Shown here in pieces: positions 1 to 64,000 of a stretch of DNA of 64,000 nt. Each line of letters starts with the position of its first letter. The stretch's first letter is position 1. The stretch is taken from the NCBI RefSeq assembly GCF_000585375.1, contig NZ_KK073874.1, positions 4,464,001 through 4,528,000 on the forward strand, read 5' to 3'. The notes under the pieces were generated by a model, which worked only from the letters and a program-made list of their open reading frames with translations, did not search any database and had not been told where the DNA came from. Position numbers and translations under genes: made by a program. The stretch is from Cryptosporangium arvum DSM 44712. Its GTDB lineage: Bacteria; Actinomycetota; Actinomycetes; Mycobacteriales; Cryptosporangiaceae.

Positions 1-1
1 C

Positions 2-1627
2 GGCGACTTCCTGTACAGCGTCCGCGACGGCAACCTGGCCGACCTGCCCGCCCACTACGTCGACGCCCTCTACACGGCCGCGTTCCTGCTCTTCGGCGCC
101 GCGACCCTGCACCCGTCGATGCGCACGCTCACCGAGCCGCAGCAGATCGTCGTGCGTGACCTGTCCCGGGCCCGGACCGTGGTGATCGCGGTGGTGCTGC
201 TGATCCCGATCGGGGTCATGACCGCCGAGCCGGTCGGCGGGGCGCTCGACCGGTGGGTGCGCGCGGTGCTCTGCAGCCTGATCGTCCTCGCGCTGCTGTT
301 CCGGGTGGTCCGGTCGAACAACTCCCGGGCCCGGGCCGAGGACGCGATCCGCCGCCGCGCCACGCACGACGCGCTCACCGATCTCCCCAACCGGGAACTG
401 CTCAGCGAGACGATCGCGACCTGGGGCGACCGGGCCGTGGCCGACGGCCAGGAGATCAGCCTCCTGTTCATCGACCTCGACCGCTTCAAGATGATCAACG
501 ACCACTGGGGCCACCGGGTCGGCGACGAGCTGCTCTGCGCGGTCGCCGGCCGGCTCTCGGCCAACCTCCGCGGCACCGACCTGGTCTGCCGGACCGGCGG
601 CGACGAGTTCGTCGTCGTCCTGGCCGGCCCGTCCGCCCGCACGCTCGCCGAGGCGACCGCGGGACGGGTGCTCGACCTGTTCTCCCGTCCGTTCCTGCTC
701 TCGGTCGGCGAGGTCGTGACCTCCGCGTCGATCGGGGTGGCCAGCGCCGTGAGCGGAGCCGAGGCCCTCGAGCTCATCCGCGACGCCGACACCGCGATGT
801 ACGAGGCGAAGGCGACCGGCCGCAACACCTACGCCCGGTTCGACACCCGGATGCGCGACGACGTGCGCGACCGGATGACGCTCGAGCAGGAGCTGCGCGG
901 CGCCCTCGAACGCGGCGAGCTCTACCCGACCTATCAGCCGATCGTCGACCTGTCGACCGGCGAGCTGGACGGCTACGAGACGCTGATGCGCTGGCGGCAC
1001 CCGACGCTGGGCCTGATCTCGCCGTTGCGGTTCGTCCCGATCGCCGAGGAGACCGGCCTGATCGTCGACGCCGGCGCCTGGCTGCTGCGTGAGGCGGCCA
1101 CCCAGCTCGCGACCTGGCGGGCCGAGCGCGGCCCCGGCGACCGGCCGCTGCACATCTCGGTGAACATCTCGGTGCGCCAGCTGCGTGACCGGGAACTGGT
1201 CGCGATCGTGCGCGACGTGCTCGACGAGACCGGCCTCCCGCCCGACGCGCTCTGGCTGGAGATCACCGAGTCCGGCGTCATGGAGGACCTGGAGACCGCG
1301 CTCGCCACGCTCGACGAGCTGCGCGGGCTGGGCGTCACGCTCGCGGTCGACGACTTCGGCACCGGCTACTCGTCGCTCAGCTACCTCAACCGGCTGCCGG
1401 TCGGCATCGTGAAGCTGGACCGGTCGTTCGTCTCCGAGGTGGGCGAGCAGGGCGCGAACGAGTCGATCGTGCGTGCGGTGCTGGCGATGGCCGGTGCCCT
1501 CGACCTGAAGGTCGTGGCCGAGGGCGTCGAGACCGACGTGCAGCGCGACTGGCTGCGTGACCAGGGCTGCGACCTGGGGCAGGGCTGGCTCTACGGCAAA
1601 CCGGTCCCGGCGTCAGAGATCGGGTAG
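2..1627 (+). CDS. GGDEF-EAL cyclic-di-GMP signalling protein (5' end outside window)
   Basis: The reading frame is open from base 2, so the true start lies upstream and the sensor or membrane part is only partly visible. Two hydrophobic segments (about 175-230 and 265-310 bp) precede a GGDEF domain (about 340-830 bp) with an intact GGDEF signature (RTGGDEFVVVL), then an EAL domain (about 880-1610 bp). The canonical EAL triplet reads ETL (YETLMRW). The other phosphodiesterase landmarks are present: NISVRQL, LEITESGVM, DDFGTGYSSLSYL and VVAEGVET. It is a membrane-anchored bifunctional diguanylate cyclase/phosphodiesterase candidate. Both active sites look usable, but which activity dominates cannot be told. 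It converges on the next gene with a 15-base overlap. Confidence 0.93.
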   Translation, partial: GDFLYSVRDGNLADLPAHYVDALYTAAFLLFGAATLHPSMRTLTEPQQIVVRDLSRARTVVIAVVLLIPIGVMTAEPVGGALDRWVRAVLCSLIVLALLFRVVRSNNSRARAEDAIRRRATHDALTDLPNRELLSETIATWGDRAVADGQEISLLFIDLDRFKMINDHWGHRVGDELLCAVAGRLSANLRGTDLVCRTGGDEFVVVLAGPSARTLAEATAGRVLDLFSRPFLLSVGEVVTSASIGVASAVSGAEALELIRDADTAMYEAKATGRNTYARFDTRMRDDVRDRMTLEQELRGALERGELYPTYQPIVDLSTGELDGYETLMRWRHPTLGLISPLRFVPIAEETGLIVDAGAWLLREAATQLATWRAERGPGDRPLHISVNISVRQLRDRELVAIVRDVLDETGLPPDALWLEITESGVMEDLETALATLDELRGLGVTLAVDDFGTGYSSLSYLNRLPVGIVKLDRSFVSEVGEQGANESIVRAVLAMAGALDLKVVAEGVETDVQRDWLRDQGCDLGQGWLYGKPVPASEIG

Positions 1628-2947
1628 CCAGTTCCCGTGGAACCCGGTCGGTATCCGTACCGGCAGGTGGACGGCCGCGACCGGATCCAGGGTCTCGGCG
1701 TCGAGGACCGCCAGCTCGGTCGTGTCGTCGGCCAGCCGGGAGACGAAACCCAGCAGGTAGCCGTGGCCCTCCGGGGCGTCGGGTGACGCGGGCTCGAACA
1801 CGAACTCGCCGATCGCGGTGCCGGGGCCGAAATCGCGGCTCCGGGTGGCTCCGCTGACCAGGTCCTGCCGGAGCAGCGTGGTGTTGAGCGTGGACGCGCC
1901 CGGTGTCAGCGCCATCGTGTAGCCGTAGCGGTGCCTGCGCCCGGCGAACCGCTCGTCGATGCGGGGGAACTCCTGGTGACGGTCGTCGAGTGCGGTGCAC
2001 GTGACGGTGCCGGCGCGCAGGTCGACGGTCCAGCGCTCGAGGGTGCTGATCGTGCCGTCGACCTCGTCGTCGGCGTCGAACTGCTTGGGGTGGCGGGCGA
2101 GGTCGATCACCAGCCGGTCGCCGGACTCGTAGGCGTTGAGCGTGTGGAAGACGAAGCACGCCTCGATGTCGAACCAGCGCACGTCGGCGTCGCCGCCCTC
2201 GCGGGGGAGCACGCCGATCCGCGTCCGGTAGCCGGGTTTCCAGCTGTAGGGGATGCCGGGCTCCCCGGACATCGCCCGGTCCAGGTCGAACGTGACCGGC
2301 AGGTCGTAGAGCACGACGTAGTTCTCGGTCAGGGAGAAGTCGTGCATCATCACCGGGCCGCCGACCGTGACGTCGACCGTGCGGCGGGCCCGGCCGTCGA
2401 CGCCGATCACCGAGTACTGCACCTGGTCGCCGCGGGCGAACGAGTACGACACCGCATGCAGCTCACCGGTGGCGGGATCGCGTTTGGGGTGGGCGGTGTA
2501 GCCCCCGGTCAGCGTCCCGTCGAAGTCGCACGGCCCGACGGTGTCGAGGTCGTAGTCGAGCTCGAGGTTGGTGATGCCGCCCTCGGTGAGCGCGAGCGTG
2601 CGCCCGGCGTAGGCCAGCACGTTCGTGTTGGCCCCGGCGAGGTCCATCCCCGCCTCGCCGGAACCCGGCCGCTCCGCCTCCCCGAGTTTCGACGCGGCGA
2701 GCGGGCCGCGCACCCAGCGGTTGCGGTACCACTCGGCGCGTCCCGCACGCAGCCGCACGCCGTGGACCATGCCGTCGCCGGTGAACCAGGAGTAGGTCTC
2801 CGGGTCGATCTCGCCGATCGGGTTGGGCCCGTTGCGGAGGTACCGCCCGGTGAGGCTCTCCGGTAGCGCGCCGGTGATCGTCAGGTCGGTGAGCGTGATC
2901 TCGCGGGAGACCGGGGCGTGCGCGCCGGCCAGATACGGATTTGGCAT
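1613..2947 (-). CDS. Carotenoid oxygenase (RPE65/CCO family)
   Basis: A 444-residue non-heme iron dioxygenase of the carotenoid cleavage/stilbene oxygenase family. All four iron-binding histidine contexts are visible: TAHPKRDPATGE, MMHDFSLTENY, FVFHTLNAYE and the C-terminal GFHGNW. The start MPNPYLAG is preceded by GGTGGAG five bases upstream; an ATG ten codons earlier has no such site. The family cleaves C=C bonds in carotenoids, apocarotenoids or lignin-like stilbenes. Specificity cannot be read here, and no carotenoid genes are adjacent. The divergent neighbour is an acyl-CoA synthetase, and the 81-base gap holds a weak inverted repeat (GAAC-N4-GTTC, 2964-2975). Confidence 0.93.
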   Translation of the reverse strand: MPNPYLAGAHAPVSREITLTDLTITGALPESLTGRYLRNGPNPIGEIDPETYSWFTGDGMVHGVRLRAGRAEWYRNRWVRGPLAASKLGEAERPGSGEAGMDLAGANTNVLAYAGRTLALTEGGITNLELDYDLDTVGPCDFDGTLTGGYTAHPKRDPATGELHAVSYSFARGDQVQYSVIGVDGRARRTVDVTVGGPVMMHDFSLTENYVVLYDLPVTFDLDRAMSGEPGIPYSWKPGYRTRIGVLPREGGDADVRWFDIEACFVFHTLNAYESGDRLVIDLARHPKQFDADDEVDGTISTLERWTVDLRAGTVTCTALDDRHQEFPRIDERFAGRRHRYGYTMALTPGASTLNTTLLRQDLVSGATRSRDFGPGTAIGEFVFEPASPDAPEGHGYLLGFVSRLADDTTELAVLDAETLDPVAAVHLPVRIPTGFHGNWLPDL

Positions 2948-3028
2948 CGGTTCTCCACCGTGCGAACGACAGTTCACTTACGATCACAGAATTGCGCCGA
3001 GGTTTCCCCACTATTTCGGGAGACGCCC

Positions 3029-4675
3029 GTGGTCGATTTCAACCTGGCTCAGGTCTTCCAGACGGTCGCCGACTCCATTCCCGACACCGAGGCCGTGGTG
3101 TGGCGAAACCGCCGCCTCACCTACCGCGAGCTGAACGAGCGCGCCGACGGCCTCGCGCGCTACCTGGCCGGGCGCGGGCTCGGCGCCCGGCGGGAGCGTG
3201 CCGGGCTGCGCGGGCACGAATCGGGGCAGGACCACGTCGGTCTGTACCTGCGTAACGGCCCCGAGTACGTGGAGGCGATGGTCGCCGGGCACCGCGCGCG
3301 GCTCGCGCCGTTCAACGTCAACTACCGGTACGTGGCCGAGGAACTGCTCTACCTGCTCACCGACGCGGCCGCCCGGGCGCTGGTCTACCACGCCCAGTTC
3401 GCGCCCCAGGTCCGCGAGATCCGCGACCGGCTGCCTGCCCTGGACGTCCTGATCCAGGTCGACGACGACAGCGGCAACGCGCTGCTGGACGGGGCGGTGG
3501 CCTACGATTCGGTCGTCGGCACGCCCGGCGACCTGCCCGCGACCAGCGGCGACGACCTGCTCATCCTCTACACCGGCGGCACCACCGGGATGCCGAAGGG
3601 TGTCATGTGGAGGCAGGACGACATCTACGTCGCCGCGATGGGCGGCACGCCGTTCGGCTCGCCGGACCCGTACCCCTCCTACGAGGCGATCGCGGCCGCG
3701 GCGACGGCGAACCCGGGCGGCCAGCGGGTGCTGATGATCCCGCCGTTCATCCACGGCGCCGCGCAGTGGAGCGCGTTCTACACGTTCACCAACGGCGGGA
3801 CGGTGATCCTGCTCGACGACACCCGGCACCTGTCCGGGGCCGAGGCGCTGCGGCTGATCGTCACCGAGGGCGTCGTCTCGGTGCCGGTGCTCGGCGACGC
3901 CGTCGTGCTGCCGGTCGTCGAGGAGATCGAGCGCGCGATCGCCGCCGGGCAGCCGTACGACCTGTCGGGCCTCGCGGTGATCTCCAACGGCGGCGCGCCG
4001 CTCTCGCCCGGCATGCGCGAGCGCCTGATGCGCGCGCTCCCGCACCTCATGCTGCTCGACGCGGGCGGGGCGTCGGAGACCGGGATCCAGATGAGCGCGC
4101 TCTCGGCGTCCGGGGCGATGACCGAGGCCGGGGTGTTCGACGCGCACGAACAGACCGCGGTCATCGACGACACGCTCACCCGGACGCTGAAGCCGGGCGA
4201 GGGCGAGGGGTGGCTGGCCCGCCGGGGCCGGATCCCGCTCGGCTACCACGGGGACGCGGAGAAGACCGCGCGCACGTTCCCGGTCGTGGACGGGGTGCGC
4301 TGGTCACTGCCGGGCGACCGGGCCGAGCTCCGGCCCGACGGGCGGGTGCGGCTGCTCGGGCGCGACAGCGCGACGATCAACACCGGCGGGGAGAAGGTGT
4401 TCGCCGAGGAGGTCGAGCGGGCGCTGCTGGCCCACGAGGCGGTGCGCGACGTGATCGTCGCCGGGCGGCCCTCCGCGCGGTGGGGGAGCGAGGTGGTGGC
4501 GATCGTCGAGCTGAACGAGCCGGTCAGCGACGAGGAGCTGATCGCCGAGAGCGCCCGGCACATCGCCCGCTACAAGCTCCCGAAGGCCGTGATCCGGGTG
4601 CCGGAGATCGTCCGGTCGCCGTCCGGGAAAGCCGACTACCGCTGGGCGAAGGAGCAGGTCACGCTGCGATCGTGA
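3029..4675 (+). CDS. Acyl-CoA synthetase (AMP-forming, FadD-like)
   Basis: A 548-residue ANL-superfamily enzyme that activates a carboxylic acid to its CoA thioester through an acyl-AMP. The AMP-binding P-loop (YTGGTTGMPKG), the GDRAELRPDGRVRLLGR hinge region, the INTGGEKV motif and the late catalytic Lys context (SGKADYRWAK) are all present. GTG 3029 is chosen because GGGAG lies six bases upstream and the fold begins at VDFNLAQVFQ; longer starts run into the divergent oxygenase. The overall look is close to the actinobacterial FadD19/FadD17 group acting on steroid side chains and fatty acids, but the substrate is not determined. The 3' end overlaps the convergent flavin monooxygenase by 17 bases. 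Confidence 0.93.
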   Translation: MVDFNLAQVFQTVADSIPDTEAVVWRNRRLTYRELNERADGLARYLAGRGLGARRERAGLRGHESGQDHVGLYLRNGPEYVEAMVAGHRARLAPFNVNYRYVAEELLYLLTDAAARALVYHAQFAPQVREIRDRLPALDVLIQVDDDSGNALLDGAVAYDSVVGTPGDLPATSGDDLLILYTGGTTGMPKGVMWRQDDIYVAAMGGTPFGSPDPYPSYEAIAAAATANPGGQRVLMIPPFIHGAAQWSAFYTFTNGGTVILLDDTRHLSGAEALRLIVTEGVVSVPVLGDAVVLPVVEEIERAIAAGQPYDLSGLAVISNGGAPLSPGMRERLMRALPHLMLLDAGGASETGIQMSALSASGAMTEAGVFDAHEQTAVIDDTLTRTLKPGEGEGWLARRGRIPLGYHGDAEKTARTFPVVDGVRWSLPGDRAELRPDGRVRLLGRDSATINTGGEKVFAEEVERALLAHEAVRDVIVAGRPSARWGSEVVAIVELNEPVSDEELIAESARHIARYKLPKAVIRVPEIVRSPSGKADYRWAKEQVTLRS

Positions 4676-5693
4676 GGTACTGCGCGAGGGCGCGGGCGGC
4701 GTCGCGGCCGGCCCGGTTCGCCCCGACGGTGGACTGCGAGGGGCCGAAGCCGATCAGGTGGACGCGGGGCTCGCCGGCGACCTGGGTGCCGGTCATCGTG
4801 ATGCCGCCGCGCTCGTTGCGCAGGTGCAGCGGGTCGAGGTGGGCGAGCGCGGCCCGGAAGCCGGTGGCCCAGAGGATCGCGTCCACCGGGGTGAACCCGC
4901 CGTCGGCCTCCCGGACGCCGCCCGGCTCGAGCGCGGTGAACATCGGCCTGCGCTCCAGCACGCCCCGCTCCTCGGCGGCCCGTGCGTACGACGTCCAGGT
5001 CAGCCCGGTGTAGGAGACGACGCTGCCGCTGGGCTCACCGGCCTCGACGTCGGCCGTGACCGCCGCGATCGTCCGGCGCCCGGCCTCGGGGTCGAACTCG
5101 CCCGAGCGGAAGACCGGCTCCCGGCGCGTGTACCAGAACGTCGTCGCGAACCGGCTGATCTCCTCGAGCTGCTGGAGCGCGGAGATCCCGCCGCCGACCA
5201 CCGCGACGCGCAGGCCGGCGAAGTCCTCGGCGCGGACGTAGCCGGAGGTGTGCCGCTGGATGCCGTCGAAGTGCCCGGGGTAGCGCGGGAGCACCGGGTT
5301 GGTCCAGGTGCCGGTGGCGTTGATCAGCGCGTCGGCCTCCCAGGCGCCGTGGTCGGTCTCGACCAGGAGCGTCGCGCCGGAGTCGCGGACGGCGGTCACC
5401 GTCACCGGCCGCCGGATCGGCAGCGCGAACTCCCGCTCGAACGCGGCGAAGTACCGCGGCACCGCGGTGCGGCTCGGCTCGTCCGGCTCGATCGGCGACT
5501 TCGGGAAGCCGGGCAGGTCGAAGATGCCGTTCACCGTCGCCATCCGCAGCGACTCCCACCGGTGCTGCCACGCCCCGCCCGGCGCGGCCTCCGCGTCGAG
5601 CACGACGAAGTCGATCCCCCTGCGCCGGAGGTGGTAGGCCGCCGACAACCCGGCCTGCCCCCCGCCGACGACCACCACGCTCACTCGCTGCAC
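4659..5693 (-). CDS. FAD-dependent monooxygenase/oxidoreductase (CzcO-like)
   Basis: A 344-residue flavoprotein with an N-terminal FAD Rossmann motif (VVVGGGQAGLSAAYHL) and a second dinucleotide motif near the middle (VAVVGGGISALQQL), the layout of flavin-containing and Baeyer-Villiger-like monooxygenases annotated as CzcO/TrkA-like. WESLRMATVNG and FPKSP are typical of this group. It probably uses NADPH to make a flavin hydroperoxide for oxygenation of a small substrate, which is unknown. The start is GTG 5693; no clear ribosome binding site was seen. It is convergent with the acyl-CoA synthetase. Confidence 0.9.
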   Translation of the reverse strand: MQRVSVVVVGGGQAGLSAAYHLRRRGIDFVVLDAEAAPGGAWQHRWESLRMATVNGIFDLPGFPKSPIEPDEPSRTAVPRYFAAFEREFALPIRRPVTVTAVRDSGATLLVETDHGAWEADALINATGTWTNPVLPRYPGHFDGIQRHTSGYVRAEDFAGLRVAVVGGGISALQQLEEISRFATTFWYTRREPVFRSGEFDPEAGRRTIAAVTADVEAGEPSGSVVSYTGLTWTSYARAAEERGVLERRPMFTALEPGGVREADGGFTPVDAILWATGFRAALAHLDPLHLRNERGGITMTGTQVAGEPRVHLIGFGPSQSTVGANRAGRDAARALAQYLTIAA

Positions 5694-5712
5694 GTGGGGG
5701 CAACGCCGCCGG

Positions 5713-7611
5713 TCAGGTGCGTATGCCCCAGCCGTAGGGGAAGAGCGGGTGGTAGCTCCGGTCGCCGACGTTGATCGGCACCTGGGCCGTGGTGCGGGGC
5801 CAGGTCACCGGGAGCCGGCCGGTGAACGGGCGCTTCCCGAAGAGCACGTCGGCGACCCCGGCTCCCTCGCTACCGGGCAGCCACGACGCCACCAGGGCGT
5901 CCATCACCGGCAGTTGATCGGTGACGACCTGCGGACGCCCGGAGACGAGCAGCACCACGCAGGTGCCGGTGGCCGCGCAGACCTTGTCGACGACCTTCTT
6001 GTCGCCGGGCTGCAGCGTGAGGAGCTTCTTCTCCTTCTGCGCCGCCGTGCCGGTCGGCCAGGGCGGTGCGCCCACGTCGCCGAAGCCCTCGGCGTACGGG
6101 GTCTCCCCGACGACGACCACGCCGACGTCGTCCTTCCCGATCGGGGCCGATGCGTCGGCGCTGTAGGTCACATCCGGCGCCACCGCGCGGATGCCCTCGA
6201 GGATCGTGGTGCCGGGGATCGTGTCCCGCCCGGAACGGCCCTGCCAGTCGAGGGTCCAGCCGCCGGCCTGGTTGCCGATGTCGTCGGCGTTGCGCCCGGC
6301 CACGTAGAGACGCGAGTCGGTGCGCAGCGGCAGCGCGTGGCCGGTGTTCTTCAGCAGCACCTGCGACTTCGCCACCGCCTCCCGGGCCAGCGCCCGGTGC
6401 TCCGCGGTGCCGACCTCGCCGGCTTCGGCGTACGGGTGCTCGAACAGGCCGAGCCGGAACTTCGTGCGCAGGACGCGCCGGACCGCGTCGTCGATCCGGG
6501 CCATCGGCACCCGCCCGGCGGTGACCTCGGCCTTGAGCAGCGTGACGAACCGCGGCGCGCTGGTGGGCTCCATGAACAGGTCGATGCCGGCGTTGACCCC
6601 GGTGCGGACCTGCAGCGGGGTGGGGCGCGGCGCGGTGGCCGGCACCGAAGGGTCGGGGAGCTGGTGGATGCCTTCCCAGTCGGTGACGACGAGCCCGTCG
6701 AAGCCGAGCCGGTGTTTGAGGTAGCCGGTGATCAGTTCCTTGCTCGCGTGCATCTTCACCGGGTTGCCGACGCCGTCCTCGGTCCAGTCGACGCTGGAGA
6801 ACGAGGGCATGACCGCCCCGACGCGGTGCTCGCGGACCGCGGAGACGAACGGCGCCAGGTCGACGCGGGCGAAGTCCTTCCGGCTGGTGACCGTCACGCC
6901 CTGGTCGATCGTGAAGTCGCCGTTGCCGGTGCCGAACTCGGTGTCGCCGTCACCCGCGAAGTGCTTCGCGGTGGCGAGCACGCCGTTCTCCTGCAGCGCG
7001 TCGATCGCGCCCTCCATCTCGATGACCAGCGACGGGTCCTCGCCGAAGCTCTCGTAGGTGCGCCCCCAGCGCTCGTCGCGGGTGACGCAGACGCAGGGCG
7101 AGAAGTTCCACGGCACGCCGCTGGCCGCGGTCTCCTCGGCGGTCGCCGCGTAGACGTCGCGCACCAGGCCGCGGTCGCGGGTGGCGCCGAGCCCGAGGTT
7201 GTGCGGGAACACGGTCGCCCCGAGCAGGTGGCCGTGACCGTGCACGGCGTCGACGCCGTAGAGCAGCGGGATCTTCAGCGGCGTGGCCAGCGCGGCCTTC
7301 TGCAGCGTGTTGACCGTCTCCACCCAGGCCGCCGGCGTGTTCGGGGTGGGCGCGGAGCCTCCGCCGGACAGCACCGAACCGAGGCGCAGCTTCGTGACCA
7401 TCGACGGGTCGGCGCTGGCCGGTGCCCGCTCGGCCTGCGTCATCTGGCCGATCTTGTCGTCGAGCGTCATGCGCTTCAGGAGGTCGGCGACCCGCTGCTC
7501 GACCGGCGCCCCGGCGTCGAGGTACCGCGGTGGCGCCGCCGACGCCGGGCCGGCGACCGGGGCCGCCGTCAGCGCCGCCGCGAGCAGAACGATGACCACG
7601 GGTAACCGCAT
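5713..7611 (-). CDS. Secreted glycoside hydrolase family 3 beta-glucosidase
   Basis: A 632-residue precursor with a signal peptide (MRLPVVIVLLAAALTAAP, cleavage probably after ASA near residue 26). The GH3 N-terminal barrel has the KHFAGDG substrate-binding motif and the nucleophile Asp in VVTDWEG; the C-terminal alpha/beta domain has VVVVGETPYAEG. Length and motifs fit exo-acting 1,4-beta-glucan glucohydrolases/beta-glucosidases that trim cello-oligosaccharides outside the cell. ATG 7611 is chosen because GAGGAGGT lies four bases upstream; a start 23 codons earlier lacks a site. A CebR-like palindrome lies about 45 bases upstream, suggesting cellobiose-type induction. Confidence 0.95.
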   Translation of the reverse strand: MRLPVVIVLLAAALTAAPVAGPASAAPPRYLDAGAPVEQRVADLLKRMTLDDKIGQMTQAERAPASADPSMVTKLRLGSVLSGGGSAPTPNTPAAWVETVNTLQKAALATPLKIPLLYGVDAVHGHGHLLGATVFPHNLGLGATRDRGLVRDVYAATAEETAASGVPWNFSPCVCVTRDERWGRTYESFGEDPSLVIEMEGAIDALQENGVLATAKHFAGDGDTEFGTGNGDFTIDQGVTVTSRKDFARVDLAPFVSAVREHRVGAVMPSFSSVDWTEDGVGNPVKMHASKELITGYLKHRLGFDGLVVTDWEGIHQLPDPSVPATAPRPTPLQVRTGVNAGIDLFMEPTSAPRFVTLLKAEVTAGRVPMARIDDAVRRVLRTKFRLGLFEHPYAEAGEVGTAEHRALAREAVAKSQVLLKNTGHALPLRTDSRLYVAGRNADDIGNQAGGWTLDWQGRSGRDTIPGTTILEGIRAVAPDVTYSADASAPIGKDDVGVVVVGETPYAEGFGDVGAPPWPTGTAAQKEKKLLTLQPGDKKVVDKVCAATGTCVVLLVSGRPQVVTDQLPVMDALVASWLPGSEGAGVADVLFGKRPFTGRLPVTWPRTTAQVPINVGDRSYHPLFPYGWGIRT

Positions 7612-7655
7612 GGTGACCTCCTCGACGGTGAGGTGACGTCGATTGTGGTCCATTT

Positions 7656-7668
7656 CGGAGCGCTTCCG
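7656..7668. promoter_or_regulatory. Possible LacI/CebR-type operator
   Basis: CGGAGCGCTTCCG sits in the leader of the GH3 glucosidase. Its core, GGAGCGCTTCC, differs from the actinobacterial CebR box TGGGAGCGCTCCCA at only a few positions and keeps the AGCGCT centre. Position and target gene fit a cello-oligosaccharide-responsive repressor, but no LacI gene is present in the window and the palindrome is imperfect. Confidence 0.3.
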
Positions 7669-7736
7669 GGCGATATCCACAGATCGGCTTGTAGTGAACC
7701 GCCGTTCGCAGGGCGCGGAATCCCTACCGTGGCGGC

Positions 7737-8660
7737 ATGGGCTTCTCGAACCGCGTGACGCGGGCGCTGGGCGTCGACGTGCCGATCCTGTCGGCTCCGA
7801 TGGGCTGGGTAGCCCGGCCCGAGCTGGTCGCGGCGGTGTCGAACGCCGGCGGGATGGGGCTGGTGCCCGGCTCGCTGCCGCTCGAGGAGGTCCGCGGGGA
7901 CATCCGGCGCGTCCGCGACCTCACCGACAAGCCGTTCGGGATCAACGTCCCGATCCTGGTCGCCCGCGACCCCCGGGTCGTCGACATGATCGTCGAGGAG
8001 CGGGTCGGGTTCGTCACGACCTCGGCCGGCCCACCGGCCCGGTACACGCCGCTGCTCAAGGACGCCGGGCTCACCGTCTACCACGTGGTCCCCTCGTTGC
8101 GGGCCGCGCTCAAGGCGGTCGACGCCGGCGTCGACGGGCTGATCGTCGAGGGCAACGAGGGCGCCGGGTTCAAGAACCCCCGCGAGGTGTCCACGATGGT
8201 GCTGGTGCCGCTGGTGGCCCAGCGCTGCGGGCTGCCGGTGATCGCGGCCGGGGGAGTCGCCGACGGGCGCTCGCTGGCCGCGGCGTTCTGCCTGGGCGCG
8301 GAGGGCGCGCAGATGGGCACGCGGATGCTCGCCTCGGCGGAGTCGGCCGTCCACGACAACCTGAAACAGGCCGTGCTGGCCGCGACCGAGACCGACACCG
8401 TGCTGCTCGACGGCGCTCTCGGCCGCCCGATGCGGGTCCTGCGCACCGACCTGGTCGACTCGCTGCTCGACCTGCCGGACCCCGACGCGTTCGCCCGGCT
8501 GGCCCACGTCACGACGCTCTACCACGAGGGTGACCTGGCGGCGTCGCTGGCGCAGCTGGGCCAGGTCGCCGGGCGGGTGGACGAGATCCTGCCGGTCGCC
8601 GAGATCTTCCGCCGCACGCTGAAAGAGTTCGACGAGGTCGTAGGAGGGCTGCCCCGATGA
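7737..8660 (+). CDS. NAD(P)H-dependent flavin oxidoreductase / nitronate monooxygenase
   Basis: A 307-residue FMN TIM-barrel protein of the 2-nitropropane dioxygenase family. LSAPMGWVARPELVAAVSNAGG at the N-terminus and the FMN phosphate region (VIAAGGVADGRSLAAAF..GAEGAQMGTRMLAS) are characteristic. Members oxidise nitronates or act as NAD(P)H:flavin/enoyl reductases. In actinobacteria they often lie beside acyl-CoA and APH-like genes, as here, where the next gene starts inside this stop codon (ATGA overlap). The exact reaction is undetermined. Confidence 0.92.
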   Translation: MGFSNRVTRALGVDVPILSAPMGWVARPELVAAVSNAGGMGLVPGSLPLEEVRGDIRRVRDLTDKPFGINVPILVARDPRVVDMIVEERVGFVTTSAGPPARYTPLLKDAGLTVYHVVPSLRAALKAVDAGVDGLIVEGNEGAGFKNPREVSTMVLVPLVAQRCGLPVIAAGGVADGRSLAAAFCLGAEGAQMGTRMLASAESAVHDNLKQAVLAATETDTVLLDGALGRPMRVLRTDLVDSLLDLPDPDAFARLAHVTTLYHEGDLAASLAQLGQVAGRVDEILPVAEIFRRTLKEFDEVVGGLPR

Positions 8661-9649
8661 CGTCAGCGGCACTGGCCGGCTGGTTCGCCGAGAACGACAT
8701 CCCGCTGGAGGGCGAGCCCGAGCTCGCGCTGATCGCCGGGGGGCACTCCAACCTCACCTACCGCGTGAACGACACCTACGTGCTGCGCCGGCCGCCCCGG
8801 GGCCACGTGCTGCCGAGCGCCCACGACGTCGGCCGCGAGCACCGCGTCATCCGCGCGCTCGAGCCGACCGCGGTGCCGGTGCCGCACTCGTTCGGGCTGT
8901 GCGGGGACGCCACCGTGCTCGGCGCGCCGTTCTACGTCATGGACCTGGTGCCGGGCACCGTGGTGGCCGGCCACGACGACGGCGCCGCCTACCCCGCGGA
9001 CGCCCGCGGGCCGGCCTGCCGCGACCTGGTCGGCGTGCTGGCGGCGATCCACGACGTCGACGTCGACGCGGCCGGCCTGGGCGAGCTGGGGCGCCGGGCC
9101 GACTACAGCGCCCGCCAGCTGCGCCGCTGGAAGCGCCAGTTCCACGCCGCGTCCACCCGCGAGCTGCCGCTGGTGGACGAGGTGCACGACCGGCTCGTCT
9201 CCGCGATCCCGCCGCAGCGCCGGACCGGGCTCGTGCACGGCGACTACCGTCCCGGCAACGTGCTGCTCGCCGCCGACGGCCGGGTCAACGCGGTCCTGGA
9301 CTGGGAGCTGGCTACGCTCGGTGACACGATGGCCGACCTCGGCTGGCTGACCGCCACCTGGCGCGAACCGGGCGAGGAGGAGCTGATCGAGTCGCCGGCC
9401 GCGAATCCCGGCTTCTGGAGCCGCGCCGATCTGATCGCCGAGTACCACCGCGCCACGCGCTACGACGTGTCCGACATCGCCTGGTATCAGGCGTTCGCGC
9501 TGTGGAAGCTCGCGTGTATCGCCGAAGGTGTCTATGCCCGGTACCGGGCCGGAGTGATGGGTGTGGACGGAGTGGACGTCGAGGCCCAAGGAACACGGGT
9601 CGAGCGGCTGGCCGAAGCCGCCGCAGCCGCACTGACCACTCTCGACTGA
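8657..9649 (+). CDS. APH-like phosphotransferase family protein
   Basis: A 330-residue protein-kinase-fold phosphotransferase. The catalytic Brenner-type motif is LVHGDYRPGNVLL and the metal-binding Asp is in VLDWELATLGDTMADLGWL; an N-terminal glycine-rich segment (LIAGGHSNLTYRV) precedes them. This is the subgroup found fused or adjacent to acyl-CoA dehydrogenases (ACAD10/11-like, 4-hydroxyacyl-CoA phosphorylation), not an antibiotic resistance enzyme by context. It is translationally coupled to the upstream flavin oxidoreductase by a 4-base overlap, and the pair probably acts in fatty or hydroxy acid catabolism. Confidence 0.9.
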   Translation: MTSAALAGWFAENDIPLEGEPELALIAGGHSNLTYRVNDTYVLRRPPRGHVLPSAHDVGREHRVIRALEPTAVPVPHSFGLCGDATVLGAPFYVMDLVPGTVVAGHDDGAAYPADARGPACRDLVGVLAAIHDVDVDAAGLGELGRRADYSARQLRRWKRQFHAASTRELPLVDEVHDRLVSAIPPQRRTGLVHGDYRPGNVLLAADGRVNAVLDWELATLGDTMADLGWLTATWREPGEEELIESPAANPGFWSRADLIAEYHRATRYDVSDIAWYQAFALWKLACIAEGVYARYRAGVMGVDGVDVEAQGTRVERLAEAAAAALTTLD

Positions 9650-9769
9650 AGCCACTCTGCATACGGTCGACCGAAAGGTAGCCAGCCCCGACATTCGTAC
9701 CTAGAGTGAGGCTGCAGTTCTGTTACAGCGACGAAACTGAAGGTGACGGACCAAAGGCGGTCTACCACC

Positions 9770-11119
9770 ATGCACTACGGATCCGTGTACGCGGCCTGGG
9801 AACAATTCATCCGGGGTGACGACCACGTGCTGGGCGTCAGACCCGAAGTGGCGATCTCCTGGCACCGGTGCCGGGAGCAGTACCGGGTCGATCCGCACCT
9901 CACCGAGGCGCCGATCGCGGTGGCGGAGATCGACCACACCCCCGAGCACGACGTCGTCTTCGCCGAGCTCGGCTTCCGGGCGGCGTCGCTGGCGCACGAC
10001 GTCAGCGTGGCCGGTGGGGTCGTGACGATCTGCGACGCGACCGGCCGGATCCTCGCCGAGTGGGGCGACCCGGCGACGGTCGAGCGCGCCGAGCAGGCCA
10101 ACCTCGCGCCCTGGTTCTGCTGGTCGGAGGCGGCGGCGGGCACGAACGGCATGGGGATGGCGCTCGAGGCGCACGGCCCGGTGCTGGTGCGCGGCGCCGA
10201 GCACTGGTGCCGGGCCTTCCACGACTGGGTGTGCGCCGGCGTCGCCGTGCGTGACGTGGTGAGCCGCGAGCCGATCGCGGTGCTGAACATCTCCTGTTTC
10301 CGCAACCAGCTCCCGGCGATGGCCGGCAGCTGGCTGGCCAACGCGGCCACCAAGACGCAGTGCCTGCTGCGCGGCCGGGCCCGCGACAGCGCCGCCGAGC
10401 TGGTCGCGGCGTACACGCAGGCCCGGGCCGGTTCCACCGAGGCGCTGGCCGCGGTGGACACAGCCGGCAAGGTGGTGATCGCCGACGAGACCGCGAGCGC
10501 GCTGATGGGGGTGCCGGCCCGGGTACCCGCGCTCGACCCCACGGTCCGGTGGACCCCCGGCCTGCCCGAGCTGATCGGCGCGGCCCGGTACGCCGCCCGG
10601 CAGGCCTCCCGCAACCCCGACTACATCGGCTCCACCCAGGTGTTCACGTATCTCACCGACGAGCCGACGCCGATCACCCTGCGCCCGGTCTTCCTGTCCA
10701 GCCAGCTGATCGGCATGCTCGTGTGCTTCGGCGGGTCGGAGGAGCCGCAGCCCCCGGCCGAGCCGTCGACCCGGAATCTGCCCCGCCGGGTGGTCGCGAC
10801 CCGCGAGAACCGCACCGTGCTGCTGCGGCTGCCGGAGGTGTCGTTCGCCGAGTCGGAGGGCAACGAGGTCTGGCTCTCCACCGACCAGGGCCGGCTGCGC
10901 TCGGCGTCGTCCAGCCTGGACAGCCTCGGCGACGAGCTGGCCCCGGCCGGGTTCCTGCGCGTGCACCGCCGGTACGTGGTCAACCTCGGCCGGATCCGCG
11001 AGGTCGAGCGGCGGCGGGGAGGTGAGCTCTTCCTGGTCATGGACGACGACGCCGTGGACGGCATGGTCCCGGTCTCCCGCCGGAACGCCTCGGCGGTGCG
11101 TCGAGCACTGGACATCTGA
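9770..11119 (+). CDS. GAF sensor - LytTR DNA-binding transcriptional regulator of the PQQ locus
   Basis: A 449-residue regulator. The N-terminal half (about residues 20-190) resembles the GAF input of AcoR-like activators (GVRPEVAISWHRC, WSEAAAGTNGMGMAL), but no sigma-54 AAA+ module follows. Instead the last ~100 residues form a LytTR domain (VSFAESEGNEVWLST, FLRVHRRYVVNLGRIREV). ATG 9770 is preferred, with AGGCGG nine bases upstream; GTG 9743 nine codons earlier is an alternative. It lies 12 bases before katG and in the same direction as the PQQ dehydrogenase and pqq genes, so it is probably the local regulator, sensing an alcohol/aldehyde or redox ligand. The ligand is inferred, not seen. 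Confidence 0.9.
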   Translation: MHYGSVYAAWEQFIRGDDHVLGVRPEVAISWHRCREQYRVDPHLTEAPIAVAEIDHTPEHDVVFAELGFRAASLAHDVSVAGGVVTICDATGRILAEWGDPATVERAEQANLAPWFCWSEAAAGTNGMGMALEAHGPVLVRGAEHWCRAFHDWVCAGVAVRDVVSREPIAVLNISCFRNQLPAMAGSWLANAATKTQCLLRGRARDSAAELVAAYTQARAGSTEALAAVDTAGKVVIADETASALMGVPARVPALDPTVRWTPGLPELIGAARYAARQASRNPDYIGSTQVFTYLTDEPTPITLRPVFLSSQLIGMLVCFGGSEEPQPPAEPSTRNLPRRVVATRENRTVLLRLPEVSFAESEGNEVWLSTDQGRLRSASSSLDSLGDELAPAGFLRVHRRYVVNLGRIREVERRRGGELFLVMDDDAVDGMVPVSRRNASAVRRALDI

Positions 11120-11131
11120 ACGGAGCAGCGC

Positions 11132-13174
11132 GTGCCCGAGCCCCACGGGGGAGGCCTCGGCCTCCCGGCCCCGACCCCGAGTTACTACGCCTCGGTGGAA
11201 CGTCCCTACTCCGCTTCGCTCGAGGCCCGCCCGGCCCGGGCCGCCGAGGAGCGTCTCGACCTCCGCGTCCTGCAGAAACGCCCCGACCCCCTCGGCGACG
11301 ACTTCGACTACCCGGCCGCGTTCGGCTCGCTCGACCTGGACGAGCTCGCGCACGACGTCGACGCCGTGCTCACGACGTCGCAGGACTGGTGGCCGGCCGA
11401 TTTCGGTCACTACGGGCCGCTCGTCGTGCGGATGGTGTGGCACTGCGCCGGCACCTACCGCGTCGGCGACGGGCGGGGCGGAGCGTCCGCGAGCCTGCAG
11501 CGGTTCGCGCCGGTCGACAGCTGGCCCGACAACCGCAACCTCGACAAGGCACGGCGGCTGCTCTGGCCGGTCAAGAAGAAGTACGGCCGCCGGATCAGCT
11601 GGGCCGACTTGATGGTGTTCGCCGGCAACCGCGCACTGGAGACGATGGGCTTCCGGACGTTCGGGTACGCCGGTGGGCGCGTCGACGTGTTCCACCCCGA
11701 CGACGTCGACTGGGGGCCGGAGGCCGGCTGGCTCGGCGACGAGCGGCACACCGGCGTCCGTACCCTGGACGAACCGCTCGCGGCCGACCAGCTGGGGCTG
11801 ATCTACGTCAACCCGGAGGGCCCGAACACCGTCCCGGACGCGGTCGCGTCGGCCCGTGACATCCGCGTCACCTTCCGCCGGATGGGCTTCGACGACGAGG
11901 AGACCGTCGCGCTGATCGCCGGCGGCCACACGTTCGGCAAGACCCACGGGGTGGCCGACCCGAAGTACCACCTCGGCCCCGAACCGGCCCGAGCCGACCT
12001 CGCGCAGCAGGGCCTGGGCTGGGCGAACAGCTACGGCACCGGGAACGCGGGCGACACGATCACCAGCGGGCTGGACGGCGCCTGGACACCGACGCCGACG
12101 CAGTGGGACAACAGTTACCTGGAGAACCTGTTCGGCTACGAGTGGGACGTGGCGCTCAGCCCGGCCGGGCTGTGGCAGTGGGTGCCGAGGGGCGGGGCCG
12201 GGGCGGGCACGGTGCCCGACGCGCACGATCCGGCGAAGACCCACCCGCCGACGTTCCTGACCACCGACCTGGCGCTGCGCTACGACCGCGCCTACGGCCC
12301 GATCGCGCGACGGTTCCGGGACAACCCCGATCAGCTCGCCGACGCGTTCGCCCGGGCCTGGTTCAAGCTGACCCACCTCGACCTGGGGCCCCGTGAACGG
12401 TACCTGGGCCCGCTGGTGCCGCCGGAACCCCTGATCTGGCAGGACCCGGTGCCGGCCGACGCCGGGGCCGCCCCCGACGTCGCCGCCCTGAAACAGCGCA
12501 TCCTCGACTCCGGGCTGACGATCCCCGAGCTCGTGGAGACCGCCTGGGCGTCGGCCTCCACCTTCCGCGACAGCGACAAGCGCGGCGGCTCCAACGGCGG
12601 CCGTCTCCGGCTCGAACCCCAGCGGAGCTGGGCGGTGAACAAGCCTGACCAACTCGACCGCGTGCTGCGCACCCTCGACGCGCTCCGGCACGGGATCTCG
12701 ATGGCCGACCTCATCGTGCTCGCGGGCTGCACCGCCGTGGAACGGGCCGCCGGTGTTCCCGTGCCGTTCACCCCCGGGCGCACCGACGCCGCTCCGGAGT
12801 GGACCGACGTGGCCTCGTTCGCCGCGCTCGAACCGCTCGCCGATGGGTTCCGCAACTACCTGGACCCGCGCGCCCGCCGCCCCGCCGAACACCTGCTCGT
12901 CGACAAAGCCAGGCAGCTGACGCTGACCGCCACCGAGATGACCGTGCTGGTCGGAGGCTTGCGCACGCTCGAACACGGCGTGCTCAGCAACGCGTTCTTC
13001 GTCGATCTGCTCGACGGGCCACCCGACACGGCGACCCGCGTCGACCTGGTTTTCGGCTCCCACGGTGAGTTGCGCGCGTTCGCCGAGGCCTACGCGTCCG
13101 ATGACGCGGCCGAGGGTTTCGTCCGCGACTTCGTCGTTGCGTGGGACAAGGTGATGAACCTCGGTCGGTACTGA
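11132..13174 (+). CDS. katG: Catalase-peroxidase KatG
   Basis: A 680-residue bifunctional heme catalase-peroxidase with both tandem halves. The distal triad is R100, W103, H104 ([13 protein letters not shown]), the proximal heme ligand is H266 ([10 protein letters not shown]), and the Met-Tyr-Trp crosslink residues Y225 (LIYVNPEGP) and M251 (FRRMGF) are all present, so catalase activity is expected. It is about 50 residues shorter than typical KatG, mostly at the N-terminus and in loops, and Cys replaces the usual Ser after the distal His. The C-terminus ([14 protein letters not shown]) is complete. The GTG start has GGAG six bases upstream. It sits between the LytTR regulator and the PQQ genes, where it could remove H2O2 released by PqqC. 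Confidence 0.95.
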
Positions 13175-13277
13175 TTCCGGTCTGAACGGTGGCCCCGCGC
13201 GGACGAACGGCACCCTCTTCTTGACCCGTTCCAATCGGCGTAGTTTCCCCGTCCACGGTGACTTCGACGGAGAACAG

Positions 13278-13748
13278 GTGAGGTCGATGACGATCGCGCA
13301 AGACCGGGACCTACTACTGGACAAACTCGGGCTCAACGCACAGAACAGCGCCGCACTCGGCAAGGTGCTCAACACCGGCAACATCGGCCAGGCCACGGAG
13401 CGGGCCGACGGCACGATGGAAGCGACGATCCGGATCAAGCCCGACGAGATCTGCTGGGATCCGTCGATCCTGGTCCTGCCGCACGGCGGCGACCTCGAGC
13501 TGACGCTGATCAACGACGACCTGAACACGCACTGCGCGCTGCTGCCCAGCAACGGCGACCGCAAGTTCATCTGGCTGGTCAACCACTCGAAGGGCCTGGC
13601 CAGGCTCAACCTCGACGGCCCCGGCTACTACTGGTTCAGCTCGCCGACCGGCAACGACGAGGGCCGCGGTCTCACCGGCACGATCGTCGTCCTCGGCGAC
13701 GTGCCGCCGGAAGCCCGCCTCGACCGTCCCGACCAGCCGCGTCCGTAA
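13278..13748 (+). CDS. Cupredoxin-like PQQ-associated protein (MSMEG_3727-type)
   Basis: A 156-residue protein with a cupredoxin-like beta-sandwich pattern (ILVLPHGGDLELTLINDD..., ending LTGTIVVLGDV). In copper-binding relatives the C-terminal loop carries Cys-His-Met ligands; here the matching loop reads GYYWFSSPTGNDEGRGLTG, with no Cys, His or Met, so a type-1 copper site is not expected. No signal peptide is visible. It lies 15 bases upstream of the PQQ dehydrogenase and matches the small protein family regularly found next to actinobacterial PQQ dehydrogenases; a structural or electron-transfer partner role is inferred. GTG 13278 has GGAG five bases upstream; ATG 13287 is the alternative start. 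Confidence 0.78.
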   Translation: MRSMTIAQDRDLLLDKLGLNAQNSAALGKVLNTGNIGQATERADGTMEATIRIKPDEICWDPSILVLPHGGDLELTLINDDLNTHCALLPSNGDRKFIWLVNHSKGLARLNLDGPGYYWFSSPTGNDEGRGLTGTIVVLGDVPPEARLDRPDQPRP

Positions 13749-13763
13749 GGGAGGAGTTTCCCG

Positions 13764-15461
13764 ATGACCATCGAATATGTGGACGCGGGCGAGGCCGTCG
13801 ACCAGGCCAGGCTCACGCACAAGGTCGCCGGCGGCGAAGTCGCGCCGCCGGTCACCGAGAACGTGACCTACGAGCGCATCCTCGAGGCCCGCTCCGAGCC
13901 GGAGAACTGGCTCACCTACTACGGCGCCCACGACGGGCAGCGCTACAGCCCGCTCGACCAGATCACCACCGAGAACGTCAGGCGCCTGGCCCCCGCCTGG
14001 GTGTTCCAGGCGGGAACGAGCGGCATCATCGCCGGCGCGTCGACGTACTCGTTCGAGGCCACCCCGATCGTCGTCGACGGGATCATGTTCCTGTCCGGCT
14101 GGGACGGCTGGGTCTGGGCCCTGGACGCCAAGACCGGCACCGAGATCTGGCGGTACAAGCACGCGGTGCCGTTCGACGTCTCGCTCTGCTGCGGCAACGT
14201 CAACCGCGGGGTCGCGGTCGCCAAGGGCAAGGTCTTCTTCGTCACCGCGAACGCGCACCTGATCGCCCTCGACGCCACCACCGGCAAGAAGATCTGGGAC
14301 AAGGTCAAGGGCGACGTCCGCGCCGGGGAGAGCGCCACCAGCGCGCCGATCGTCATCAAGGACATGGTCATCACCGGCAGCGCCGGCGGTGAGTTCGGGG
14401 TGCGCGGCCACCTCGACGCGTTCGACCTGGAGACCGGCGAGCACCGCTGGCGCTCCTACATGGTGCCGAAGCCGGGCGAGCCGGGGGCGGAGACCTGGCC
14501 GTCGGACGGCGAGGCCTGGGCGCGCGGCGGCGGGAACCCGTGGCTGGTCGGCACGTTCGACCCGGACACGAACCTGATGTACTGGGGCACCGGCAACCCC
14601 GCCCCCGACTTCGACGGCGGTGTCCGCGAAGGCGACAACCTCTACACCGACAGCATCGTCGCGATCGACGTCGACTCCGGACAGATCCGCTGGCACTACC
14701 AGTGCACCCCGCACGACGTGTGGGACTACGACAGCATCTCCGAGTGCATCCTGTTCGAGCGGGACGGGCGCAAGCTCCTCGGCCACTTCGACAAGAACGG
14801 GTACTTCTTCGTCCTCGACCGCACCAACGGCGAGCGGATCTCGATCACGCCGTTCGTCGACCGGATCACCTGGGGTGCGATCACCCGCGACGGCCAGGTC
14901 GCGGCCAAGGTCTACCCCGACGAAGAGGGCGTCCCTGTGCACTTCTACCCGGGCCCGGCCGGCGCCAAGGAGTGGACGCACGCGTCCTACAGCCCGCGCA
15001 CCGGGTGGTTCTACGTCCCGGTGCAGGACGTCGGGGCCACGGCCACGCGCCGGCGCCGGGAGTTCAAGGAGAGCATCCCGTACTGGGGCGCCGGCGTTCA
15101 GGTCGACATCGAGGAAGCAGTCGGCTACGTCAGCGCGTTCGACGCCGACGGCGAGGAGAAGTGGCGCTGGCGCAACGAACTGCCGATGTGTGCCTCGACG
15201 CTGGTCACCGCCGGCGACGTGGTGTTCGCGGGCGAGCCGTCGGGTGAGTTCAACGCCCTCGACGCCCGCACCGGCGAGCAGCTGTGGCAGTTCCAGTGCG
15301 GCAGCGGTCACCACAGCAGCCCGGTGACCTACGCGATCGACGGGCGGCAGTACGTGGCCGTGCCGGTCGGCTGGGGCGGCTGGGCCGAAGGCTTCCTGCC
15401 CGGCATGCTCGGCGCAGGCCACGGCAGCGCGCTGATCGTGTTCGCCCTGCCCGAGGACTAG
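13764..15461 (+). CDS. PQQ-dependent methanol/ethanol-family dehydrogenase, lanthanide-type active site
   Basis: A 565-residue eight-bladed quinoprotein with repeated tryptophan-docking motifs (ALDAKTGTEIWRY, ALDATTGKKIWDK, AFDLETGEHRWRS, ALDARTGEQLWQF). The vicinal disulfide Cys142-Cys143 (SLCCGNVNRG), metal ligands E210 (GGEFGVRG) and N278 (GTGNPAPDF), catalytic D321 and the extra D323 (HDVWDYDS) are present. The Asp-Tyr-Asp triplet is the marker of lanthanide-dependent XoxF/PedH-like enzymes; calcium enzymes such as MxaF have Ala at the second position. No N-terminal signal peptide and no cytochrome c domain are seen, unusual for a family normally outside the cytoplasmic membrane. A strong GGGAGGAG precedes the start. 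It probably oxidises a primary alcohol or aldehyde. Confidence 0.93.
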   Translation: MTIEYVDAGEAVDQARLTHKVAGGEVAPPVTENVTYERILEARSEPENWLTYYGAHDGQRYSPLDQITTENVRRLAPAWVFQAGTSGIIAGASTYSFEATPIVVDGIMFLSGWDGWVWALDAKTGTEIWRYKHAVPFDVSLCCGNVNRGVAVAKGKVFFVTANAHLIALDATTGKKIWDKVKGDVRAGESATSAPIVIKDMVITGSAGGEFGVRGHLDAFDLETGEHRWRSYMVPKPGEPGAETWPSDGEAWARGGGNPWLVGTFDPDTNLMYWGTGNPAPDFDGGVREGDNLYTDSIVAIDVDSGQIRWHYQCTPHDVWDYDSISECILFERDGRKLLGHFDKNGYFFVLDRTNGERISITPFVDRITWGAITRDGQVAAKVYPDEEGVPVHFYPGPAGAKEWTHASYSPRTGWFYVPVQDVGATATRRRREFKESIPYWGAGVQVDIEEAVGYVSAFDADGEEKWRWRNELPMCASTLVTAGDVVFAGEPSGEFNALDARTGEQLWQFQCGSGHHSSPVTYAIDGRQYVAVPVGWGGWAEGFLPGMLGAGHGSALIVFALPED

Positions 15462-15476
15462 GAGAGGAGGAAAATC

Positions 15477-15560
15477 ATGGCTGAATGGGAGACCCCGGAG
15501 TTCGTCGAGGTCGCCGTCGCCCCCGAGGTGACGATGTACATGGGCACGCTGGAGCCCTGA
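15477..15560 (+). CDS. pqqA: PQQ precursor peptide PqqA
   Basis: A 27-codon gene encoding MAEWETPEFVEV followed by the conserved PEVTMYMGTLEP tail. The Glu and Tyr of the E-V-T-x-Y motif (Glu17 and Tyr21) are the residues crosslinked by PqqE to form the PQQ skeleton. A strong GGAGAGGAGG lies just upstream of the ATG. It directly follows the dehydrogenase (15 bases) and ends one base before pqqB. It is short enough to be missed by ordinary gene callers. Confidence 0.95.
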   Translation: MAEWETPEFVEVAVAPEVTMYMGTLEP

Positions 15561-15561
15561 C

Positions 15562-16365
15562 GTGATCGCGCGGGTGCTCGGCTCGGCCGCCGGCGGCGGA
15601 TCGCCGCAGTGGAACTGTCACTGCACGGTCTGTACCGCCGTGCGCGCCGGGGCCGGGCCCCCGCGCACCCAGTCGTCGATCGCGGTGACCCTCGACCGCG
15701 ACGACTGGTTCCTGTTCAACGCTTCACCCGACGTCCATCGGCAGATCGACGGGCTGACGGTGGCCGCGGTGCTGCTCACCGATGCCGAACTGGACCACAC
15801 CGCGGGGCTGCTGCTCCTGCGTGAGGCCCGCGCGCTGCGGCTGTACGCGACCGCGGCGATCCAGCGGACGCTGCGCGACGGCTCGGGGCTGCTGCCGCTG
15901 CTCGAGCGGTACTGCACGGTCGAGTGGATCCCGGTCGAACTCGGGGTGCCGTTCCCGCTCACACCTGGTCTGACCTGCGAAGCCTTCGACGTCCCCACGA
16001 CTAAGAAGGACCGCTTCGGGGTAAATGTCAGCGAGGGCAGGGTCGTGGGGTACCGGCTCACCGACGCCGGGGGCACGCTCGTCTACCTGCCGGGCGCCCA
16101 GTCGCTGCCGGAGTTCGGCCCCTGCGACTGCCTGCTCCTCGACGGGTCGTTCTTCCGGGACGACGAGCTGTCCGCGACCCGGACCGCCCGGGACATGGGG
16201 CACCTGCCGATCGTCGACAGCATGCCGTCGATCAAGGCCCCCCGAACGATCTTCGTGCACATCAACAACACCAACCCGATCCTTCTCGACGACTCGCCCG
16301 AGCGGCGCGTCGTCGAGGCGAACGGCATGGAGGTAGCAATGGACGGCCTCGAGGTGGAGCTATGA
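15562..16365 (+). CDS. pqqB: PQQ biosynthesis protein PqqB (metallo-beta-lactamase fold hydroxylase)
   Basis: A 267-residue PqqB. The N-terminal signature RVLGSAAGGGSPQWNCHC with its Cys cluster (CHCTVC), and the C-terminal FVHINNTNPILLDDSPER, are family hallmarks. PqqB is an iron-dependent hydroxylase acting on the Glu-Tyr diamino acid released from crosslinked PqqA. The start is GTG 15562, one base after pqqA. It is somewhat shorter than the usual ~300 residues. The 3' end overlaps pqqC by ATGA. Confidence 0.95.
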   Translation: MIARVLGSAAGGGSPQWNCHCTVCTAVRAGAGPPRTQSSIAVTLDRDDWFLFNASPDVHRQIDGLTVAAVLLTDAELDHTAGLLLLREARALRLYATAAIQRTLRDGSGLLPLLERYCTVEWIPVELGVPFPLTPGLTCEAFDVPTTKKDRFGVNVSEGRVVGYRLTDAGGTLVYLPGAQSLPEFGPCDCLLLDGSFFRDDELSATRTARDMGHLPIVDSMPSIKAPRTIFVHINNTNPILLDDSPERRVVEANGMEVAMDGLEVEL

Positions 16366-17048
16366 CGGCGGTACTCGGCACGGATTTCGTCGCCACGTTG
16401 CGGGCCCACTCCCAGCGCTATCACCATCAGCACCCGTTCCACGTCCGGATGAACGCCGGTGAGCTGAGCCCCCGGCAGCTGCGGGGCTGGATCGCGAACC
16501 GCTTCTACTACCAGGAGAACATCCCCCGCAAAGACGCCGCGATCCTCTCCAACTGCCCCGACGTCGAGGTGCGCCGGCGCTGGATCCGACGCGTCACCGA
16601 CCACGACGGCACCACCGGCACCGAGGGCGGCATCGAGGCGTGGCTGCGCCTCGGCGAGGCCGCCGGGCTCCCGCGCGAGGAGATCCTCGACCATCGGCAC
16701 CTGGTGCCCGGGGTGCGCTTCGCGGTGGACGCGTACGTCAACTTCACCCGCACCCGCCCGTGGGTGGAGGCGGTCGCTTCGTCGCTCACCGAGCTGTTCG
16801 CCCCCGACCTGATGGCCGCACGGCTCGCCGCGTTCGAGCGGTACTACCCGTGGATCGAACCCGAGGGCCTCGCGTACTTCCGCAACCGGCTCCACCAGGC
16901 GCCCCGCGACTGCGAGCACGCGCTCGAGATCGTCACGACCCACTGCCTGTCGGCCGAGTCCCAGGCCGCCGCGATCGACGCGCTGTCGTTCAAGTGCGAC
17001 GTGCTGTGGAGCCAGCTCGACTGCATCGACGCGGCGTACCCGCGATGA
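16362..17048 (+). CDS. pqqC: Pyrroloquinoline-quinone synthase PqqC
   Basis: A 228-residue cofactorless oxidase of the TenA/PqqC fold that performs the final eight-electron oxidation and ring closure to PQQ, consuming O2 and releasing H2O2. Typical PqqC segments are visible: YHHQHPFHVRMNAGELS, GWIANRFYYQENIPRKDAAILSNC (given here in parts as GWIANRFYYQ and KDAAILSNC) and WIEPEGLAYFRNRL. It starts inside the pqqB stop codon and ends overlapping pqqD (ATGA), so the set is translationally coupled. Confidence 0.96.
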   Translation: MTAVLGTDFVATLRAHSQRYHHQHPFHVRMNAGELSPRQLRGWIANRFYYQENIPRKDAAILSNCPDVEVRRRWIRRVTDHDGTTGTEGGIEAWLRLGEAAGLPREEILDHRHLVPGVRFAVDAYVNFTRTRPWVEAVASSLTELFAPDLMAARLAAFERYYPWIEPEGLAYFRNRLHQAPRDCEHALEIVTTHCLSAESQAAAIDALSFKCDVLWSQLDCIDAAYPR

Positions 17049-17305
17049 CCCGCCCGAAGCTGGCCCGGCACTGCCGGTTGGGCTTCGACCGGACCCGCCA
17101 GCGGCCGATCCTGTTACTCCCCGAGACCGTGGTCGTGCTCAACACCACCGGCGCGGCGATCCTCGAACGCTGCGACGGGCGGCGCACCGTGGACGAGATC
17201 GTCACCGACCTGGGGGAGGCCTACCGGGAGGTCCCGGGCGCCGAGGTCCAGCGGTTCCTGAACGGCATGCTCGAACGTCGCTTCGTGGAGATGGTCGATG
17301 GCTGA
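17045..17305 (+). CDS. pqqD: PqqD peptide chaperone (RiPP recognition element)
   Basis: An 86-residue winged-helix RiPP recognition protein that binds the PqqA leader and presents it to PqqE. The sequence has the expected PqqD pattern (RHCRLGFDRTRQRPILLLPE, LNTTGAAILERCDGRRTVDEI). It overlaps pqqC by four bases and pqqE by eight bases. It is a stand-alone PqqD, not the PqqC-PqqD fusion found in some methylotrophs. Confidence 0.95.
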   Translation: MTRPKLARHCRLGFDRTRQRPILLLPETVVVLNTTGAAILERCDGRRTVDEIVTDLGEAYREVPGAEVQRFLNGMLERRFVEMVDG

Positions 17306-18356
17306 CCCGTTCGGGCTGCTCGCCGAGCTCACCTACCGCTGCCCGCTGTCCTGCGCCTACTGCTCGAACCCGCTGAACATGGCCGAGTACACCGACGAGC
17401 TCACGCTGCCGGAGTGGCAGCGCGTGTTCACCGAGGCCCGCGACCTCGGGGTGCTGCAGTGCCACCTGTCCGGAGGGGAACCGCTGCTCCGGCGCGACCT
17501 CGTCGCGCTGGTGGCGTCGGCGAACGCTCTCGGTCTGTACACGAACCTGGTGACCAGCGCGATCGGCCTCACCCGGCCGAAGGCCGAACAGCTCCGGGAC
17601 GCCGGTCTCGACCACGTGCAGATCAGTATCCAGGCCGACGCGCCGTCGCTCTCCGACTCGATCGCCGGCCTCCCGTCCTTCCGGCGCAAAGTCGACGCGA
17701 TGCGCGTGGTGAAGGAGCTGGGCTGGCCGCTCACCGTCAACGTCGTGCTGCACCGGCAGAACATCGACCGCGTCGCCGAGGTGCTCGACCTGGCCGAGGA
17801 CGTCGGCGCCGACCGGGTGGAGCTCGCGAACACCCAGTACTACGGCTGGGCCTGGCGCAACCGCGACGCGCTCCTGCCCAGCCGGGCCCAGCTGGAGGCG
17901 GCCGAGCAGGTGGTGCGCGCTGCTCGCGATCGGCTCTCGGTGATCTACGTCGTGCCGGACTACTACAGCGACTACCCGAAACCGTGCATGGGTGGGTGGG
18001 CCGCCCGGCAGCTGACCGTGACACCCAACGGGGACGCGCTCCCGTGCCCGGCGGCGCAGTCGCTGCCGTTGCCGACGGCCAGCGTGCGCTCCGATTCGCT
18101 GGCCCGGATCTGGAACGAGTCGCCGGTGTTCACCGCGTACCGCGGTACCGGCTGGATGCCCGATCCGTGCCGGAGCTGCGACCGGCGTGAGGTGGACTTC
18201 GGCGGATGCCGCTGCCAGGCGTTCCAGCTCACCGGCGACGCCGCCCGCACCGACCCGGTGTGCCATCTCTCCCCGGACCACGCGGTGGTGACCGACGCGG
18301 TCGCGGCGGCCAACTCCGTGGTCGACCTCCAGCTGGTTCCTCGCCCACATCGTTGA
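17298..18356 (+). CDS. pqqE: PqqA peptide cyclase PqqE (radical SAM)
   Basis: A 352-residue radical SAM/SPASM enzyme forming the Glu-Tyr C-C bond in PqqA. The radical SAM cluster cysteines are C15, C19 and C22 (RCPLSCAYCSNP). The SAM-binding GGEP follows (LSGGEPLLRRD), and the C-terminal SPASM cysteines are in KPCMGGWA, ALPCPAAQ and DPCRSCDRREVDFGGCRCQ. Length is slightly below the usual ~370. No PqqF/G protease gene is seen nearby, so precursor proteolysis would rely on an enzyme encoded elsewhere. Confidence 0.96.
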   Translation: MADPFGLLAELTYRCPLSCAYCSNPLNMAEYTDELTLPEWQRVFTEARDLGVLQCHLSGGEPLLRRDLVALVASANALGLYTNLVTSAIGLTRPKAEQLRDAGLDHVQISIQADAPSLSDSIAGLPSFRRKVDAMRVVKELGWPLTVNVVLHRQNIDRVAEVLDLAEDVGADRVELANTQYYGWAWRNRDALLPSRAQLEAAEQVVRAARDRLSVIYVVPDYYSDYPKPCMGGWAARQLTVTPNGDALPCPAAQSLPLPTASVRSDSLARIWNESPVFTAYRGTGWMPDPCRSCDRREVDFGGCRCQAFQLTGDAARTDPVCHLSPDHAVVTDAVAAANSVVDLQLVPRPHR

Positions 18357-18369
18357 CCGGGGGTGCGGT

Positions 18370-19476
18370 ATGTCGATCTTGATCTTCGTCGTCGGAGCGG
18401 CGTTACTGGTCTACTGCGCCGAGAAGCTGGTCGTGTATCTCGTGGGTGCCGCCCACGGCCTGCGGATCTCGGTGTTCCTGCTCGCGATCATCTTCACCGG
18501 GATCGAGTTCGACGACCTGGCGCTCGGCGTGGCGCTCAACGCCGAGGACCTCGGCGGGGTCGCGCTGGGCACGGTGTTCGGTACGGCGATCTCGATGACC
18601 GGGATCGTGCTCGCGCTGGCCGCGATCGTGTGCCCGACCCGGGTGCACATCCCGCGCAGCTATCTGGCGCTCTTCGCCGCGTCGCCGCTGATGATGGTGC
18701 CGTTCGTGCTGTCGGCGCCGTTGACCGCGGCCGACGGCGTCGTGCTGGTGCTGTTGTTCGTCGCGTTCATCGCGTACATCGCGACGAGGGAGCTGCAGAG
18801 CTCGACGCCGATCTTCCGGAACGCCGAGATCCTGGAACGGATCGGCGCCGACGGGCCGGGCGCCGGTGAGCACGGGGCCGGGGGATCGGGCGCCGGTGGG
18901 GTGGGCGCCGGTGGGGTGGGCGTCGCTGGGGTGGGCGGGGGGCGGCCGGGGGATCGGCCGCCGTTCGTGGTGACGATGCCGTTCACCAAGGACCGGCCGT
19001 TACCGAGGTGGGGCGGGATCGGGCTGGCCGTGCTGGCCCTGCTCGGCCTGATCGTCGCGGCCACGATCACCAGCGCCGGGATCGACGGCATCCTCGACGA
19101 CTACGCGATCGGCGGCACCCTGTTCGGCGCGACGATCGCGACCCTCGTGCTGTCGCTGGAGGACATCTTCCTGACCGTCGAACCCAACCGCCGGGGCGCG
19201 GCCGAGATCGGCATCGGCAACGTCATCGGCAGCGTGGTCTTCGGCGTGACCGCCAAACTCGGCATCATCCTCCTCACCGGCGGCGCCATCCTGGTCGGCG
19301 ACGACGTCCTCGCCTGGCACCTGCCGGTCCTGGTCGTGATGACCGGCCTGTCGGCGTACTTCATCTCCACCGGCCGCCTACGCCGCTGGCACGGCTTCGT
19401 GTTGCTGGCCCTCTACCTCCTGTACTGGGCCGTCAGCTGGTCGATGTTCGGCGAAGTTCCGATCGATGCCGACTGA
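18370..19476 (+). CDS. Sodium/calcium exchanger-family (CaCA) membrane antiporter in the pqq operon
   Basis: A 368-residue, roughly ten-helix membrane protein with the two inverted alpha repeats of cation/Ca2+ exchangers: FTGIEFDDLALGVALNAEDLGG in the first half (acidic ELDD-like cluster around GIEFDD) and LVLSLEDIFLTVEPNRRGAAEI in the second. The cytoplasmic loop between the halves (about residues 160-195) is a glycine-rich run built from short DNA repeats (GAGGVGAGGVG). It begins 13 bases after pqqE on the same strand, so it is probably cotranscribed. PQQ dehydrogenases need Ca2+ or a lanthanide, so a role in handling the cofactor metal is an attractive inference. The transported ion is not proven. 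Confidence 0.8.
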   Translation: MSILIFVVGAALLVYCAEKLVVYLVGAAHGLRISVFLLAIIFTGIEFDDLALGVALNAEDLGGVALGTVFGTAISMTGIVLALAAIVCPTRVHIPRSYLALFAASPLMMVPFVLSAPLTAADGVVLVLLFVAFIAYIATRELQSSTPIFRNAEILERIGADGPGAGEHGAGGSGAGGVGAGGVGVAGVGGGRPGDRPPFVVTMPFTKDRPLPRWGGIGLAVLALLGLIVAATITSAGIDGILDDYAIGGTLFGATIATLVLSLEDIFLTVEPNRRGAAEIGIGNVIGSVVFGVTAKLGIILLTGGAILVGDDVLAWHLPVLVVMTGLSAYFISTGRLRRWHGFVLLALYLLYWAVSWSMFGEVPIDAD

Positions 19477-19543
19477 CCGGAGCCGGCCACCCGCGACGAG
19501 GGCGCCGGTCACCGGACCCGCCCCGGCCGCCTCGGAAATTGCG

Positions 19544-19730
19544 CCGCTGGGGCGGGGTGGTGCTCAGCCGGTAGCGGGGCCGGTGCCGGTGAAGCGGCCG
19601 CCGCTGGGGCGGGTGGTGCTGAGCCGGTGGCCGGGCCGGTTCCGGTGGAGCGGCCGCCGCTGGGATGGGGTGGTGCTCAGCCCTTAGCCGGGCCGGTTCC
19701 GGTGAAGCGGCCGCCGCTGTGGCGTGCGAG
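19544..19730. repeat. About 57-bp tandem repeat copied from the 3' end of the Hsp70-like gene
   Basis: Units beginning CCGCTGGGG... at 19544, 19601 and 19657, and a partial CCGCTGTGG unit at 19714, repeat with a 56-57 base period (common core GGTGGTGCTSAGCC...GGGCCGGT..CGGTG.AGCGGCCG). The rightmost unit is the coding 3' end of the Hsp70-like gene on the minus strand (GGRFTGTGPAKG and stop); the others lie beyond its stop codon, so they look like duplications of the gene tail. They also contain GC-rich inverted repeats and may act as a terminator between the convergent antiporter and Hsp70-like genes. Confidence 0.8.
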
Positions 19731-21950
19731 GGCGGCGGCCAGGCGCCGTGCCGGAAGGCCACGGGCGTCGAGGTAGCGGGGCGCGGGGTTGGCCGGGTTG
19801 GCCGGGTTGGCCGGGACGACGGTGAGGGTGCGGCGGCGGAGGGGGCCGCGCCGGGTGAGGGTGACCGTGCCGATCCCGCGCCAGGACAGGACCTCCTCGC
19901 GGCCGGCGGGGAGGATGCTGCGTGCGCTGATGATCGCGCCGACGATCAGGCCGAGGACGGCGAGGAGGACGGCCAGGCCGCTCACCGAGTCGGCTCGTTG
20001 GGGCCAGCTGTACTGGAAGATCAGCGCGGCGAGCAGCAGGAGCGGCGACGGAACGATCCAGCCCAGGCCACGCAGCCGGCGTTCGGCTCCGGGGTTCCCG
20101 GTGAGCACGGTGAGGCCGAGGTCGTCGACGCGGAGGCCGGCGCCTCGGCGGAGCCGCGCGAGGCGATAGGCGGCCCACGTGATCAGCAGGAGGCTCGGCA
20201 CGCTGCCGCCGGCCAAGGCGAGCCAGGTCAGCGGGGTGTACTGGTCGCCGTAGGACAACGTCTGGAGGATGACCGGCACCGAGATCACGAACAGGACGAA
20301 CCCCACCGGCGCGGAGATGAGCGCCGGCAGCACCAGGCCGGCCGCACCCGCCCCGAAGGTCTCCGGCGGCAACGCCGACGGCAGGAACGGTCCAGCCGCC
20401 GACGCCCCACCCTGTCGACCGGGCCCCTCTGCTGCGGACAGCGGGGCGGCCTGCTCGAGCGCCCCCGCCTCCGTTTCCTCCGACGGTCCCGGCGGTGCGG
20501 ACGGTCCTGACGGCCGGAACGGTCCTGACGGTCCTGACGGCCGGGACGGTCCCGACGGCCGGGACGACGGGCCTGACGGGCGAGACGGTTCTGACGGCCG
20601 AGACGATCCCGACGGTTCTGACGGCCGAGTCGATCCCGACGGTTCTGACGGCCGAGACGATCCCGACGGTTCTGACGGCCGAGTCGGTCCTGACGGCCGG
20701 GACGATCCCGATGGTTGGAGCGATCCCGACGGCCGAGACGGGCCGTACGGTCCCGCTGGCGCAGCACCCCCCGCCGCCCCGGTCACCGACCCGGCCGGCG
20801 CGGACCCCCCATCCCCTCCCCCCTCCGCCGGATAGGGCGGGGGCTCGGGCAGCGGCCCGAGATCGAGCAGCGGCGGCGCCACCGGAACCGCACGGCCCGG
20901 TGTCCCCTCCGCCACCACCCACCGCAGCGCCCCCTCCGCCACCACCAGCTCGGGCTGGTCGAGCACCGTCGGCGCGATCCCGGTCGCCCGGTGCAGCAGC
21001 GTGCCGATCAGCGGCATCCGCGACCCACCCCCCACCAGGAACACCCCGCTGACCTGGTCCACCGGCACCCGCGCCTCGCGCACGCACTGCAGCGTCACGT
21101 CGATCGTGTCCGCGAGCCGGGGCCGCGCCGCGAACTCGAACTGCTCCCGGCTGATCAGCACGTCCCGCTCGAGCAGCGGCACGACGAGCGTCGCCGACGA
21201 CCGCGACGACAACGCCTCCTTCGCCTCCGACGCGTCGCTCCACAGTCTCCGGAAGGCCCGCTGCTCGGTCACTGTCCGCGGCGCCCGTAAGGGCGCGAAC
21301 CCGTCCCCGATCACGTCGGAGGCGATCGACACCACGAGCGCGTCGAGGTCGAGGCTGCCGAACGTGTCCAGGCCCCGGTAGGCCAGCGGCTCGGACGTCG
21401 GGCGCACCACCGACACGTCGAAGGTGCCCGCGCCGAGGTCGTACACCACCAGGCAGCCGTCCGGCGGCAGCCGCCCCGCGAACTCGGTCGCGTAGTACGT
21501 GGCCGCCGCGACCGGTTCGGCCAGCACGGCGACCTCCGGTAACCCGGCCTGTCCGGCGGCGGCGAGCAGCACCTCCCGCCGGGCCGGCCCCCACGCCACC
21601 GGGCACGTGATCACGATCCGCTCCGGCGGCTCCGGGAGCGTGCGGCGCACCTCCTGCCACACCCGGTTGAGCGTCGCCGCGATCGCCGTGACGACCGGCA
21701 CGTCCCGGCCGCCGAGCAGCAGCTCCAGCTCGTCGATCCGGCGTTTCGGGTTCGGCTCGTAGGACTGCGGCGACACCCGCCCGGCGCGCTGCGCGGCCCG
21801 TCCGGACAGCAGCTGCCCGTCGGGTTCCAGGCCGACCCCGGACGGCAGCAGCGGCGACCCGTCGAACAACAGCGGGCGGATCCGACCGTCCGGCCACGCG
21901 AGCATCGCGACGGTGTTCGACGTTCCATAGTCGACGGCGAGCGCGGTCAC
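19677..21950 (-). CDS. Membrane-anchored Hsp70-like actin-fold ATPase with repeat linker
   Basis: A 757-residue protein in three parts. Residues 1-360 form an Hsp70/actin-type ATPase (VDYGTSNTVAML phosphate-1 loop, VVYDLGAGTFDVSVV phosphate-2 loop, FLVGGGSRMPLIGTLL adenosine loop). Residues about 399-487 are a low-complexity Pro/Ser/Gly/Arg linker made of 9-residue SGSSRPSEP repeats. The C-terminal part has four hydrophobic helices (about 540-700) and a short beta-rich tail ending in a PANPANPANP micro-repeat. No substrate-binding domain or co-chaperone gene is present, so it is not a classical DnaK. Similar Hsp70-like fusions in actinomycetes are of unknown function. It converges on the antiporter. 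Confidence 0.85.
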   Translation of the reverse strand: MTALAVDYGTSNTVAMLAWPDGRIRPLLFDGSPLLPSGVGLEPDGQLLSGRAAQRAGRVSPQSYEPNPKRRIDELELLLGGRDVPVVTAIAATLNRVWQEVRRTLPEPPERIVITCPVAWGPARREVLLAAAGQAGLPEVAVLAEPVAAATYYATEFAGRLPPDGCLVVYDLGAGTFDVSVVRPTSEPLAYRGLDTFGSLDLDALVVSIASDVIGDGFAPLRAPRTVTEQRAFRRLWSDASEAKEALSSRSSATLVVPLLERDVLISREQFEFAARPRLADTIDVTLQCVREARVPVDQVSGVFLVGGGSRMPLIGTLLHRATGIAPTVLDQPELVVAEGALRWVVAEGTPGRAVPVAPPLLDLGPLPEPPPYPAEGGGDGGSAPAGSVTGAAGGAAPAGPYGPSRPSGSLQPSGSSRPSGPTRPSEPSGSSRPSEPSGSTRPSEPSGSSRPSEPSRPSGPSSRPSGPSRPSGPSGPFRPSGPSAPPGPSEETEAGALEQAAPLSAAEGPGRQGGASAAGPFLPSALPPETFGAGAAGLVLPALISAPVGFVLFVISVPVILQTLSYGDQYTPLTWLALAGGSVPSLLLITWAAYRLARLRRGAGLRVDDLGLTVLTGNPGAERRLRGLGWIVPSPLLLLAALIFQYSWPQRADSVSGLAVLLAVLGLIVGAIISARSILPAGREEVLSWRGIGTVTLTRRGPLRRRTLTVVPANPANPANPAPRYLDARGLPARRLAAALARHSGGRFTGTGPAKG
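20587..20694. repeat. 27-bp coding tandem repeat in the Hsp70-like linker
   Basis: Four consecutive 27-base units beginning GGTTCTGACGGCCGAG at 20587, 20614, 20641 and 20668 alternate between two near-identical versions (GAGACGATC and GAGTCGATC). They encode nine-residue Ser/Pro/Arg/Glu repeats in frame, with degenerate copies on both sides (about 20490-20755). The period is a multiple of three and uninterrupted by stops, so this is a coding repeat likely to vary in length between strains. Confidence 0.9.
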
Positions 21951-21979
21951 GGCGGAAACCTACCGTCACCGCGCGAACC

Positions 21980-22008
21980 TTGACGCCGCCTATCAGACAC
22001 CCTAACTT
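21980..22008 (+). promoter_or_regulatory. Probable promoter of the glyA-sox operon
   Basis: TTGACG (21980-21985, five of six matches to the -35 consensus) is followed after exactly 17 bases by TAACTT (22003-22008) as a possible -10. Transcription would start near 22015, just before the palindromic operator at 22017-22028 and about 30 bases before the glyA start codon. Confidence 0.5.
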
Positions 22009-22016
22009 ATAGGCAA

Positions 22017-22028
22017 TTGATATATCAG
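22017..22028. promoter_or_regulatory. Candidate GntR operator upstream of glyA
   Basis: TTGATATATCAG contains the perfect palindrome TGATATATCA. The reverse complement of the gntR/sdaA intergenic site (28536-28547) reads TTGATATATTAG, matching 11 of 12 bases. AT-rich 12-mers are rare in this sequence, so the shared site is a good candidate for the GntR protein at 27869-28531. Here it overlaps the expected transcription start, as a repressor site would. Confidence 0.55.
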
Positions 22029-22046
22029 AATCGAGCGGAGATCGCG

Positions 22047-23309
22047 ATGTCTGACCTGCATCGTCCCCTCGCCGAGATCGACCCCGATGTCTCCGCCGCG
22101 ATCGGCGCCGAGCTCCGCCGCCAGCAGACCACGCTGGAGATGATCGCCAGCGAGAACTTCGCCCCGATCGCCGTCCTGCAGGCGCAGGGCTCGGTGCTCA
22201 CCAACAAGTACGCCGAGGGCTATCCGGGCCGCCGCTACTACGGTGGCTGCGAGAACGTCGACGTCATCGAGCAGCTCGCGATCGACCGGCTGAAAGCCCT
22301 GTTCGGCGCCGAGTTCGCGAACGTGCAACCGCACTCCGGAGCCCAGGCCAACGCCGCGGCGATGGCCGCGCTGCTGCAGCCCGGCGACACGATCCTGGGC
22401 CTCGACCTCGCCCACGGCGGTCACCTGACCCACGGCATGAAGCTGAACTTCTCCGGCAAGCTCTACGACGTCGCCGCGTACCACGTCGACCGGGAGTCGC
22501 ACCGCGTCGACCTGGCCGAAGTGGAGCGGTTGGCGCACGAGCGGCGTCCGAAACTGATCGTCGCCGGGTGGTCGGCCTACCCGCGCCAGCTGGACTTCGC
22601 CGAGTTCCGGCGGATCGCCGACGCGGTCGGCGCGTACCTGATGGTCGACATGGCGCACTTCGCCGGCCTGGTCGCGGCCGGCCTGCACCCGTCGCCGGTA
22701 CCGCACGCGCACGTGGTCACGTCCACCACGCACAAGACGCTCGGCGGCCCCCGCGGCGGGTTCATCCTGGCCACCGCCGACCTGGCCAAGAAGTTCAACT
22801 CGGCGGTCTTCCCCGGCCAGCAGGGCGGCCCGCTGGAGCACGTCGTCGCGGCCAAGGCGGTGGCGTTCAGGCTCGCCGCCACACCGGCCTTCCGGGAGCG
22901 GCAGGAACGCACGCTCGCCGGGGCGCGCCTCCTCGCCGAGCGCCTCCTCGCCGACGACTGCCGCGCGGCCGGCGTCGGCGTGGTCAGCGGCGGCACCGAC
23001 GTCCACCTGGTCCTCGTCGACCTGCGTGACTCGCCGCTCGACGGCAGGCAGGCCGAGGACCGTCTGCACGACGTCGGCATCACGGTCAACCGCAACGCGG
23101 TGCCGTTCGACCCGCGCCCGCCGATGGTCAGCTCCGGCATCCGCGTCGGCACGCCGGCGCTGGCCACCCGCGGCTTCGGCGCCGAGGACTTCACCGAGGT
23201 CGCGGACGTCGTCGCGGTCGCGCTGCAGCCGTCGCCGGACGTCGAGAAGCTGCGCGAACGGGTCACCGCGCTGGCCGGGAAGCACCCGCTCTACCCGGAA
23301 GGGGTCTGA
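22047..23309 (+). CDS. glyA: Serine hydroxymethyltransferase
   Basis: A 420-residue PLP enzyme interconverting serine + THF with glycine + 5,10-methylene-THF. The PLP lysine context is [16 protein letters not shown], and substrate-site motifs ENFAP and [13 protein letters not shown] are intact. ATG 22047 is chosen, with GGAG seven bases upstream; an ATG ten codons earlier overlaps the operator. It is the first gene of glyA-soxB-soxD-soxA-soxG and its stop overlaps the soxB start (TGATG). Here it probably condenses glycine and methylene-THF, both made by sarcosine oxidase, into serine. Confidence 0.96.
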
Positions 23310-24523
23310 TGCCTCCGCCCCCCAACCATCCGCGCAGCCTCTGGCGCAACCCGGAGCCGAAACGCGCGTACGACGTGGTGATCGTCGGCGGCGGCGGGCA
23401 CGGCCTGGCCACCGCGCACTACCTGGCCGAGAACCACGGGATCACGAACGTCGCGGTGCTGGAGAAGGGCTGGCTGGCCGGCGGCAACATGGCCCGTAAC
23501 ACCACGATCATCCGGTCGAACTACCTGTGGGACGAGAGCTCGGCGATCTACGAACACGCGCTGAAGCTCTGGGAGGGCCTGGAGGAGGACCTCGGCTACG
23601 AGATCCTGTTCAGCCAGCGCGGAGTGCTCAACCTGGCCCACACGCTGCAGGACGTACGCGACAGCGTCCGCCGGGTGGAGGCCAACAAGCTCAACGGTAT
23701 CGACGCCGAGTGGCTCGACCCCGACGAGGTCCGCAAGGTCTGCCCGATCGTCAACACGTCGAGCGACATCCGGTATCCCGTCCTCGGAGCCACCTACCAG
23801 CCGCGGGCCGGCATCGCCAAGCACGACTACGTCGCCTGGGGCTTCGCGCGCCGCGCCGACGAGGCCGGGGTCGACCTGATCCAGGACTGCGAGGTCCACG
23901 GCTTCGCAACCACCGGCGATCGGGTCACCACGGTCCGGACGACGAGAGGCGACATCGCGGCCGGGAAGGTCCTCCTCTGCGCGGCCGGGCACACCTCCAC
24001 GCTCACCGACCGGCTCGGCTTCCGCGTCCCCGTGCAGAGCCACCCCCTCCAGGCGCTCGTCTCCGAGCTGCTCGAACCCGTGCACCCGACGATCGTCATG
24101 TCCAACGCGGTGCACGTGTACGTCTCCCAGGCGCACAAGGGCGAGCTGGTGATGGGCGCCGGCGTCGACTCGTACAACGGCTACGGCCAGCGCGGCGCGT
24201 TCCACATCGTCGAGCGCCAGATGGCCGCCGCGGTCGAGCTGTTCCCGGTCTTCGCCCGCGCGCACCTGCTGCGCAGCTGGGCCGGCATCGTCGACGTCAG
24301 CCCGGACGCGTCACCGATCGCCGGCCGGACGCCGTACGAGAACCTCTACCTCAACTGCGGCTGGGGCACCGGTGGGTTCAAGGCCACGCCCGGCATCGGC
24401 TGGTGCCTGGCCGACACCGTCGCCAACGACGAGCCGCACCCCTACGTCGCGCCGTTCACGCTCGACCGCTTCGTCTCCGGCGCTCTCGTCGACGAGCACG
24501 GCGCCGCCGCCGTGGCCCACTAG
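23309..24523 (+). CDS. soxB: Heterotetrameric sarcosine oxidase subunit beta
   Basis: A 404-residue FAD-dependent amine oxidase of the DAO family: N-terminal Rossmann motif [27 protein letters not shown] near the flavin, and the C-terminal [15 protein letters not shown]. This subunit holds the catalytic FAD and the covalent FMN attachment region ([14 protein letters not shown]). It oxidises sarcosine to a glycine imine, feeding a methylene group to THF. It is translationally coupled to glyA. Confidence 0.96.
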
Positions 24524-24531
24524 GAGCCGAC

Positions 24532-24777
24532 ATGCAACTGATCGACTGCCCCTTCTGCGGCCCGCGCGAGGAAGCCGAGTTCTCCTACGGCGGCCAGGCC
24601 GGCGTGGCCTACCCGGCTGATCCGGCCGCGCTCACCGACGAGCAGTGGGCGCACTACGTCTTCTTCCGCGACAACCCGAAGGGCCGCTTCGTCGAGCGCT
24701 GGTACCACGCGATCGGCTGCCGACGCTGGTTCACCGCCGTCCGCGACACCGTGACCTACCGTTTCGAGGGCAAATGA
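24532..24777 (+). CDS. soxD: Sarcosine oxidase subunit delta
   Basis: An 81-residue zinc-binding subunit: CPFCG near the N-terminus and a late HAIGCRRWF supply Cys/His ligands, with the typical DNPKGRFVERWYHA and VRDTVTYRFEG. It has a structural role in the alpha-beta-gamma-delta oxidase. It starts eight bases after soxB, preceded by TAGGAG, and overlaps soxA by ATGA. Confidence 0.95.
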   Translation: MQLIDCPFCGPREEAEFSYGGQAGVAYPADPAALTDEQWAHYVFFRDNPKGRFVERWYHAIGCRRWFTAVRDTVTYRFEGK

Positions 24778-27443
24778 GGGCCCGCACCGGCGGCCGGATC
24801 GACCGCGGCCGCACGCTCACGTTCACGTTCGACGGCGAGACCTACACCGGCCACCCCGGTGACACGCTCGCCTCGGCGTTGCTGGCCGCGGGCCGGCACA
24901 CGATCGCCCGGTCGATCACGTTCGGCCGGCCCCGGGGCATCACCGCGGCCTGGGCCGAGGACTCCGGCGGCCCGGTGCAGATCGAGGAACCGTTCCCCGA
25001 GCCGATGCGGCCGGCCACCACCGTCGAGCTCTACGACGGCCTGTCGGCCCGCAGCCTGGCCGGGCGCGGCCGGCTGGCCGACGTCCCCGACACCGCCCGC
25101 TACGACGCCAAACACCACCACGTCGACGTTCTGGTGGTCGGCGCGGGCCCCGCCGGGCTGGCCGCGGCCCGGGACGCGGCCCGGGCCGGGGACCGGGTCG
25201 CGCTCGTCGACGAGCAGTCCGAGGCCGGCGGTTCGCTGCTGAGCGAGCCCGAGACCCCGGGATGGGTCGCCGACACCGTCGCCGAGCTGGCCGCCCACCC
25301 CGACGTGCTCCACCTCCAGCGCACGACCGCGTTCGGCACCTACGACGACGGGTTCGTGCTCGCCCTGGAACGACGCACCGACCACCTGGGCGCGGCGGCC
25401 CCGAAGAACGTCTCCCGTCAGCGGGTCTGGCGCCTGCGGGCCCGGCGGATCGTGGTCGCGACCGGCGCGCACGAGCGGCCGATCGTGTTCGCCGACAACG
25501 ACCGGCCCGGCATCATGCTGGCCGGTGCGGCACGCACGTTCCTCAACCGGTACGGCGTGCTCCCGGGGCGCGCGGCGGTCGTCTTCACGACGAACGACAG
25601 CGCGTACGACGCCGCGTTCGACCTGCACCGCGCCGGGGTGCGCGTCCGGGCGATCGTCGACGCGCGCACCGAGATCCCGGCGCACCTCGCCGAGGCCTGC
25701 GACCGGGCCCGCATCTGGCTGGTGCGGGGCGCGGTCGTCACCGGCACCCGCGGCGAGGACCGGATCACCCACGCGCTCGTCGGCCCCGACCCGATCGCCT
25801 GCGACCTGCTCCTGGTCTCCGGGGGCTGGAACCCCGCGGTGCACCTGTTCAGCCAGGCCCGCGGCCGGCTGCGCTACGACGGGACGCTCGGCGCGTTCGT
25901 GCCCGGTGAACCGGTCGACGGCCTCACCGTGATCGGGTCGGCCGCCGGTGAGGTCGTCGCCTCGAAGACGCTGTGGCGGGTGCCGGGCCCGGCCGAGTTC
26001 CAGTTCGTCGACCTGCAGCGCGACGCCACCGTCGCCGACCTCCGGCACGCGGTCGGCGCCGGCCTGCGCTCGATCGAGCACATCAAGCGCTTCACGACGA
26101 TCGGCACCGCCCACGACCAGGGCAAGACCTCCGGCGTGCTGACGACGGGGATCGTCGCCGAACTGCTCGGCGTGCCGGTCGAGGCCGTCGGAACGACCAC
26201 GTTCCGCCCGCCCTACACGCCGGTGGCGTTCGCGGCGCTGGCCGGGCGCGACCGCGGCCACCTGTTCGACCCCGAGCGCTACACCGCGCTGCACGACTGG
26301 CACGTCGCGGCCGGTGCGGTGTTCGAGGACGTCGGCCAGTGGAAGCGCCCGCGCTACTACCCGCGGCCGGGGGAGGACATGCCGGCCGCGGTGCTGCGTG
26401 AGTGCGCCGCCGCGCGCACCGGCGTCGGCCTCCTGGACGGCTCCACGCTGGGCAAGATCGACGTCCGCGGCCCGGACGCCGGCGTGCTGCTCGACCGGCT
26501 CTACACGAACCTGATGAGCAGCCTGAAACCCGGGATGGTGCGCTACGGCGTGATGTGCGGCGTCGACGGGATGGTGATCGACGACGGCACCGTGCTGCGC
26601 CTGGCCGACGACCACTTCCTGGTGATGACGACGACCGGCGGCGCCGCGAAGATCCTCGACTGGATGGAGGAGTGGCTCCAGACCGAGTGGCCCGAGCTGC
26701 GGGTGCACCTCACCTCGGTCACCGATCACTGGGCGACGTTCCCGGTGGTCGGCCCGCGGTCACGCGACGTCGTCGGGGCGGTGTTCCCGGACGTCGACGT
26801 CAGTAGGGAGGCGTTTCCGTTCCTGGCGATCCGCGAGACCACACTGGACGGGGTACCGGTCCGGCTGGCCCGGATCAGCTTCTCCGGTGAGCTGGCCTAC
26901 GAGGTGTACGTCAGCTCCTGGTACGCGGTGGCGATCTGGCAGCGGCTCCTGGACGCCGGCCGGCCGCACGGCCTCACGCCGTACGGCACCGAGACGATGC
27001 ACGTGCTGCGGGCCGAGAAGGGCTACCCGATCATCGGCCAGGACACCGACGGCACGGTGACGCCCCAGGACCTCGGGATGGCCTGGGTCGTCTCGAAGAA
27101 GAAGGCGGACTTCGTCGGCAAACGGTCGTTCGCGCGGGCCGCGAACCTCGACCCGCTCCGCAAGCACCTGGTCGGGCTGCTGCCGCTCGACCGGCGCACC
27201 GTGCTCCCGGAGGGCTCGCAGATCGTCGAGCGGCTCACCGAGCCGCCGGTCGCCATGCTCGGGCACGTCACGTCCAGTTACCGCAGCGCCGAGCTCGGCC
27301 GCCCGTTCGCGCTCGCGCTGGTCAAGGGCGGGCGGGAGCGGGTCGGAGAGGTCCTGCAGGTGCCGGTGGACGGCACCCTCGTCCCCGTCGAGGTCACCGG
27401 CCCGGTGCTGGTCGACCCGGAAGGAGCCCGTCGCGATGGCTGA
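24774..27443 (+). CDS. soxA: Heterotetrameric sarcosine oxidase subunit alpha
   Basis: An 889-residue subunit with an N-terminal 2Fe-2S-ferredoxin-like segment (FTFDGETYTGHPGDTLASAL), an NAD-binding dinucleotide domain (VLVVGAGPAGLAAARDAARAG), and a C-terminal GcvT-like aminomethyltransferase half (from about residue 510: LYTNLMSSLKPGMVRYGVM, ISFSGELAYEVYV) that transfers the one-carbon unit to THF. The start is set at the ATGA overlap with soxD; upstream codons in this frame lie inside soxD. It is slightly shorter than the usual ~960 residues. Confidence 0.95.
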   Translation: MRARTGGRIDRGRTLTFTFDGETYTGHPGDTLASALLAAGRHTIARSITFGRPRGITAAWAEDSGGPVQIEEPFPEPMRPATTVELYDGLSARSLAGRGRLADVPDTARYDAKHHHVDVLVVGAGPAGLAAARDAARAGDRVALVDEQSEAGGSLLSEPETPGWVADTVAELAAHPDVLHLQRTTAFGTYDDGFVLALERRTDHLGAAAPKNVSRQRVWRLRARRIVVATGAHERPIVFADNDRPGIMLAGAARTFLNRYGVLPGRAAVVFTTNDSAYDAAFDLHRAGVRVRAIVDARTEIPAHLAEACDRARIWLVRGAVVTGTRGEDRITHALVGPDPIACDLLLVSGGWNPAVHLFSQARGRLRYDGTLGAFVPGEPVDGLTVIGSAAGEVVASKTLWRVPGPAEFQFVDLQRDATVADLRHAVGAGLRSIEHIKRFTTIGTAHDQGKTSGVLTTGIVAELLGVPVEAVGTTTFRPPYTPVAFAALAGRDRGHLFDPERYTALHDWHVAAGAVFEDVGQWKRPRYYPRPGEDMPAAVLRECAAARTGVGLLDGSTLGKIDVRGPDAGVLLDRLYTNLMSSLKPGMVRYGVMCGVDGMVIDDGTVLRLADDHFLVMTTTGGAAKILDWMEEWLQTEWPELRVHLTSVTDHWATFPVVGPRSRDVVGAVFPDVDVSREAFPFLAIRETTLDGVPVRLARISFSGELAYEVYVSSWYAVAIWQRLLDAGRPHGLTPYGTETMHVLRAEKGYPIIGQDTDGTVTPQDLGMAWVVSKKKADFVGKRSFARAANLDPLRKHLVGLLPLDRRTVLPEGSQIVERLTEPPVAMLGHVTSSYRSAELGRPFALALVKGGRERVGEVLQVPVDGTLVPVEVTGPVLVDPEGARRDG

Positions 27444-27876
27444 GCTGCTGCGGACGCACGCGCTGGAGTCCCGCGTCGAGGCGCTGGCCGCCGCCGGGAT
27501 CGTGGTCGAGCCGTACGTCGCGATGACGAACGTGCGGGGCGCGGACGCGCCGCCCGCGGGCATCCGCCTGGGCCCGGACGAGTGGCTCGTGGTCGGCGCC
27601 GCCGGCGAACCCGGCGGGTCGGTCACCGACGTGTCCGCGCAGTGGATCACGCTGCGCCTGACCTCCGGCCACGCCCGGGACGTGCTGGCCACCGGCTGCG
27701 CGATCGACCTGCACCCCCGGGCGTTCCCGGAGGGCACGAGCGTGCAGACCCGGCTGGCGCAGGCCGGCGTGATCCTCACGTCGCTGGGCGCCGGCGGCTA
27801 TCGCGTGCTCGTGCGGTCCACGTTCGCCGGCTACCTCGCCGACTGGCTGCTCGACGCGACGAGCGAGTTCAGATGA
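27436..27876 (+). CDS. soxG: Sarcosine oxidase subunit gamma
   Basis: A 146-residue gamma subunit with a GcvT-like small fold (RLGPDEWLVVG, VTDVSAQWITLRLTSGHARDVLATGCAIDL in shorter pieces such as LATGCAIDLHPRAF, and YRVLVRSTFAGYLADWLLDA). It overlaps soxA by eight bases, completing the oxidase operon. It is shorter than many homologues (~190 residues) but the C-terminal half is complete. The 3' end overlaps the convergent gntR gene by eight bases. Confidence 0.93.
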   Translation: MAELLRTHALESRVEALAAAGIVVEPYVAMTNVRGADAPPAGIRLGPDEWLVVGAAGEPGGSVTDVSAQWITLRLTSGHARDVLATGCAIDLHPRAFPEGTSVQTRLAQAGVILTSLGAGGYRVLVRSTFAGYLADWLLDATSEFR

Positions 27877-28531
27877 CCGCGCGGATGGCCCGCTCGAAGC
27901 CGAGCACGTGGTCGCGCGCCAGCACGTCGGCGCGGTCGGCGTCGCTCCCGGCGATGGCGTGAAGCAGCGCCACGTGCTCGGCGACGACGTTCAGGTCCGT
28001 GCTCTTCAACCGGTCGAGGAAGACGCAGTGGATGCGCGTCACCAGGTTGTCGTAGCGGATCAGCACGTCCTCGAGGTGCGGGTTGTTCGCCGCGCGGTAG
28101 ATCGCCCGGTGCACGGTGAGGTCCCAGCGCATGACCTCGCTGCGGTCGGAACGCTCGACGTCGAGCTGGCCGGTGAGGTCGGCGAGCTCGAGGATCTCCG
28201 CGCGCTGCGCCCCCGACGAACGCTCGGCCGCCCGGCGCGCGGCCAGCGGCTCGAGCTGCACCCGGAGGTCGGAGATGTGCGCGAGGTCGGCGATGTCGAG
28301 GGCGGTGGCGAACGTGCCGCGGCGCGGGAACGAGACGACCAGCCGGTCCTGCTCGAGACGCTTGAGCGCCTCCCGGACCGGGGTACGTCCCATTCCGAGC
28401 TGGGTCGCCAACTCGTCGTCGTCGATCGGCTCGCCCGGCCGGATGTCCAGGAGGATCAGCCGGTCACGCAGGGCGAAGTAGGCACGTTCGGCCATCGACG
28501 CCGGTGCGGGGCCGACCGCAGCAGCACGCAT
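27869..28531 (-). CDS. GntR-family (FCD) repressor of the sarcosine/glycine/serine genes
   Basis: A 220-residue FadR/VanR-type regulator: N-terminal winged helix (LATQLGMGRTPVREALKRLEQD) and a C-terminal FCD ligand domain with the metal-site histidines (DLTVHRAIYRAANN, AEHVALLHAI). It is divergent from sdaA by only 26 bases, a gap almost filled by the palindrome at 28536-28547. The start ATG 28531 has no ribosome binding site, and TATATT on the minus strand would start transcription at the A of the ATG, so the mRNA may be leaderless. It probably senses glycine, sarcosine or serine; the effector is inferred. Confidence 0.93.
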   Translation of the reverse strand: MRAAAVGPAPASMAERAYFALRDRLILLDIRPGEPIDDDELATQLGMGRTPVREALKRLEQDRLVVSFPRRGTFATALDIADLAHISDLRVQLEPLAARRAAERSSGAQRAEILELADLTGQLDVERSDRSEVMRWDLTVHRAIYRAANNPHLEDVLIRYDNLVTRIHCVFLDRLKSTDLNVVAEHVALLHAIAGSDADRADVLARDHVLGFERAIRAVI

Positions 28532-28535
28532 GACA

Positions 28536-28547
28536 CTAATATATCAA
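28536..28547. promoter_or_regulatory. Candidate GntR operator between gntR and sdaA
   Basis: CTAATATATCAA lies between the divergent starts. Its reverse complement matches the glyA site at 11 of 12 positions. It contains potential -10 elements for both directions (TAATAT rightward, TATATT leftward), so bound repressor would block both genes. Confidence 0.55.
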
Positions 28548-28557
28548 GGATGAGCTC

Positions 28558-29928
28558 ATGACGATCAGCGCCTTCGACCTGTTCAAGGTGGGGATCGGTC
28601 CGTCCAGTTCGCACACGGTCGGGCCGATGCGGGCCGCGTGGTCGTTCGCGGAGCGGCTGCGCCGGAGCGGTGCGCTGACCCGCGTGGCGCGGGTGCGCTG
28701 CGAGCTGTTCGGCTCCCTCGGCGCGACCGGGCACGGCCACGGCAGCGTGCCTGCCGTCGTCCTGGGGCTGGAGGGGGAGCGGCCGGAACTCGTCGACCCG
28801 GTCGCCGCCGGCCCCCGGGTCGAGGCCGTGCGCGAGATCGGCAAGCTCACGCTCGCCGGTGAGCACCCGATCGAGTTCACGCTCGACGACGTCGTGCTGC
28901 ACCGCCGCCGGCGCCTGGACTTCCACTCCAACGGAATGCTGTTCCTGGCGTTCGACGCGTCCGGGGCCGAGCTGGACCGGCGCGAGTACTACTCCGTCGG
29001 CGGCGGGTTCGTGCTCGACGAGGACGAAGCGGGGCGCCCGGCGATCGTCGAGGACGCCACGCCGGTGCGCTACCCGTTCACCACCGGCCGGGAGCTGCTC
29101 GACCACACCGACGCCACCGGCCTGCGCATCAGCGACGTCATGCTGGCCAACGAGCTGTCCTGGCGCACCGAGGACGAGGTGCGCGGCGGCCTGCTGCACC
29201 TCTGGTCGGTGATGCAGGAGTGCGTCGCACGCGGCACCCACACGTCCGGGGTGCTCCCCGGCGGGCTGAAGGTCCGGCGCCGGGCCGCCGCGCTCCACAC
29301 GCAACTCGACGAACAGCGCGACCACGCCGACCCGCTGCGCGCGATGGAGTGGGTCACGCTTTACGCGCTGGCCGTCAACGAGGAGAACGCCGCCGGCGGC
29401 CGGGTGGTCACCGCGCCGACGAACGGCGCCGCCGGCATCGTCCCGGCGGTCCTGCACTACTACCGCGACTTCGTGGAGTCCTACGACGAGGACGGCGTGG
29501 TGCGCTTCCTGCTCACCGCGGCCGCGATCGGGTTGCTGTTCAAGGAGAACGCGTCGATCTCCGGCGCCGAGGTGGGCTGCCAGGGCGAGGTCGGGTCGGC
29601 CTGCTCGATGGCGGCCGGCGCGCTCGCCGAGGTGATCGGCGGAACCCCCGAGCAGGTGGAGAACGCCGCCGAGATCGGCATCGAGCACAACCTCGGCCTG
29701 ACCTGCGACCCGGTCGGCGGCCTCGTGCAGATCCCGTGCATCGAGCGCAACGCGATCGGGTCGGTCAAGGCCATCACCGCCGCCCGGATGGCCGTGCGCG
29801 GCGACGGACAGCACCACGTGACGCTCGACAAGGCGATCAAGACGATGCGCGAGACCGGCGCCGACATGAAGGACAAGTACAAGGAGACGGCCCGGGGAGG
29901 GCTGGCCCTCAACGTCGTCGAGTGCTGA
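28558..29928 (+). CDS. sdaA: L-serine ammonia-lyase (iron-sulfur type)
   Basis: A 456-residue single-chain serine dehydratase with [4Fe-4S] cysteines in [13 protein letters not shown] and [19 protein letters not shown]. The N-terminal beta domain starts [20 protein letters not shown]. It converts L-serine to pyruvate and ammonia, completing the route sarcosine to glycine/methylene-THF, then serine, then pyruvate with the upstream operon. AAGGATGAG overlaps the operator just before the ATG. Confidence 0.96.
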
Positions 29929-29983
29929 TGCCCCTGTCCGGCCGGGCTCGTGGAGTGGCCCGCCGCGAGGACGTCGCGGTCGC

Positions 29984-30583
29984 TCAGGTGTCGTAGAGGC
30001 CCAGCAGGGCGCGGGACGCGGCGGCGACGATCTCGTCGGCGGTCGCGTCGACGGTGCCGTCCAGCCAGGCGGTGACGAGCTCGGCCATGCCGCCGATGAA
30101 CAGGAGCCCGGCCACCTCGTCCACCCGGGCCCCGAGCAGCCGCTGCGCCTCGATCGCGGACTGGTGGGCGAGGTAGCGCAGCAGCTCGGTGCGGCGCTGC
30201 CGGAGCTTCGGCACGGCCACCGACTCCACGATCGCGACGCGGCCCTTGCGCGGATCGTCGAGCAGGAGTTCCACGAACGCCCGCACGGCGGCGTGCACCC
30301 GCTCGGCCGGGCCACCCTCGGCGGCCTCCGCGGCCCGGCGGCTCGTCGTCTCGATCTCGGCCGCGATGTCGTTCATCACGGCCTCGAGCAGCGCGTCGAG
30401 CCCGGTGAAGCTCTCGTAGAAGTAGCGCTCGCTCAGGCCGGCCTCGGCGCAGACGGCGGTCATCGTCGTCCGGACCCCGGGGTCGGCCCAGATCGTCAGG
30501 CCGGCCGCGAGCAGCCTGGTACGGCGCTCGGCGACCCGGTCGGCGGCGCTGACCCCGCGGTAGACCCCTGCGCGCACCGCCAT
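29984..30583 (-). CDS. TetR-family transcriptional regulator
   Basis: A 199-residue TetR protein with an N-terminal helix-turn-helix (MTAVCAEAGLSERYFYESFTGLDALL) and a variable all-alpha ligand domain. It is divergent from a cytochrome P450 across a 74-base gap. Two KstR-like boxes lie 1.4-2.9 kb away in the same catabolic cluster, so this gene is a candidate for their cognate repressor; the link is inference. Ligand unknown. Confidence 0.9.
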   Translation of the reverse strand: MAVRAGVYRGVSAADRVAERRTRLLAAGLTIWADPGVRTTMTAVCAEAGLSERYFYESFTGLDALLEAVMNDIAAEIETTSRRAAEAAEGGPAERVHAAVRAFVELLLDDPRKGRVAIVESVAVPKLRQRRTELLRYLAHQSAIEAQRLLGARVDEVAGLLFIGGMAELVTAWLDGTVDATADEIVAAASRALLGLYDT

Positions 30584-30657
30584 GGACCGATCCTAGCGAG
30601 CTAATTGACAGGGAGCCCTTCCTGAATCACGCTGGGACGGCCTGGGGAGGTGAGCCA

Positions 30658-31986
30658 ATGACGGCTGAAGCCCTACCGATCCCGCCGTTGCGACGGGACG
30701 ACCGCGGTCTCCCGTTCGTCGGGCGGGTGCTCGACTACGCCAAGGATCCGGTCGGCCTGTTCCGCCACCACTACGAGCGCTACGGCCCGGTCGCGCCCTG
30801 GTACGCGCTCGGGCGCACGTCGGTGATGCTGCTCGGCCCGGACGCGTGCGGCGAGGCCCTCCAGAACCGCGACAAGGCGTTCGCCAACGGTCCGGCCTGG
30901 TCGCAGCTGGTCGGGCCGTTCTTCCGTCGCGGCCTCATGCTGCTCGACTTCGACGAGCACAAGGGGCACCGCCGGATCATGCAGGAGGCCTTCACCCGGC
31001 CCCGGCTGGAGAGCTACACCCGCCGGCTGCACCCGGCCATCGAGACCGGCCTGGCCGGCTGGAACGCCGACCGGGAGTTCCCCTCGTACTGGCGGCTCAA
31101 GCAGCTCACGCTCGACATCGCCGCCGACCTCTTCATGGGCGGCGCGCAGGACACCAGCCGGGCCGAGATGGACCGGGTGAACAAGGCGTTCATCGCCTGC
31201 GTCCAGGCCGCCGCCGGCATCGTCCGCGCCGACGTGCCGTTCACCCGCTGGGGCAAGGCCTACCGGGGCCGGAAGGTGCTGGAGAAGTTCCTGCGCCACT
31301 ACCTGCCGGTCAAGCGGGCCCAGCAGACCGACGACATCTTCTCGGTGCTGTGCCACATCGAGACCGAGGACGGCGACCGCTTCTCCGACGACGACGTCGT
31401 CAACCACATGATCTTCCTGATGATGGCCGCGCACGACACCTCGACGGTCACGACCTCGACGATCCTGCAGTACCTCGGGCAGCACCCCGCCTGGCAGGAA
31501 CGCTGCCGGGAGGAGTCGCTCGCGCTCGGCCCGGAGCCGACGATGGCCGAGCTCGAGGGCCTCGTCGCGCTGGACCTGGTGATGAAGGAGGCGCTGCGCC
31601 TGCGGGCACCGGTGCCGGTGCTGGTCCGGTACACGGTCCGGGACACCGTCGTGCAGGGCGTCCGGATCCCGGCCGGGACCAGCGCGGCGCTGGGGCTCCA
31701 GTTCACCCATCTGATGGAGGACTACTGGAGCAACCCGACGGCGTTCGACCCCGAGCGGTTCACGCCCGAGCGCCGCGAGGACCGGTCGCACCGGTTCGCC
31801 TGGGAGCCGTTCGGTGGCGGCGTCCACAAGTGCATCGGGCTGTACTTCGCCGGGCTGGAGGTCAAGGCGATCATGCACCGGCTGCTGCGTGAGCACCGCT
31901 GGACGGTCGACCCGGCCTACGAGCCACCGCTGGACAACCACTCGCTCCCGTTCCCCAAAGACGGGCTGCCGATCGCGCTAGCCTAG
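30658..31986 (+). CDS. Cytochrome P450 (first of the cluster)
   Basis: A 442-residue soluble P450. The I-helix oxygen-activation motif is AAHDTST (D260-T261), the ExxR pair is E311/R314 (KEALRLR), and the heme-thiolate Cys is C392 in FGGGVHKCIG. A good GGGAGGTGAG precedes the ATG. Membership in a cluster with a KstD-like flavoprotein, a second P450, an EthD protein and an acyl-CoA synthetase in the wider neighbourhood suggests steroid, terpenoid or fatty acid hydroxylation. The CYP family was not assigned. Confidence 0.93.
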   Translation: MTAEALPIPPLRRDDRGLPFVGRVLDYAKDPVGLFRHHYERYGPVAPWYALGRTSVMLLGPDACGEALQNRDKAFANGPAWSQLVGPFFRRGLMLLDFDEHKGHRRIMQEAFTRPRLESYTRRLHPAIETGLAGWNADREFPSYWRLKQLTLDIAADLFMGGAQDTSRAEMDRVNKAFIACVQAAAGIVRADVPFTRWGKAYRGRKVLEKFLRHYLPVKRAQQTDDIFSVLCHIETEDGDRFSDDDVVNHMIFLMMAAHDTSTVTTSTILQYLGQHPAWQERCREESLALGPEPTMAELEGLVALDLVMKEALRLRAPVPVLVRYTVRDTVVQGVRIPAGTSAALGLQFTHLMEDYWSNPTAFDPERFTPERREDRSHRFAWEPFGGGVHKCIGLYFAGLEVKAIMHRLLREHRWTVDPAYEPPLDNHSLPFPKDGLPIALA

Positions 31987-31988
31987 CG

Positions 31989-32000
31989 AGAACTCGTTCT
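31989..32000. promoter_or_regulatory. KstR-like inverted repeat upstream of the KstD-like gene
   Basis: AGAACTCGTTCT lies between the first P450 and the flavoprotein gene and fits the AAC-N2-GTT core of the actinobacterial KstR (cholesterol regulon) box. It overlaps a second arrangement, GAGAAC...GTTCTC (31988-32007). It sits about 20 bases before the start codon. Confidence 0.45.
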
Positions 32001-32017
32001 AGTTCTCGGAGGTGCGC

Positions 32018-33469
32018 GTGGACGCGGTGCCGGCGGTGGGTGCGCACGAGGTGAGCGCGTGGTCGGACGAGGTCGACGTGCTCGTCGTCGGGGCGGGCAT
32101 GGCCGGCGTCAGCGCCGCGATCGACGCGGCCACCGCCGGTGCCCGGGTACTCGTCGTCGACCGGGGTGGGCGTCTGACCTGCACCAGCGCGATGTCGGGC
32201 GGGCACTTCTACCTCGGCGGCGGCACCGCGGTGCAGCAGGCCACCGGCTGGGAGGACACCCCGGCCGACATGGCCGCCTACCTGCGCGCGATGTCGCCGT
32301 CGTGCGATCCGGAGAAGATCCGGCTCTACGCGGCCGACAGCGTCGAACACTTCGGCTGGCTGGAGTCGCTCGGGTTCGCGTTCGAGCGCTCCTACTACCC
32401 GCACAAGGCCGTGGTGCAGCCCGGGACGCAGGGCCTGATGTTCACCGGCAACGAGAAGTGCTGGCCGTTCACCGAGATCGCCCGGCCGGCGCCCCGGGGC
32501 CACAAGCCGCCGTTCGAGGGCGACATGGGCGGCGGGGGCTTCGTCGTCGAACTGGCCTTGGCGAAGCTCGACGCGCTGGGCGTGGAGGTCCGGTACGACA
32601 CCGGTGCGACCGGGCTGGTGGTCGACGGCGACGCCGTCACCGGCGCCACCTGGCGGCGGTTCGACGAGGCCGGGGCGATCCGGGCCCGCAGCGTCGTGCT
32701 CGCGGCCGGCGGGTTCGTGCTCAACCCCGCGATGGTCGAGACCTACGCGCCGCGGCTCGGGGCGCTCTTCGCCCGGGGCATGGCCCTCGGCAACACCTAC
32801 GACGACGGGCTGGGCATCCGGCTCGGCGAGTCGGTGGGCGGCGTGGCCGACCACATGGAGGGCGCGTTCTTCACCGCGCCGTTCTATCCGCCCGAGGGCA
32901 ACGTGCGCGGCGTCGTCGTCAACGCCGCCGGCCGCCGGTTCGTCAACGAGGACGCCTACCACTCGCGGGTGGCGGCCTACGTGTTCGACCAGCCCGGCCA
33001 AGCCGCGTACCTGATCCTCGACGCGGCGACGATGGAGCGGCCCGGCTACGGCTTCCAGCCGCTCGTCGACGGCTGGGAGACGATCCCGGAGATGGAGGCC
33101 GGGCTCGGCCTGCCCGCCGGTTCGCTGGTGGAGACCCTGGGCGCGTACAACGCGGCCGCCCCGGAGGACCCGGCGTTCCACAAGGCCTCCGAGTACGTCG
33201 TCCCGCTCGACCAGGGCCCCTGGGGGGCGTACGACCTCACGCCCGGCGCGTGTTTCTACTCCGGGTTCAGCTGCGGCGGCCTGCGGGTGACACCGGACGG
33301 CCAGGTGCTGCGCTCCGACGGCTCGGTGGTGGCCGGCGCCTACGCGGCCGGGGCGTGCGCGTCGAACATCGCGGTGGACGGGCGCGGTTACTCCTCGGGC
33401 ACGCAGCTGGGGGAGGCGTCGTACTTCGGCCGGCGTGCCGGACGTCACGCGGCCCTTGCCCGCGCATGA
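32018..33469 (+). CDS. FAD-dependent 3-ketosteroid dehydrogenase/fumarate reductase-like flavoprotein
   Basis: A 483-residue flavoprotein of the FAD_binding_2 family: FAD motif VLVVGAGMAGVSAAIDAATAG, SAMSGGHFYLGGGT, and a C-terminal AAGACASNIAVDGRGYSSG that closes over the FAD. This is the fold of 3-ketosteroid delta1-dehydrogenases and soluble fumarate reductases, oxidising or reducing a C-C bond next to a carbonyl. GTG 32018 is chosen because GGAGG lies five bases upstream; GTG 32012 is too close to that site. The substrate is unknown. The next P450 begins just after it, with a KstR-like box over the stop codon. Confidence 0.88.
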   Translation: MDAVPAVGAHEVSAWSDEVDVLVVGAGMAGVSAAIDAATAGARVLVVDRGGRLTCTSAMSGGHFYLGGGTAVQQATGWEDTPADMAAYLRAMSPSCDPEKIRLYAADSVEHFGWLESLGFAFERSYYPHKAVVQPGTQGLMFTGNEKCWPFTEIARPAPRGHKPPFEGDMGGGGFVVELALAKLDALGVEVRYDTGATGLVVDGDAVTGATWRRFDEAGAIRARSVVLAAGGFVLNPAMVETYAPRLGALFARGMALGNTYDDGLGIRLGESVGGVADHMEGAFFTAPFYPPEGNVRGVVVNAAGRRFVNEDAYHSRVAAYVFDQPGQAAYLILDAATMERPGYGFQPLVDGWETIPEMEAGLGLPAGSLVETLGAYNAAAPEDPAFHKASEYVVPLDQGPWGAYDLTPGACFYSGFSCGGLRVTPDGQVLRSDGSVVAGAYAAGACASNIAVDGRGYSSGTQLGEASYFGRRAGRHAALARA

Positions 33470-33480
33470 GAACACGTTCT
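33469..33480. promoter_or_regulatory. KstR-like inverted repeat upstream of the second P450
   Basis: AGAACACGTTCT matches the core of KstR boxes and shares AGAAC-N2-GTTCT with the site at 31989. It begins at the last base of the flavoprotein stop codon and lies nine bases before the preferred start of the second P450, where a repressor would block transcription start. Confidence 0.5.
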
Positions 33481-33488
33481 ATTTTGGG

Positions 33489-34667
33489 GTGGTGCTGGAC
33501 TTCGACCCGTACGACCACCGGCTCCAGGACGACCCCTACCCGGTCTACGCGCACCTGCGGCGCGAGGCCCCGCTCTACCACCACGCCGAGCACGACTTCT
33601 ACGTCCTGTTCCGGCACGCGGACGTCGACGCCGCGCTGCGCGCCGACGGGGTCTACAGCAACCGGATGGGCGTGACGCTCGACGCCAGCGCCTGGAACCC
33701 GCACGCGCACCTGGTGATGTCGTTCCTCGCGCTCGACCCGCCCGAGCAGACGCGGCTGCGCCGGCTCGTGTCCCGGGGCTTCACGCCGCGGCGGGTCGCG
33801 GAGCTCGAACCGCGGATCCAGCGCATCACCGAGCAGTACCTCGACGAGCTCGACGGCTCGTTCGACTGGATCGCCGACCTCGCCGGCCGGGTGCCGATGG
33901 ACGTCATCTCGGAGATGCTCGGCGTCCCGGAGTCCGACCGGGCCGAGGTGCGCCGGCTGGCCGACCTGCTCGTGCAGCGGGAGGACGGTCTGCGTGACGT
34001 GCCGCCGGCCGGTATCGAGGCCTCGTTCCAGCTGCTGGAGTACTACCGGGACCTGGTCGCCGCGCGCCACCGGCGGCCCGCCGACGACCTCACGTCGGCG
34101 CTGATCGCGGCCGAGTCCGACGGCGACCGGATGACCGACGACGAGGTCGTCGCGTTCCTGTTCCTGATGGTCGTGGCCGGCAACGAGACGACGACGAAGC
34201 TGCTGGGCAACGCGATCTACCACCTCCGGGACGACACCGGGCGGGTCTTCGCCGACCCGGGCCTGATCCCCGGCTGGATCGAGGAGACGCTGCGCTACGA
34301 CACGTCCACCCAGCTGCTGGCGCGGTACGTGGTCGCGGACGTGACCCTGCACGGCGTCACGGTTCCGGCGGGGTCGCAGCTGCTCGTCGCGCTGGGGTCG
34401 GCGAACCGCGATCCGGCGGTCTTCACCGCACCCGACTCGTTCGACCTCACCCGGGGCCGCGACGAGCTGTCGAAGATCCTCAGCTTCGGCGGCGGCCGGC
34501 ACTTCTGCCTCGGAGCGAGCCTGGCCCGGCTGGAGTCCGCGGTCGTGCTCCGCGAGGTGGTGCGCCGCCTGCGTACCGTCGAGGTGGACCATGAGAACTG
34601 CGTGCGGTTCTACTCGTCGAACGTGCGCGGGTTCGCCGCCGTGCCGGTGACGGCCGGTGCCCGATGA
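33489..34667 (+). CDS. Cytochrome P450 (second of the cluster)
   Basis: About 392 residues from GTG 33489. I-helix motif VAGNETTT, ExxR in WIEETLRYD, heme Cys in FGGGRHFCLG (about residue 340). The family body begins at FDPYDHRLQDDPYPVYAHLR. GTG 33489/33492 is preferred over GTG 33435 because the KstR-like box lies between them; no ribosome binding site is obvious, so the mRNA may be leaderless. It resembles soluble actinomycete CYPs acting on terpenoids, steroids or macrolides; substrate undetermined. Its 3' end runs into a 17-bp tandem repeat. Confidence 0.91.
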   Translation: MVLDFDPYDHRLQDDPYPVYAHLRREAPLYHHAEHDFYVLFRHADVDAALRADGVYSNRMGVTLDASAWNPHAHLVMSFLALDPPEQTRLRRLVSRGFTPRRVAELEPRIQRITEQYLDELDGSFDWIADLAGRVPMDVISEMLGVPESDRAEVRRLADLLVQREDGLRDVPPAGIEASFQLLEYYRDLVAARHRRPADDLTSALIAAESDGDRMTDDEVVAFLFLMVVAGNETTTKLLGNAIYHLRDDTGRVFADPGLIPGWIEETLRYDTSTQLLARYVVADVTLHGVTVPAGSQLLVALGSANRDPAVFTAPDSFDLTRGRDELSKILSFGGGRHFCLGASLARLESAVVLREVVRRLRTVEVDHENCVRFYSSNVRGFAAVPVTAGAR

Positions 34668-34698
34668 CGGCCGGTGCCCGATGACGGCCGGTGTCCGG
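34648..34698. repeat. 17-bp tandem repeat, three units, across the P450 stop codon
   Basis: TGACGGCCGGTGCCCGA occurs at 34648 and 34665, with a variant (TGACGGCCGGTGTCCGG) at 34682. The first unit is the coding end of the P450, the second contains its TGA stop, and the third ends at the likely GTG start of the next gene. It looks like slippage that lengthened the junction. Confidence 0.85.
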
Positions 34699-35528
34699 TG
34701 ACAGCGCCGGTGGGGTTCGTCGGGCTGGGCTCGATCGGGGCGCCGATGGCGCGGCGCCTGCTCCGCTGGCCCGGCGGGCTGGTGGTCCACGACGTCGATC
34801 CGCGCGCGTGCGCGGCGGTGAAGGGCGCGGAGGTGGCCACCGGCGTCGCCGAGTTGGCGTCCCGCGTCGGCTTCGTGTCGGTGATGGTGCGCGACGACGA
34901 CCAGGTGCGTGACGTGGTCGGGCAGATCGTCGCGTCGGGGGCGAGGCCGCTGGTGGCCGTCCACTCGACGGTGGCCCCGCCGACGCCGGCCGCGCTCGCG
35001 TCCGCGGCCGGTCCGCGGATCCTCGACGCGCCGGTCAGCGGCAGCGTGATCGGCGCCGACGCCGGAACGCTGGCCTTCATGGTCGGCGGCACCGCCGAGG
35101 ACTTCGCCGCCGCGAAGGACGTGCTGGCGTTGATGGGAACCCGGATCGTCCACGCCGGACCGGTCGGCGCGGGCACCGCGATGAAGCTGGCCCGCAACCT
35201 CCTCCAGTTCGTCTCGTTCACCGCCGCGTTCGAGGCGCAGCGGCTGGCGTCGGCCGCGGGCCTGGACGTGCGGGCCCTGGGCGAGGTGGTCCGGCACACC
35301 GACGCGGTGACCGGCGGGCCCGGCTCGGTGCTGCTGCGGGGCTCCAGCGAGCCGCTGACGCCCGACGATCCCTGGACCGGCGTCTTCACGCACGTACGCA
35401 CGCTCGGTGAGAAGGACCTCGGCTTCGCGGTGGAGCTCGCGGCCCAGCTCGACGTCGACGTTCCGCTCGCGCGGTACGCCCTCGCCCATCTCGGCCGTGC
35501 GCTCGGCCTCCCGGAGGTTGCCCCGTGA
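34698..35528 (+). CDS. NAD(P)-dependent beta-hydroxyacid dehydrogenase (3-hydroxyisobutyrate dehydrogenase family)
   Basis: A 276-residue enzyme with N-terminal GFVGLGSIGAPMARRLL (NADP motif), substrate motif DAPVSGSVIGADAGTLAFMVGG, and catalytic Lys region GAGTAMKLARNLLQF. GTG 34698 follows the tandem repeat; upstream codons are repeat-derived. It overlaps the next gene by GTGA. The family reduces or oxidises 3-hydroxyacids or tartronate semialdehyde; the specific substrate is unknown. Confidence 0.88.
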   Translation: MTAPVGFVGLGSIGAPMARRLLRWPGGLVVHDVDPRACAAVKGAEVATGVAELASRVGFVSVMVRDDDQVRDVVGQIVASGARPLVAVHSTVAPPTPAALASAAGPRILDAPVSGSVIGADAGTLAFMVGGTAEDFAAAKDVLALMGTRIVHAGPVGAGTAMKLARNLLQFVSFTAAFEAQRLASAAGLDVRALGEVVRHTDAVTGGPGSVLLRGSSEPLTPDDPWTGVFTHVRTLGEKDLGFAVELAAQLDVDVPLARYALAHLGRALGLPEVAP

Positions 35529-35878
35529 CCGACGACCGCCGCCGCGGCCTGGAAACCATGGCCCAGGTGTACGGCTTCGAACTCCAGGACGGCGACGGGG
35601 ACTTCTGGCGCTACACCGTCGACCACCTCTTCGCCGACATCTGGAACCGGCCGGGCCTGAGCATCCGCGACCGCCGGCTGCTGATCATCGGCGCGCTCGC
35701 CGCGACCGGCACGCTCGACGTGCTGGGGATCCAGCTGCCGGCTGCCTACCGCAACGGCGAGCTCACCGAGGAACAGCTGCGCGAGATCGTGATCTTCCTG
35801 AGTCACTACGTCGGCTGGCCCACCGGCGCCAAGCTGAACACGCTGGTGGAGCAGGTGATCACGGGTCACGCCGGCTGA
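35525..35878 (+). CDS. Carboxymuconolactone decarboxylase-family protein
   Basis: A 117-residue all-helical CMD-domain protein (FWRYTVDHLFADIWNRPGLS, LREIVIFLSHYVGWPTG). The AhpD-type CxxC is absent, so it is closer to gamma-carboxymuconolactone decarboxylase-like subunits than to peroxidase relatives. It is translationally coupled to the dehydrogenase upstream and ends the rightward catabolic run. Confidence 0.88.
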   Translation: MTDDRRRGLETMAQVYGFELQDGDGDFWRYTVDHLFADIWNRPGLSIRDRRLLIIGALAATGTLDVLGIQLPAAYRNGELTEEQLREIVIFLSHYVGWPTGAKLNTLVEQVITGHAG

Positions 35879-36014
35879 ACGCCGCCGCCGCCAGAGCCCG
35901 CGTGGCGGCCGTCGTGACGCCCAGGACGCCGAACCCGGCCGGCGGCGACAGCCCGCCGGGGTTCACCTGAGCGATCCGCTGACCGGCGGCCGTCGGCCAC
36001 CAGGTGATCCCGGC

Positions 36015-36713
36015 CTACGAGTCGCGCCTGGTCGAACCCGGCTGGAGAGCCCAGCGGTACCGGCTGGTGGGGACGAGGTCCAGGCCCTGGTCGGCGCCGA
36101 AGCGGGCGCAGCTGGCCAGCAGCTCGGTGGTGCGGCGGCGCAGCTCGGCCTCGTCGCCGCGGCTGTCGTAGAACGCGTGCGGATCGGTGAGCGCGTCCAT
36201 CGGGAAGTGCTCCTCGACGATCGCGGCGACCGGCGGCGAGGCGGCGGTCAGCGCCTCCTCGACCACGTTCTGGACGTAGCAGACCGTGCCCTGCGTCCGG
36301 ATCGCGATCGGCGTGTGGTGCACCATCCAGTACTCCAGGTACTGCTCCCGCGTCATCGACGCCGGCCGGCGCAGCAGCGCTACCTGCGCGAGCACGTCGG
36401 CACGCTCCCCGTCGGGCACCGGCGCCGGATCGAGCCGCACGCGTTCGCTCACCCGGTACGCGTGCGGCTCCGCATCACCGGCCGCGGCCGCCACGGTCGC
36501 CACGACGGCCCCCGGATCACCGTGGGTCCAGACGCTGACGAGCGCGGTGATCGGCGCCCCAGGCCCGAACCGCAACGCGGGCGCGACCGCCTCGTCGTCG
36601 ACGTTGACCTGCAGCGCCGTAGCCCCGACGGACCCGAGCGCTTCGCGGAGCGTGTGGGCCGACAGACGCGGACCGGGATCGGCGCCGTGCACCGCGACGA
36701 TGAGCTTCCGCAC
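36015..36713 (-). CDS. EthD-domain protein
   Basis: A 232-residue protein with a ferredoxin-like EthD/dimeric alpha-beta barrel region around residues 115-210 (LLRRPASMTREQYLEYWMVHHTP). EthD-type proteins accompany P450 and dioxygenase systems, and some degrade ethers or polyketide-like aromatics. The N-terminal half (MRKLIVAVHGADPGPRLSAH) resembles a degenerate duplicate. It faces the four P450-cluster genes on the opposite strand. Specific function unknown. Confidence 0.82.
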   Translation of the reverse strand: MRKLIVAVHGADPGPRLSAHTLREALGSVGATALQVNVDDEAVAPALRFGPGAPITALVSVWTHGDPGAVVATVAAAAGDAEPHAYRVSERVRLDPAPVPDGERADVLAQVALLRRPASMTREQYLEYWMVHHTPIAIRTQGTVCYVQNVVEEALTAASPPVAAIVEEHFPMDALTDPHAFYDSRGDEAELRRRTTELLASCARFGADQGLDLVPTSRYRWALQPGSTRRDS

Positions 36714-36766
36714 CTCGCGAACCTAGCAACAGTGATGCGCTTTCGTACCACATTGGAGGCAAAGGC

Positions 36767-36795
36767 TTCCTGTCGGTCTGACAAAAAGCTAGCCT
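36767..36795 (+). promoter_or_regulatory. Possible leaderless promoter of the Nudix/nucleosidase operon
   Basis: TTCCTG (36767) and TAGCCT (36790) are 17 bases apart and would start transcription about seven bases later, at the GTG start codon (36802), which has no ribosome binding site. Hexamer matches are modest. Confidence 0.28.
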
Positions 36796-36801
36796 GGCTG
36801 C

Positions 36802-37518
36802 GTGAACGCCGAACAATGGCAGCCCCCGCCGGTCCTTCTCGCGGTGGACCTCCTCATCCTCACCCTGCGTGACTCGCGGCTCCAGGCGCTGCTGGTCGAG
36901 CGTGGCGTCGATCCGTTCATCGGTCGGATGGCCCTACCCGGCGGCTTCCTCCGTGACGCGGGCGAGGGCCTCGGCGCGGCTGCCGAGCGTGAATTGCGGG
37001 AGGAGGCGGGGCTCGACGCCGGGGCCCTGCACCTCGAACAACTCGGGGTCTACGGCGAACCTGACCGGGATCCGCGCGGACGGGTTGTGTCCGTGGCGTA
37101 CCTGGCGATCACACCGCGGTTGCCGGATCCGATCGCTGGGTCGGATGCGGCGGAGGCGCGGTGGTGCTCAGTGGACGAGATCGCGCGTGGCGACATTCCA
37201 CTCGCTTTCGACCACGCGGACATCCTGGCCGACGGCGTCGACCGGGCCCGCTCGAAGATCGAATCGACAGCACTCGCCACCGCCTTCTGTGGCGACGAGT
37301 TCACGATTCCTGAGCTGCAGCAGGTCTACGAGGCGGTGTGGGGAGCGCCCGTCGATCCACGCAACTTCTATCGCAAGGTCAAAGCCGCGGCGGGTCTTCT
37401 TGCGCCGGCGGACACGTCACCGCGAAAGCCCGAGACCGGTCGACCGGCGCGCTTGTACCGCGCAGGTCCGGCCACCGTGATCCATCCGCCGATCCTGCGT
37501 TCGGTGGCACTCGCGTAA
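36802..37518 (+). CDS. Nudix hydrolase / NrtR-like ADP-ribose-sensing regulator
   Basis: A 238-residue protein. An N-terminal Nudix domain has a nearly canonical box (GEGLGAAAERELREEAGLD), and the C-terminal ~90 residues (FTIPELQQVYEAVWGAPVD, NFYRKVKAAAGLL) look like the winged helix of NrtR regulators. NrtR proteins bind ADP-ribose or phosphoribosyl compounds and repress NAD genes; related Nudix enzymes hydrolyse ADP-ribose. No NAD biosynthesis genes are adjacent; instead the next gene, 16 bases away, is a nucleosidase, so it may sense or remove nucleotide breakdown products. The GTG start may be leaderless. Confidence 0.85.
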   Translation: MNAEQWQPPPVLLAVDLLILTLRDSRLQALLVERGVDPFIGRMALPGGFLRDAGEGLGAAAERELREEAGLDAGALHLEQLGVYGEPDRDPRGRVVSVAYLAITPRLPDPIAGSDAAEARWCSVDEIARGDIPLAFDHADILADGVDRARSKIESTALATAFCGDEFTIPELQQVYEAVWGAPVDPRNFYRKVKAAAGLLAPADTSPRKPETGRPARLYRAGPATVIHPPILRSVALA

Positions 37519-37534
37519 CCGGAGGGAGCGACCC

Positions 37535-38359
37535 ATGAGCACATCGCCGGTGGTGATCCTGACCGCGCTCGACGTGGAGTACGAGGCAGTGCGGGCCCAT
37601 CTGATCGGTCCACGATCCTATCGGAGCGTCACCGACACCGAGTTCGAGGTCGGCCGCACCGCGGGCGGCCACCAAGTCGTGCTGGCGCTCGCAGGACGAG
37701 GGAACCAGGCGGTCGCCGTGATCGGCGAACGGGCCATCAATGCGTTCCATCCGGCTGCGATCCTGTTCAGCGGTATCGCCGGTGGTATTCAACCGCAGCT
37801 GAGTCTGGGCGACGTGGTCGTGGCCACCCACGTGTACCCCTACCACGGTGCCACGAGTGCTGGGAGCGGGCTGCAAGCGAGACCGCACACGCTGCAGATC
37901 CAGCACGGCGCCGACCAGGTCGCTCACCGGGTGGCCCGCGCGGGCACATGGGCGAATCCGAAGCTCAGCGGTAGGCCGACGGTGCGATTCGGTCCGATCG
38001 CCGCCGGGGAGGTCGTGCACTACGCCAGCGAGTCCGACCAGATGCGCTGGATCCGGCAGCACTACAACGACGCGGTGGCCGTCGAGACCGAGGGCGCCGG
38101 GATCGCCCAGGCCGCCCATCTCACCCGGTCGCTGCCGGTCGTAGTGATCCGCGGTATCAGTGACCTCGCCGACGACACCAAGCAAGCGACCGACCGCGCC
38201 GGTTGGCAGGCCGTGGCTGCGGCGAACGCGGCTGCGTTCACCCTCACGCTGGCCGACGAACTCGCGCGACGCCGCACCGACCGATCGGCCATCTCGGAGG
38301 AGCGTTCCATGAACCTGTCGAACAAGAACATCGCCAAGAACAGCACGGTCGGCATCTAA
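37535..38359 (+). CDS. MTAN/PNP-family nucleosidase with C-terminal signalling motif (candidate effector)
   Basis: A 274-residue nucleoside phosphorylase-fold protein: ILTALDVEYEAVR at the N-terminus, FSGIAGGIQ (79-87), a purine/ribose-site VETEGAG (183-189) and the catalytic Asp in RGISD (Asp210), so it looks active. PNP-fold nucleosidases are known effectors in bacterial immunity, some cleaving ATP. The last 16 residues (MNLSNKNIAKNSTVGI) lie outside the fold and match the N-terminus of the membrane protein two genes on (NVAKDSLVGV). That tail has its own AGGAG-preceded ATG (38309). GGAGGGAGCG precedes the main ATG. The enzyme fold is recognised; the defence role and substrate are inferred. 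Confidence 0.88.
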   Translation: MSTSPVVILTALDVEYEAVRAHLIGPRSYRSVTDTEFEVGRTAGGHQVVLALAGRGNQAVAVIGERAINAFHPAAILFSGIAGGIQPQLSLGDVVVATHVYPYHGATSAGSGLQARPHTLQIQHGADQVAHRVARAGTWANPKLSGRPTVRFGPIAAGEVVHYASESDQMRWIRQHYNDAVAVETEGAGIAQAAHLTRSLPVVVIRGISDLADDTKQATDRAGWQAVAAANAAAFTLTLADELARRRTDRSAISEERSMNLSNKNIAKNSTVGI

Positions 38360-38365
38360 GGCCAG

Positions 38366-38659
38366 GTGGTGACGAATGCCCAGGTGGCCTTGTCCCACTC
38401 GGGGAGCGACGTCCGCGAGCAGATCACATCGTTGAGTGCCGGCCTCCGAGCGGCCCACGAGCAGGGCCGGCTGGACGACGACCTGTACGAGGCCGCACGA
38501 ACCGAAGTAGGCACGGCCGACGCGGCCGCGAAAGACGGCCCGACCGGCCGCGGTCGGCTCGTGATCGCGCTGAAGCGGCTGAGCGGCCTGGTCTCCGGTT
38601 TCACGGACCTGAGCACCGCGGTGGCCGCGGTCATCGCGTTGGCCGAGAACCGGCCGTGA
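38366..38659 (+). CDS. Small helical protein of unknown function (nucleosidase-membrane protein operon)
   Basis: A 97-residue protein from GTG 38366 (or GTG 38369), with AAGG upstream. The sequence is predicted mostly helical: a charged N-terminal half (GLRAAHEQGRLDDDLYEAAR) and a more hydrophobic C-terminal helix (LVSGFTDLSTAVAAVIALAE). It starts six bases after the nucleosidase and overlaps the membrane-protein gene by GTGA, so the three are translationally linked. No family recognised. It could bridge or restrain the two neighbours. Confidence 0.78.
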   Translation: MVTNAQVALSHSGSDVREQITSLSAGLRAAHEQGRLDDDLYEAARTEVGTADAAAKDGPTGRGRLVIALKRLSGLVSGFTDLSTAVAAVIALAENRP

Positions 38660-40656
38660 ACACAAACGTCGCCAAGGACTCGCTCGTCGGTGTGCAAGCG
38701 CAGAACATCTACGCGGAGGATGTCGAAGCGACGGTCGTCCACGGTGACTTCAACCGGTACGAGCTCGGTCCGGACGATCCGCCCGAGAAGGAATTCGGGA
38801 TCGGTGTCGCCCAGCTCGACGACGGCACGCCGCACACCGCGCTGGACACCATCTCGCGAGCACGCGCGCGCGGCTTACTGAACAACTCCGTGCGATTCCA
38901 TTGGCTACTCGCGTTCTTCAGCGGCCGGACGGTCCACCAGCTGGATGAACACGAGGTGCGACGACTTCAGCTGGCGCAGGAGTGGATTCAGCCGGAGGGC
39001 GACGACGAATGGGCGGAGGGCCTCCGCACGATCGAGAATCTGTTGAACAATCCTGGCGACCGCGCCTGTGCGGCGAAGGAGATCGAGACCCTGCCGGACG
39101 TACCGCGCCGCAAGATTCTGCGGCACCTCGAGCTTCTACTGGAAGGGGCGAGCCGCGACGCCCTGTGGGAGGCGACGGCCGCGCAAGCCAGAGCGGATCA
39201 ATTCGCGAACGACCGGACCGAACGCGTCTGGAAGTTCTTCGAAGCGGATCCGGTGCGACCGCGACCCGCGCCCATGGAGCCGGGACCTGCGCGGATTGCG
39301 CTCGTGAAGGCGGCGGCCGCGTGCGCGTTGTTCACCAGTGGAGCCGGGTATCTGGCGTGGATCGCGCTTCGAACGCAGCCGTGGAGCGCGATCCTGCCGA
39401 TCCTCGCGGTCGCACTGGGGGTCTTCGCCTACGCCTCCGGAACGGCCGACTGGCGGATTCATCGCACCCGACCGGACGTGCGCGCGGCACAGTACCGATA
39501 CCGCCCGCGGACCGAAGTGGAACTGCTGCCCGAGCTCACGCGCGTGGGCTTCACCCGGCAGATCGACCGCTACTTCGCTCAGTACTTCCGCGAACACATG
39601 CCGGCGGACGCGGACGCATCGCACTGGTCGAGCAGGACCGCAGCGGTGCGGCGGAAGATGCGCAACGACATCGTGCGGCAGTACCGCGAGTCCCGGGTGT
39701 CGGCGGAGCGGTTGCGGTGGCTCGTCGAATTCCGGGCTGAGGACGTCGCTCGGCGCTACCGAGACGGCACCCTACCGGGGTACGCGAAACGATTCCGCGC
39801 GATCACCGCACTTGCTCTTCTCCTGCTGGGCGGTGTGCTGCTGGCCTTCGGCGGAGGCCTGTTGATCTGGCTCGCCGTGTCCGGAGAGCCCCTGCGCGGT
39901 CTGGTCGCCGTGCTGTGCGCCCTTGGCAGTGGGGTGCTCGCGGCTCGATGGGGAATCCGGGTCGCGGTGGACAAAAGGCTGGTGGCCGCGGAGAACGCCG
40001 AGGCGGTGGCGCAGTTCGCTCGTGACCTCGTGGAGTACCGCAGGTGGAACGACGTTCTGCGGGATCGTCCGACCGATCCGGAGATGGCCGCCTGGCTGGA
40101 CTGCGACCGCAAGCTGCTGATCACGGCGGCGCTGGAGCGGTACAAGCTCCTTCCCAGCCAGGTGATCGCCCACGCGGTACTCGAAGCGAAGGCGGAATCG
40201 TCGCGCCGGCGGGCCCGGATGCGTCGGGGGACGTGGCGGTACGAGCGCTACAGCGTGCGTGTCTTCCTGCTCACACATGACGGCGTGCGCCAGGTCGCCG
40301 CGGAGATCGACCTCGCGAGAGCGACCCGCCGCACCCGTCAGCGGGCGAACTATCGTTTCGACGCGATCGCGTCCGTGCAGGTGACCGAGACCGATGCGCG
40401 GGGCCAGATCTTCGAGTTGACGCTAATCAACGGGGACCCGATCAAGGAGGAGGTGGTCGCCTCGGAGGTTCCCGACGAGGACCACCTGGACGCGGACATC
40501 GCGCGCGAGTTGACGTTGGATTCCGCCGGCTTGAACAACACTCTGCACGTATTGGAAGGTATCGCTGCAGAAGGCAAGGAGTGGGCGCGCCAGCGCAGCC
40601 GGGGCACGTACCGCAATGACGCTCTCCGGAGTCTCTTCGGAAGCGCAGAAGGCTAG
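38656..40656 (+). CDS. Four-helix membrane protein with N-terminal amyloid-like motif (candidate sensor)
   Basis: A 666-residue protein of no recognised family. Residues 2-31 (NTNVAKDSLVGVQAQNIYA, then TVVHGDF) resemble RHIM/amyloid signalling peptides with a V-Q-A core and match the nucleosidase tail. Residues 40-200 are a soluble, partly helical domain. Hydrophobic helix pairs lie at about 213-238/243-262 and 383-409/415-437, separated by a ~120-residue charged region. The ~230-residue C-terminus is cytoplasmic and charged (LDCDRKLLITAALERYK, VFLLTHDGVRQVAAEIDLA). The GTG start overlaps the previous stop. It may sense membrane perturbation or infection and template the nucleosidase; this is inference. 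Confidence 0.82.
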   Translation: MNTNVAKDSLVGVQAQNIYAEDVEATVVHGDFNRYELGPDDPPEKEFGIGVAQLDDGTPHTALDTISRARARGLLNNSVRFHWLLAFFSGRTVHQLDEHEVRRLQLAQEWIQPEGDDEWAEGLRTIENLLNNPGDRACAAKEIETLPDVPRRKILRHLELLLEGASRDALWEATAAQARADQFANDRTERVWKFFEADPVRPRPAPMEPGPARIALVKAAAACALFTSGAGYLAWIALRTQPWSAILPILAVALGVFAYASGTADWRIHRTRPDVRAAQYRYRPRTEVELLPELTRVGFTRQIDRYFAQYFREHMPADADASHWSSRTAAVRRKMRNDIVRQYRESRVSAERLRWLVEFRAEDVARRYRDGTLPGYAKRFRAITALALLLLGGVLLAFGGGLLIWLAVSGEPLRGLVAVLCALGSGVLAARWGIRVAVDKRLVAAENAEAVAQFARDLVEYRRWNDVLRDRPTDPEMAAWLDCDRKLLITAALERYKLLPSQVIAHAVLEAKAESSRRRARMRRGTWRYERYSVRVFLLTHDGVRQVAAEIDLARATRRTRQRANYRFDAIASVQVTETDARGQIFELTLINGDPIKEEVVASEVPDEDHLDADIARELTLDSAGLNNTLHVLEGIAAEGKEWARQRSRGTYRNDALRSLFGSAEG

Positions 40657-40703
40657 CGCGGGGCGTTGACTTCGAGCGCGCTCTAGGTCGTAGCGTCGGT
40701 GCC

Positions 40704-41564
40704 ATGATCGAACTCGGACTGCACATCGCTGACTTCACCTGGGACTCCGGTCCGGCGCAGCTTCGTCGCGCGCTGGCCGAGCACGTGCGGGAGGCCGAGG
40801 CGGCCGGAGTCACGCGGATCACGGTCATGGACCACTTCTGGCAGATCCAGGGCGTCGGCCCGGCTGAGCACGAGATGCTCGAGGCGTACACCACGCTGGG
40901 CTTCCTCGCGGCGCACACCGAGAAGGCCCGGCTCTCGACGCTGGTCACCGGCGTCATCTACCGCGAGCCCGCGCTGCTGGCCAAGCAGATCTCGACGCTC
41001 GACGTGCTCACCGGCGGGCGCGCCGGGCTGGGCATCGGCGCCGCCTGGAACGAGGACGAGTCGCGCGGACTCGGGTTCGCGTTCCCCTCGGTGACCGAGC
41101 GGTTCGAGCGGCTCGAGGAGGCCCTGCGCATCTGCCTGCAGATGTGGTCGGACTCCGAGGAGCCGTTCGACGGCAAGTGGTACCAGCTGGGGCGCACGCT
41201 CAACTCGCCGCAGAACCTGCAGTCGCGCCCGCCGATCATGATCGGCGGCGGGGGCGAGAAGCGCACGTTGCGGCTGGTCGCCCAGTACGCCGACCAGTGC
41301 AACATCGCCGGCGACGCGGAGACCGTGACCCACAAGCTCGACGTGCTGCGCCGCCACTGCGACGACGTCGGCCGCGACTACGACACGATCGAGAAGACCA
41401 CGATCTTCGGCATCGACCCCACCACCACCGCCGACGACATCGTCCGCGACGCGAGCGCGATGCGCGACCTCGGTTTCACGGCCGCGTACGGCTACGCCCA
41501 CGACGTCACCGACCGCAAGTCGATAGTCGACCTGTTCGCGACGGCCGTCCCGAAGCTCTCCTAG
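40704..41564 (+). CDS. LLM-class F420-dependent oxidoreductase
   Basis: A 286-residue luciferase-like TIM barrel of the F420 group (GLHIADFTWD, ITVMDHFWQI, TLDVLTGGRAGLGIGAAWNEDE, MIGGGGEKRTLRLVAQYAD). It probably binds coenzyme F420 rather than FMN, supporting the actinobacterial assignment. The substrate is unknown. It is separated from the membrane-protein gene by 47 bases and from the insertion sequence by 105 bases of GC-rich, inverted-repeat-containing sequence without a gene. Confidence 0.92.
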   Translation: MIELGLHIADFTWDSGPAQLRRALAEHVREAEAAGVTRITVMDHFWQIQGVGPAEHEMLEAYTTLGFLAAHTEKARLSTLVTGVIYREPALLAKQISTLDVLTGGRAGLGIGAAWNEDESRGLGFAFPSVTERFERLEEALRICLQMWSDSEEPFDGKWYQLGRTLNSPQNLQSRPPIMIGGGGEKRTLRLVAQYADQCNIAGDAETVTHKLDVLRRHCDDVGRDYDTIEKTTIFGIDPTTTADDIVRDASAMRDLGFTAAYGYAHDVTDRKSIVDLFATAVPKLS

Positions 41565-41730
41565 GACCGGGCTCACCGTCGACGCCTCCCGCGCCGGGCA
41601 ACGCCCCGGCCGGCGGGCCACCCGCGGGGCGGCGTCGTCGGTGGGACGGCTGAGGCGGCTGAGTCCGCTAGGGCCTGTCCTCAAAGTGGGTGCTGCTGAG
41701 TAGTGGTGCTGGCTGGTTGGATGTCGGTTT

Positions 41731-41950
41731 GTGGTGCGTAGGCATGAGCTGCCTGACGAGCAGTGGCAGGCGATTGCTGCGTTGTTGCCGGCGTCGGGTG
41801 CGTCGGGTCGTCCGCGCGTGGACGACCGACGGGTGATCAACGGGATGTTGTTCAATGCCAAGACCGGGGTGGCGTGGCGGGATCTGCCGGAGCGGTACGG
41901 GCCGTGGAAGACCGTCCACAACCGGTTCTGGCGGTGGTCGCGCAACGGCG
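41731..41950 (+). pseudogene. IS5-family transposase, N-terminal fragment
   Basis: The reading frame MVRRHELPDEQWQAIAALLP...GMLFNAKTGVAWRDLPERYG...VHNRFWRWSRNG is the standard N-terminal domain of IS5-family transposases. After RWSRNG (about 41950) the sequence switches to the reverse complement of a later part of the same gene, so the frame is meaningless beyond this point. Confidence 0.85.
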
Positions 41951-42435
41951 CTCGACGGCGTTGCGGCGGCGGTGGGCGACCCGGTCGAAGACTGGTGGCC
42001 GCCCACCGGTCCGGCCGCGGTGCTGTCGCAGGTAAGCATGGATCGCGCGGCTGGAGTAGCCCTGTCAGCCAGCACCCGGATCGGCCGGGCTGCGGAAACG
42101 ACACACCCGTCATCACCTGCTCGAACACAGTGCAATCATTGACGTTCCCGCCGGTCAAACACCACCGTCAGCGGCTGGCGCGCCCGTCGCAGGCGCATGC
42201 AGCTTCGTCGAAGCCCCGCCGCGGGACCGGTCGATGGCATGGTCTCCTGGCTCGCTCTGCCCGCGGCCGCTCACACGGGCCCCCGCGCCGGGCAGATCCG
42301 GCCGCACCCGGCTGGCTCGGCGCGGGGGAGATCCGGCCGCACCTGTCGCGCCCGGCGGCGTGCTGATGAGCACGCACGATGCTGGAATCGACCGACACTT
42401 CACGGTCGAGTTCGACGGTAGCCCCTCCCGAACCC
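41951..42435 (-). pseudogene. IS5-family transposase, internal/C-terminal fragment in reverse orientation
   Basis: Read on the minus strand in shifting frames, this piece shows the first catalytic Asp region (REVSVDSSIVRAHQHAAG), then HAIDRSRGG-like and STKLHA segments, GNVNDCTVFEQVM, and finally GGRPPVFDR with RRRNAVER, which contains the family's last catalytic Glu region. It stops at VERR without the usual CFNRLKQ continuation. Order and strand show that the segment was inverted relative to the N-terminal fragment at 41731-41950. Confidence 0.8.
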
Positions 42436-42464
42436 CCTGCACGAGCAGCGTGAGGGCAGGTCCT

Positions 42465-42977
42465 AGGGGCGGTTGAGGCAGCTGTGGCGGGTGGGACGTA
42501 CAGGGCCGAAACGGCTAGGTACCAGTCGCTAGGCGTGCGGCATTCGGCCTGGCCCTCCGCCCTCAGCGGCTCCGATCGGCCGCTGACGACTTCCCGGACG
42601 GCCTCCCGAGCGGCGCTCCTGTCGCGCAGCACTCGGCTGACTGCCGCGCCGGCGCCGGCGCCGACGCCGAGTTCGGGCATCGCCCACTACGCCCATTACG
42701 GCGGCAACCTCGCCGAGCAGATCGGCGAACACAGTGGCTCCCTGGAGAACCACGCCGATCCCGCCGCTCCCGGCCGTCAACGCTCCGGCCGTCAACGCAC
42801 CGGCCGTCAACGCACCGGTGGCCCCGAGCGCGATCACGCGGCGCCACCCCGATGCACCCCGATCACCACCAGGCCGCGGACACCCGGATCGATCCCGTCG
42901 AATACCGCCCCGACCGGCCAGGACCTCGCCGCCTCGCGAACCCCCGACGTCGCCACGATCGACGAAAAGCCCACAAA
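42465..42977. other. About 0.5-kb non-coding or decayed stretch beside the IS element
   Basis: No convincing gene is seen between the IS right end and the DUF3500 gene. A 15-bp tandem repeat is at 42772-42816. On the minus strand a short hydrophobic frame starts at GTG 42837 (IALGATGALTAGALTAGALT..., then GVVLQGATVFADLLGEVAAV) and ends in an Arg run, preceded by an in-frame continuation of the DUF3500 frame. These could be remnants of a gene destroyed around the insertion. Confidence 0.5.
42772..42816. repeat. 15-bp tandem repeat
   Basis: Three units of GGCCGTCAACGCWCC start at 42772, 42787 and 42802. Read on the minus strand they encode a five-residue repeat (ALTAG). They lie in the decayed stretch next to the IS element. 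Confidence 0.85.
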
Positions 42978-43976
42978 CTAGGCGCGGTGATGCGCGGCTA
43001 TGTGGTTACGGAGCACGTCGTCGCCGAAGTCGCCTTCCGGATCCCGCCACACCGTATGGATGTGGTTCGCGTCGCGTTGTGTGTTGTCGTACTCGGCGAG
43101 CAGCCGCGGCCCCTGCAGGCGGTAATAGTGCGGCTGCCGGCGCTCCGTGCCCCCGGCCCACGCGAAGTGCACGGCCCCCAGCCGGTCACCGGCGAACTTC
43201 GCTGCTTCCCGCTCCGCCAGCTCGGCCGGGATCCGGTCGAGGAAAACACCAAGCACACGACGCAGCTGGTCGCGCTGCGGCTCCGTTAACGCCGTCGCGG
43301 GCAGGCCCTTCGCGAACGGGGTGAGGCTCAGCGGATCGGCGCCGGCGAAGCGCACGCGGGGCTGGTTGCGGCTGACGATGTCGTCCGGCGCCACGGTGGT
43401 GAGCAACGCGCGCGCGAACTGTTCCTCGTCGAGGGAGCGCACGAGGTCGCGCGCGAGATCCTCGGCCGCGCCGAGCGGCCGGAGGAGGTGCCCGCCGAGC
43501 AGCGGCGAGTCGGCCGGGTTGGCCCCGAGGAAACACGGCGTGCTGGCCCGCACCACGCCGTCGACGACCAGGTGGTGCACGGACACGTGGTGGCCGCCGA
43601 AGCGCCACGACCACGGGCCGGACCCGCCCGGCTCACCGAACACACGCACCCAGTACAGCTGCGGATCGCGCCGGCGTCGCGAGCCCCGGGTGACCACCCA
43701 CCCTTCGTCGCGGTCGAGCAGGTTCTCCAGGCTGATGATCGTCGACGCGGTCGCGTACCCGGCGTCCGACAGCCCGGTGGCGAGCAGCCGCATCGCGAGG
43801 CTCTGCTGGGCCGCGCTCATCCGGCCCAGCGGCAGCCCTCCGTGGTCCACCGGCGTGTAGAACCACCGGTGCCGGTCCTCCTCGGAGGGCCACGGCAGCG
43901 CGGCCTGGGCCCGCTGCGTGTCGTCGAGCGAATCGAGCCATTCCTTCGCGGCGCTCACCATGCGTTGCACGGTCAC
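42978..43976 (-). CDS. DUF3500-family protein in the L-fucose operon
   Basis: A 332-residue protein matching the DUF3500 family (WLDSLDDTQRAQAALPW, WFYTPVDHGGLPLGRM, SWRFGGHHVSVHHLVVDG, HYYRLQGPRLLAEYDNTQ, HIHTVWRDPEGDFG). It is rich in conserved His/Asp/Trp, as in a metal enzyme, but its function is unknown. It starts inside the stop codon of the aldo/keto reductase (GTGA) and is the last gene of the fucose operon, so a role in sugar-acid or lactone metabolism is possible. Confidence 0.88.
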   Translation of the reverse strand: MTVQRMVSAAKEWLDSLDDTQRAQAALPWPSEEDRHRWFYTPVDHGGLPLGRMSAAQQSLAMRLLATGLSDAGYATASTIISLENLLDRDEGWVVTRGSRRRRDPQLYWVRVFGEPGGSGPWSWRFGGHHVSVHHLVVDGVVRASTPCFLGANPADSPLLGGHLLRPLGAAEDLARDLVRSLDEEQFARALLTTVAPDDIVSRNQPRVRFAGADPLSLTPFAKGLPATALTEPQRDQLRRVLGVFLDRIPAELAEREAAKFAGDRLGAVHFAWAGGTERRQPHYYRLQGPRLLAEYDNTQRDANHIHTVWRDPEGDFGDDVLRNHIAAHHRA

Positions 43977-44884
43977 CTATTCTGCGCGAGACCCACCGGC
44001 CAATCCACATCGTGCACCCCGGCGAGGATGGCGCGCACCTCGCCCAGCAACTGCTCGTCGAGCGGCCCGGTGGCCCAGCGCACGTTGCGGCGCACGGACT
44101 CGGGGTCGGCGGCGCCGACGATCGTCGAGGCCACCCCGGGCAGACCCACGGCGAAACGCAACGCCAGATCGACGATCGTCGTGCCCCGTTCCCGGCAGTG
44201 CGCCGCGGCTTCGGCGCAGGCGGCACGGACCGCCGCGGGGGCGGGGTGCCAGCCGGGCGGGCCGGCGTCGGTGAGCAGCCCCATGCTCAACGGCGAGGCG
44301 TTCAGCACGTCGACGCCGCGGTCGGCGAAGAACGGAAGGCGCTCGCCGAGCGTCGAGTTCTGCAGGGTGTAGTGGCAGTAGGAGAGGACCGTGTCGACGG
44401 GGACGCGCCCGGCGACCGACACCAGGGCCGGCAGCGGGTAGCCGGTGATCCCGACCGCCCCGACCAGGCCTTTCTCCTGCAGGCCGCGGAGCGCGGGCAC
44501 GGTCTCGGTGACGATCCGGTCGAGGTCGCCGAACTCGATGTCGTGGCACTGGATCAGGTCGACGTGGTCGGTGCGCAACCGGCGCAGGCTCTCCTCGACG
44601 CTGCGCACGACCCGCTCCGCGCTGAAGTCGAACTCGTCGACGTCGTAGCGCCCGGCCTTGGTGGCCAGTACGTACGCGTCGCGGGGGACCCCGCGCAACG
44701 CGTCGCCGAGTACGGTCTCGGCGGCGGTCCGGCCGTAGTACGGCGAGACGTCGATGAGCGTGATGCCCTCGTCGAGCGCGGTGCGGACGGTGGCGTGGGC
44801 GACCGCGGTGTCGATCGGGCCGTACTCGCCGCCGAGCGCGGCCGCGCCGAGACCCAGCGCGCTCAGCGGGAGGTCCGTGTTCAT
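43973..44884 (-). CDS. Aldo/keto reductase, probable L-fucose (aldose 1-) dehydrogenase
   Basis: A 303-residue AKR close to L-galactose/D-threo-aldose 1-dehydrogenases: N-terminal LPLSALGLGAAALGG, catalytic Tyr in DVSPYYGRTAAETVLG, Lys in LATKAGRYD, His in LIQCHDIEFGD. In the oxidative L-fucose pathway such an enzyme makes L-fuconolactone, which fits the fuconate dehydratase at the front of the same operon. It overlaps the transporter permease by ATGA. Confidence 0.9.
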   Translation of the reverse strand: MNTDLPLSALGLGAAALGGEYGPIDTAVAHATVRTALDEGITLIDVSPYYGRTAAETVLGDALRGVPRDAYVLATKAGRYDVDEFDFSAERVVRSVEESLRRLRTDHVDLIQCHDIEFGDLDRIVTETVPALRGLQEKGLVGAVGITGYPLPALVSVAGRVPVDTVLSYCHYTLQNSTLGERLPFFADRGVDVLNASPLSMGLLTDAGPPGWHPAPAAVRAACAEAAAHCRERGTTIVDLALRFAVGLPGVASTIVGAADPESVRRNVRWATGPLDEQLLGEVRAILAGVHDVDWPVGLAQNR

Positions 44885-45930
44885 TCCTGGGCCCGGCCGC
44901 TGGTGATCCGCGAGATGATCAGCGCGCAGAGGATGATCGCGCCGTTGAGCGCGGCGATCCACTGGGCCGGGACACCCGCGAGCGTCAGCACGTTCTGGAT
45001 GACGTAGAGCAGCAGGATGCCGGTGAACGCGCCGAACACCGTGCCCTTGCCGCCGTTGAGGCTGACGCCGCCGATCACCGCGGCGGCGAAGACCGTGAAG
45101 ATCGCGCCGTTGCCCTGGGCGGCGGCCACCGACGCCAGCCGGCCCGAGAGCATGAGCCCGCCGAGCGCGGCGAGCACGCTGGCCAGCACCAGCACGATCC
45201 AGAGGACGCGGTCGGTGCGGATACCGGCGGCGCGGGCCGCGTCGGGGTTGCCGCCGATCGCGTAGAGCGAGCGCCCGACCCGGGTGTACCCGAGGGCGGC
45301 GATGCCGACCGCGAACAGCGCGAAACAGACGTAGACGCTCACCGGAACGCCCAGCCACACCGTGGAGCCGAGGTACATCATCGACGGCGGGAGCCCGAAG
45401 AACGTCTGGCCGCCGGAGATACCGGTGAGCAGGCCGCGCAGCACGATCAGCATGCCGAGCGTGACGACGAAGCCGTGCAGCCGGAACCGGACGATCAGCA
45501 ACCCGTTGATCAGGCCGATCACCGCACCGGCGGCGAGCGTGATCGGCACCCCGGCCCAGTCCGGCACGGCGCCGAGGCCGTGGGTGACGCCGGGTTCGAC
45601 GACGAGCCAGGCGGCGAGGCCGGGCGCGAGCCCGAACGTCGACTCCAGCGACAGGTCCATCTTGCCGGCGATCAGCACGAGGGTCTGGGCCAGCACCAGC
45701 AGGCCGATCTCGGCCATCGTCTGGAGGATGTTGACGAGGTTCGTCGAGCTGAGGAAGACCGGGTTCACGAAGTAGCCCACGATCGCGATCGCGATGATCG
45801 CGGGCACCAGCGCGAGATCACGCAACCGCGCGATCTGGAGCCTCCGCGTGCTCGCGCCGGGCCCGCCGGACTTCGGTGGCCGCGCGGGCGCGCCGGCCGA
45901 AGCGGCGGCGGCGGATGTGTCACTCGTCAT
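44881..45930 (-). CDS. Sugar ABC transporter permease (RbsC-like)
   Basis: A 349-residue membrane protein with about ten helices of the ribose/galactose-type permease family (LAQTLVLIAGKMDLSLEST, RLHGFVVTLGMLIVLRGLL, GRSLYAIGGNPDAARAAGI, FAAAVIGGVSLNGGKGTV). It forms a homodimeric channel with the double ATPase upstream and is probably specific for L-fucose or a related sugar by operon context. Confidence 0.93.
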   Translation of the reverse strand: MTSDTSAAAASAGAPARPPKSGGPGASTRRLQIARLRDLALVPAIIAIAIVGYFVNPVFLSSTNLVNILQTMAEIGLLVLAQTLVLIAGKMDLSLESTFGLAPGLAAWLVVEPGVTHGLGAVPDWAGVPITLAAGAVIGLINGLLIVRFRLHGFVVTLGMLIVLRGLLTGISGGQTFFGLPPSMMYLGSTVWLGVPVSVYVCFALFAVGIAALGYTRVGRSLYAIGGNPDAARAAGIRTDRVLWIVLVLASVLAALGGLMLSGRLASVAAAQGNGAIFTVFAAAVIGGVSLNGGKGTVFGAFTGILLLYVIQNVLTLAGVPAQWIAALNGAIILCALIISRITSGRAQE

Positions 45931-47389
45931 CGAGGTCTAGCCCTTCCATCGCGGCGACCAGGTCGTGGTCGCTCCAGTCGCTGCCGAACTCGGCCACCTG
46001 CCGGCCCTGGAACAGGACCAGCACGCGGTCGCAGGTGCGCAGGTCGTCGAGCTCGTCGGACGCGACGAGCACACCGGCGCCGCCCTCCCGGACCCGGTCG
46101 ACGACGCCGAGCAACGTCTCCTTCGAGCGGACGTCGACGCCGGCCGTCGGCTGGATCAGCACCAGCAGCTTCGGGTCGTTGGCCAGCGCCCGGCCCATCA
46201 CGACCTTCTGCTGGTTGCCTCCGGAGAGCGCGGACACCGGCAGCTCGGGGCCGGGTGTCTTGACCGCGAGGTCCTCGATGAGCACGGAGGCCACGCGGTC
46301 GCGCCGCGTGCGCGAGATCATCCCGAACCGGCCGAGGCGGCGGGGGATCGTCATCGTGAGGTTCTCGGCGATCGACAGGTCGGACACGAACCCCTCGGTG
46401 TGCCGGTCCTGGGGGACGAGGCCGACGCCGGCGGCGAGCGAGGCGGGCACGCTCCCCGGTTTGAGCGGCCGGCCCGCCACCTCGATCGTGCCCGCCGGGG
46501 CGCGACGCAGCCCGACGACGGTCTCGGCGATCTCGCGTTTGCCGCTGCCGCCGCCCCCGGCGAGGCCGACGACCTCCCCGGCCCGGACCGTGAACGACAC
46601 GCCGTCGAGGTCGCGGACCTCCAGCACGGCCGGGGTGTGCTCGGGCAGCGGCGGCCGCGACGGCCGTTCGGTGAGCGACGTCGCGTCGCCGGTCATCGCC
46701 GCGACCAGCTCGGTCGGCGCCACCTCCGAGACCTTCGCGGTGACGATGTGCTGAGCGTCGCGGAACACCGTCACCTCGTCGCAGACCCGGTAGATCTCCT
46801 CCAGGTGGTGGCTGATGAACAGGAACGTGATCCCGCGCTCCTGCAGGCCACGCATGCGGTCGAACAGCCGGTTGATCGCCGGGCCGTCCAGCTGCGCGGT
46901 CGGCTCGTCCAGGATGATGAACCGGGCGTCGTAGGAGAGCGCCCGCGCGATCTCGACCAGCTGGCGCTGCTCGACCGTGAGGTCACCGGCCGGCCGGGTG
47001 ACGTCGACGTCGACGTCCCAGGTGGCGAGCAGCTCGGCGGCGTCGCGGCGCAGCGTCGGCCACTTGATCAGGCGGCCGGGCTGCCGGTTGAGGAACAGGT
47101 TCTCGGCCACGGTCAGCGTCGGGATGATCGTCGACTTCTGGTAGACGCAGGCGACGCGCTGCCGCCAGGCGTCGCGGTCGGCCAGCGCCGGTGCGGGCTC
47201 ACCCGAGAACCGCACGGTCCCCGTGTCCGGTGCCTGGAGCCCGGTCAGGATGCTGACGAGCGTCGACTTGCCGGCGCCGTTGCGCCCCACGAGGGCGTGC
47301 GTGGCGCCGGCCCGCACGACGAGCCCGGCGTCACGAAGCGCCACGGTGGTCCCGTAACGCTTCGTGATTCCGGCGGCCTCAACTAACAC
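45920..47389 (-). CDS. Sugar ABC transporter ATP-binding protein (RbsA/MglA-like)
   Basis: A 489-residue double-ATPase. The first half has a good Walker A (GRNGAGKSTLVSIL) but a weakened signature (LTVEQRQLVEIARAL). The second has a degenerate Walker A (GGGGSGKREIAE) and a good LSGGNQQKVVMGRAL. This mixed pattern is normal for CUT2-family ATPases. The GTG start overlaps the end of the binding-protein gene by 11 bases. Confidence 0.93.
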   Translation of the reverse strand: MLVEAAGITKRYGTTVALRDAGLVVRAGATHALVGRNGAGKSTLVSILTGLQAPDTGTVRFSGEPAPALADRDAWRQRVACVYQKSTIIPTLTVAENLFLNRQPGRLIKWPTLRRDAAELLATWDVDVDVTRPAGDLTVEQRQLVEIARALSYDARFIILDEPTAQLDGPAINRLFDRMRGLQERGITFLFISHHLEEIYRVCDEVTVFRDAQHIVTAKVSEVAPTELVAAMTGDATSLTERPSRPPLPEHTPAVLEVRDLDGVSFTVRAGEVVGLAGGGGSGKREIAETVVGLRRAPAGTIEVAGRPLKPGSVPASLAAGVGLVPQDRHTEGFVSDLSIAENLTMTIPRRLGRFGMISRTRRDRVASVLIEDLAVKTPGPELPVSALSGGNQQKVVMGRALANDPKLLVLIQPTAGVDVRSKETLLGVVDRVREGGAGVLVASDELDDLRTCDRVLVLFQGRQVAEFGSDWSDHDLVAAMEGLDLDDE

Positions 47390-48425
47390 TGTTGCCCCAG
47401 AGCGTCTTGTCGTCGAACTTCAGCGTCTTCTCGCCCGCGATCGTGGCGCCGTCGCGGGTCACCAGGGGCGCGGCCAGCTGGTCCTCGAGCACACCGTCGC
47501 GGACCTTGATGATCGTGCTGTCGTGGTCGGTGGGGCCGGGCTGGAACTTCTTGCCGGCGATCGCCTGCTGCACGTAGTAGAGGCCGTACTTCGCGTAGAG
47601 GTCGGCGGGCTGGGAGACCGTGGCGTCGATCTGACCGGCCTCGATGTCCTTGAGCTCCTCCGGGATACCGTCGTTGGAGACGATGAAGACGTGCTTCGGG
47701 TCCTCCGGGGCCACCAGCAGGTTGCGCTGCTTGAGCACCTGCAGGGTGCCGGAGAGCGCGAAGCTCGCCTGCATGTAGATGCCCTTGATGTCCGGGTGCG
47801 CGGCCAGCCGCGTCTGGAGCTGGTTGGCGGCGGTGGCGCCGTCCCACTTCGACGGTTCGGCGAAGACCGTGATGCCGGGGAAGTTCTTCTTCATGCACTC
47901 GTCGAAGGCCTCGGTGCGGTCCCGCCCGTTGATCGAGGCGACGTCGCCCATCAGCTCGACGACCTTGCCCTTACCCTGCAGCTTCGTGCCGAGGAACTGG
48001 CAGGCCTTCTCGCCGTAGGCGCGGTTGTCGGCGCGCACGACCATGAACACGTTGCCGGTGTCGGGCCGGGTGTCGATCGTGACGACCGGGATCTTCTTCG
48101 ACTCCAGCTGCTGGAGCGTCGGGGCCACGGCCGCGGTGTCCTGCGGGGCCATGACGATGCCCTTCGCGCCCTGGCTGAGCAGGGTCTGCACGTTCGCGGT
48201 GAGCTTCGCGACGTCGTTCTCGGAGTTCGTCGTCTTGAGGTTCTTGATGCCGAGCTTCTCCGCCTCCTGCGGGCTGTAACGCACGTAGGCGTTCCAGAAG
48301 TCGGTGTCCGATCGGGGGTAGTCCGAGCCGATGACGGGATCGGTGCTCGTTCCGCCGCTGGAGGAGTTGCAGGCGGCGAGCACGGTCGCGGCAGCGGCGA
48401 CGGCTAAGAGACGAAGCATTCGCAC
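47379..48425 (-). CDS. Sugar ABC transporter substrate-binding lipoprotein
   Basis: A 348-residue periplasmic-binding-protein-like lipoprotein: signal MRMLRLLAVAAAATVLAAC with lipobox LAAC (Cys19), then a ribose/LacI-type binding fold (LLSQGAKGIVMAPQDTAAV, GKGKVVELMGDVASINGRD, VFIVSNDGIPEELKDIEAG). GTG 48425 is preferred, with AAGGAGT five bases upstream; the ATG two codons later is the alternative. It is probably the extracellular receptor for L-fucose. Confidence 0.93.
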   Translation of the reverse strand: MRMLRLLAVAAAATVLAACNSSSGGTSTDPVIGSDYPRSDTDFWNAYVRYSPQEAEKLGIKNLKTTNSENDVAKLTANVQTLLSQGAKGIVMAPQDTAAVAPTLQQLESKKIPVVTIDTRPDTGNVFMVVRADNRAYGEKACQFLGTKLQGKGKVVELMGDVASINGRDRTEAFDECMKKNFPGITVFAEPSKWDGATAANQLQTRLAAHPDIKGIYMQASFALSGTLQVLKQRNLLVAPEDPKHVFIVSNDGIPEELKDIEAGQIDATVSQPADLYAKYGLYYVQQAIAGKKFQPGPTDHDSTIIKVRDGVLEDQLAAPLVTRDGATIAGEKTLKFDDKTLWGNSVS

Positions 48426-48448
48426 GGGTGACTCCTTCGTCGGTGCGA

Positions 48449-49741
48449 TCAGGTCCAGGCGGGGCCATCGGGATAGGTGAATTCGGTGAGCGAGGACTCG
48501 TGGATGCGCGCGCCGATGCCGGGAGCGACCGGGGCGACGTAGTGCCCGCCGCGGATCTCGACCGGGTCGACGAAGTGCTGGTGCAGGTGGTCGACGTACT
48601 CGATCATCCGGTCGTCCCGGGTGCCGCTCACCGCCACGAAGTCGAACATCGCGAGGTGCTGCACCATCTCGCAGAGGCCGACGCCGCCGGCGTGCGGGCA
48701 CACCGGCACCCCGAACTTCGCGGCCAGCAGGAGGATCGCGACGTTGTCGTTGATCCCGCCGACCCGGGTCGCGTCGATCTGGACGACGTCGATCGCGCCG
48801 GCCTGGAGCAGCTGCTTGAACAGCACCGGGTTGGCGCCGTGCTCGCCGGTCGCCACCCGGATCGGGTGGACGGCCTCGCGGATGCGGGCGTGGCCGAGGA
48901 TGTCGTCGGGGAACGTGGGCTCTTCGATCCAGTAGGGACGGTACGGCGCGAGGTCGGCCATCCACTCGATCGCCTCGCCGACGCCCCAGACCTGGTTGGC
49001 GTCGACCGCGATCGGCAGGTCGGGTCCGACCGCGTCGCGGGCGATGCGCAGGCGGCGCAGGTCGGCCTCGCGGTCCCCGCCGACCTTGAGCTTGATCATC
49101 GCGAAGCCGTCGGCGACGGCCTCCTTGGAGAGCCGGGCGAGCTTCTCGTCGTCGTAGCCGAGCCAGCCCGGGGTGGTGGTGTAGGCGGGGTAGCCCTCCC
49201 GGAGGAGCTGGGTCGCGCGCTCCTCCCGGCCGGGCTTGCGCAGGATCTCCAGCGCCTCCTCCGGGGTCAGCGCGTCACGCAGGTAGCGGAAGTCGACGAG
49301 GCCGACGAGTTCCTCGGGGGAGAGGCTCGCGAGCAGCTGCCAGAGCGGCTGGTTCGCGCGCCGGGCCCGCAGGTCCCAGGCCGCGTTGACGAGGGCGCCC
49401 GCCGCCATGCCGATGACGCCCTTGTCGGGGCCGAGCCAGCGGAACTGGCTGTCGCCCGCGAGCCGGCGCGAGAACGCTCCGAGGTCGTCGAGGACCTCGT
49501 CCACGTCGAGCCCGACCACCAGCGACGCGAGGGCGCGGACCCCGGCGACCTGCACGTCGTTGCCCCGCCCGACGGTGAAGACGAGCGAGTGGCCCTCGTC
49601 GCCGTCGCTGGTCCGCAGCACCACGTACGCGGCCGAGTAGTCGGGGAACGGGTTCATCGCGTCGGAACCGTCGAGGAAGCGGGAGGTGGGGAAGCGCACG
49701 TCGTACGTGTCGACCTCGGTGAACGTGGCTGTCACAGGCAA
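48449..49741 (-). CDS. L-fuconate dehydratase (enolase superfamily)
   Basis: A 430-residue member of the mandelate racemase group of the enolase superfamily. It has the KxK-type catalytic lysines (MIKLKVGGD), metal ligands Asp (IAVDANQVW), Glu (WIEEPT) and Glu (RVATGEH), and the C-terminal [12 protein letters not shown]. Length and the N-terminal [22 protein letters not shown] closely fit L-fuconate dehydratase, giving 2-keto-3-deoxy-L-fuconate. It is first in a leftward operon with the transporter and aldo/keto reductase and divergent from a GntR regulator. Later pathway steps are not in the window. Confidence 0.93.
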
Positions 49742-49763
49742 TCCTCCGAGCGATTTCTGGAAA

Positions 49764-49778
49764 CGCGGCCTTTGCTGC
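49764..49778. promoter_or_regulatory. Direct repeat 1 in the fucose operon control region
   Basis: CGCGGCCTTTGCTGC is repeated 86 bases to the right with one mismatch, and a dyad TTTCTGGAAA lies just before it. The position between the fucose operon and its divergent GntR regulator makes it a candidate operator. Confidence 0.35.
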
Positions 49779-49849
49779 GTGACCTGCCTCTCAGGCAGCG
49801 GTGAGCCATCCGAGGTTTACACCATCCCTCGGAGCGATGGAACTGTTTC

Positions 49850-49864
49850 CGCGGCCTTTTCTGC
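49850..49864. promoter_or_regulatory. Direct repeat 2 in the fucose operon control region
   Basis: CGCGGCCTTTTCTGC repeats the 49764 element with one mismatch and is preceded by the near-palindrome GGAACTGTTTCC. It lies about 40 bases before the GntR start. The paired arrangement suggests two regulator sites on the divergent promoter. Confidence 0.35.
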
Positions 49865-49900
49865 TCTAAGTTCGTTCCGGGCGCTGTAGCCCTAGGATGT

Positions 49901-50608
49901 TTGACGTGGGAGGTGGGGGAGCTGTCGCTGACCGATGACGCGATCACCCGGATCCGCGGGTTGATCCAGTCCGGCGAGCTCGTGCCGGGCAGCCGGCTGC
50001 CGCCGGAGAACCAGCTCGCGGCGGAGCTGGGGATCTCGCGCAACTCGATGCGCGAGGCGGTGAAGGCGCTGCAGTTCGCCCGGGTGCTCGACGCGCGCCC
50101 CGGGGACGGCACATACGTGACGAGCCTCGCGCCGCACCTGCTGCTGGCCGGCCTGGGCTCGGCCGTGGACCTGCTCCGGGACGACACGCTCCTGGAGGTC
50201 ATGGAGATCCGGTCGATGCTCGAGCCGGCGGCGACGTCCGCGGCCGCGCTGCGGATCACGCCGGACCAGCTCGCGGAGCTGGAGTTCCTGCTCGGGCAGA
50301 TGCGTGCGGCGGCGTCCGACGCCGAGGAGCTCGTGCGCTACGACATGGACTTCCACCGGACCGTGGTGGCCGCCACCGGCAACCAGTCGCTGACGTCGGT
50401 GCTGGACGGCCTGTCGGGGCGCACGGCGCGGGCGCGGGTGTGGCGCGGCCTGTTGAGCGCGGACGCGGCCGCGAACACGCTCGCCGAGCACCAGGCCATC
50501 TACGACGCGCTGGCGAGCGGCGATCCGGAGCTGGCGCGGGCCGCCGCGCTCCTGCACGTCAGCTCGTCCGCGCGCTGGCTCAAACAGGCCCTGGAGCAGG
50601 GGCGGTAG
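49901..50608 (+). CDS. GntR-family (FCD) regulator, probable fucose-operon repressor
   Basis: A 235-residue FadR-type regulator: winged helix (LPPENQLAAELGISRNSMREAVKAL) and FCD ligand domain (EIRSMLEPAATSAAA, DMDFHRTVVAATGNQSL, LAEHQAIYDAL with the metal-site histidines). The start is uncertain: TTG 49901 has AGGA just upstream, and GTG 49913 is an alternative. It is divergent from the fuconate dehydratase operon, so it probably senses a fucose pathway intermediate. The end overlaps the convergent tetR gene. Confidence 0.88.
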   Translation: MTWEVGELSLTDDAITRIRGLIQSGELVPGSRLPPENQLAAELGISRNSMREAVKALQFARVLDARPGDGTYVTSLAPHLLLAGLGSAVDLLRDDTLLEVMEIRSMLEPAATSAAALRITPDQLAELEFLLGQMRAAASDAEELVRYDMDFHRTVVAATGNQSLTSVLDGLSGRTARARVWRGLLSADAAANTLAEHQAIYDALASGDPELARAAALLHVSSSARWLKQALEQGR

Positions 50609-51164
50609 CGGGGAAGAGCCGTTCGACGGCGGTGACGATCGCGGCCCGGCGCGCGGCCAGGTAGGCGGCGCGTTCCGGCTCGGGCACCGCGGCGACGAAG
50701 TCGGGCTGGTCGGCCCAGGTCATCGCCATCTGGTTGATCAGCATGAGGACGTCGACCGGGTCCCAGGCCGGATCGAGCCGGCCGGCCTCCTGGGCCTTGC
50801 GCAGCTGCCCGAGCTTGCCGGCGACGGCCCGCCGCAGCGGATCGCCCTCGGTCGTGCCCAGTTCCAGCCGTCCCCAGGCCAGCAGCCGGGCCCGCTCGGG
50901 GTGGGTGGTGAAGTAGTCGTGCACCCGGCCGGCGTACCCGGGCAGGTCGGTGACGTCGATCCGGGTGGCCCGCGCGATCGCTCCGAGCTCTTCCGCGGTG
51001 ATCAGCCGGTATAGGTCTTCCTTGCTGCTGAAGTACGCGTAGACGCGTTCCTTGCTGGTCTTCGCGTTCGCGGCGATCCGCGCGACCCGGGCCCCGGCGA
51101 TGCCGTACTGCGCGAACTCGGCGCGCGCGGCCGCGACGATGCGCTCACGGGTGGAGTCGGACAT
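50580..51164 (-). CDS. TetR-family repressor
   Basis: A 194-residue TetR protein: HTH (ARVARIAANAKTSKERVYAYFSSKEDLYRL) and a TetR_C ligand domain. It is divergent from an aldo/keto reductase; the 95-base gap holds two palindromic operators (51179-51193 and 51222-51244), so autoregulation and control of the reductase are likely. ATG 51164 is chosen; no ribosome binding site is seen. It probably responds to an aldehyde or xenobiotic, inferred from the target gene. Confidence 0.9.
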   Translation of the reverse strand: MSDSTRERIVAAARAEFAQYGIAGARVARIAANAKTSKERVYAYFSSKEDLYRLITAEELGAIARATRIDVTDLPGYAGRVHDYFTTHPERARLLAWGRLELGTTEGDPLRRAVAGKLGQLRKAQEAGRLDPAWDPVDVLMLINQMAMTWADQPDFVAAVPEPERAAYLAARRAAIVTAVERLFPATAPAPGPV

Positions 51165-51178
51165 CACGGTGGCAGCCT

Positions 51179-51193
51179 ACCGAACCGTTCGGT
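51179..51193. promoter_or_regulatory. TetR operator 1
   Basis: ACCGAACCGTTCGGT has perfect seven-base arms around a single central C, 14 bases before the tetR start codon. It shares the AAC-C-GTT core with the site at 51222. Confidence 0.7.
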
Positions 51194-51221
51194 TTGGCGG
51201 TCGGTGCCATCGGGGGTACGG

Positions 51222-51244
51222 TCAAACCAAACCGTTTGGTTTGA
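51222..51244. promoter_or_regulatory. TetR operator 2
   Basis: A 23-base palindrome has perfect 11-base arms (TCAAACCAAAC and GTTTGGTTTGA) around a central C, 15 bases before the aldo/keto reductase start. With site 1 it covers the divergent promoters. Confidence 0.78.
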
Positions 51245-52225
<981 letters not shown>

Positions 52226-52243
52226 CCCGGCCGCGCGCCGGGG

Positions 52244-54931
52244 TCAGTCGCCGATGCGCAGGACCGTGCTGAGGCGGTGCGTGCGGCGGGCCGCGGACTC
52301 GGCGGCCACGACGGACGCCAGCGCGCCCAGCAGGACGAGGGCGAGAGCGCCCAGCAGCCACCACGGCACCGTGGTGAGCGGATCCGCGGGCTGGCCGGTC
52401 AGCGAGCGCAGGGCCAGCGCGCGGAACGTCAGCTCCACCAGCAGCAGCCCGAGCACCGGGCCGCACACGGCGGCGACGAGCACCGGTGGCAGCAGCTCCG
52501 CCGCCGCCACCCGGTGGGTGTCGCGGGGACGCAGGCCGAGCGTGCGCAGGCGCGCCAGCGTGACCCATCGCTCCGGCGCGCTCGCCGCGGCGCCCAGCGC
52601 GAAGCCGAGCAGGCCGAGCACCAGCAACGTCGCGGCCGCGGCCCGGTCCAGCAGCACCATCCCGGCGGTGAGCGGGGCCGTCCGGCGATCCTGGAGGACG
52701 GCGGTGCGGGTGAGCACGCGTCCCTCGGCGCCGTCCATCGCCCGCGCCGCACCGGGCCCGTTCGCCCACACCGTGTTCGGCGTGAACGGCTCCGGGGCCG
52801 TCCGCGCGTCGAGCACGATGACGGTCTCCTCGCCGTTGATCGCCGGTGCCTCGCCGACCGCTTCGAGCTCCAGCGGCGTCGTCCCCGGCCGGATCAGCTG
52901 GACGGCCATGCCGGGACGCAGGCTGCCGTCGGCCGAGCGCACCAGCGCCGGGATCCGGCCGGTGCCGCGCAGCCGGGTCAGGTCGGGTGCGTCCGGCAGC
53001 GGGTTTCCGGCCAGCAACCGGGCGAACGCCGGTGCGTCGAGCACCGCGAGGCTCGGCGTCGTCTGGTCACCCCCGGCGATCACCCGGACGCCGTCGTCGA
53101 TCTGCGCGGTCGCCACCCCGGTGACGCCGGGCGCGGCGGCGATCCGGGCCGCGATCCGCGCGGTCGACCCGGTCGCTTCGGGCGCCACGTCGAGGCGGGC
53201 GTCGGCGCCGACCGTGCGCCACGCCCCGTCCCCGGTGCCCCGGGACGTGGTCGCGTCGAGCGTGAGCGCGAACGTGACGAGCGCGGTCGTCGTCACCAGT
53301 ACCAGCAGCGGCAGCGCACGGGTCGCGGTCGCCGCCGCGCGCGCCGCGCCGAACACCGCCAGCGGCCGCCGCGAGCGCAGCGACTGACGCAGCACCAGCC
53401 CGGTACCGACCGGCATCAACCGCAGCAGCAGCATCGTCGCCGCGAGCACACCGAGCGCGGGCGCGGCCGCGGCCAGCGTCCCGCCCTCGACGCCCCGCTG
53501 GCGCAGCGCCACGACCGCACCGGCCGCGGCGGCCACGAACGCGACGTCGACCGCCGCCCTCCGCAGCTGACGGGTGCGTTCCTGCCACCGCCGCGCGGCC
53601 CGGTTCGCGGGCACCCGACGGTCGCGGGTGGCCCTGGCCGCGACGAGCGTCCCGGACGCCGGCCCGGCGAGCAGGGCCGCCAGCACGACGACGAGCGCGC
53701 CGGGGACGGCCACGCCACCGGCGAGGACCAGCGACAGCAGCAGGCCGAGCGCGGCCGCGGGCAGCGTCACCGCCGCCGCCTCGAGCCCGAGCTCCAGCGC
53801 GACGCCGGGCAGCGAGGCGCCACGCTCGCGGGCCGCGGTCAACGCGGCCGACCGTCGCCGCGCGAGCAGTTCCGCCGCGAGCAGCAACACCAGCACCGCT
53901 CCGGCCAGCACCGCGATCAGCAGCACCGACGCCTGGGCCTGCGCGGCGGTCACCTGGTCGCGCACGTCGCGCAGCACGCCGTCGAGCTGCGTGTCGAACT
54001 TCAGCGTCGTGTCGGTCTGCGCCGACGACCCGGAGCCGGCCTTCAGCGCGGTGACGGCACCGGCGAGACGCTGCGCCGAGGCCCAGGTCAGCTCGTCCGG
54101 GTCGGGCCGGAAGTAGACCGTGCGGCGCAGCTGGTCGGGGAGCAGCGCGAGGCGGCCGTCGGGCAGGGAGTCCGGGGAGAGCAGGCCGCCGAGCCGGGTG
54201 CTGCCCGCGCCGTCCAGCCCCGCCGTCGGCCGCAGCACCCAGGGCACGAGTTCCCACGCCGGATCACCGGGATCGACCGGCTTGAAGACGCCACTGACCA
54301 GCACGTTGTACGGGTTGCGCTGCTCGTCCTTGAGCGCGATGTGGTCACCGGGGCGCAGCTTCAGCGCCGCGGCGGCGGCCTCGGACAGGCCTACCTGGGC
54401 CTCCCACGGCGGCCCGGCGTACGGCGTCTCGACGTCGCCGTCCTCGGTCTTGCCCGGTGCGCGACCGGCGACCCAGGTCACGGCCGGACCACCGTGGTCG
54501 TCCTCGACGTAGTTGAGCTGGAAGCGCCGCTGCACGCTGCCGTCGGTGACCAGCAGCGAGACGCTGGTGACGACGGTGACCGGCGCCCGCAGCGTCCGGC
54601 GGAGCTCCGGGTCGAGCTTGTCCACCGCCACCCGCTGGACGTTCCTGACGTCGTCGGCGAGGTCGTCGTCGCGCAGGCGCCCGCCGTTCGGCCCGTAGTC
54701 GTCCGCCCACAGCGCCTCCACCTGCACGGCGGCCTCCGGGCCGGCGCGCCGGATCGCGTCGCGCGCGGCGTCGTCGGCGGTGGCGCGCATCAGCGGCGGG
54801 AGCGCGGCCGCGAGCAGCGTCACGACCAGCACGACGGCCGCGACCAGCGAGAGCGGTCCCCGGTCGGCCCGGGCACGGCCCCGGACGCTCGGCCAGTGCA
54901 CCGCGGGCATCGTCAGCGACGGCCTTCTCAT
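52244..54931 (-). CDS. FtsX-like ABC transporter permease (large, last gene of the operon)
   Basis: An 895-residue membrane protein with an N-terminal anchor helix, a long extracytoplasmic region, and helix bundles around residues 330-520 and 780-870, the arrangement of large actinomycete FtsX/LolE permeases. It overlaps the upstream permease by ATGA. It works with the two ATPases at 58.0-59.6 kb. This exporter type usually moves lipids, peptides or antibiotics or acts in cell-envelope stress; the cargo is unknown. Confidence 0.88.
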   Translation of the reverse strand: MRRPSLTMPAVHWPSVRGRARADRGPLSLVAAVVLVVTLLAAALPPLMRATADDAARDAIRRAGPEAAVQVEALWADDYGPNGGRLRDDDLADDVRNVQRVAVDKLDPELRRTLRAPVTVVTSVSLLVTDGSVQRRFQLNYVEDDHGGPAVTWVAGRAPGKTEDGDVETPYAGPPWEAQVGLSEAAAAALKLRPGDHIALKDEQRNPYNVLVSGVFKPVDPGDPAWELVPWVLRPTAGLDGAGSTRLGGLLSPDSLPDGRLALLPDQLRRTVYFRPDPDELTWASAQRLAGAVTALKAGSGSSAQTDTTLKFDTQLDGVLRDVRDQVTAAQAQASVLLIAVLAGAVLVLLLAAELLARRRSAALTAARERGASLPGVALELGLEAAAVTLPAAALGLLLSLVLAGGVAVPGALVVVLAALLAGPASGTLVAARATRDRRVPANRAARRWQERTRQLRRAAVDVAFVAAAAGAVVALRQRGVEGGTLAAAAPALGVLAATMLLLRLMPVGTGLVLRQSLRSRRPLAVFGAARAAATATRALPLLVLVTTTALVTFALTLDATTSRGTGDGAWRTVGADARLDVAPEATGSTARIAARIAAAPGVTGVATAQIDDGVRVIAGGDQTTPSLAVLDAPAFARLLAGNPLPDAPDLTRLRGTGRIPALVRSADGSLRPGMAVQLIRPGTTPLELEAVGEAPAINGEETVIVLDARTAPEPFTPNTVWANGPGAARAMDGAEGRVLTRTAVLQDRRTAPLTAGMVLLDRAAAATLLVLGLLGFALGAAASAPERWVTLARLRTLGLRPRDTHRVAAAELLPPVLVAAVCGPVLGLLLVELTFRALALRSLTGQPADPLTTVPWWLLGALALVLLGALASVVAAESAARRTHRLSTVLRIGD

Positions 54932-57900
54932 GACGCCACCCGCAGGTGAGCGGCGTCGGCGCGCCGCGCCTGGACGGTGACCACCGCGGCCACCGCCAGC
55001 CCGGACCCGACGACGAGCAGCGCCAGCAGCCCACCGATCCCGAGCCAGGGCCAGTGCCCGGCCACCGGGGGCACCGGCGCCGCCCCGGCGTCGGACCGGA
55101 TCATCAGCGGCGCCACCGCCCAGGTCGTGGCCGCTCCGACGAGGGCGCCCGCGGCCAGCACCGGCAGCAGCACGGCCGCGTGTTCGAGCAGCAGCGTCGA
55201 GCGGATGTCGCGCCGGGAGACGCCCAGCCCGCGCAGCCGGGCCACCTCCAGGGCGCGCAGCTGGACGTCGTAGGCCACGTGCAGCACCACGCCGCCGAGC
55301 AGCAGCAGCACCGAGGCGGCGACGAGCACGTGCAGCACGGCCGGCAGCGAGGCACGCAGCGGGCCGCTGGAGAGCCGCTCGGTCTCGGCCACCCGCGTCG
55401 TGACGTCACCGATGTGCAGCTTGGCGATGGCGTTCTCCGCGCCGGCGCGCGGACCGCCCACCCACCAGGCCGTCACCGGCGGCTCGGCGTCCCCGCGCGC
55501 GATCAGCACCCGGGAGAGCGCGTCCACATCGGCCAGCGCGGCCGCGGCCCCGGGCTCGGACGGCACCCGCGCCACGATCCGGGTGACGACGGCCTCGACC
55601 GGCGTCGTCCCGACCGAGAGGTTCAGCGTCGAACCGGGGCTCGCCTTCACCGCGCGCGCGAGCCGTTCGGAGATCGCGAGCGGCAGCGGCCCGGGCTCCG
55701 GGAACCCGGTGAGGACGAGCGTGCGGCTCGCTTCGTGCGGGTCGGTGAAGTTCACGATCGCCTTCAGGCGGAGCTCGGGGCCCGACGGGACGAGCGACTT
55801 GCCGGACACCTGCCCGAAGCCCGGCGACGCCACCCCCATCCGCCAGGCCGGCGGGAAATCCCCGCCGGACAGGCGCACGGTGGCCTCGATCGCGCTCAGC
55901 GCTCCCCGCTGCGGCAGTCCGGTGACCGGAAGCGACACCGCCACCAGGCGCAGGCCGGCGACCGGCGCGCAGCCGGGCACCACGTGCGGGCGGCCGTCGA
56001 GCGGTGCCGGTGGGCCGTCGCAGGCGGTCCGGAGCCCGGTGGAGTCCTCGAGCACCAGGTGGGGAGTGACGACGATCGGCCCGTCGGTGGCGGTGCCGGT
56101 GACGGTCAGGGTCGCGCCCTCGGGCAGCTGCGGCCCGGTGGCCGGCGACGTCGGCCGCAGCCCGCTCCACTGCCCGCCCGTGCGTCCCCGGATCACCGCG
56201 TCGGCGCGCCGGGTGTCCAGCGCGACCAGCCGCGGAGCGTCGCCGGGGCCGCCGAGGAACTGCCCGACGGCGACGTTGCGGATCGCGACCGGGCTGACCA
56301 CACCACCGGTGGCGGACCGGACCCGGTCCGTCTGGCCGGCCGCGGGCGGCCCGGTGAGCGCGACCGCGAGGTCGGTGCCCACCGACAGGTCGGCCTGGTC
56401 GTGCTGGGACGCCGTCCAGGTGGCCCCGAAGGCCGTCCCGAACGTCGCCGCGGCGCAGGCCAGCCCGATCAGCAGCCCCGCGGCGAACGCCTGGGGCCTG
56501 CGTGCGGCCTGGAACGCCGCCAGCGGGACCACCAGACCGCGGGCCCGCGCGGCCAGACTCTCGGCCCGGCGCAACGCCGGTGGCAGCAGCCGCAGCGCGA
56601 CCGCGACACACGCCACGAGCACCAACGCCGGGGCGAGCACCCGCACGACGTCGGCCCGGGTGTCGGCGGCGGCCGACTGTGCCCGCAGCTGCCACCAGCC
56701 GACCGCCGCGAGCACGCAGAGCAGCACGTCGGCGCCGGACCGCGCGAGCAGTTCGCGGCGGGTGCGCCGGTCACCGCTGTCCGGTGCGCGCCGCACCGCC
56801 AGCACGACGTGCAGCACCGCGAGTGCCAGCGCCCCGGCGACGACCGCCGCGACCTGCGCGAACGTGACGAGCGGCGAGGTCGAGAGCCCGGCGTCGGTGA
56901 GCGGCGACGCGTGGGTCAGCGCCGCGTGCAGCAGCGACGACGCCGGGACCGAGATCACCGCGGCCAGCGCCGCGAGCACGACCGCTTCGATCGCCGCGAG
57001 CACGGCCAGCTGCCCGGGGCCGGTCCCGAGCGCGGTGAGCAGCGCGTCCTCCTCGGCACGTACGCCGGTGGCCAGCCGCCCGGCCAGCGCGAGCGCGATC
57101 GCGGTGAGCAGCACCCCGATCAGCGCGAACGCGAGCACCGATCCGGCCACCAGCTGCTGCTGGCGCCGGGCGTCGAGGAGCAGGTCGGGGATCGGCGAGG
57201 TGGCGCGCACGTACTGGACGCGGTCGCCGACCGTGCCGGAGAGACGGCGGTCGACGCCGAGCACCGAGCGGGACAGGCGGTCGAGGTCACGGCCGGTCGG
57301 AGCGGAGAGATCGGGCCGGGCGGTGACCTCCAGCCGGTCGAGCGAGGGACCGCCGGAGAGCAGGTCGTCGAGCGTCACCAGGACCGGTCCGTATGCGTTG
57401 ACCTGCGGGGCGTAGCGCACGTCGGCCGGTGAGGGGTCGAAGCCCTCGCCGCCGAGCGGGTCCCGGTCCCAGCCGGCGTCTGGCCGCGGGCGGACCAGCC
57501 CGACGACGGTCAGGTCGACCGGCCGCGCCGCCTGCCGACCGATCTGCGGACCGAGCCGGAGGGTGCGGCCCACCTCCAGCCCGAGCAGGCGGGCCGTGGT
57601 GTCGAACAGCACCGCTTCGCCCGCGCCGGACCGCGGCCAGCGGCCGGCCACCAAGGTGGCGCCGTCCTCGAGGTCGTCGACGCCGGACAGGTAGGCCTCG
57701 CTGAGCAGGCCGCGGCTCTCGTCCGAGGCGGCCGGGATCCGCTGCATCACGCCGGACGCGCGCGTGGTCGTCGTCGCGGCGAACGGGGCCATCGCGTCGG
57801 TGAGCACGGTGCGGGCGTCGGCCGCGACCGACCGGGCGTCGGCGGCCGCGATCGTCACGGTGTAGGCGGTCGCCCGGACCTCGGCCGGGTCGGCCCGCGA

Positions 57901-58047
57901 CGCCGCCACCTCGACGGCTCGTTCGGAGGTGCGGGTGGTGAGCAGCGTGCAGGTGCCGAGGAGGGTGGCACCGAGGGTGAGGACGGTGAGCAGGCTGAGC
58001 AGGAGGGCCCATTGGGCGCGGGCCCGGCGGGTGAGTAGTGCGGTCAC
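54928..58047 (-). CDS. FtsX-like ABC transporter permease (large)
   Basis: A 1039-residue permease with the same architecture as its downstream neighbour: an N-terminal helix (WALLLSLLTVLTLGATLLGT), a large extracytoplasmic domain, and FtsX-type membrane blocks near 300-420, 500-530 and 900-1020 (LRALEVARLRGLGVSRRDI is the typical coupling region). It overlaps the upstream ATPase gene by ATGA. The two permeases probably form a heterodimer. Confidence 0.88.
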   Translation of the reverse strand: MTALLTRRARAQWALLLSLLTVLTLGATLLGTCTLLTTRTSERAVEVAASRADPAEVRATAYTVTIAAADARSVAADARTVLTDAMAPFAATTTTRASGVMQRIPAASDESRGLLSEAYLSGVDDLEDGATLVAGRWPRSGAGEAVLFDTTARLLGLEVGRTLRLGPQIGRQAARPVDLTVVGLVRPRPDAGWDRDPLGGEGFDPSPADVRYAPQVNAYGPVLVTLDDLLSGGPSLDRLEVTARPDLSAPTGRDLDRLSRSVLGVDRRLSGTVGDRVQYVRATSPIPDLLLDARRQQQLVAGSVLAFALIGVLLTAIALALAGRLATGVRAEEDALLTALGTGPGQLAVLAAIEAVVLAALAAVISVPASSLLHAALTHASPLTDAGLSTSPLVTFAQVAAVVAGALALAVLHVVLAVRRAPDSGDRRTRRELLARSGADVLLCVLAAVGWWQLRAQSAAADTRADVVRVLAPALVLVACVAVALRLLPPALRRAESLAARARGLVVPLAAFQAARRPQAFAAGLLIGLACAAATFGTAFGATWTASQHDQADLSVGTDLAVALTGPPAAGQTDRVRSATGGVVSPVAIRNVAVGQFLGGPGDAPRLVALDTRRADAVIRGRTGGQWSGLRPTSPATGPQLPEGATLTVTGTATDGPIVVTPHLVLEDSTGLRTACDGPPAPLDGRPHVVPGCAPVAGLRLVAVSLPVTGLPQRGALSAIEATVRLSGGDFPPAWRMGVASPGFGQVSGKSLVPSGPELRLKAIVNFTDPHEASRTLVLTGFPEPGPLPLAISERLARAVKASPGSTLNLSVGTTPVEAVVTRIVARVPSEPGAAAALADVDALSRVLIARGDAEPPVTAWWVGGPRAGAENAIAKLHIGDVTTRVAETERLSSGPLRASLPAVLHVLVAASVLLLLGGVVLHVAYDVQLRALEVARLRGLGVSRRDIRSTLLLEHAAVLLPVLAAGALVGAATTWAVAPLMIRSDAGAAPVPPVAGHWPWLGIGGLLALLVVGSGLAVAAVVTVQARRADAAHLRVAS

Positions 58048-58703
58048 GACGTGAGGTGTCCGTCGGTGATGTGGAGGGTGTGGTCGGCGAGGGCCATCAG
58101 GACGGGGTCGTGGGTGGCGACGAGGGCGGTGACGCCTTCGGTCTGGACGATTCCTTTGAGGAGGGCCATGACGGCGAGGCCGGTTTCGGCGTCGAGCTGG
58201 CCGGTGGGTTCGTCGGCGATGAGCAGGCGGGGGGAGGCGGCGAGGGCGCGGGCGATGGCGACGCGTTGTTGCTGCCCGCCGGAGAGTTCGCCGGGTCGTT
58301 GCCGGGCGTGGTCGCCCAGGCCGACGAGGTCGAGGAGCAGGTCCACCCGCTTGTCGCGGTCGTGGGGGTTGGTGCGGGTCAGGCGGAGGGGCACGCTGAT
58401 GTTCTCGGCGGCGGTGAGCACGGGGATGAGCCCGAAGGTTTGGAAGATGTAGGAGACGGTGTCGCGCCGTAGGGTGGAGAGGCCGTTTTCGTCGAGGGTG
58501 GTGATGTCGGTTCCGTCGATGGTGACGGTGCCCTGGTCGGGGCGGTCGAGGCCGCCGACGATGTTGAGGAGGGTGGTTTTCCCGGAGCCGGAGCGGCCGA
58601 CCAGTGCGACCAGCGTGCCGGGTTCGATGCTGAAGGTGATGTTGTTCAGCGCGTGGACGGTGCCGAAGTGGCGGTGCACGCCGGTGACGGTGAGCAGGGT
58701 CAT
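58044..58703 (-). CDS. MacB/LolD-type ABC transporter ATP-binding protein
   Basis: A 219-residue ATPase: Walker A GRSGSGKTTLLN, signature LSGGQQQRVAIARAL, Walker B LLIADEPTGQLD, switch His in VATHDP. It is the standard partner of FtsX-type permeases and is coupled to both neighbours by 4-base overlaps. Confidence 0.95.
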   Translation of the reverse strand: MTLLTVTGVHRHFGTVHALNNITFSIEPGTLVALVGRSGSGKTTLLNIVGGLDRPDQGTVTIDGTDITTLDENGLSTLRRDTVSYIFQTFGLIPVLTAAENISVPLRLTRTNPHDRDKRVDLLLDLVGLGDHARQRPGELSGGQQQRVAIARALAASPRLLIADEPTGQLDAETGLAVMALLKGIVQTEGVTALVATHDPVLMALADHTLHITDGHLTS

Positions 58704-59596
58704 GCGTCGGGCCGGATCGTGACGTGGTCGGTTTCGAGGGCGAGGCGCACCCGGCGGGTCAACGCGAGGGCGTCGCGGTAGTCGCGGGGGATTTGGATGC
58801 GTCCGGCGCGGTCCATGACGGCGTATTCCTCGGCGGTGAGGGTGTCGCCGTCGGTGCGGCGCAGGACTTCGCTGCTGGTGCGTCCGTCGCGGATGGCGAT
58901 GGTGCGTTCGACGTGTCCGCTGACGGTGGGGTCGTGGGTGACGACGACGACGGTGACTCCGAGGTTGTGGTTGACGTGGCGTAGGGCGGCGAACACTTCG
59001 GCGGAGGTGGTGGTGTCGAGTTCGCCGGTGGGTTCGTCGGCGAAGAGCACGGGGGGTCGGTTGGCCAGTGCGACGGCGATGGCGACGCGTTGCTGCTGGC
59101 CGCCGGAGAGTTCCGCCGGTCGCCGGTCGGCGCAGTCGCCGACACCCAACGTGTCGAGCAGTTCGAGGCTGCGGGCCTTGCGGGTGGCGGCCGGAACTCT
59201 GGCGGCCGTCATCGGCAGGTCCACCATCTGGCGGGCGGTCAGATACGACACGAGGTTGGAGGCGGTCTGCTGCCGGACGAACCCGACGGTGTGGCGGCGG
59301 TAGGTGACCCGGTCTGTGCGGGTCATGGCGAGCAGGTCCCAGGTGTCGACGCGGGCGCGGCCGGCGGTGGGGGCGTCCAGGCCGGCGAGGATGGAGAGCA
59401 GCGTGGATTTGCCGGATCCGGACGCTCCGACCACGGCGACCATTTCGCCGCGGTGCACGAGCAGGTCCAGGCCTTGGAGGGCTTGGACTTCGACCGGTCC
59501 GGTCTGGTAGATGCGGACCAGGCTTTCGCAGACGATCAACGCGTCCGCGCCGAACTCCGGCGCCTTCGGCCCAGGAGTGGGAAGCGACAGCGACAA
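58700..59596 (-). CDS. ABC transporter ATP-binding protein with C-terminal AbrB-like domain
   Basis: A 298-residue ATPase: Walker A GASGSGKSTLLS, signature LSGGQQQRVAIAVAL, Walker B VLFADEPTGELD. After the ATPase (ending about residue 235) comes a ~40-residue tail (YAVMDRAGRIQIPRDYRDAL, then RRVRLALETDHVTIRPD) with the pattern of a SpoVT/AbrB swapped-hairpin domain. The TTG start is supported by AGGAGG five bases upstream. It heads the four-gene exporter operon. Such fused tails could sense or dimerise the transporter; function unknown. Confidence 0.92.
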   Translation of the reverse strand: MSLSLPTPGPKAPEFGADALIVCESLVRIYQTGPVEVQALQGLDLLVHRGEMVAVVGASGSGKSTLLSILAGLDAPTAGRARVDTWDLLAMTRTDRVTYRRHTVGFVRQQTASNLVSYLTARQMVDLPMTAARVPAATRKARSLELLDTLGVGDCADRRPAELSGGQQQRVAIAVALANRPPVLFADEPTGELDTTTSAEVFAALRHVNHNLGVTVVVVTHDPTVSGHVERTIAIRDGRTSSEVLRRTDGDTLTAEEYAVMDRAGRIQIPRDYRDALALTRRVRLALETDHVTIRPDA

Positions 59597-59684
59597 ACTA
59601 CCCTCCTGGCCCCGGTGACAGCGCTCACAGTACGGCTCGCGCGGAGTAAGCTCGCACGCACCCTCGGCTGGGAGGAATGTGGCG

Positions 59685-61091
59685 ATGACGCAATTCCTGG
59701 ACCCGACGTTCTACCGCAGCGCGGCCGACGCGGCGGCGGCCCCCGCCGAGGAACTGGCCTACGTCGCGGTGTTCGACCGGGCCGCCGAACAGCACGACGC
59801 GATCGCCGTCCTCGACGTGAACCCCGCCTCGCCGGAGTACGGCCGGGTCGTCGGCTGGAGCGAGGTCTCCGGCCTCGGCGACGAGCTGCACCACTTCGGC
59901 TGGAACGCGTGCTCGAGCGCGCTCAAGCACGAGGGCCACGACATGACCGGCCTGGCGCGCCGCAACCTGCTGGTGCCCGGCCTGCGCTCGTCGACCATCT
60001 ACGTGTTCGACGTGCAGGCCGACCCGCGTGACCCCCGGCTGGTCAAGACGATCGACGCCGGGCAACTCGCCGCGAAGGCCGGCTACTCGCGTCCGCACAC
60101 GCTGCACTGCGGCCCCGACGGGGTGTTCCTGACCTGCCTGGGCGGCCCACCGGAGGACCCCGACGGGCCGGGCGGCATCGCGCTGCTCGACCACGCCACG
60201 TTCGACGTCGTCCGCGCCTGGGAGACCGACCGCGGCCCGCAGCACTTCCACTACGACGCCTGGTGGCACCTGAACCGCAACGTGCTCGTGTCCAGCGAGT
60301 GGGGCAGCCCTTCGATGATCGAGGACGGCCTGGTGCCCGAGCTGCTGCTCGGCGGGAAGTACGGGCACTCGCTGCACTTCTGGGACCTCGCCGAGGGGCG
60401 GCACCTCCGGAGCGTCGATCTGGGGGCCGAGCAGCAGATGGTGCTGGAGGTCCGCCCGTCGCACGACCCCGAGGCCACCTGGGGCTTCGTCGGCGTCGTG
60501 ATCTCCACCGCGGACCTCTCGGCGTCGGTCTGGCGCTGGTTCCTGGACGGGTCGGAGTGGAGGGTCGAGAAGGTCATCACGATCCCCGCCGAGCCCGCCG
60601 ACCCGGCGCTGCTGCCGCCGCTGCTCCAGCCGTTCGCGGCGGTTCCGCCGCTGGTCACCGACATCGACCTGTCGGTCGACGACAAGTTCCTGTACGTGTC
60701 CTGCTGGGGCACCGGCGAGCTCAAACAGTTCGACGTCAGCGACCCGGCCCACCCGGTCGAGACCGGCTCGGTGCGCCTCGGCGGCATCGCCGGGCGCACC
60801 CCCCACCCGGCGCGCCCCGACCTGCCGCTCGCGGGTGGCCCGCAGATGGTCGAGGTCAGCCGGGACGGCCGCCGGGTGTACTTCACGAACTCGCTCTACG
60901 GGGCCTGGGACGACCAGTTCTTCCCCGACGGCGTGGGCGCCTGGATGGCCAAGCTGGACGCCGACCCCGCCGGCGGGCTCCGAGTCGACCCGGCGTTCTT
61001 CCCCCAGGGTGAGGAGTTCCGCGGCCGCCGCGTGCACCAGATCCGCCTGCAGGGCGGCGACGCCTCGTCAGACTCGTACTGCTACCGGTGA
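59685..61091 (+). CDS. Selenium-binding protein 56 family / methanethiol oxidase
   Basis: A 468-residue beta-propeller protein of the SBP56 family (LHHFGWNACSSALKHEGHD, LLVPGLRSSTIYVFDV, RPHTLHCGPDGVFLTCLGG, GPQHFHYDAWWHLNRN). Bacterial members oxidise methanethiol to formaldehyde, H2S and H2O2 using copper; the conserved His/Cys positions are present. ATG 59685 is chosen with GGAGGA eight bases upstream. It overlaps the convergent MMPL gene by 24 bases. Confidence 0.92.
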   Translation: MTQFLDPTFYRSAADAAAAPAEELAYVAVFDRAAEQHDAIAVLDVNPASPEYGRVVGWSEVSGLGDELHHFGWNACSSALKHEGHDMTGLARRNLLVPGLRSSTIYVFDVQADPRDPRLVKTIDAGQLAAKAGYSRPHTLHCGPDGVFLTCLGGPPEDPDGPGGIALLDHATFDVVRAWETDRGPQHFHYDAWWHLNRNVLVSSEWGSPSMIEDGLVPELLLGGKYGHSLHFWDLAEGRHLRSVDLGAEQQMVLEVRPSHDPEATWGFVGVVISTADLSASVWRWFLDGSEWRVEKVITIPAEPADPALLPPLLQPFAAVPPLVTDIDLSVDDKFLYVSCWGTGELKQFDVSDPAHPVETGSVRLGGIAGRTPHPARPDLPLAGGPQMVEVSRDGRRVYFTNSLYGAWDDQFFPDGVGAWMAKLDADPAGGLRVDPAFFPQGEEFRGRRVHQIRLQGGDASSDSYCYR

Positions 61092-63218
61092 CGGTTCCTC
61101 GGCCACGGTGAGCCGCGCTCCTTCCACGTCGACGTTCGGCAACCACCGGTCGAGCGGGCGGGGGAGCCACCAGGCCGCCCGGCCGAGCAGCGAGAGCACC
61201 GCGGGCACGATCGTCATGCGGACGACGAACGCGTCCACGGCGACGCCGAACGCGAGCGCGAAGCCCAGCGACTTGATGATCGGCTCGTCGCTGAGCACGA
61301 ACCCGGCGAAGACGCAGATCATGATGATCGCGGCCGCGCTCACCACCCGGGCGCCGTGGCTGACCCCGCTGATCACGGCGGCGTCCGGGGTGGCGCCGTG
61401 CACGAACTCCTCGCGGGCCCGGGTGACCAGGAAGACCTCGTAGTCCATCGCCAGCCCGAACAGGATGCCGATCAGGAAGATCGGCATGATGCTGACGATC
61501 GGCGCGGTCGTGTCGACGCCGAGCAGGCCCGCGAGCCAGCCCCACTGGAAGACCGCGACGGTCGCGCCGAACGTCGCCGCGATCGAGAGCAGGAACCCCA
61601 CGGTCGCCTTGAGCGGCACGGCGAGGCTGCGGAACACCAGCATGAGCAGGAGGAACGCCAGGCCCACGACGACCGTGAGGTACGGAACGAGCGCGTCGGT
61701 GAGCTTGTCGGAGACGTCGATGCCGAGCGCGGTCGGGCCGGTCACCGCAAGCGTCGCGCCGGGTGGGTCGGGCTGGGCGCGGATCGTCTCGACGAGCGCC
61801 GTCGTCTCCGCCGCACTGGGGCCGCTGCCCGGCACCACGGTGAGCAGAGCGGTGTCACCGGCCGGGTTGACCGTGGGCGGGGTGACCGCGACGACGTCGT
61901 CGAGGCCGCGCAGGGTCGCACCGGCCTGGTCGGCGGCGGCCGCGGCCCGCCCCGGCTCGGCCTCGACCAGGACGACGAGCGGACCGTTGAAGCCGGCCCC
62001 GAAGCCCTCGCTGAGCTGGTCGTATGCCGTGCGCTGCGTGGTGCCGACCGGGGCCGTGCCCTCGTCCGGCAGCGCGAGCCGCAGGTCGAGCGCCGGCAGC
62101 GCGGTCAGCACCAGCAAACCGGTCGCGGCCAGCACCACCCCGACCCGGTGGGTGACCACCGACCGCGCCCACCGCTCCCCGAGCGGACGCCGTCCCTCCG
62201 GTCCGGCCGGCGGCCGCCCGGTGCGGGCGCGGCGGGGGAGGACGCGGTTCCCGGCGAAACCGAGAAGGGCGGGGAGGAGCGTCAGGCTGATCAGGACGGC
62301 GACGGCGACGGTTCCGGCGGCGGCCAGCCCCATCGACGTCAAGAACGAGATGCCGACGACGGAGAGCGCGGCGAGCGCGATGACGACCGTGAGACCGGCG
62401 AACACGACCGCGGACCCGGCGGTGCCGATCGCGTGCCCTGCTGCGTCCTCGCCGCTGCGGCCCCGCCGGAGCTCGTGCCGGTAACGCGACAGCACGAACA
62501 GCGCGTAGTCGATGCCGACCGCGAGCCCGAGCATCAGCGCGAGCGTCGACGTGGTCGCGCTCAGGTCGAAGAACCCGGTCGCGATCCGGATGCCGAGCAT
62601 CCCGAGCCCGACCCCGATCAACGCGGTGAGCAGCGGCAGCCCGGCCGCGACGAGCGAGGAGAACGTGAGCACGAGCACGAGCGCCGCGACCAGGACGCCG
62701 AGCACCTCACCGGCCGGGGTCTCGCCCGCTTCCTGGGCGGCCGACCCGGAGAACTCCACCCCGATCCCGGCCGGCTCCGCGGAACGACCGGCGTCGATCA
62801 ACTGCTCGCGGGCGTCGTCGGCCAGATCGGTGACCGGGACGTCGTACGCGACGGTCGCGTACGCGGTCCGCCGGTCCTCGGCGACGACGAGGTCGGACAC
62901 CGCCGCGACGTCGGGGAGCGCACGCAGCTCGGTGAGCGCGCCCTCGATCGCGGTCCGGGGCCCGGCACCGGCCAGGTCGCCTGCGGTGAACACGACGTTC
63001 GCCGACGCGGTGTCCCCGGACCCGGTGTTCATCTTCGCGCTGATCACGTCCATCGCCCGGGACGACTCGGTGCCGGGGATCGAGAAGCCTTCCTCGCTGG
63101 GGCCCGACATCGTCGCCGCGCCCACGCCGAACAGCACCACCAACACGACCCAGGCCGCGGTCATCCGGCCGCGACGCCGATAGGAGAACCGGCCCAGCCG
63201 GTACAGGAGAGTAGCCAC
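61068..63218 (-). CDS. MMPL-family RND transporter
   Basis: A 716-residue, about 12-helix RND-type exporter with the two MMPL halves (LAVGIDYALFVLSRYRHELRRG and FGLAMDYEVFLVTRAREEFVHG, each with the conserved Asp-Tyr pair used for proton coupling). N-terminal FSYRRRGRMTAAWVVL is typical. Actinomycete MMPL proteins export lipids, siderophores or drugs. The upstream region has an inverted repeat shared with the divergent sensor kinase gene, suggesting common control. Confidence 0.93.
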   Translation of the reverse strand: MATLLYRLGRFSYRRRGRMTAAWVVLVVLFGVGAATMSGPSEEGFSIPGTESSRAMDVISAKMNTGSGDTASANVVFTAGDLAGAGPRTAIEGALTELRALPDVAAVSDLVVAEDRRTAYATVAYDVPVTDLADDAREQLIDAGRSAEPAGIGVEFSGSAAQEAGETPAGEVLGVLVAALVLVLTFSSLVAAGLPLLTALIGVGLGMLGIRIATGFFDLSATTSTLALMLGLAVGIDYALFVLSRYRHELRRGRSGEDAAGHAIGTAGSAVVFAGLTVVIALAALSVVGISFLTSMGLAAAGTVAVAVLISLTLLPALLGFAGNRVLPRRARTGRPPAGPEGRRPLGERWARSVVTHRVGVVLAATGLLVLTALPALDLRLALPDEGTAPVGTTQRTAYDQLSEGFGAGFNGPLVVLVEAEPGRAAAAADQAGATLRGLDDVVAVTPPTVNPAGDTALLTVVPGSGPSAAETTALVETIRAQPDPPGATLAVTGPTALGIDVSDKLTDALVPYLTVVVGLAFLLLMLVFRSLAVPLKATVGFLLSIAATFGATVAVFQWGWLAGLLGVDTTAPIVSIMPIFLIGILFGLAMDYEVFLVTRAREEFVHGATPDAAVISGVSHGARVVSAAAIIMICVFAGFVLSDEPIIKSLGFALAFGVAVDAFVVRMTIVPAVLSLLGRAAWWLPRPLDRWLPNVDVEGARLTVAEEPSPVAVRV

Positions 63219-63276
63219 GGATCCGACGATCGCCGGGTGGGCGTCCCGCGTCGTCGTGCCGCTGCAGGCCGGGGAC

Positions 63277-63292
63277 TACCACGGTCGTGGTA
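63277..63292. promoter_or_regulatory. Perfect inverted repeat between the MMPL and sensor kinase genes
   Basis: TACCACGGTCGTGGTA has perfect seven-base arms with a two-base spacer. The half-site TACCACGACCGG recurs at 63310. It lies between two divergent genes and is likely an operator, perhaps for the response regulator partner of the kinase, which would lie beyond the window. Confidence 0.5.
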
Positions 63293-63361
63293 CCGACGCC
63301 GCCGGCCGCTACCACGACCGGACGAGGTAGCCCGCGACCTGCTCGTTTACTGTCGATCTCG

Positions 63362-64000
63362 ATGATGTCGAGAGTCCGCGCGCACCAGGCCCTGCTCACC
63401 GACCTGCTGCTGGCGGGGGTGACGGGGTTCCTGAGCCTCCAGGCCGAGCAGACCGTCGAGCTGCCCTGGCGCGTGCCGCTCGCGGTGATCGGCGTCGGGT
63501 CGATCCTGCTGCGCCGCCGCTACCCGTTGCCGGTGCTGGTGTTCGTCACGCTCGTCGTGGCGGGCGGGGTGGTCTCCGGGTTTCTGTTCCCGGCGCTGGC
63601 CCTCGGGATGGGCGTGCTGATGTACTCGGTCGCGCTCGACCTGGAGGGACGGCGGCCGTGGGGGTACGCGGCCCTGGTGTCGGCGGCGGTCTGCGTGCCC
63701 GGGCTGATCCTGCACTTCGACATGTGGTGGGGTGTGAACTCGTTCGCGGTGCCGGTGTGGATCTTCGGGGGAGCGGCGATCGGGGACTCGGTCCGGTCGC
63801 GGCGGGCCTACATCGCCGAGGTGACCGAGCGTGCGCGGCAGGCCGAGCTCACCCGCGAGGAGGAAGCGCGGCGGCGGGTGATCGACGAGCGGCTGCGGAT
63901 CGCCCGGGAGCTCCACGACGTCGTCGCGCACCACATCGCGGTGATCTCCGTGCAGGTGGGCGCGGCGACGCACGTCCTGCGACGCGACCCGGAGCAGGTC
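63362..64000 (+). CDS. NarL-type sensor histidine kinase (3' end outside window)
   Basis: The first 213 residues of a membrane sensor kinase. Several hydrophobic segments (about residues 12-25, 36-50, 57-85, 95-118, 125-145) are followed by a coiled linker (AEVTERARQAELTREEEARR) and a HisKA_3 dimerisation motif with the phosphoacceptor His (RIARELHDVVAHHIAVISVQ). The catalytic ATPase domain continues past the window. Start ATG 63362 (or 63365). It is divergent from the MMPL transporter, which it may regulate. Confidence 0.9.
   Translation, partial: MMSRVRAHQALLTDLLLAGVTGFLSLQAEQTVELPWRVPLAVIGVGSILLRRRYPLPVLVFVTLVVAGGVVSGFLFPALALGMGVLMYSVALDLEGRRPWGYAALVSAAVCVPGLILHFDMWWGVNSFAVPVWIFGGAAIGDSVRSRRAYIAEVTERARQAELTREEEARRRVIDERLRIARELHDVVAHHIAVISVQVGAATHVLRRDPEQV

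Follow-up and report, generated by a model that had tools for sequence, protein, structure and literature searches.

Gene content of the locus

The locus lies in a window of 64,000 nucleotides (the whole stretch of DNA that was analysed) from Cryptosporangium arvum DSM 44712. The following genes were found one after another, in the order given:

9743..11119, + strand: regulator with a LytTR domain (PF04397, 1.9e-15), its N-terminal half weakly DhaR-like (DhaR model 32.5 bits, far under the cut-off of 551)
11132..13174, + strand: KatG catalase-peroxidase (TIGR00198, 859.2 bits; cut-off 770.25)
13287..13748, + strand: MSMEG_3727-family PQQ-associated protein, 153 aa (PF23509, 3.8e-80, 267.1 bits, cut-off 27; TIGR04339, 278.9 bits, cut-off 75)
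13764..15461, + strand: PQQ-dependent alcohol dehydrogenase of the methanol/ethanol family, without a recognisable signal peptide, 565 aa (TIGR03075, 621.5 bits; cut-off 480.05)
15477..15560, + strand: PqqA, 27-aa PQQ precursor peptide, MAEWETPEFVEVAVAPEVTMYMGTLEP, with Glu-x3-Tyr (PF08042, 8.1e-07; TIGR02107, 25.2 bits; cut-off 20)
15562..16365, + strand: PqqB (TIGR02108, 280.9 bits; cut-off 245)
16362..17048, + strand: PqqC (TIGR02111, 317.7 bits; cut-off 240)
17045..17305, + strand: PqqD, ATG at 17045 (TIGR03859, 73 bits, searched from 17042; cut-off 46)
17298..18356, + strand: PqqE, radical SAM enzyme (TIGR02109, 511 bits; cut-off 381.35)
18370..19476, + strand: CaCA-type (Na/Ca exchanger-like) cation antiporter (PF01699, 87.6 bits)

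The genes between 13287 and 19476 overlap or are separated by at most 15 nt. With pqqA, B, C, D and E in order, all five over their NCBIfam cut-offs, the cassette contains a PQQ biosynthesis operon. The protein encoded directly before the dehydrogenase (hereafter the partner) was assigned to the MSMEG_3727 family by scores over the curated cut-offs and by its adjacency to the PQQ dehydrogenase; this family is already known and is named as PQQ-associated by Pfam and NCBIfam. The distal Arg-Trp-His, the proximal His and the Trp-Tyr-Met triad are present in the KatG of the window, the true start of which may lie further in than 11132.

Start and active site of the dehydrogenase

The dehydrogenase begins with MTIEYVDAGEAVDQARLTHK, and its ATG is closely preceded by GGAGGAG. 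Its GC content by codon position (0.64/0.49/0.96) follows the pattern of a real gene in DNA of 72% GC. E210, N278, D321, D323 and the vicinal pair Cys142-Cys143, which the initial annotation had listed, were all found at these positions by a residue check, with Y322 between the two aspartates. A Glu, an Asn, the catalytic Asp and a second Asp two residues further on make up the lanthanide-type ligand set, and the dehydrogenase carries all four.

Homologues were taken from a species-genome collection as the best 80 of 107 confirmed loci, all actinobacterial by title and with 70-87% identity. The resulting 82 dehydrogenase rows (the window, the 80 loci and a second copy in L065) are invariant at E210, N278, D321, Y322, D323, C142, C143, W260 and K344. 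The closest solved structures by sequence in the PDB were 6zcv (E 4.4e-116) and 6zcw (E 1.7e-115), both of which we take to be PedH of Pseudomonas putida; in their alignment with the dehydrogenase the Glu, the Asn, the Asp, the second Asp and the Cys-Cys pair are all shared. According to the accessible part of PMC5487730, the Ca-dependent PedE has a Ser at the place of the second Asp and the lanthanide-dependent PedH an Asp. Asp-x-Asp was also found in eight of nine outgroup enzymes, the Sphingobium quinohaemoprotein having Asp-Tyr-Thr. The second Asp is treated here as a correlate of lanthanide use and not as proof of dependence.

A further motif, C512-G-S-G-H516-H517, marks the clade: the Cys is present in 80, H516 in 81 and H517 in all of the 82 rows. 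The outgroup enzymes have a His at 516 or 517 in 0/9 cases and Cys512 in 1/9, and a paralogue from the same genome has Cys512 and one His. Since the spacings from the blade tryptophans (W129 to C142, W310 to D321, W467 to C476 and W508 to H516-H517) put the CGSGHH loop where other blades carry active-site residues, this loop probably borders the active-site entrance, as judged from the repeat spacing. The structure model of the dehydrogenase, prepared from an alignment of 23 rows (the window and 22 of the 80 loci), was weak (pLDDT 65.2).

Signal peptides and export

The highest hydropathy over 10 residues within the first 60 amino acids of the dehydrogenase is 0.87, and no 19-residue segment of the whole protein exceeds a mean of 1.56. 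The sequence thus gives no sign of a signal peptide or of a membrane anchor, which bears out the lack of a Sec or Tat signal reported in the initial annotation. An upstream in-frame start that would add a signal was looked for. An in-frame TAA (13746-13748) is followed by five codons (GRSFP, none of them ATG, GTG or TTG) and then by the ATG of the dehydrogenase; because the frame is shut in this way, a longer N-terminus with common start codons is excluded, and a hidden upstream start is refuted for the dehydrogenase of the window.

The comparison of homologue N-termini that had been proposed as a check gave the same picture. The signal-less start recurs in the 80 loci, in 24/24 further loci of the order and in 7/7 loci from one family of another class of the phylum (the last read by eye). 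Over the 82 rows the N-terminus is itself conserved, with hydropathy peaks of at most 1.61 (median 1.02). An in-frame stop lies no more than 10 codons upstream in 26 of these rows, and elsewhere longer open frames upstream of the dehydrogenase overlap the partner gene. Among the 24 further loci of the order, no upstream extension is signal-like (hydropathy at most 1.32), and all six metal-site and Cys residues are kept in every case. The partner likewise has no signal (hydropathy peak 0.95).

Nine PQQ enzymes, hand-chosen among the 50 listed of 605 matching plasmid records, served as the outgroup; all nine have signal-like N-termini with hydropathy peaks of 2.08-3.02, the start codon of two of them (L149 and L152) having been set by script. 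Exported relatives also occur inside the phylum. One is a paralogue encoded by the genome of the window itself (L111, 7033-9216); like the enzyme of L122, it has a Tat-like start and a C-terminus that is cupredoxin-like in appearance (by eye). The enzymes of L120 and L121 start like lipoproteins and carry CXXCH at the C-terminus. These four are suggestive of a division between exported enzymes with a C-terminal domain of their own and an unexported clade with a separate partner. Homology of the partner to the cupredoxin-like C-terminus of the exported paralogue was considered and rejected (hhalign probability 5.5%, no match by phmmer or hmmsearch); this C-terminus scores 21 bits with Pfam Cupredoxin_1, under the cut-off of 27.

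The window was also scanned for CXXCH in frames with the codon pattern of the genome. The single match, CERCH, belongs to a frame at 58703-59710 on the - strand, about 43 kb away, in agreement with the earlier remark that no cytochrome c gene is nearby.

Properties of the partner protein

The AlphaFold2 model of the partner (mean pLDDT 78.6, pTM 0.73) was built from an alignment of 50 rows, one from the window and the others from 49 of 78 distinct homologues. L063 is not among them, as no start codon lies near its aligned start. The model is a beta-sandwich, and cupredoxins were on top in the fold comparison (auracyanin 6kol, E 5.2e-05), with further matches to a CopA metal-binding domain (Z 11.6, rmsd 2.8 over 97), to CupA (Z 11.1, rmsd 2.0 over 88) and to nitrosocyanin (Z 9.9, rmsd 2.6 over 89). 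A cupredoxin fold is thus predicted for the partner. When the PDB was searched by sequence with the partner as the query, no match reached significance (best E 0.12).

When the partner was aligned by HMM with a cupredoxin frame that bears the ligands (L094), its His82 corresponded to the first His ligand, and the columns of the Cys, the second His and the Met are occupied by Ser119, Asp124 and Leu129. Ser119 and Asp124 are invariant in all 82 rows and Leu129 is kept in 80; N76, D77, D78, N80, T81, H82, N123 and E125 are invariant as well. As only the first His of the type-1 copper ligand set is present and the other three ligands are replaced, a type-1 copper centre is very unlikely on this sequence evidence. 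The partner may have an oxygen-rich site that suits a hard ion.

Conservation and co-occurrence

The partner gene lies directly upstream of the dehydrogenase gene in 80/80 loci (best 80 of 107), with a median gap of 14 nt to the aligned dehydrogenase start (range 10-164; n=81 including the window). The seven loci of the other class have partner, dehydrogenase and pqq genes in the same order, the contig of L108 stopping within pqqB. Among 348 genomes of the order, the dehydrogenase was found over its curated cut-off in 26 and the partner (E <= 1e-20) in 26, and the two sets of genomes are identical. When coordinates were compared, a partner match adjoined 29/29 dehydrogenase places over the cut-off; the 30th partner match is a second partner gene in G552, without a dehydrogenase match at E <= 1e-60. 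Four other genomes of this sample have only sub-cut-off dehydrogenase relatives (263-277 bits) and no partner. Among 296 genomes across the phylum, the dehydrogenase exceeds the cut-off in 8, and these 8 are also the genomes in which the partner matches strongly over its full length. The sample has, in addition, a ninth strong partner match, which is partial (G290), and a dehydrogenase fragment (G259); these are situated close to contig ends or in frames that are short. Two further partner matches, in G046 and G127, were barely over the PF23509 cut-off (30.4 and 27.9 against 27 bits) and were read as ordinary cupredoxins and not counted.

In a tree of 44 rows the unexported dehydrogenases form one clade (100/99), with the fragmentary sequence of G167 inside it; the tree has long branches for several outgroup members, and some of its joins are uncertain. 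The unexported lanthanide-type dehydrogenase occurs in several actinobacterial families. Pairwise identities over 1540 pairs, which are non-independent, correlate at 0.73 between dehydrogenase and KatG and at 0.53 between dehydrogenase and partner (partner N-termini untrimmed); for these two reasons the correlations were given no weight. The LytTR regulator gene is present in 68/80 loci (best 80 of 107), and the complete cassette, from the regulator to an MntP-like gene, is also carried by a Streptomyces plasmid, linear and 1.56 Mb in length, which is typed as mobilizable. The partner gene, the KatG, the local PQQ synthesis and the transporter slot described below point to a conserved system rather than to an oddity of one gene.

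KatG and cation transporter genes

KatG (>300 bits) was found in 65/80 loci (best 80 of 107), in 58 cases upstream on the same strand, in 6 downstream and in 1 on the opposite strand. When only loci with more than 5 kb on both sides of the dehydrogenase were considered, it was present in 55/65 and absent from 10/65, Geodermatophilus being included among the latter, and the seven loci of the other class gave no KatG match. KatG is therefore not a fixed part of the cassette. By chance, at a density of two KatG genes per 9.2 Mb, about 0.3% of 14-kb stretches would be expected to contain a KatG. At least 63 of the 66 rows have the catalytic residues, and the others are mostly gaps. The KatG of the window has a median identity of 71% to the cassette KatGs and 57.5% identity to the second KatG of its genome, and the cassette KatGs have a median identity of 62% to that second KatG; those of L041, L042 and L044 are closer to it than to the KatG of the window. 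A KatG of a different type in three cassettes, together with linkage on either side of the dehydrogenase, looks like selection for the activity, and the neighbour hints at H2O2.

The slot after pqqE is occupied by a CaCA-type gene in the window and by an MntP-like gene (PF02659, 2.3e-26) in many other loci. Counting was limited to the 51 loci in which pqqE belongs to the same operon and is followed by more than 1.5 kb: 32 have MntP-like genes, 11 CaCA genes, none both and 8 neither, so that a transporter is present in 43/51. CaCA genes were found in 13/80 loci (best 80 of 107). An MntP-like gene lies far upstream in L033 and 1.4 kb past pqqE in L078. It adjoins or overlaps pqqE in 5/7 loci of the other class; one of the latter, L104, has both an MntP-like and a CaCA gene nearby, so that the two are not strictly exclusive. 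Clustering of 281 filtered neighbour ORFs, judged by eye, gave no recurrent electron-carrier gene; the MntP-like family was found in 29 loci, the next family in 8 and several others in at most 5.

Proposed mechanism and alternatives

These observations are read as a cytoplasmic, lanthanide-type PQQ alcohol dehydrogenase with a copper-less cupredoxin-like partner and a cytoplasmic electron acceptor, KatG clearing H2O2; for this reading as a whole, belief is tipped slightly in favour. PQQ from the adjacent pqqABCDE would be loaded into the dehydrogenase without crossing a membrane. A trivalent lanthanide (less likely Ca2+) bound by E210, N278, D321 and D323 would activate the PQQ, which would then take a hydride from a small alcohol. 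The partner would most likely be complexed with the dehydrogenase, as a small subunit or as a factor for the loading of metal or PQQ, and would not serve as a blue-copper electron carrier. Since a cytoplasmic enzyme is out of reach of an exported cytochrome c, the electrons would be passed to a cytoplasmic acceptor; O2 is one candidate, in which case H2O2 would be removed on the spot by KatG.

A cytoplasmic location is held with high confidence: neither dehydrogenase nor partner has a signal, PQQ is made from adjacent genes, and KatG and the PQQ-making proteins are of cytoplasmic types. A disulphide between Cys142 and Cys143 is not favoured under the reducing conditions of the cytoplasm, and this speaks against the assignment. 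An oxidising exterior would suit both the disulphide and Ca/Ln chemistry, and the known relatives of the family work outside the cytoplasmic membrane, as would be expected if the folded dehydrogenase were exported through a pathway that uses no recognised signal or hitch-hiked on an exported partner. Such export is nevertheless improbable, given that the sole constant partner is likewise signal-less, that the paralogue of the same genome does carry a Tat-like signal and that the neighbouring proteins are of the cytoplasmic types just named. The chance that a signal peptide is hidden by a mis-called start is negligible: longer upstream open frames exist in many homologues, a few of them with a possible start codon (e.g. 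L010), but the frame is shut five codons upstream in the window and within 10 codons in the 26 rows mentioned above, and the extensions in the 24 loci of the order never reach signal-like hydropathy.

With dehydrogenase and partner in the cytoplasm, the active site could still hold Ca2+ or some other divalent ion, with the second Asp tolerated or structural. The post-pqqE slot of the window, with a gene of a family named for Na/Ca exchange, and the CaCA genes of the 13 loci are compatible with this, and no known lanthanide-uptake gene was found in the cassette. Free Ca2+ is very low in the cytoplasm, however, and the second Asp is invariant in 82/82 rows, which together make a lanthanide the likelier ion. 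The difference between PedE (Ser) and PedH (Asp) in the accessible part of PMC5487730 also counts against Ca2+. We therefore regard a preference for lanthanides as reasonably probable and a Ca2+ enzyme as unlikely. The electron acceptor is the weakest step of the mechanism. O2 with KatG fits the neighbourhood in most, not all, lineages, and O2 as the physiological acceptor is regarded as doubtful. The electrons could instead be taken up by a dedicated carrier, either cytoplasmic or bound to the membrane (a flavoprotein, menaquinone, mycofactocin or the like), KatG being a stress gene that travels along. The KatG-less loci (10 of the 65 well-covered ones and the seven of the other class) mean that removal of H2O2 by KatG is not obligatory. 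No carrier gene recurs in the neighbourhood clustering, on the other hand, and the linkage of KatG on either side and its different type in three loci look like selection for its activity; a dedicated carrier is given a chance somewhat short of even.

The most far-reaching version of the cytoplasmic reading would be an intracellular PQQ-lanthanide alcohol oxidase in a Gram-positive cytoplasm, passing electrons to O2 with aid from a cupredoxin-like subunit free of copper; KatG would dispose of the H2O2 or use it, and the MntP- or CaCA-type transporter would balance the metal. This version is put forward as rather unlikely; if it is true, cells would have a reason to take lanthanides up into the cytoplasm. 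The periplasmic and Gram-negative assumptions become testable in laboratory strains through a conserved lanthanide-type enzyme that is not exported, has a partner of its own and is accompanied by local PQQ synthesis. Such an enzyme raises the questions of what takes the electrons from a quinoprotein out of reach of cytochrome c and of what a copper-less cupredoxin does beside it.

Comparison with known systems

Lanthanide alcohol dehydrogenases are regarded as periplasmic. The accessible part of a review from 2013 places PQQ methanol dehydrogenase in Gram-negatives (PMC3763247). The open-access literature, as far as its text was accessible, describes no unexported or Gram-positive lanthanide-type PQQ enzyme, which is weak evidence of absence. 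For the cassette, the accessible text of the same literature describes neither the lack of a signal nor the lanthanide-type site, the cupredoxin fold without copper, the link to KatG or the transporter slot.

The dehydrogenase resembles the lanthanide PQQ ethanol dehydrogenases of the PedH/ExaF type in fold, family, Glu, Asn, Asp, second Asp and Cys-Cys. It differs from them in having neither a signal peptide nor a cytochrome c partner gene nearby, in having a dedicated partner of cupredoxin-like type, in the motif CGSGHH where they have TGSGVLG, and in having its own PQQ genes and KatG in the same cluster. With the XoxF methanol dehydrogenase systems it shares a PQQ alcohol dehydrogenase with a lanthanide-type Asp and a recurrent metal-transporter neighbour; NRAMP genes are linked to XoxF3 systems in the accessible part of PMC10875860 and are comparable to the transporter slot described here. 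The same part describes XoxF systems as periplasmic, with the cytochrome XoxG and the binding protein XoxJ (PMC10875860), and the Sagittula xoxF5 locus has cytochromes on both sides. No XoxG- or XoxJ-type gene was found in the cassette by Pfam/NCBIfam annotation and the CXXCH scan. As the defining export and cytochrome partner were both looked for and are absent, the cassette is filed, by its sequence features, outside the XoxF and PedH systems.

The MSMEG_3721-3727 cassette of Mycobacterium smegmatis is of the same type by name, MSMEG_3727 giving the partner family its name. In the accessible text, MSMEG_3726 is the lone PQQ alcohol dehydrogenase of M. smegmatis and lies within a PQQ cassette (PMC3023750), and MSMEG_3721-3727 are putative PQQ genes, stated to have no functional overlap with mycofactocin in growth on ethanol under the conditions used (PMC6529628). 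Export, metal and partner fold are not discussed in the accessible parts of these two papers (PMC3023750, PMC6529628).

The partner shares its predicted fold and the first His (His82) with type-1 copper cupredoxins (auracyanin, plastocyanin-like) and with the Cu(I)-binding CupA and CopA domains; it differs from the type-1 copper cupredoxins in Ser119, Asp124 and Leu129 in place of their Cys, second His and Met. In yeast, methanol oxidase, a flavin enzyme, and catalase couple intracellular alcohol oxidation to the disposal of H2O2. The enzymes are unrelated (flavin versus PQQ) and an oxidase activity is hypothetical here, so that the likeness lies in the coupling to H2O2, if the oxygen step is right; a cytoplasmic oxidase of this kind would then be the parallel, in bacteria, to the pair of methanol oxidase and catalase in yeast.

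Composition of the cassette and its occurrence on a plasmid

The slot after pqqE was occupied by a cation transporter, either MntP-like or CaCA-type, in 43 of the 51 testable loci, and the two types were found together in none of these 51. The slot is located as follows in the window and in one other fetched locus (L031):
window 18370-19476, slot after pqqE
L031 11181-11774, slot after pqqE, example from another locus

The entire cassette, from the regulator to the MntP-like gene, is also carried by a plasmid of Streptomyces sp. NBC_01483 (L145, NZ_CP109439.1), which is linear, 1.56 Mb in size and typed as mobilizable:
NZ_CP109439.1, 71431-73122, matched segment

In Psychromicrobium silvestre (L065 2296-7686) the partner and the enzyme are present twice in head-to-head arrangement; the copies are identical (2259/2259 bases) and are flanked by pqq genes on one side and by katG on the other.

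A few kilobases downstream of the cassette in the window, sarcosine oxidase and serine dehydratase genes represent a second C1- and H2O2-related operon:
window 23309-27876, genes for the FAD oxidoreductase, the alpha-type subunit and SoxG of a heterotetrameric sarcosine oxidase
window 28558-29928, serine dehydratase

Paralogues and relatives outside the cassette

The genome of C. arvum itself encodes a PQQ-propeller paralogue of 727 aa with a Tat-like signal and a cupredoxin-like C-terminus (L111 7033-11546 region, at about 3.82 Mb on contig C1). When aligned to the enzyme, this paralogue carries Thr and Gly at the columns of the metal ligands E210 and N278 and lacks the Cys pair. It is adjoined by an intact pqqC and by a pqqE-like gene split across three frames.

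Genome G552 contains a second MSMEG_3727-family gene (G552:C1:2677307-2677762), beside which no enzyme match was found at E 1e-60. A homologue of the enzyme in L123 (genome G167) is broken into pieces and is placed beside the clade of unexported enzymes in the tree. Elsewhere in the phylum, lipoprotein-like PQQ dehydrogenases (L120, genome G292; L121, genome G078) combine the lanthanide-type Asp-Tyr-Asp signature with a C-terminal CXXCH domain.
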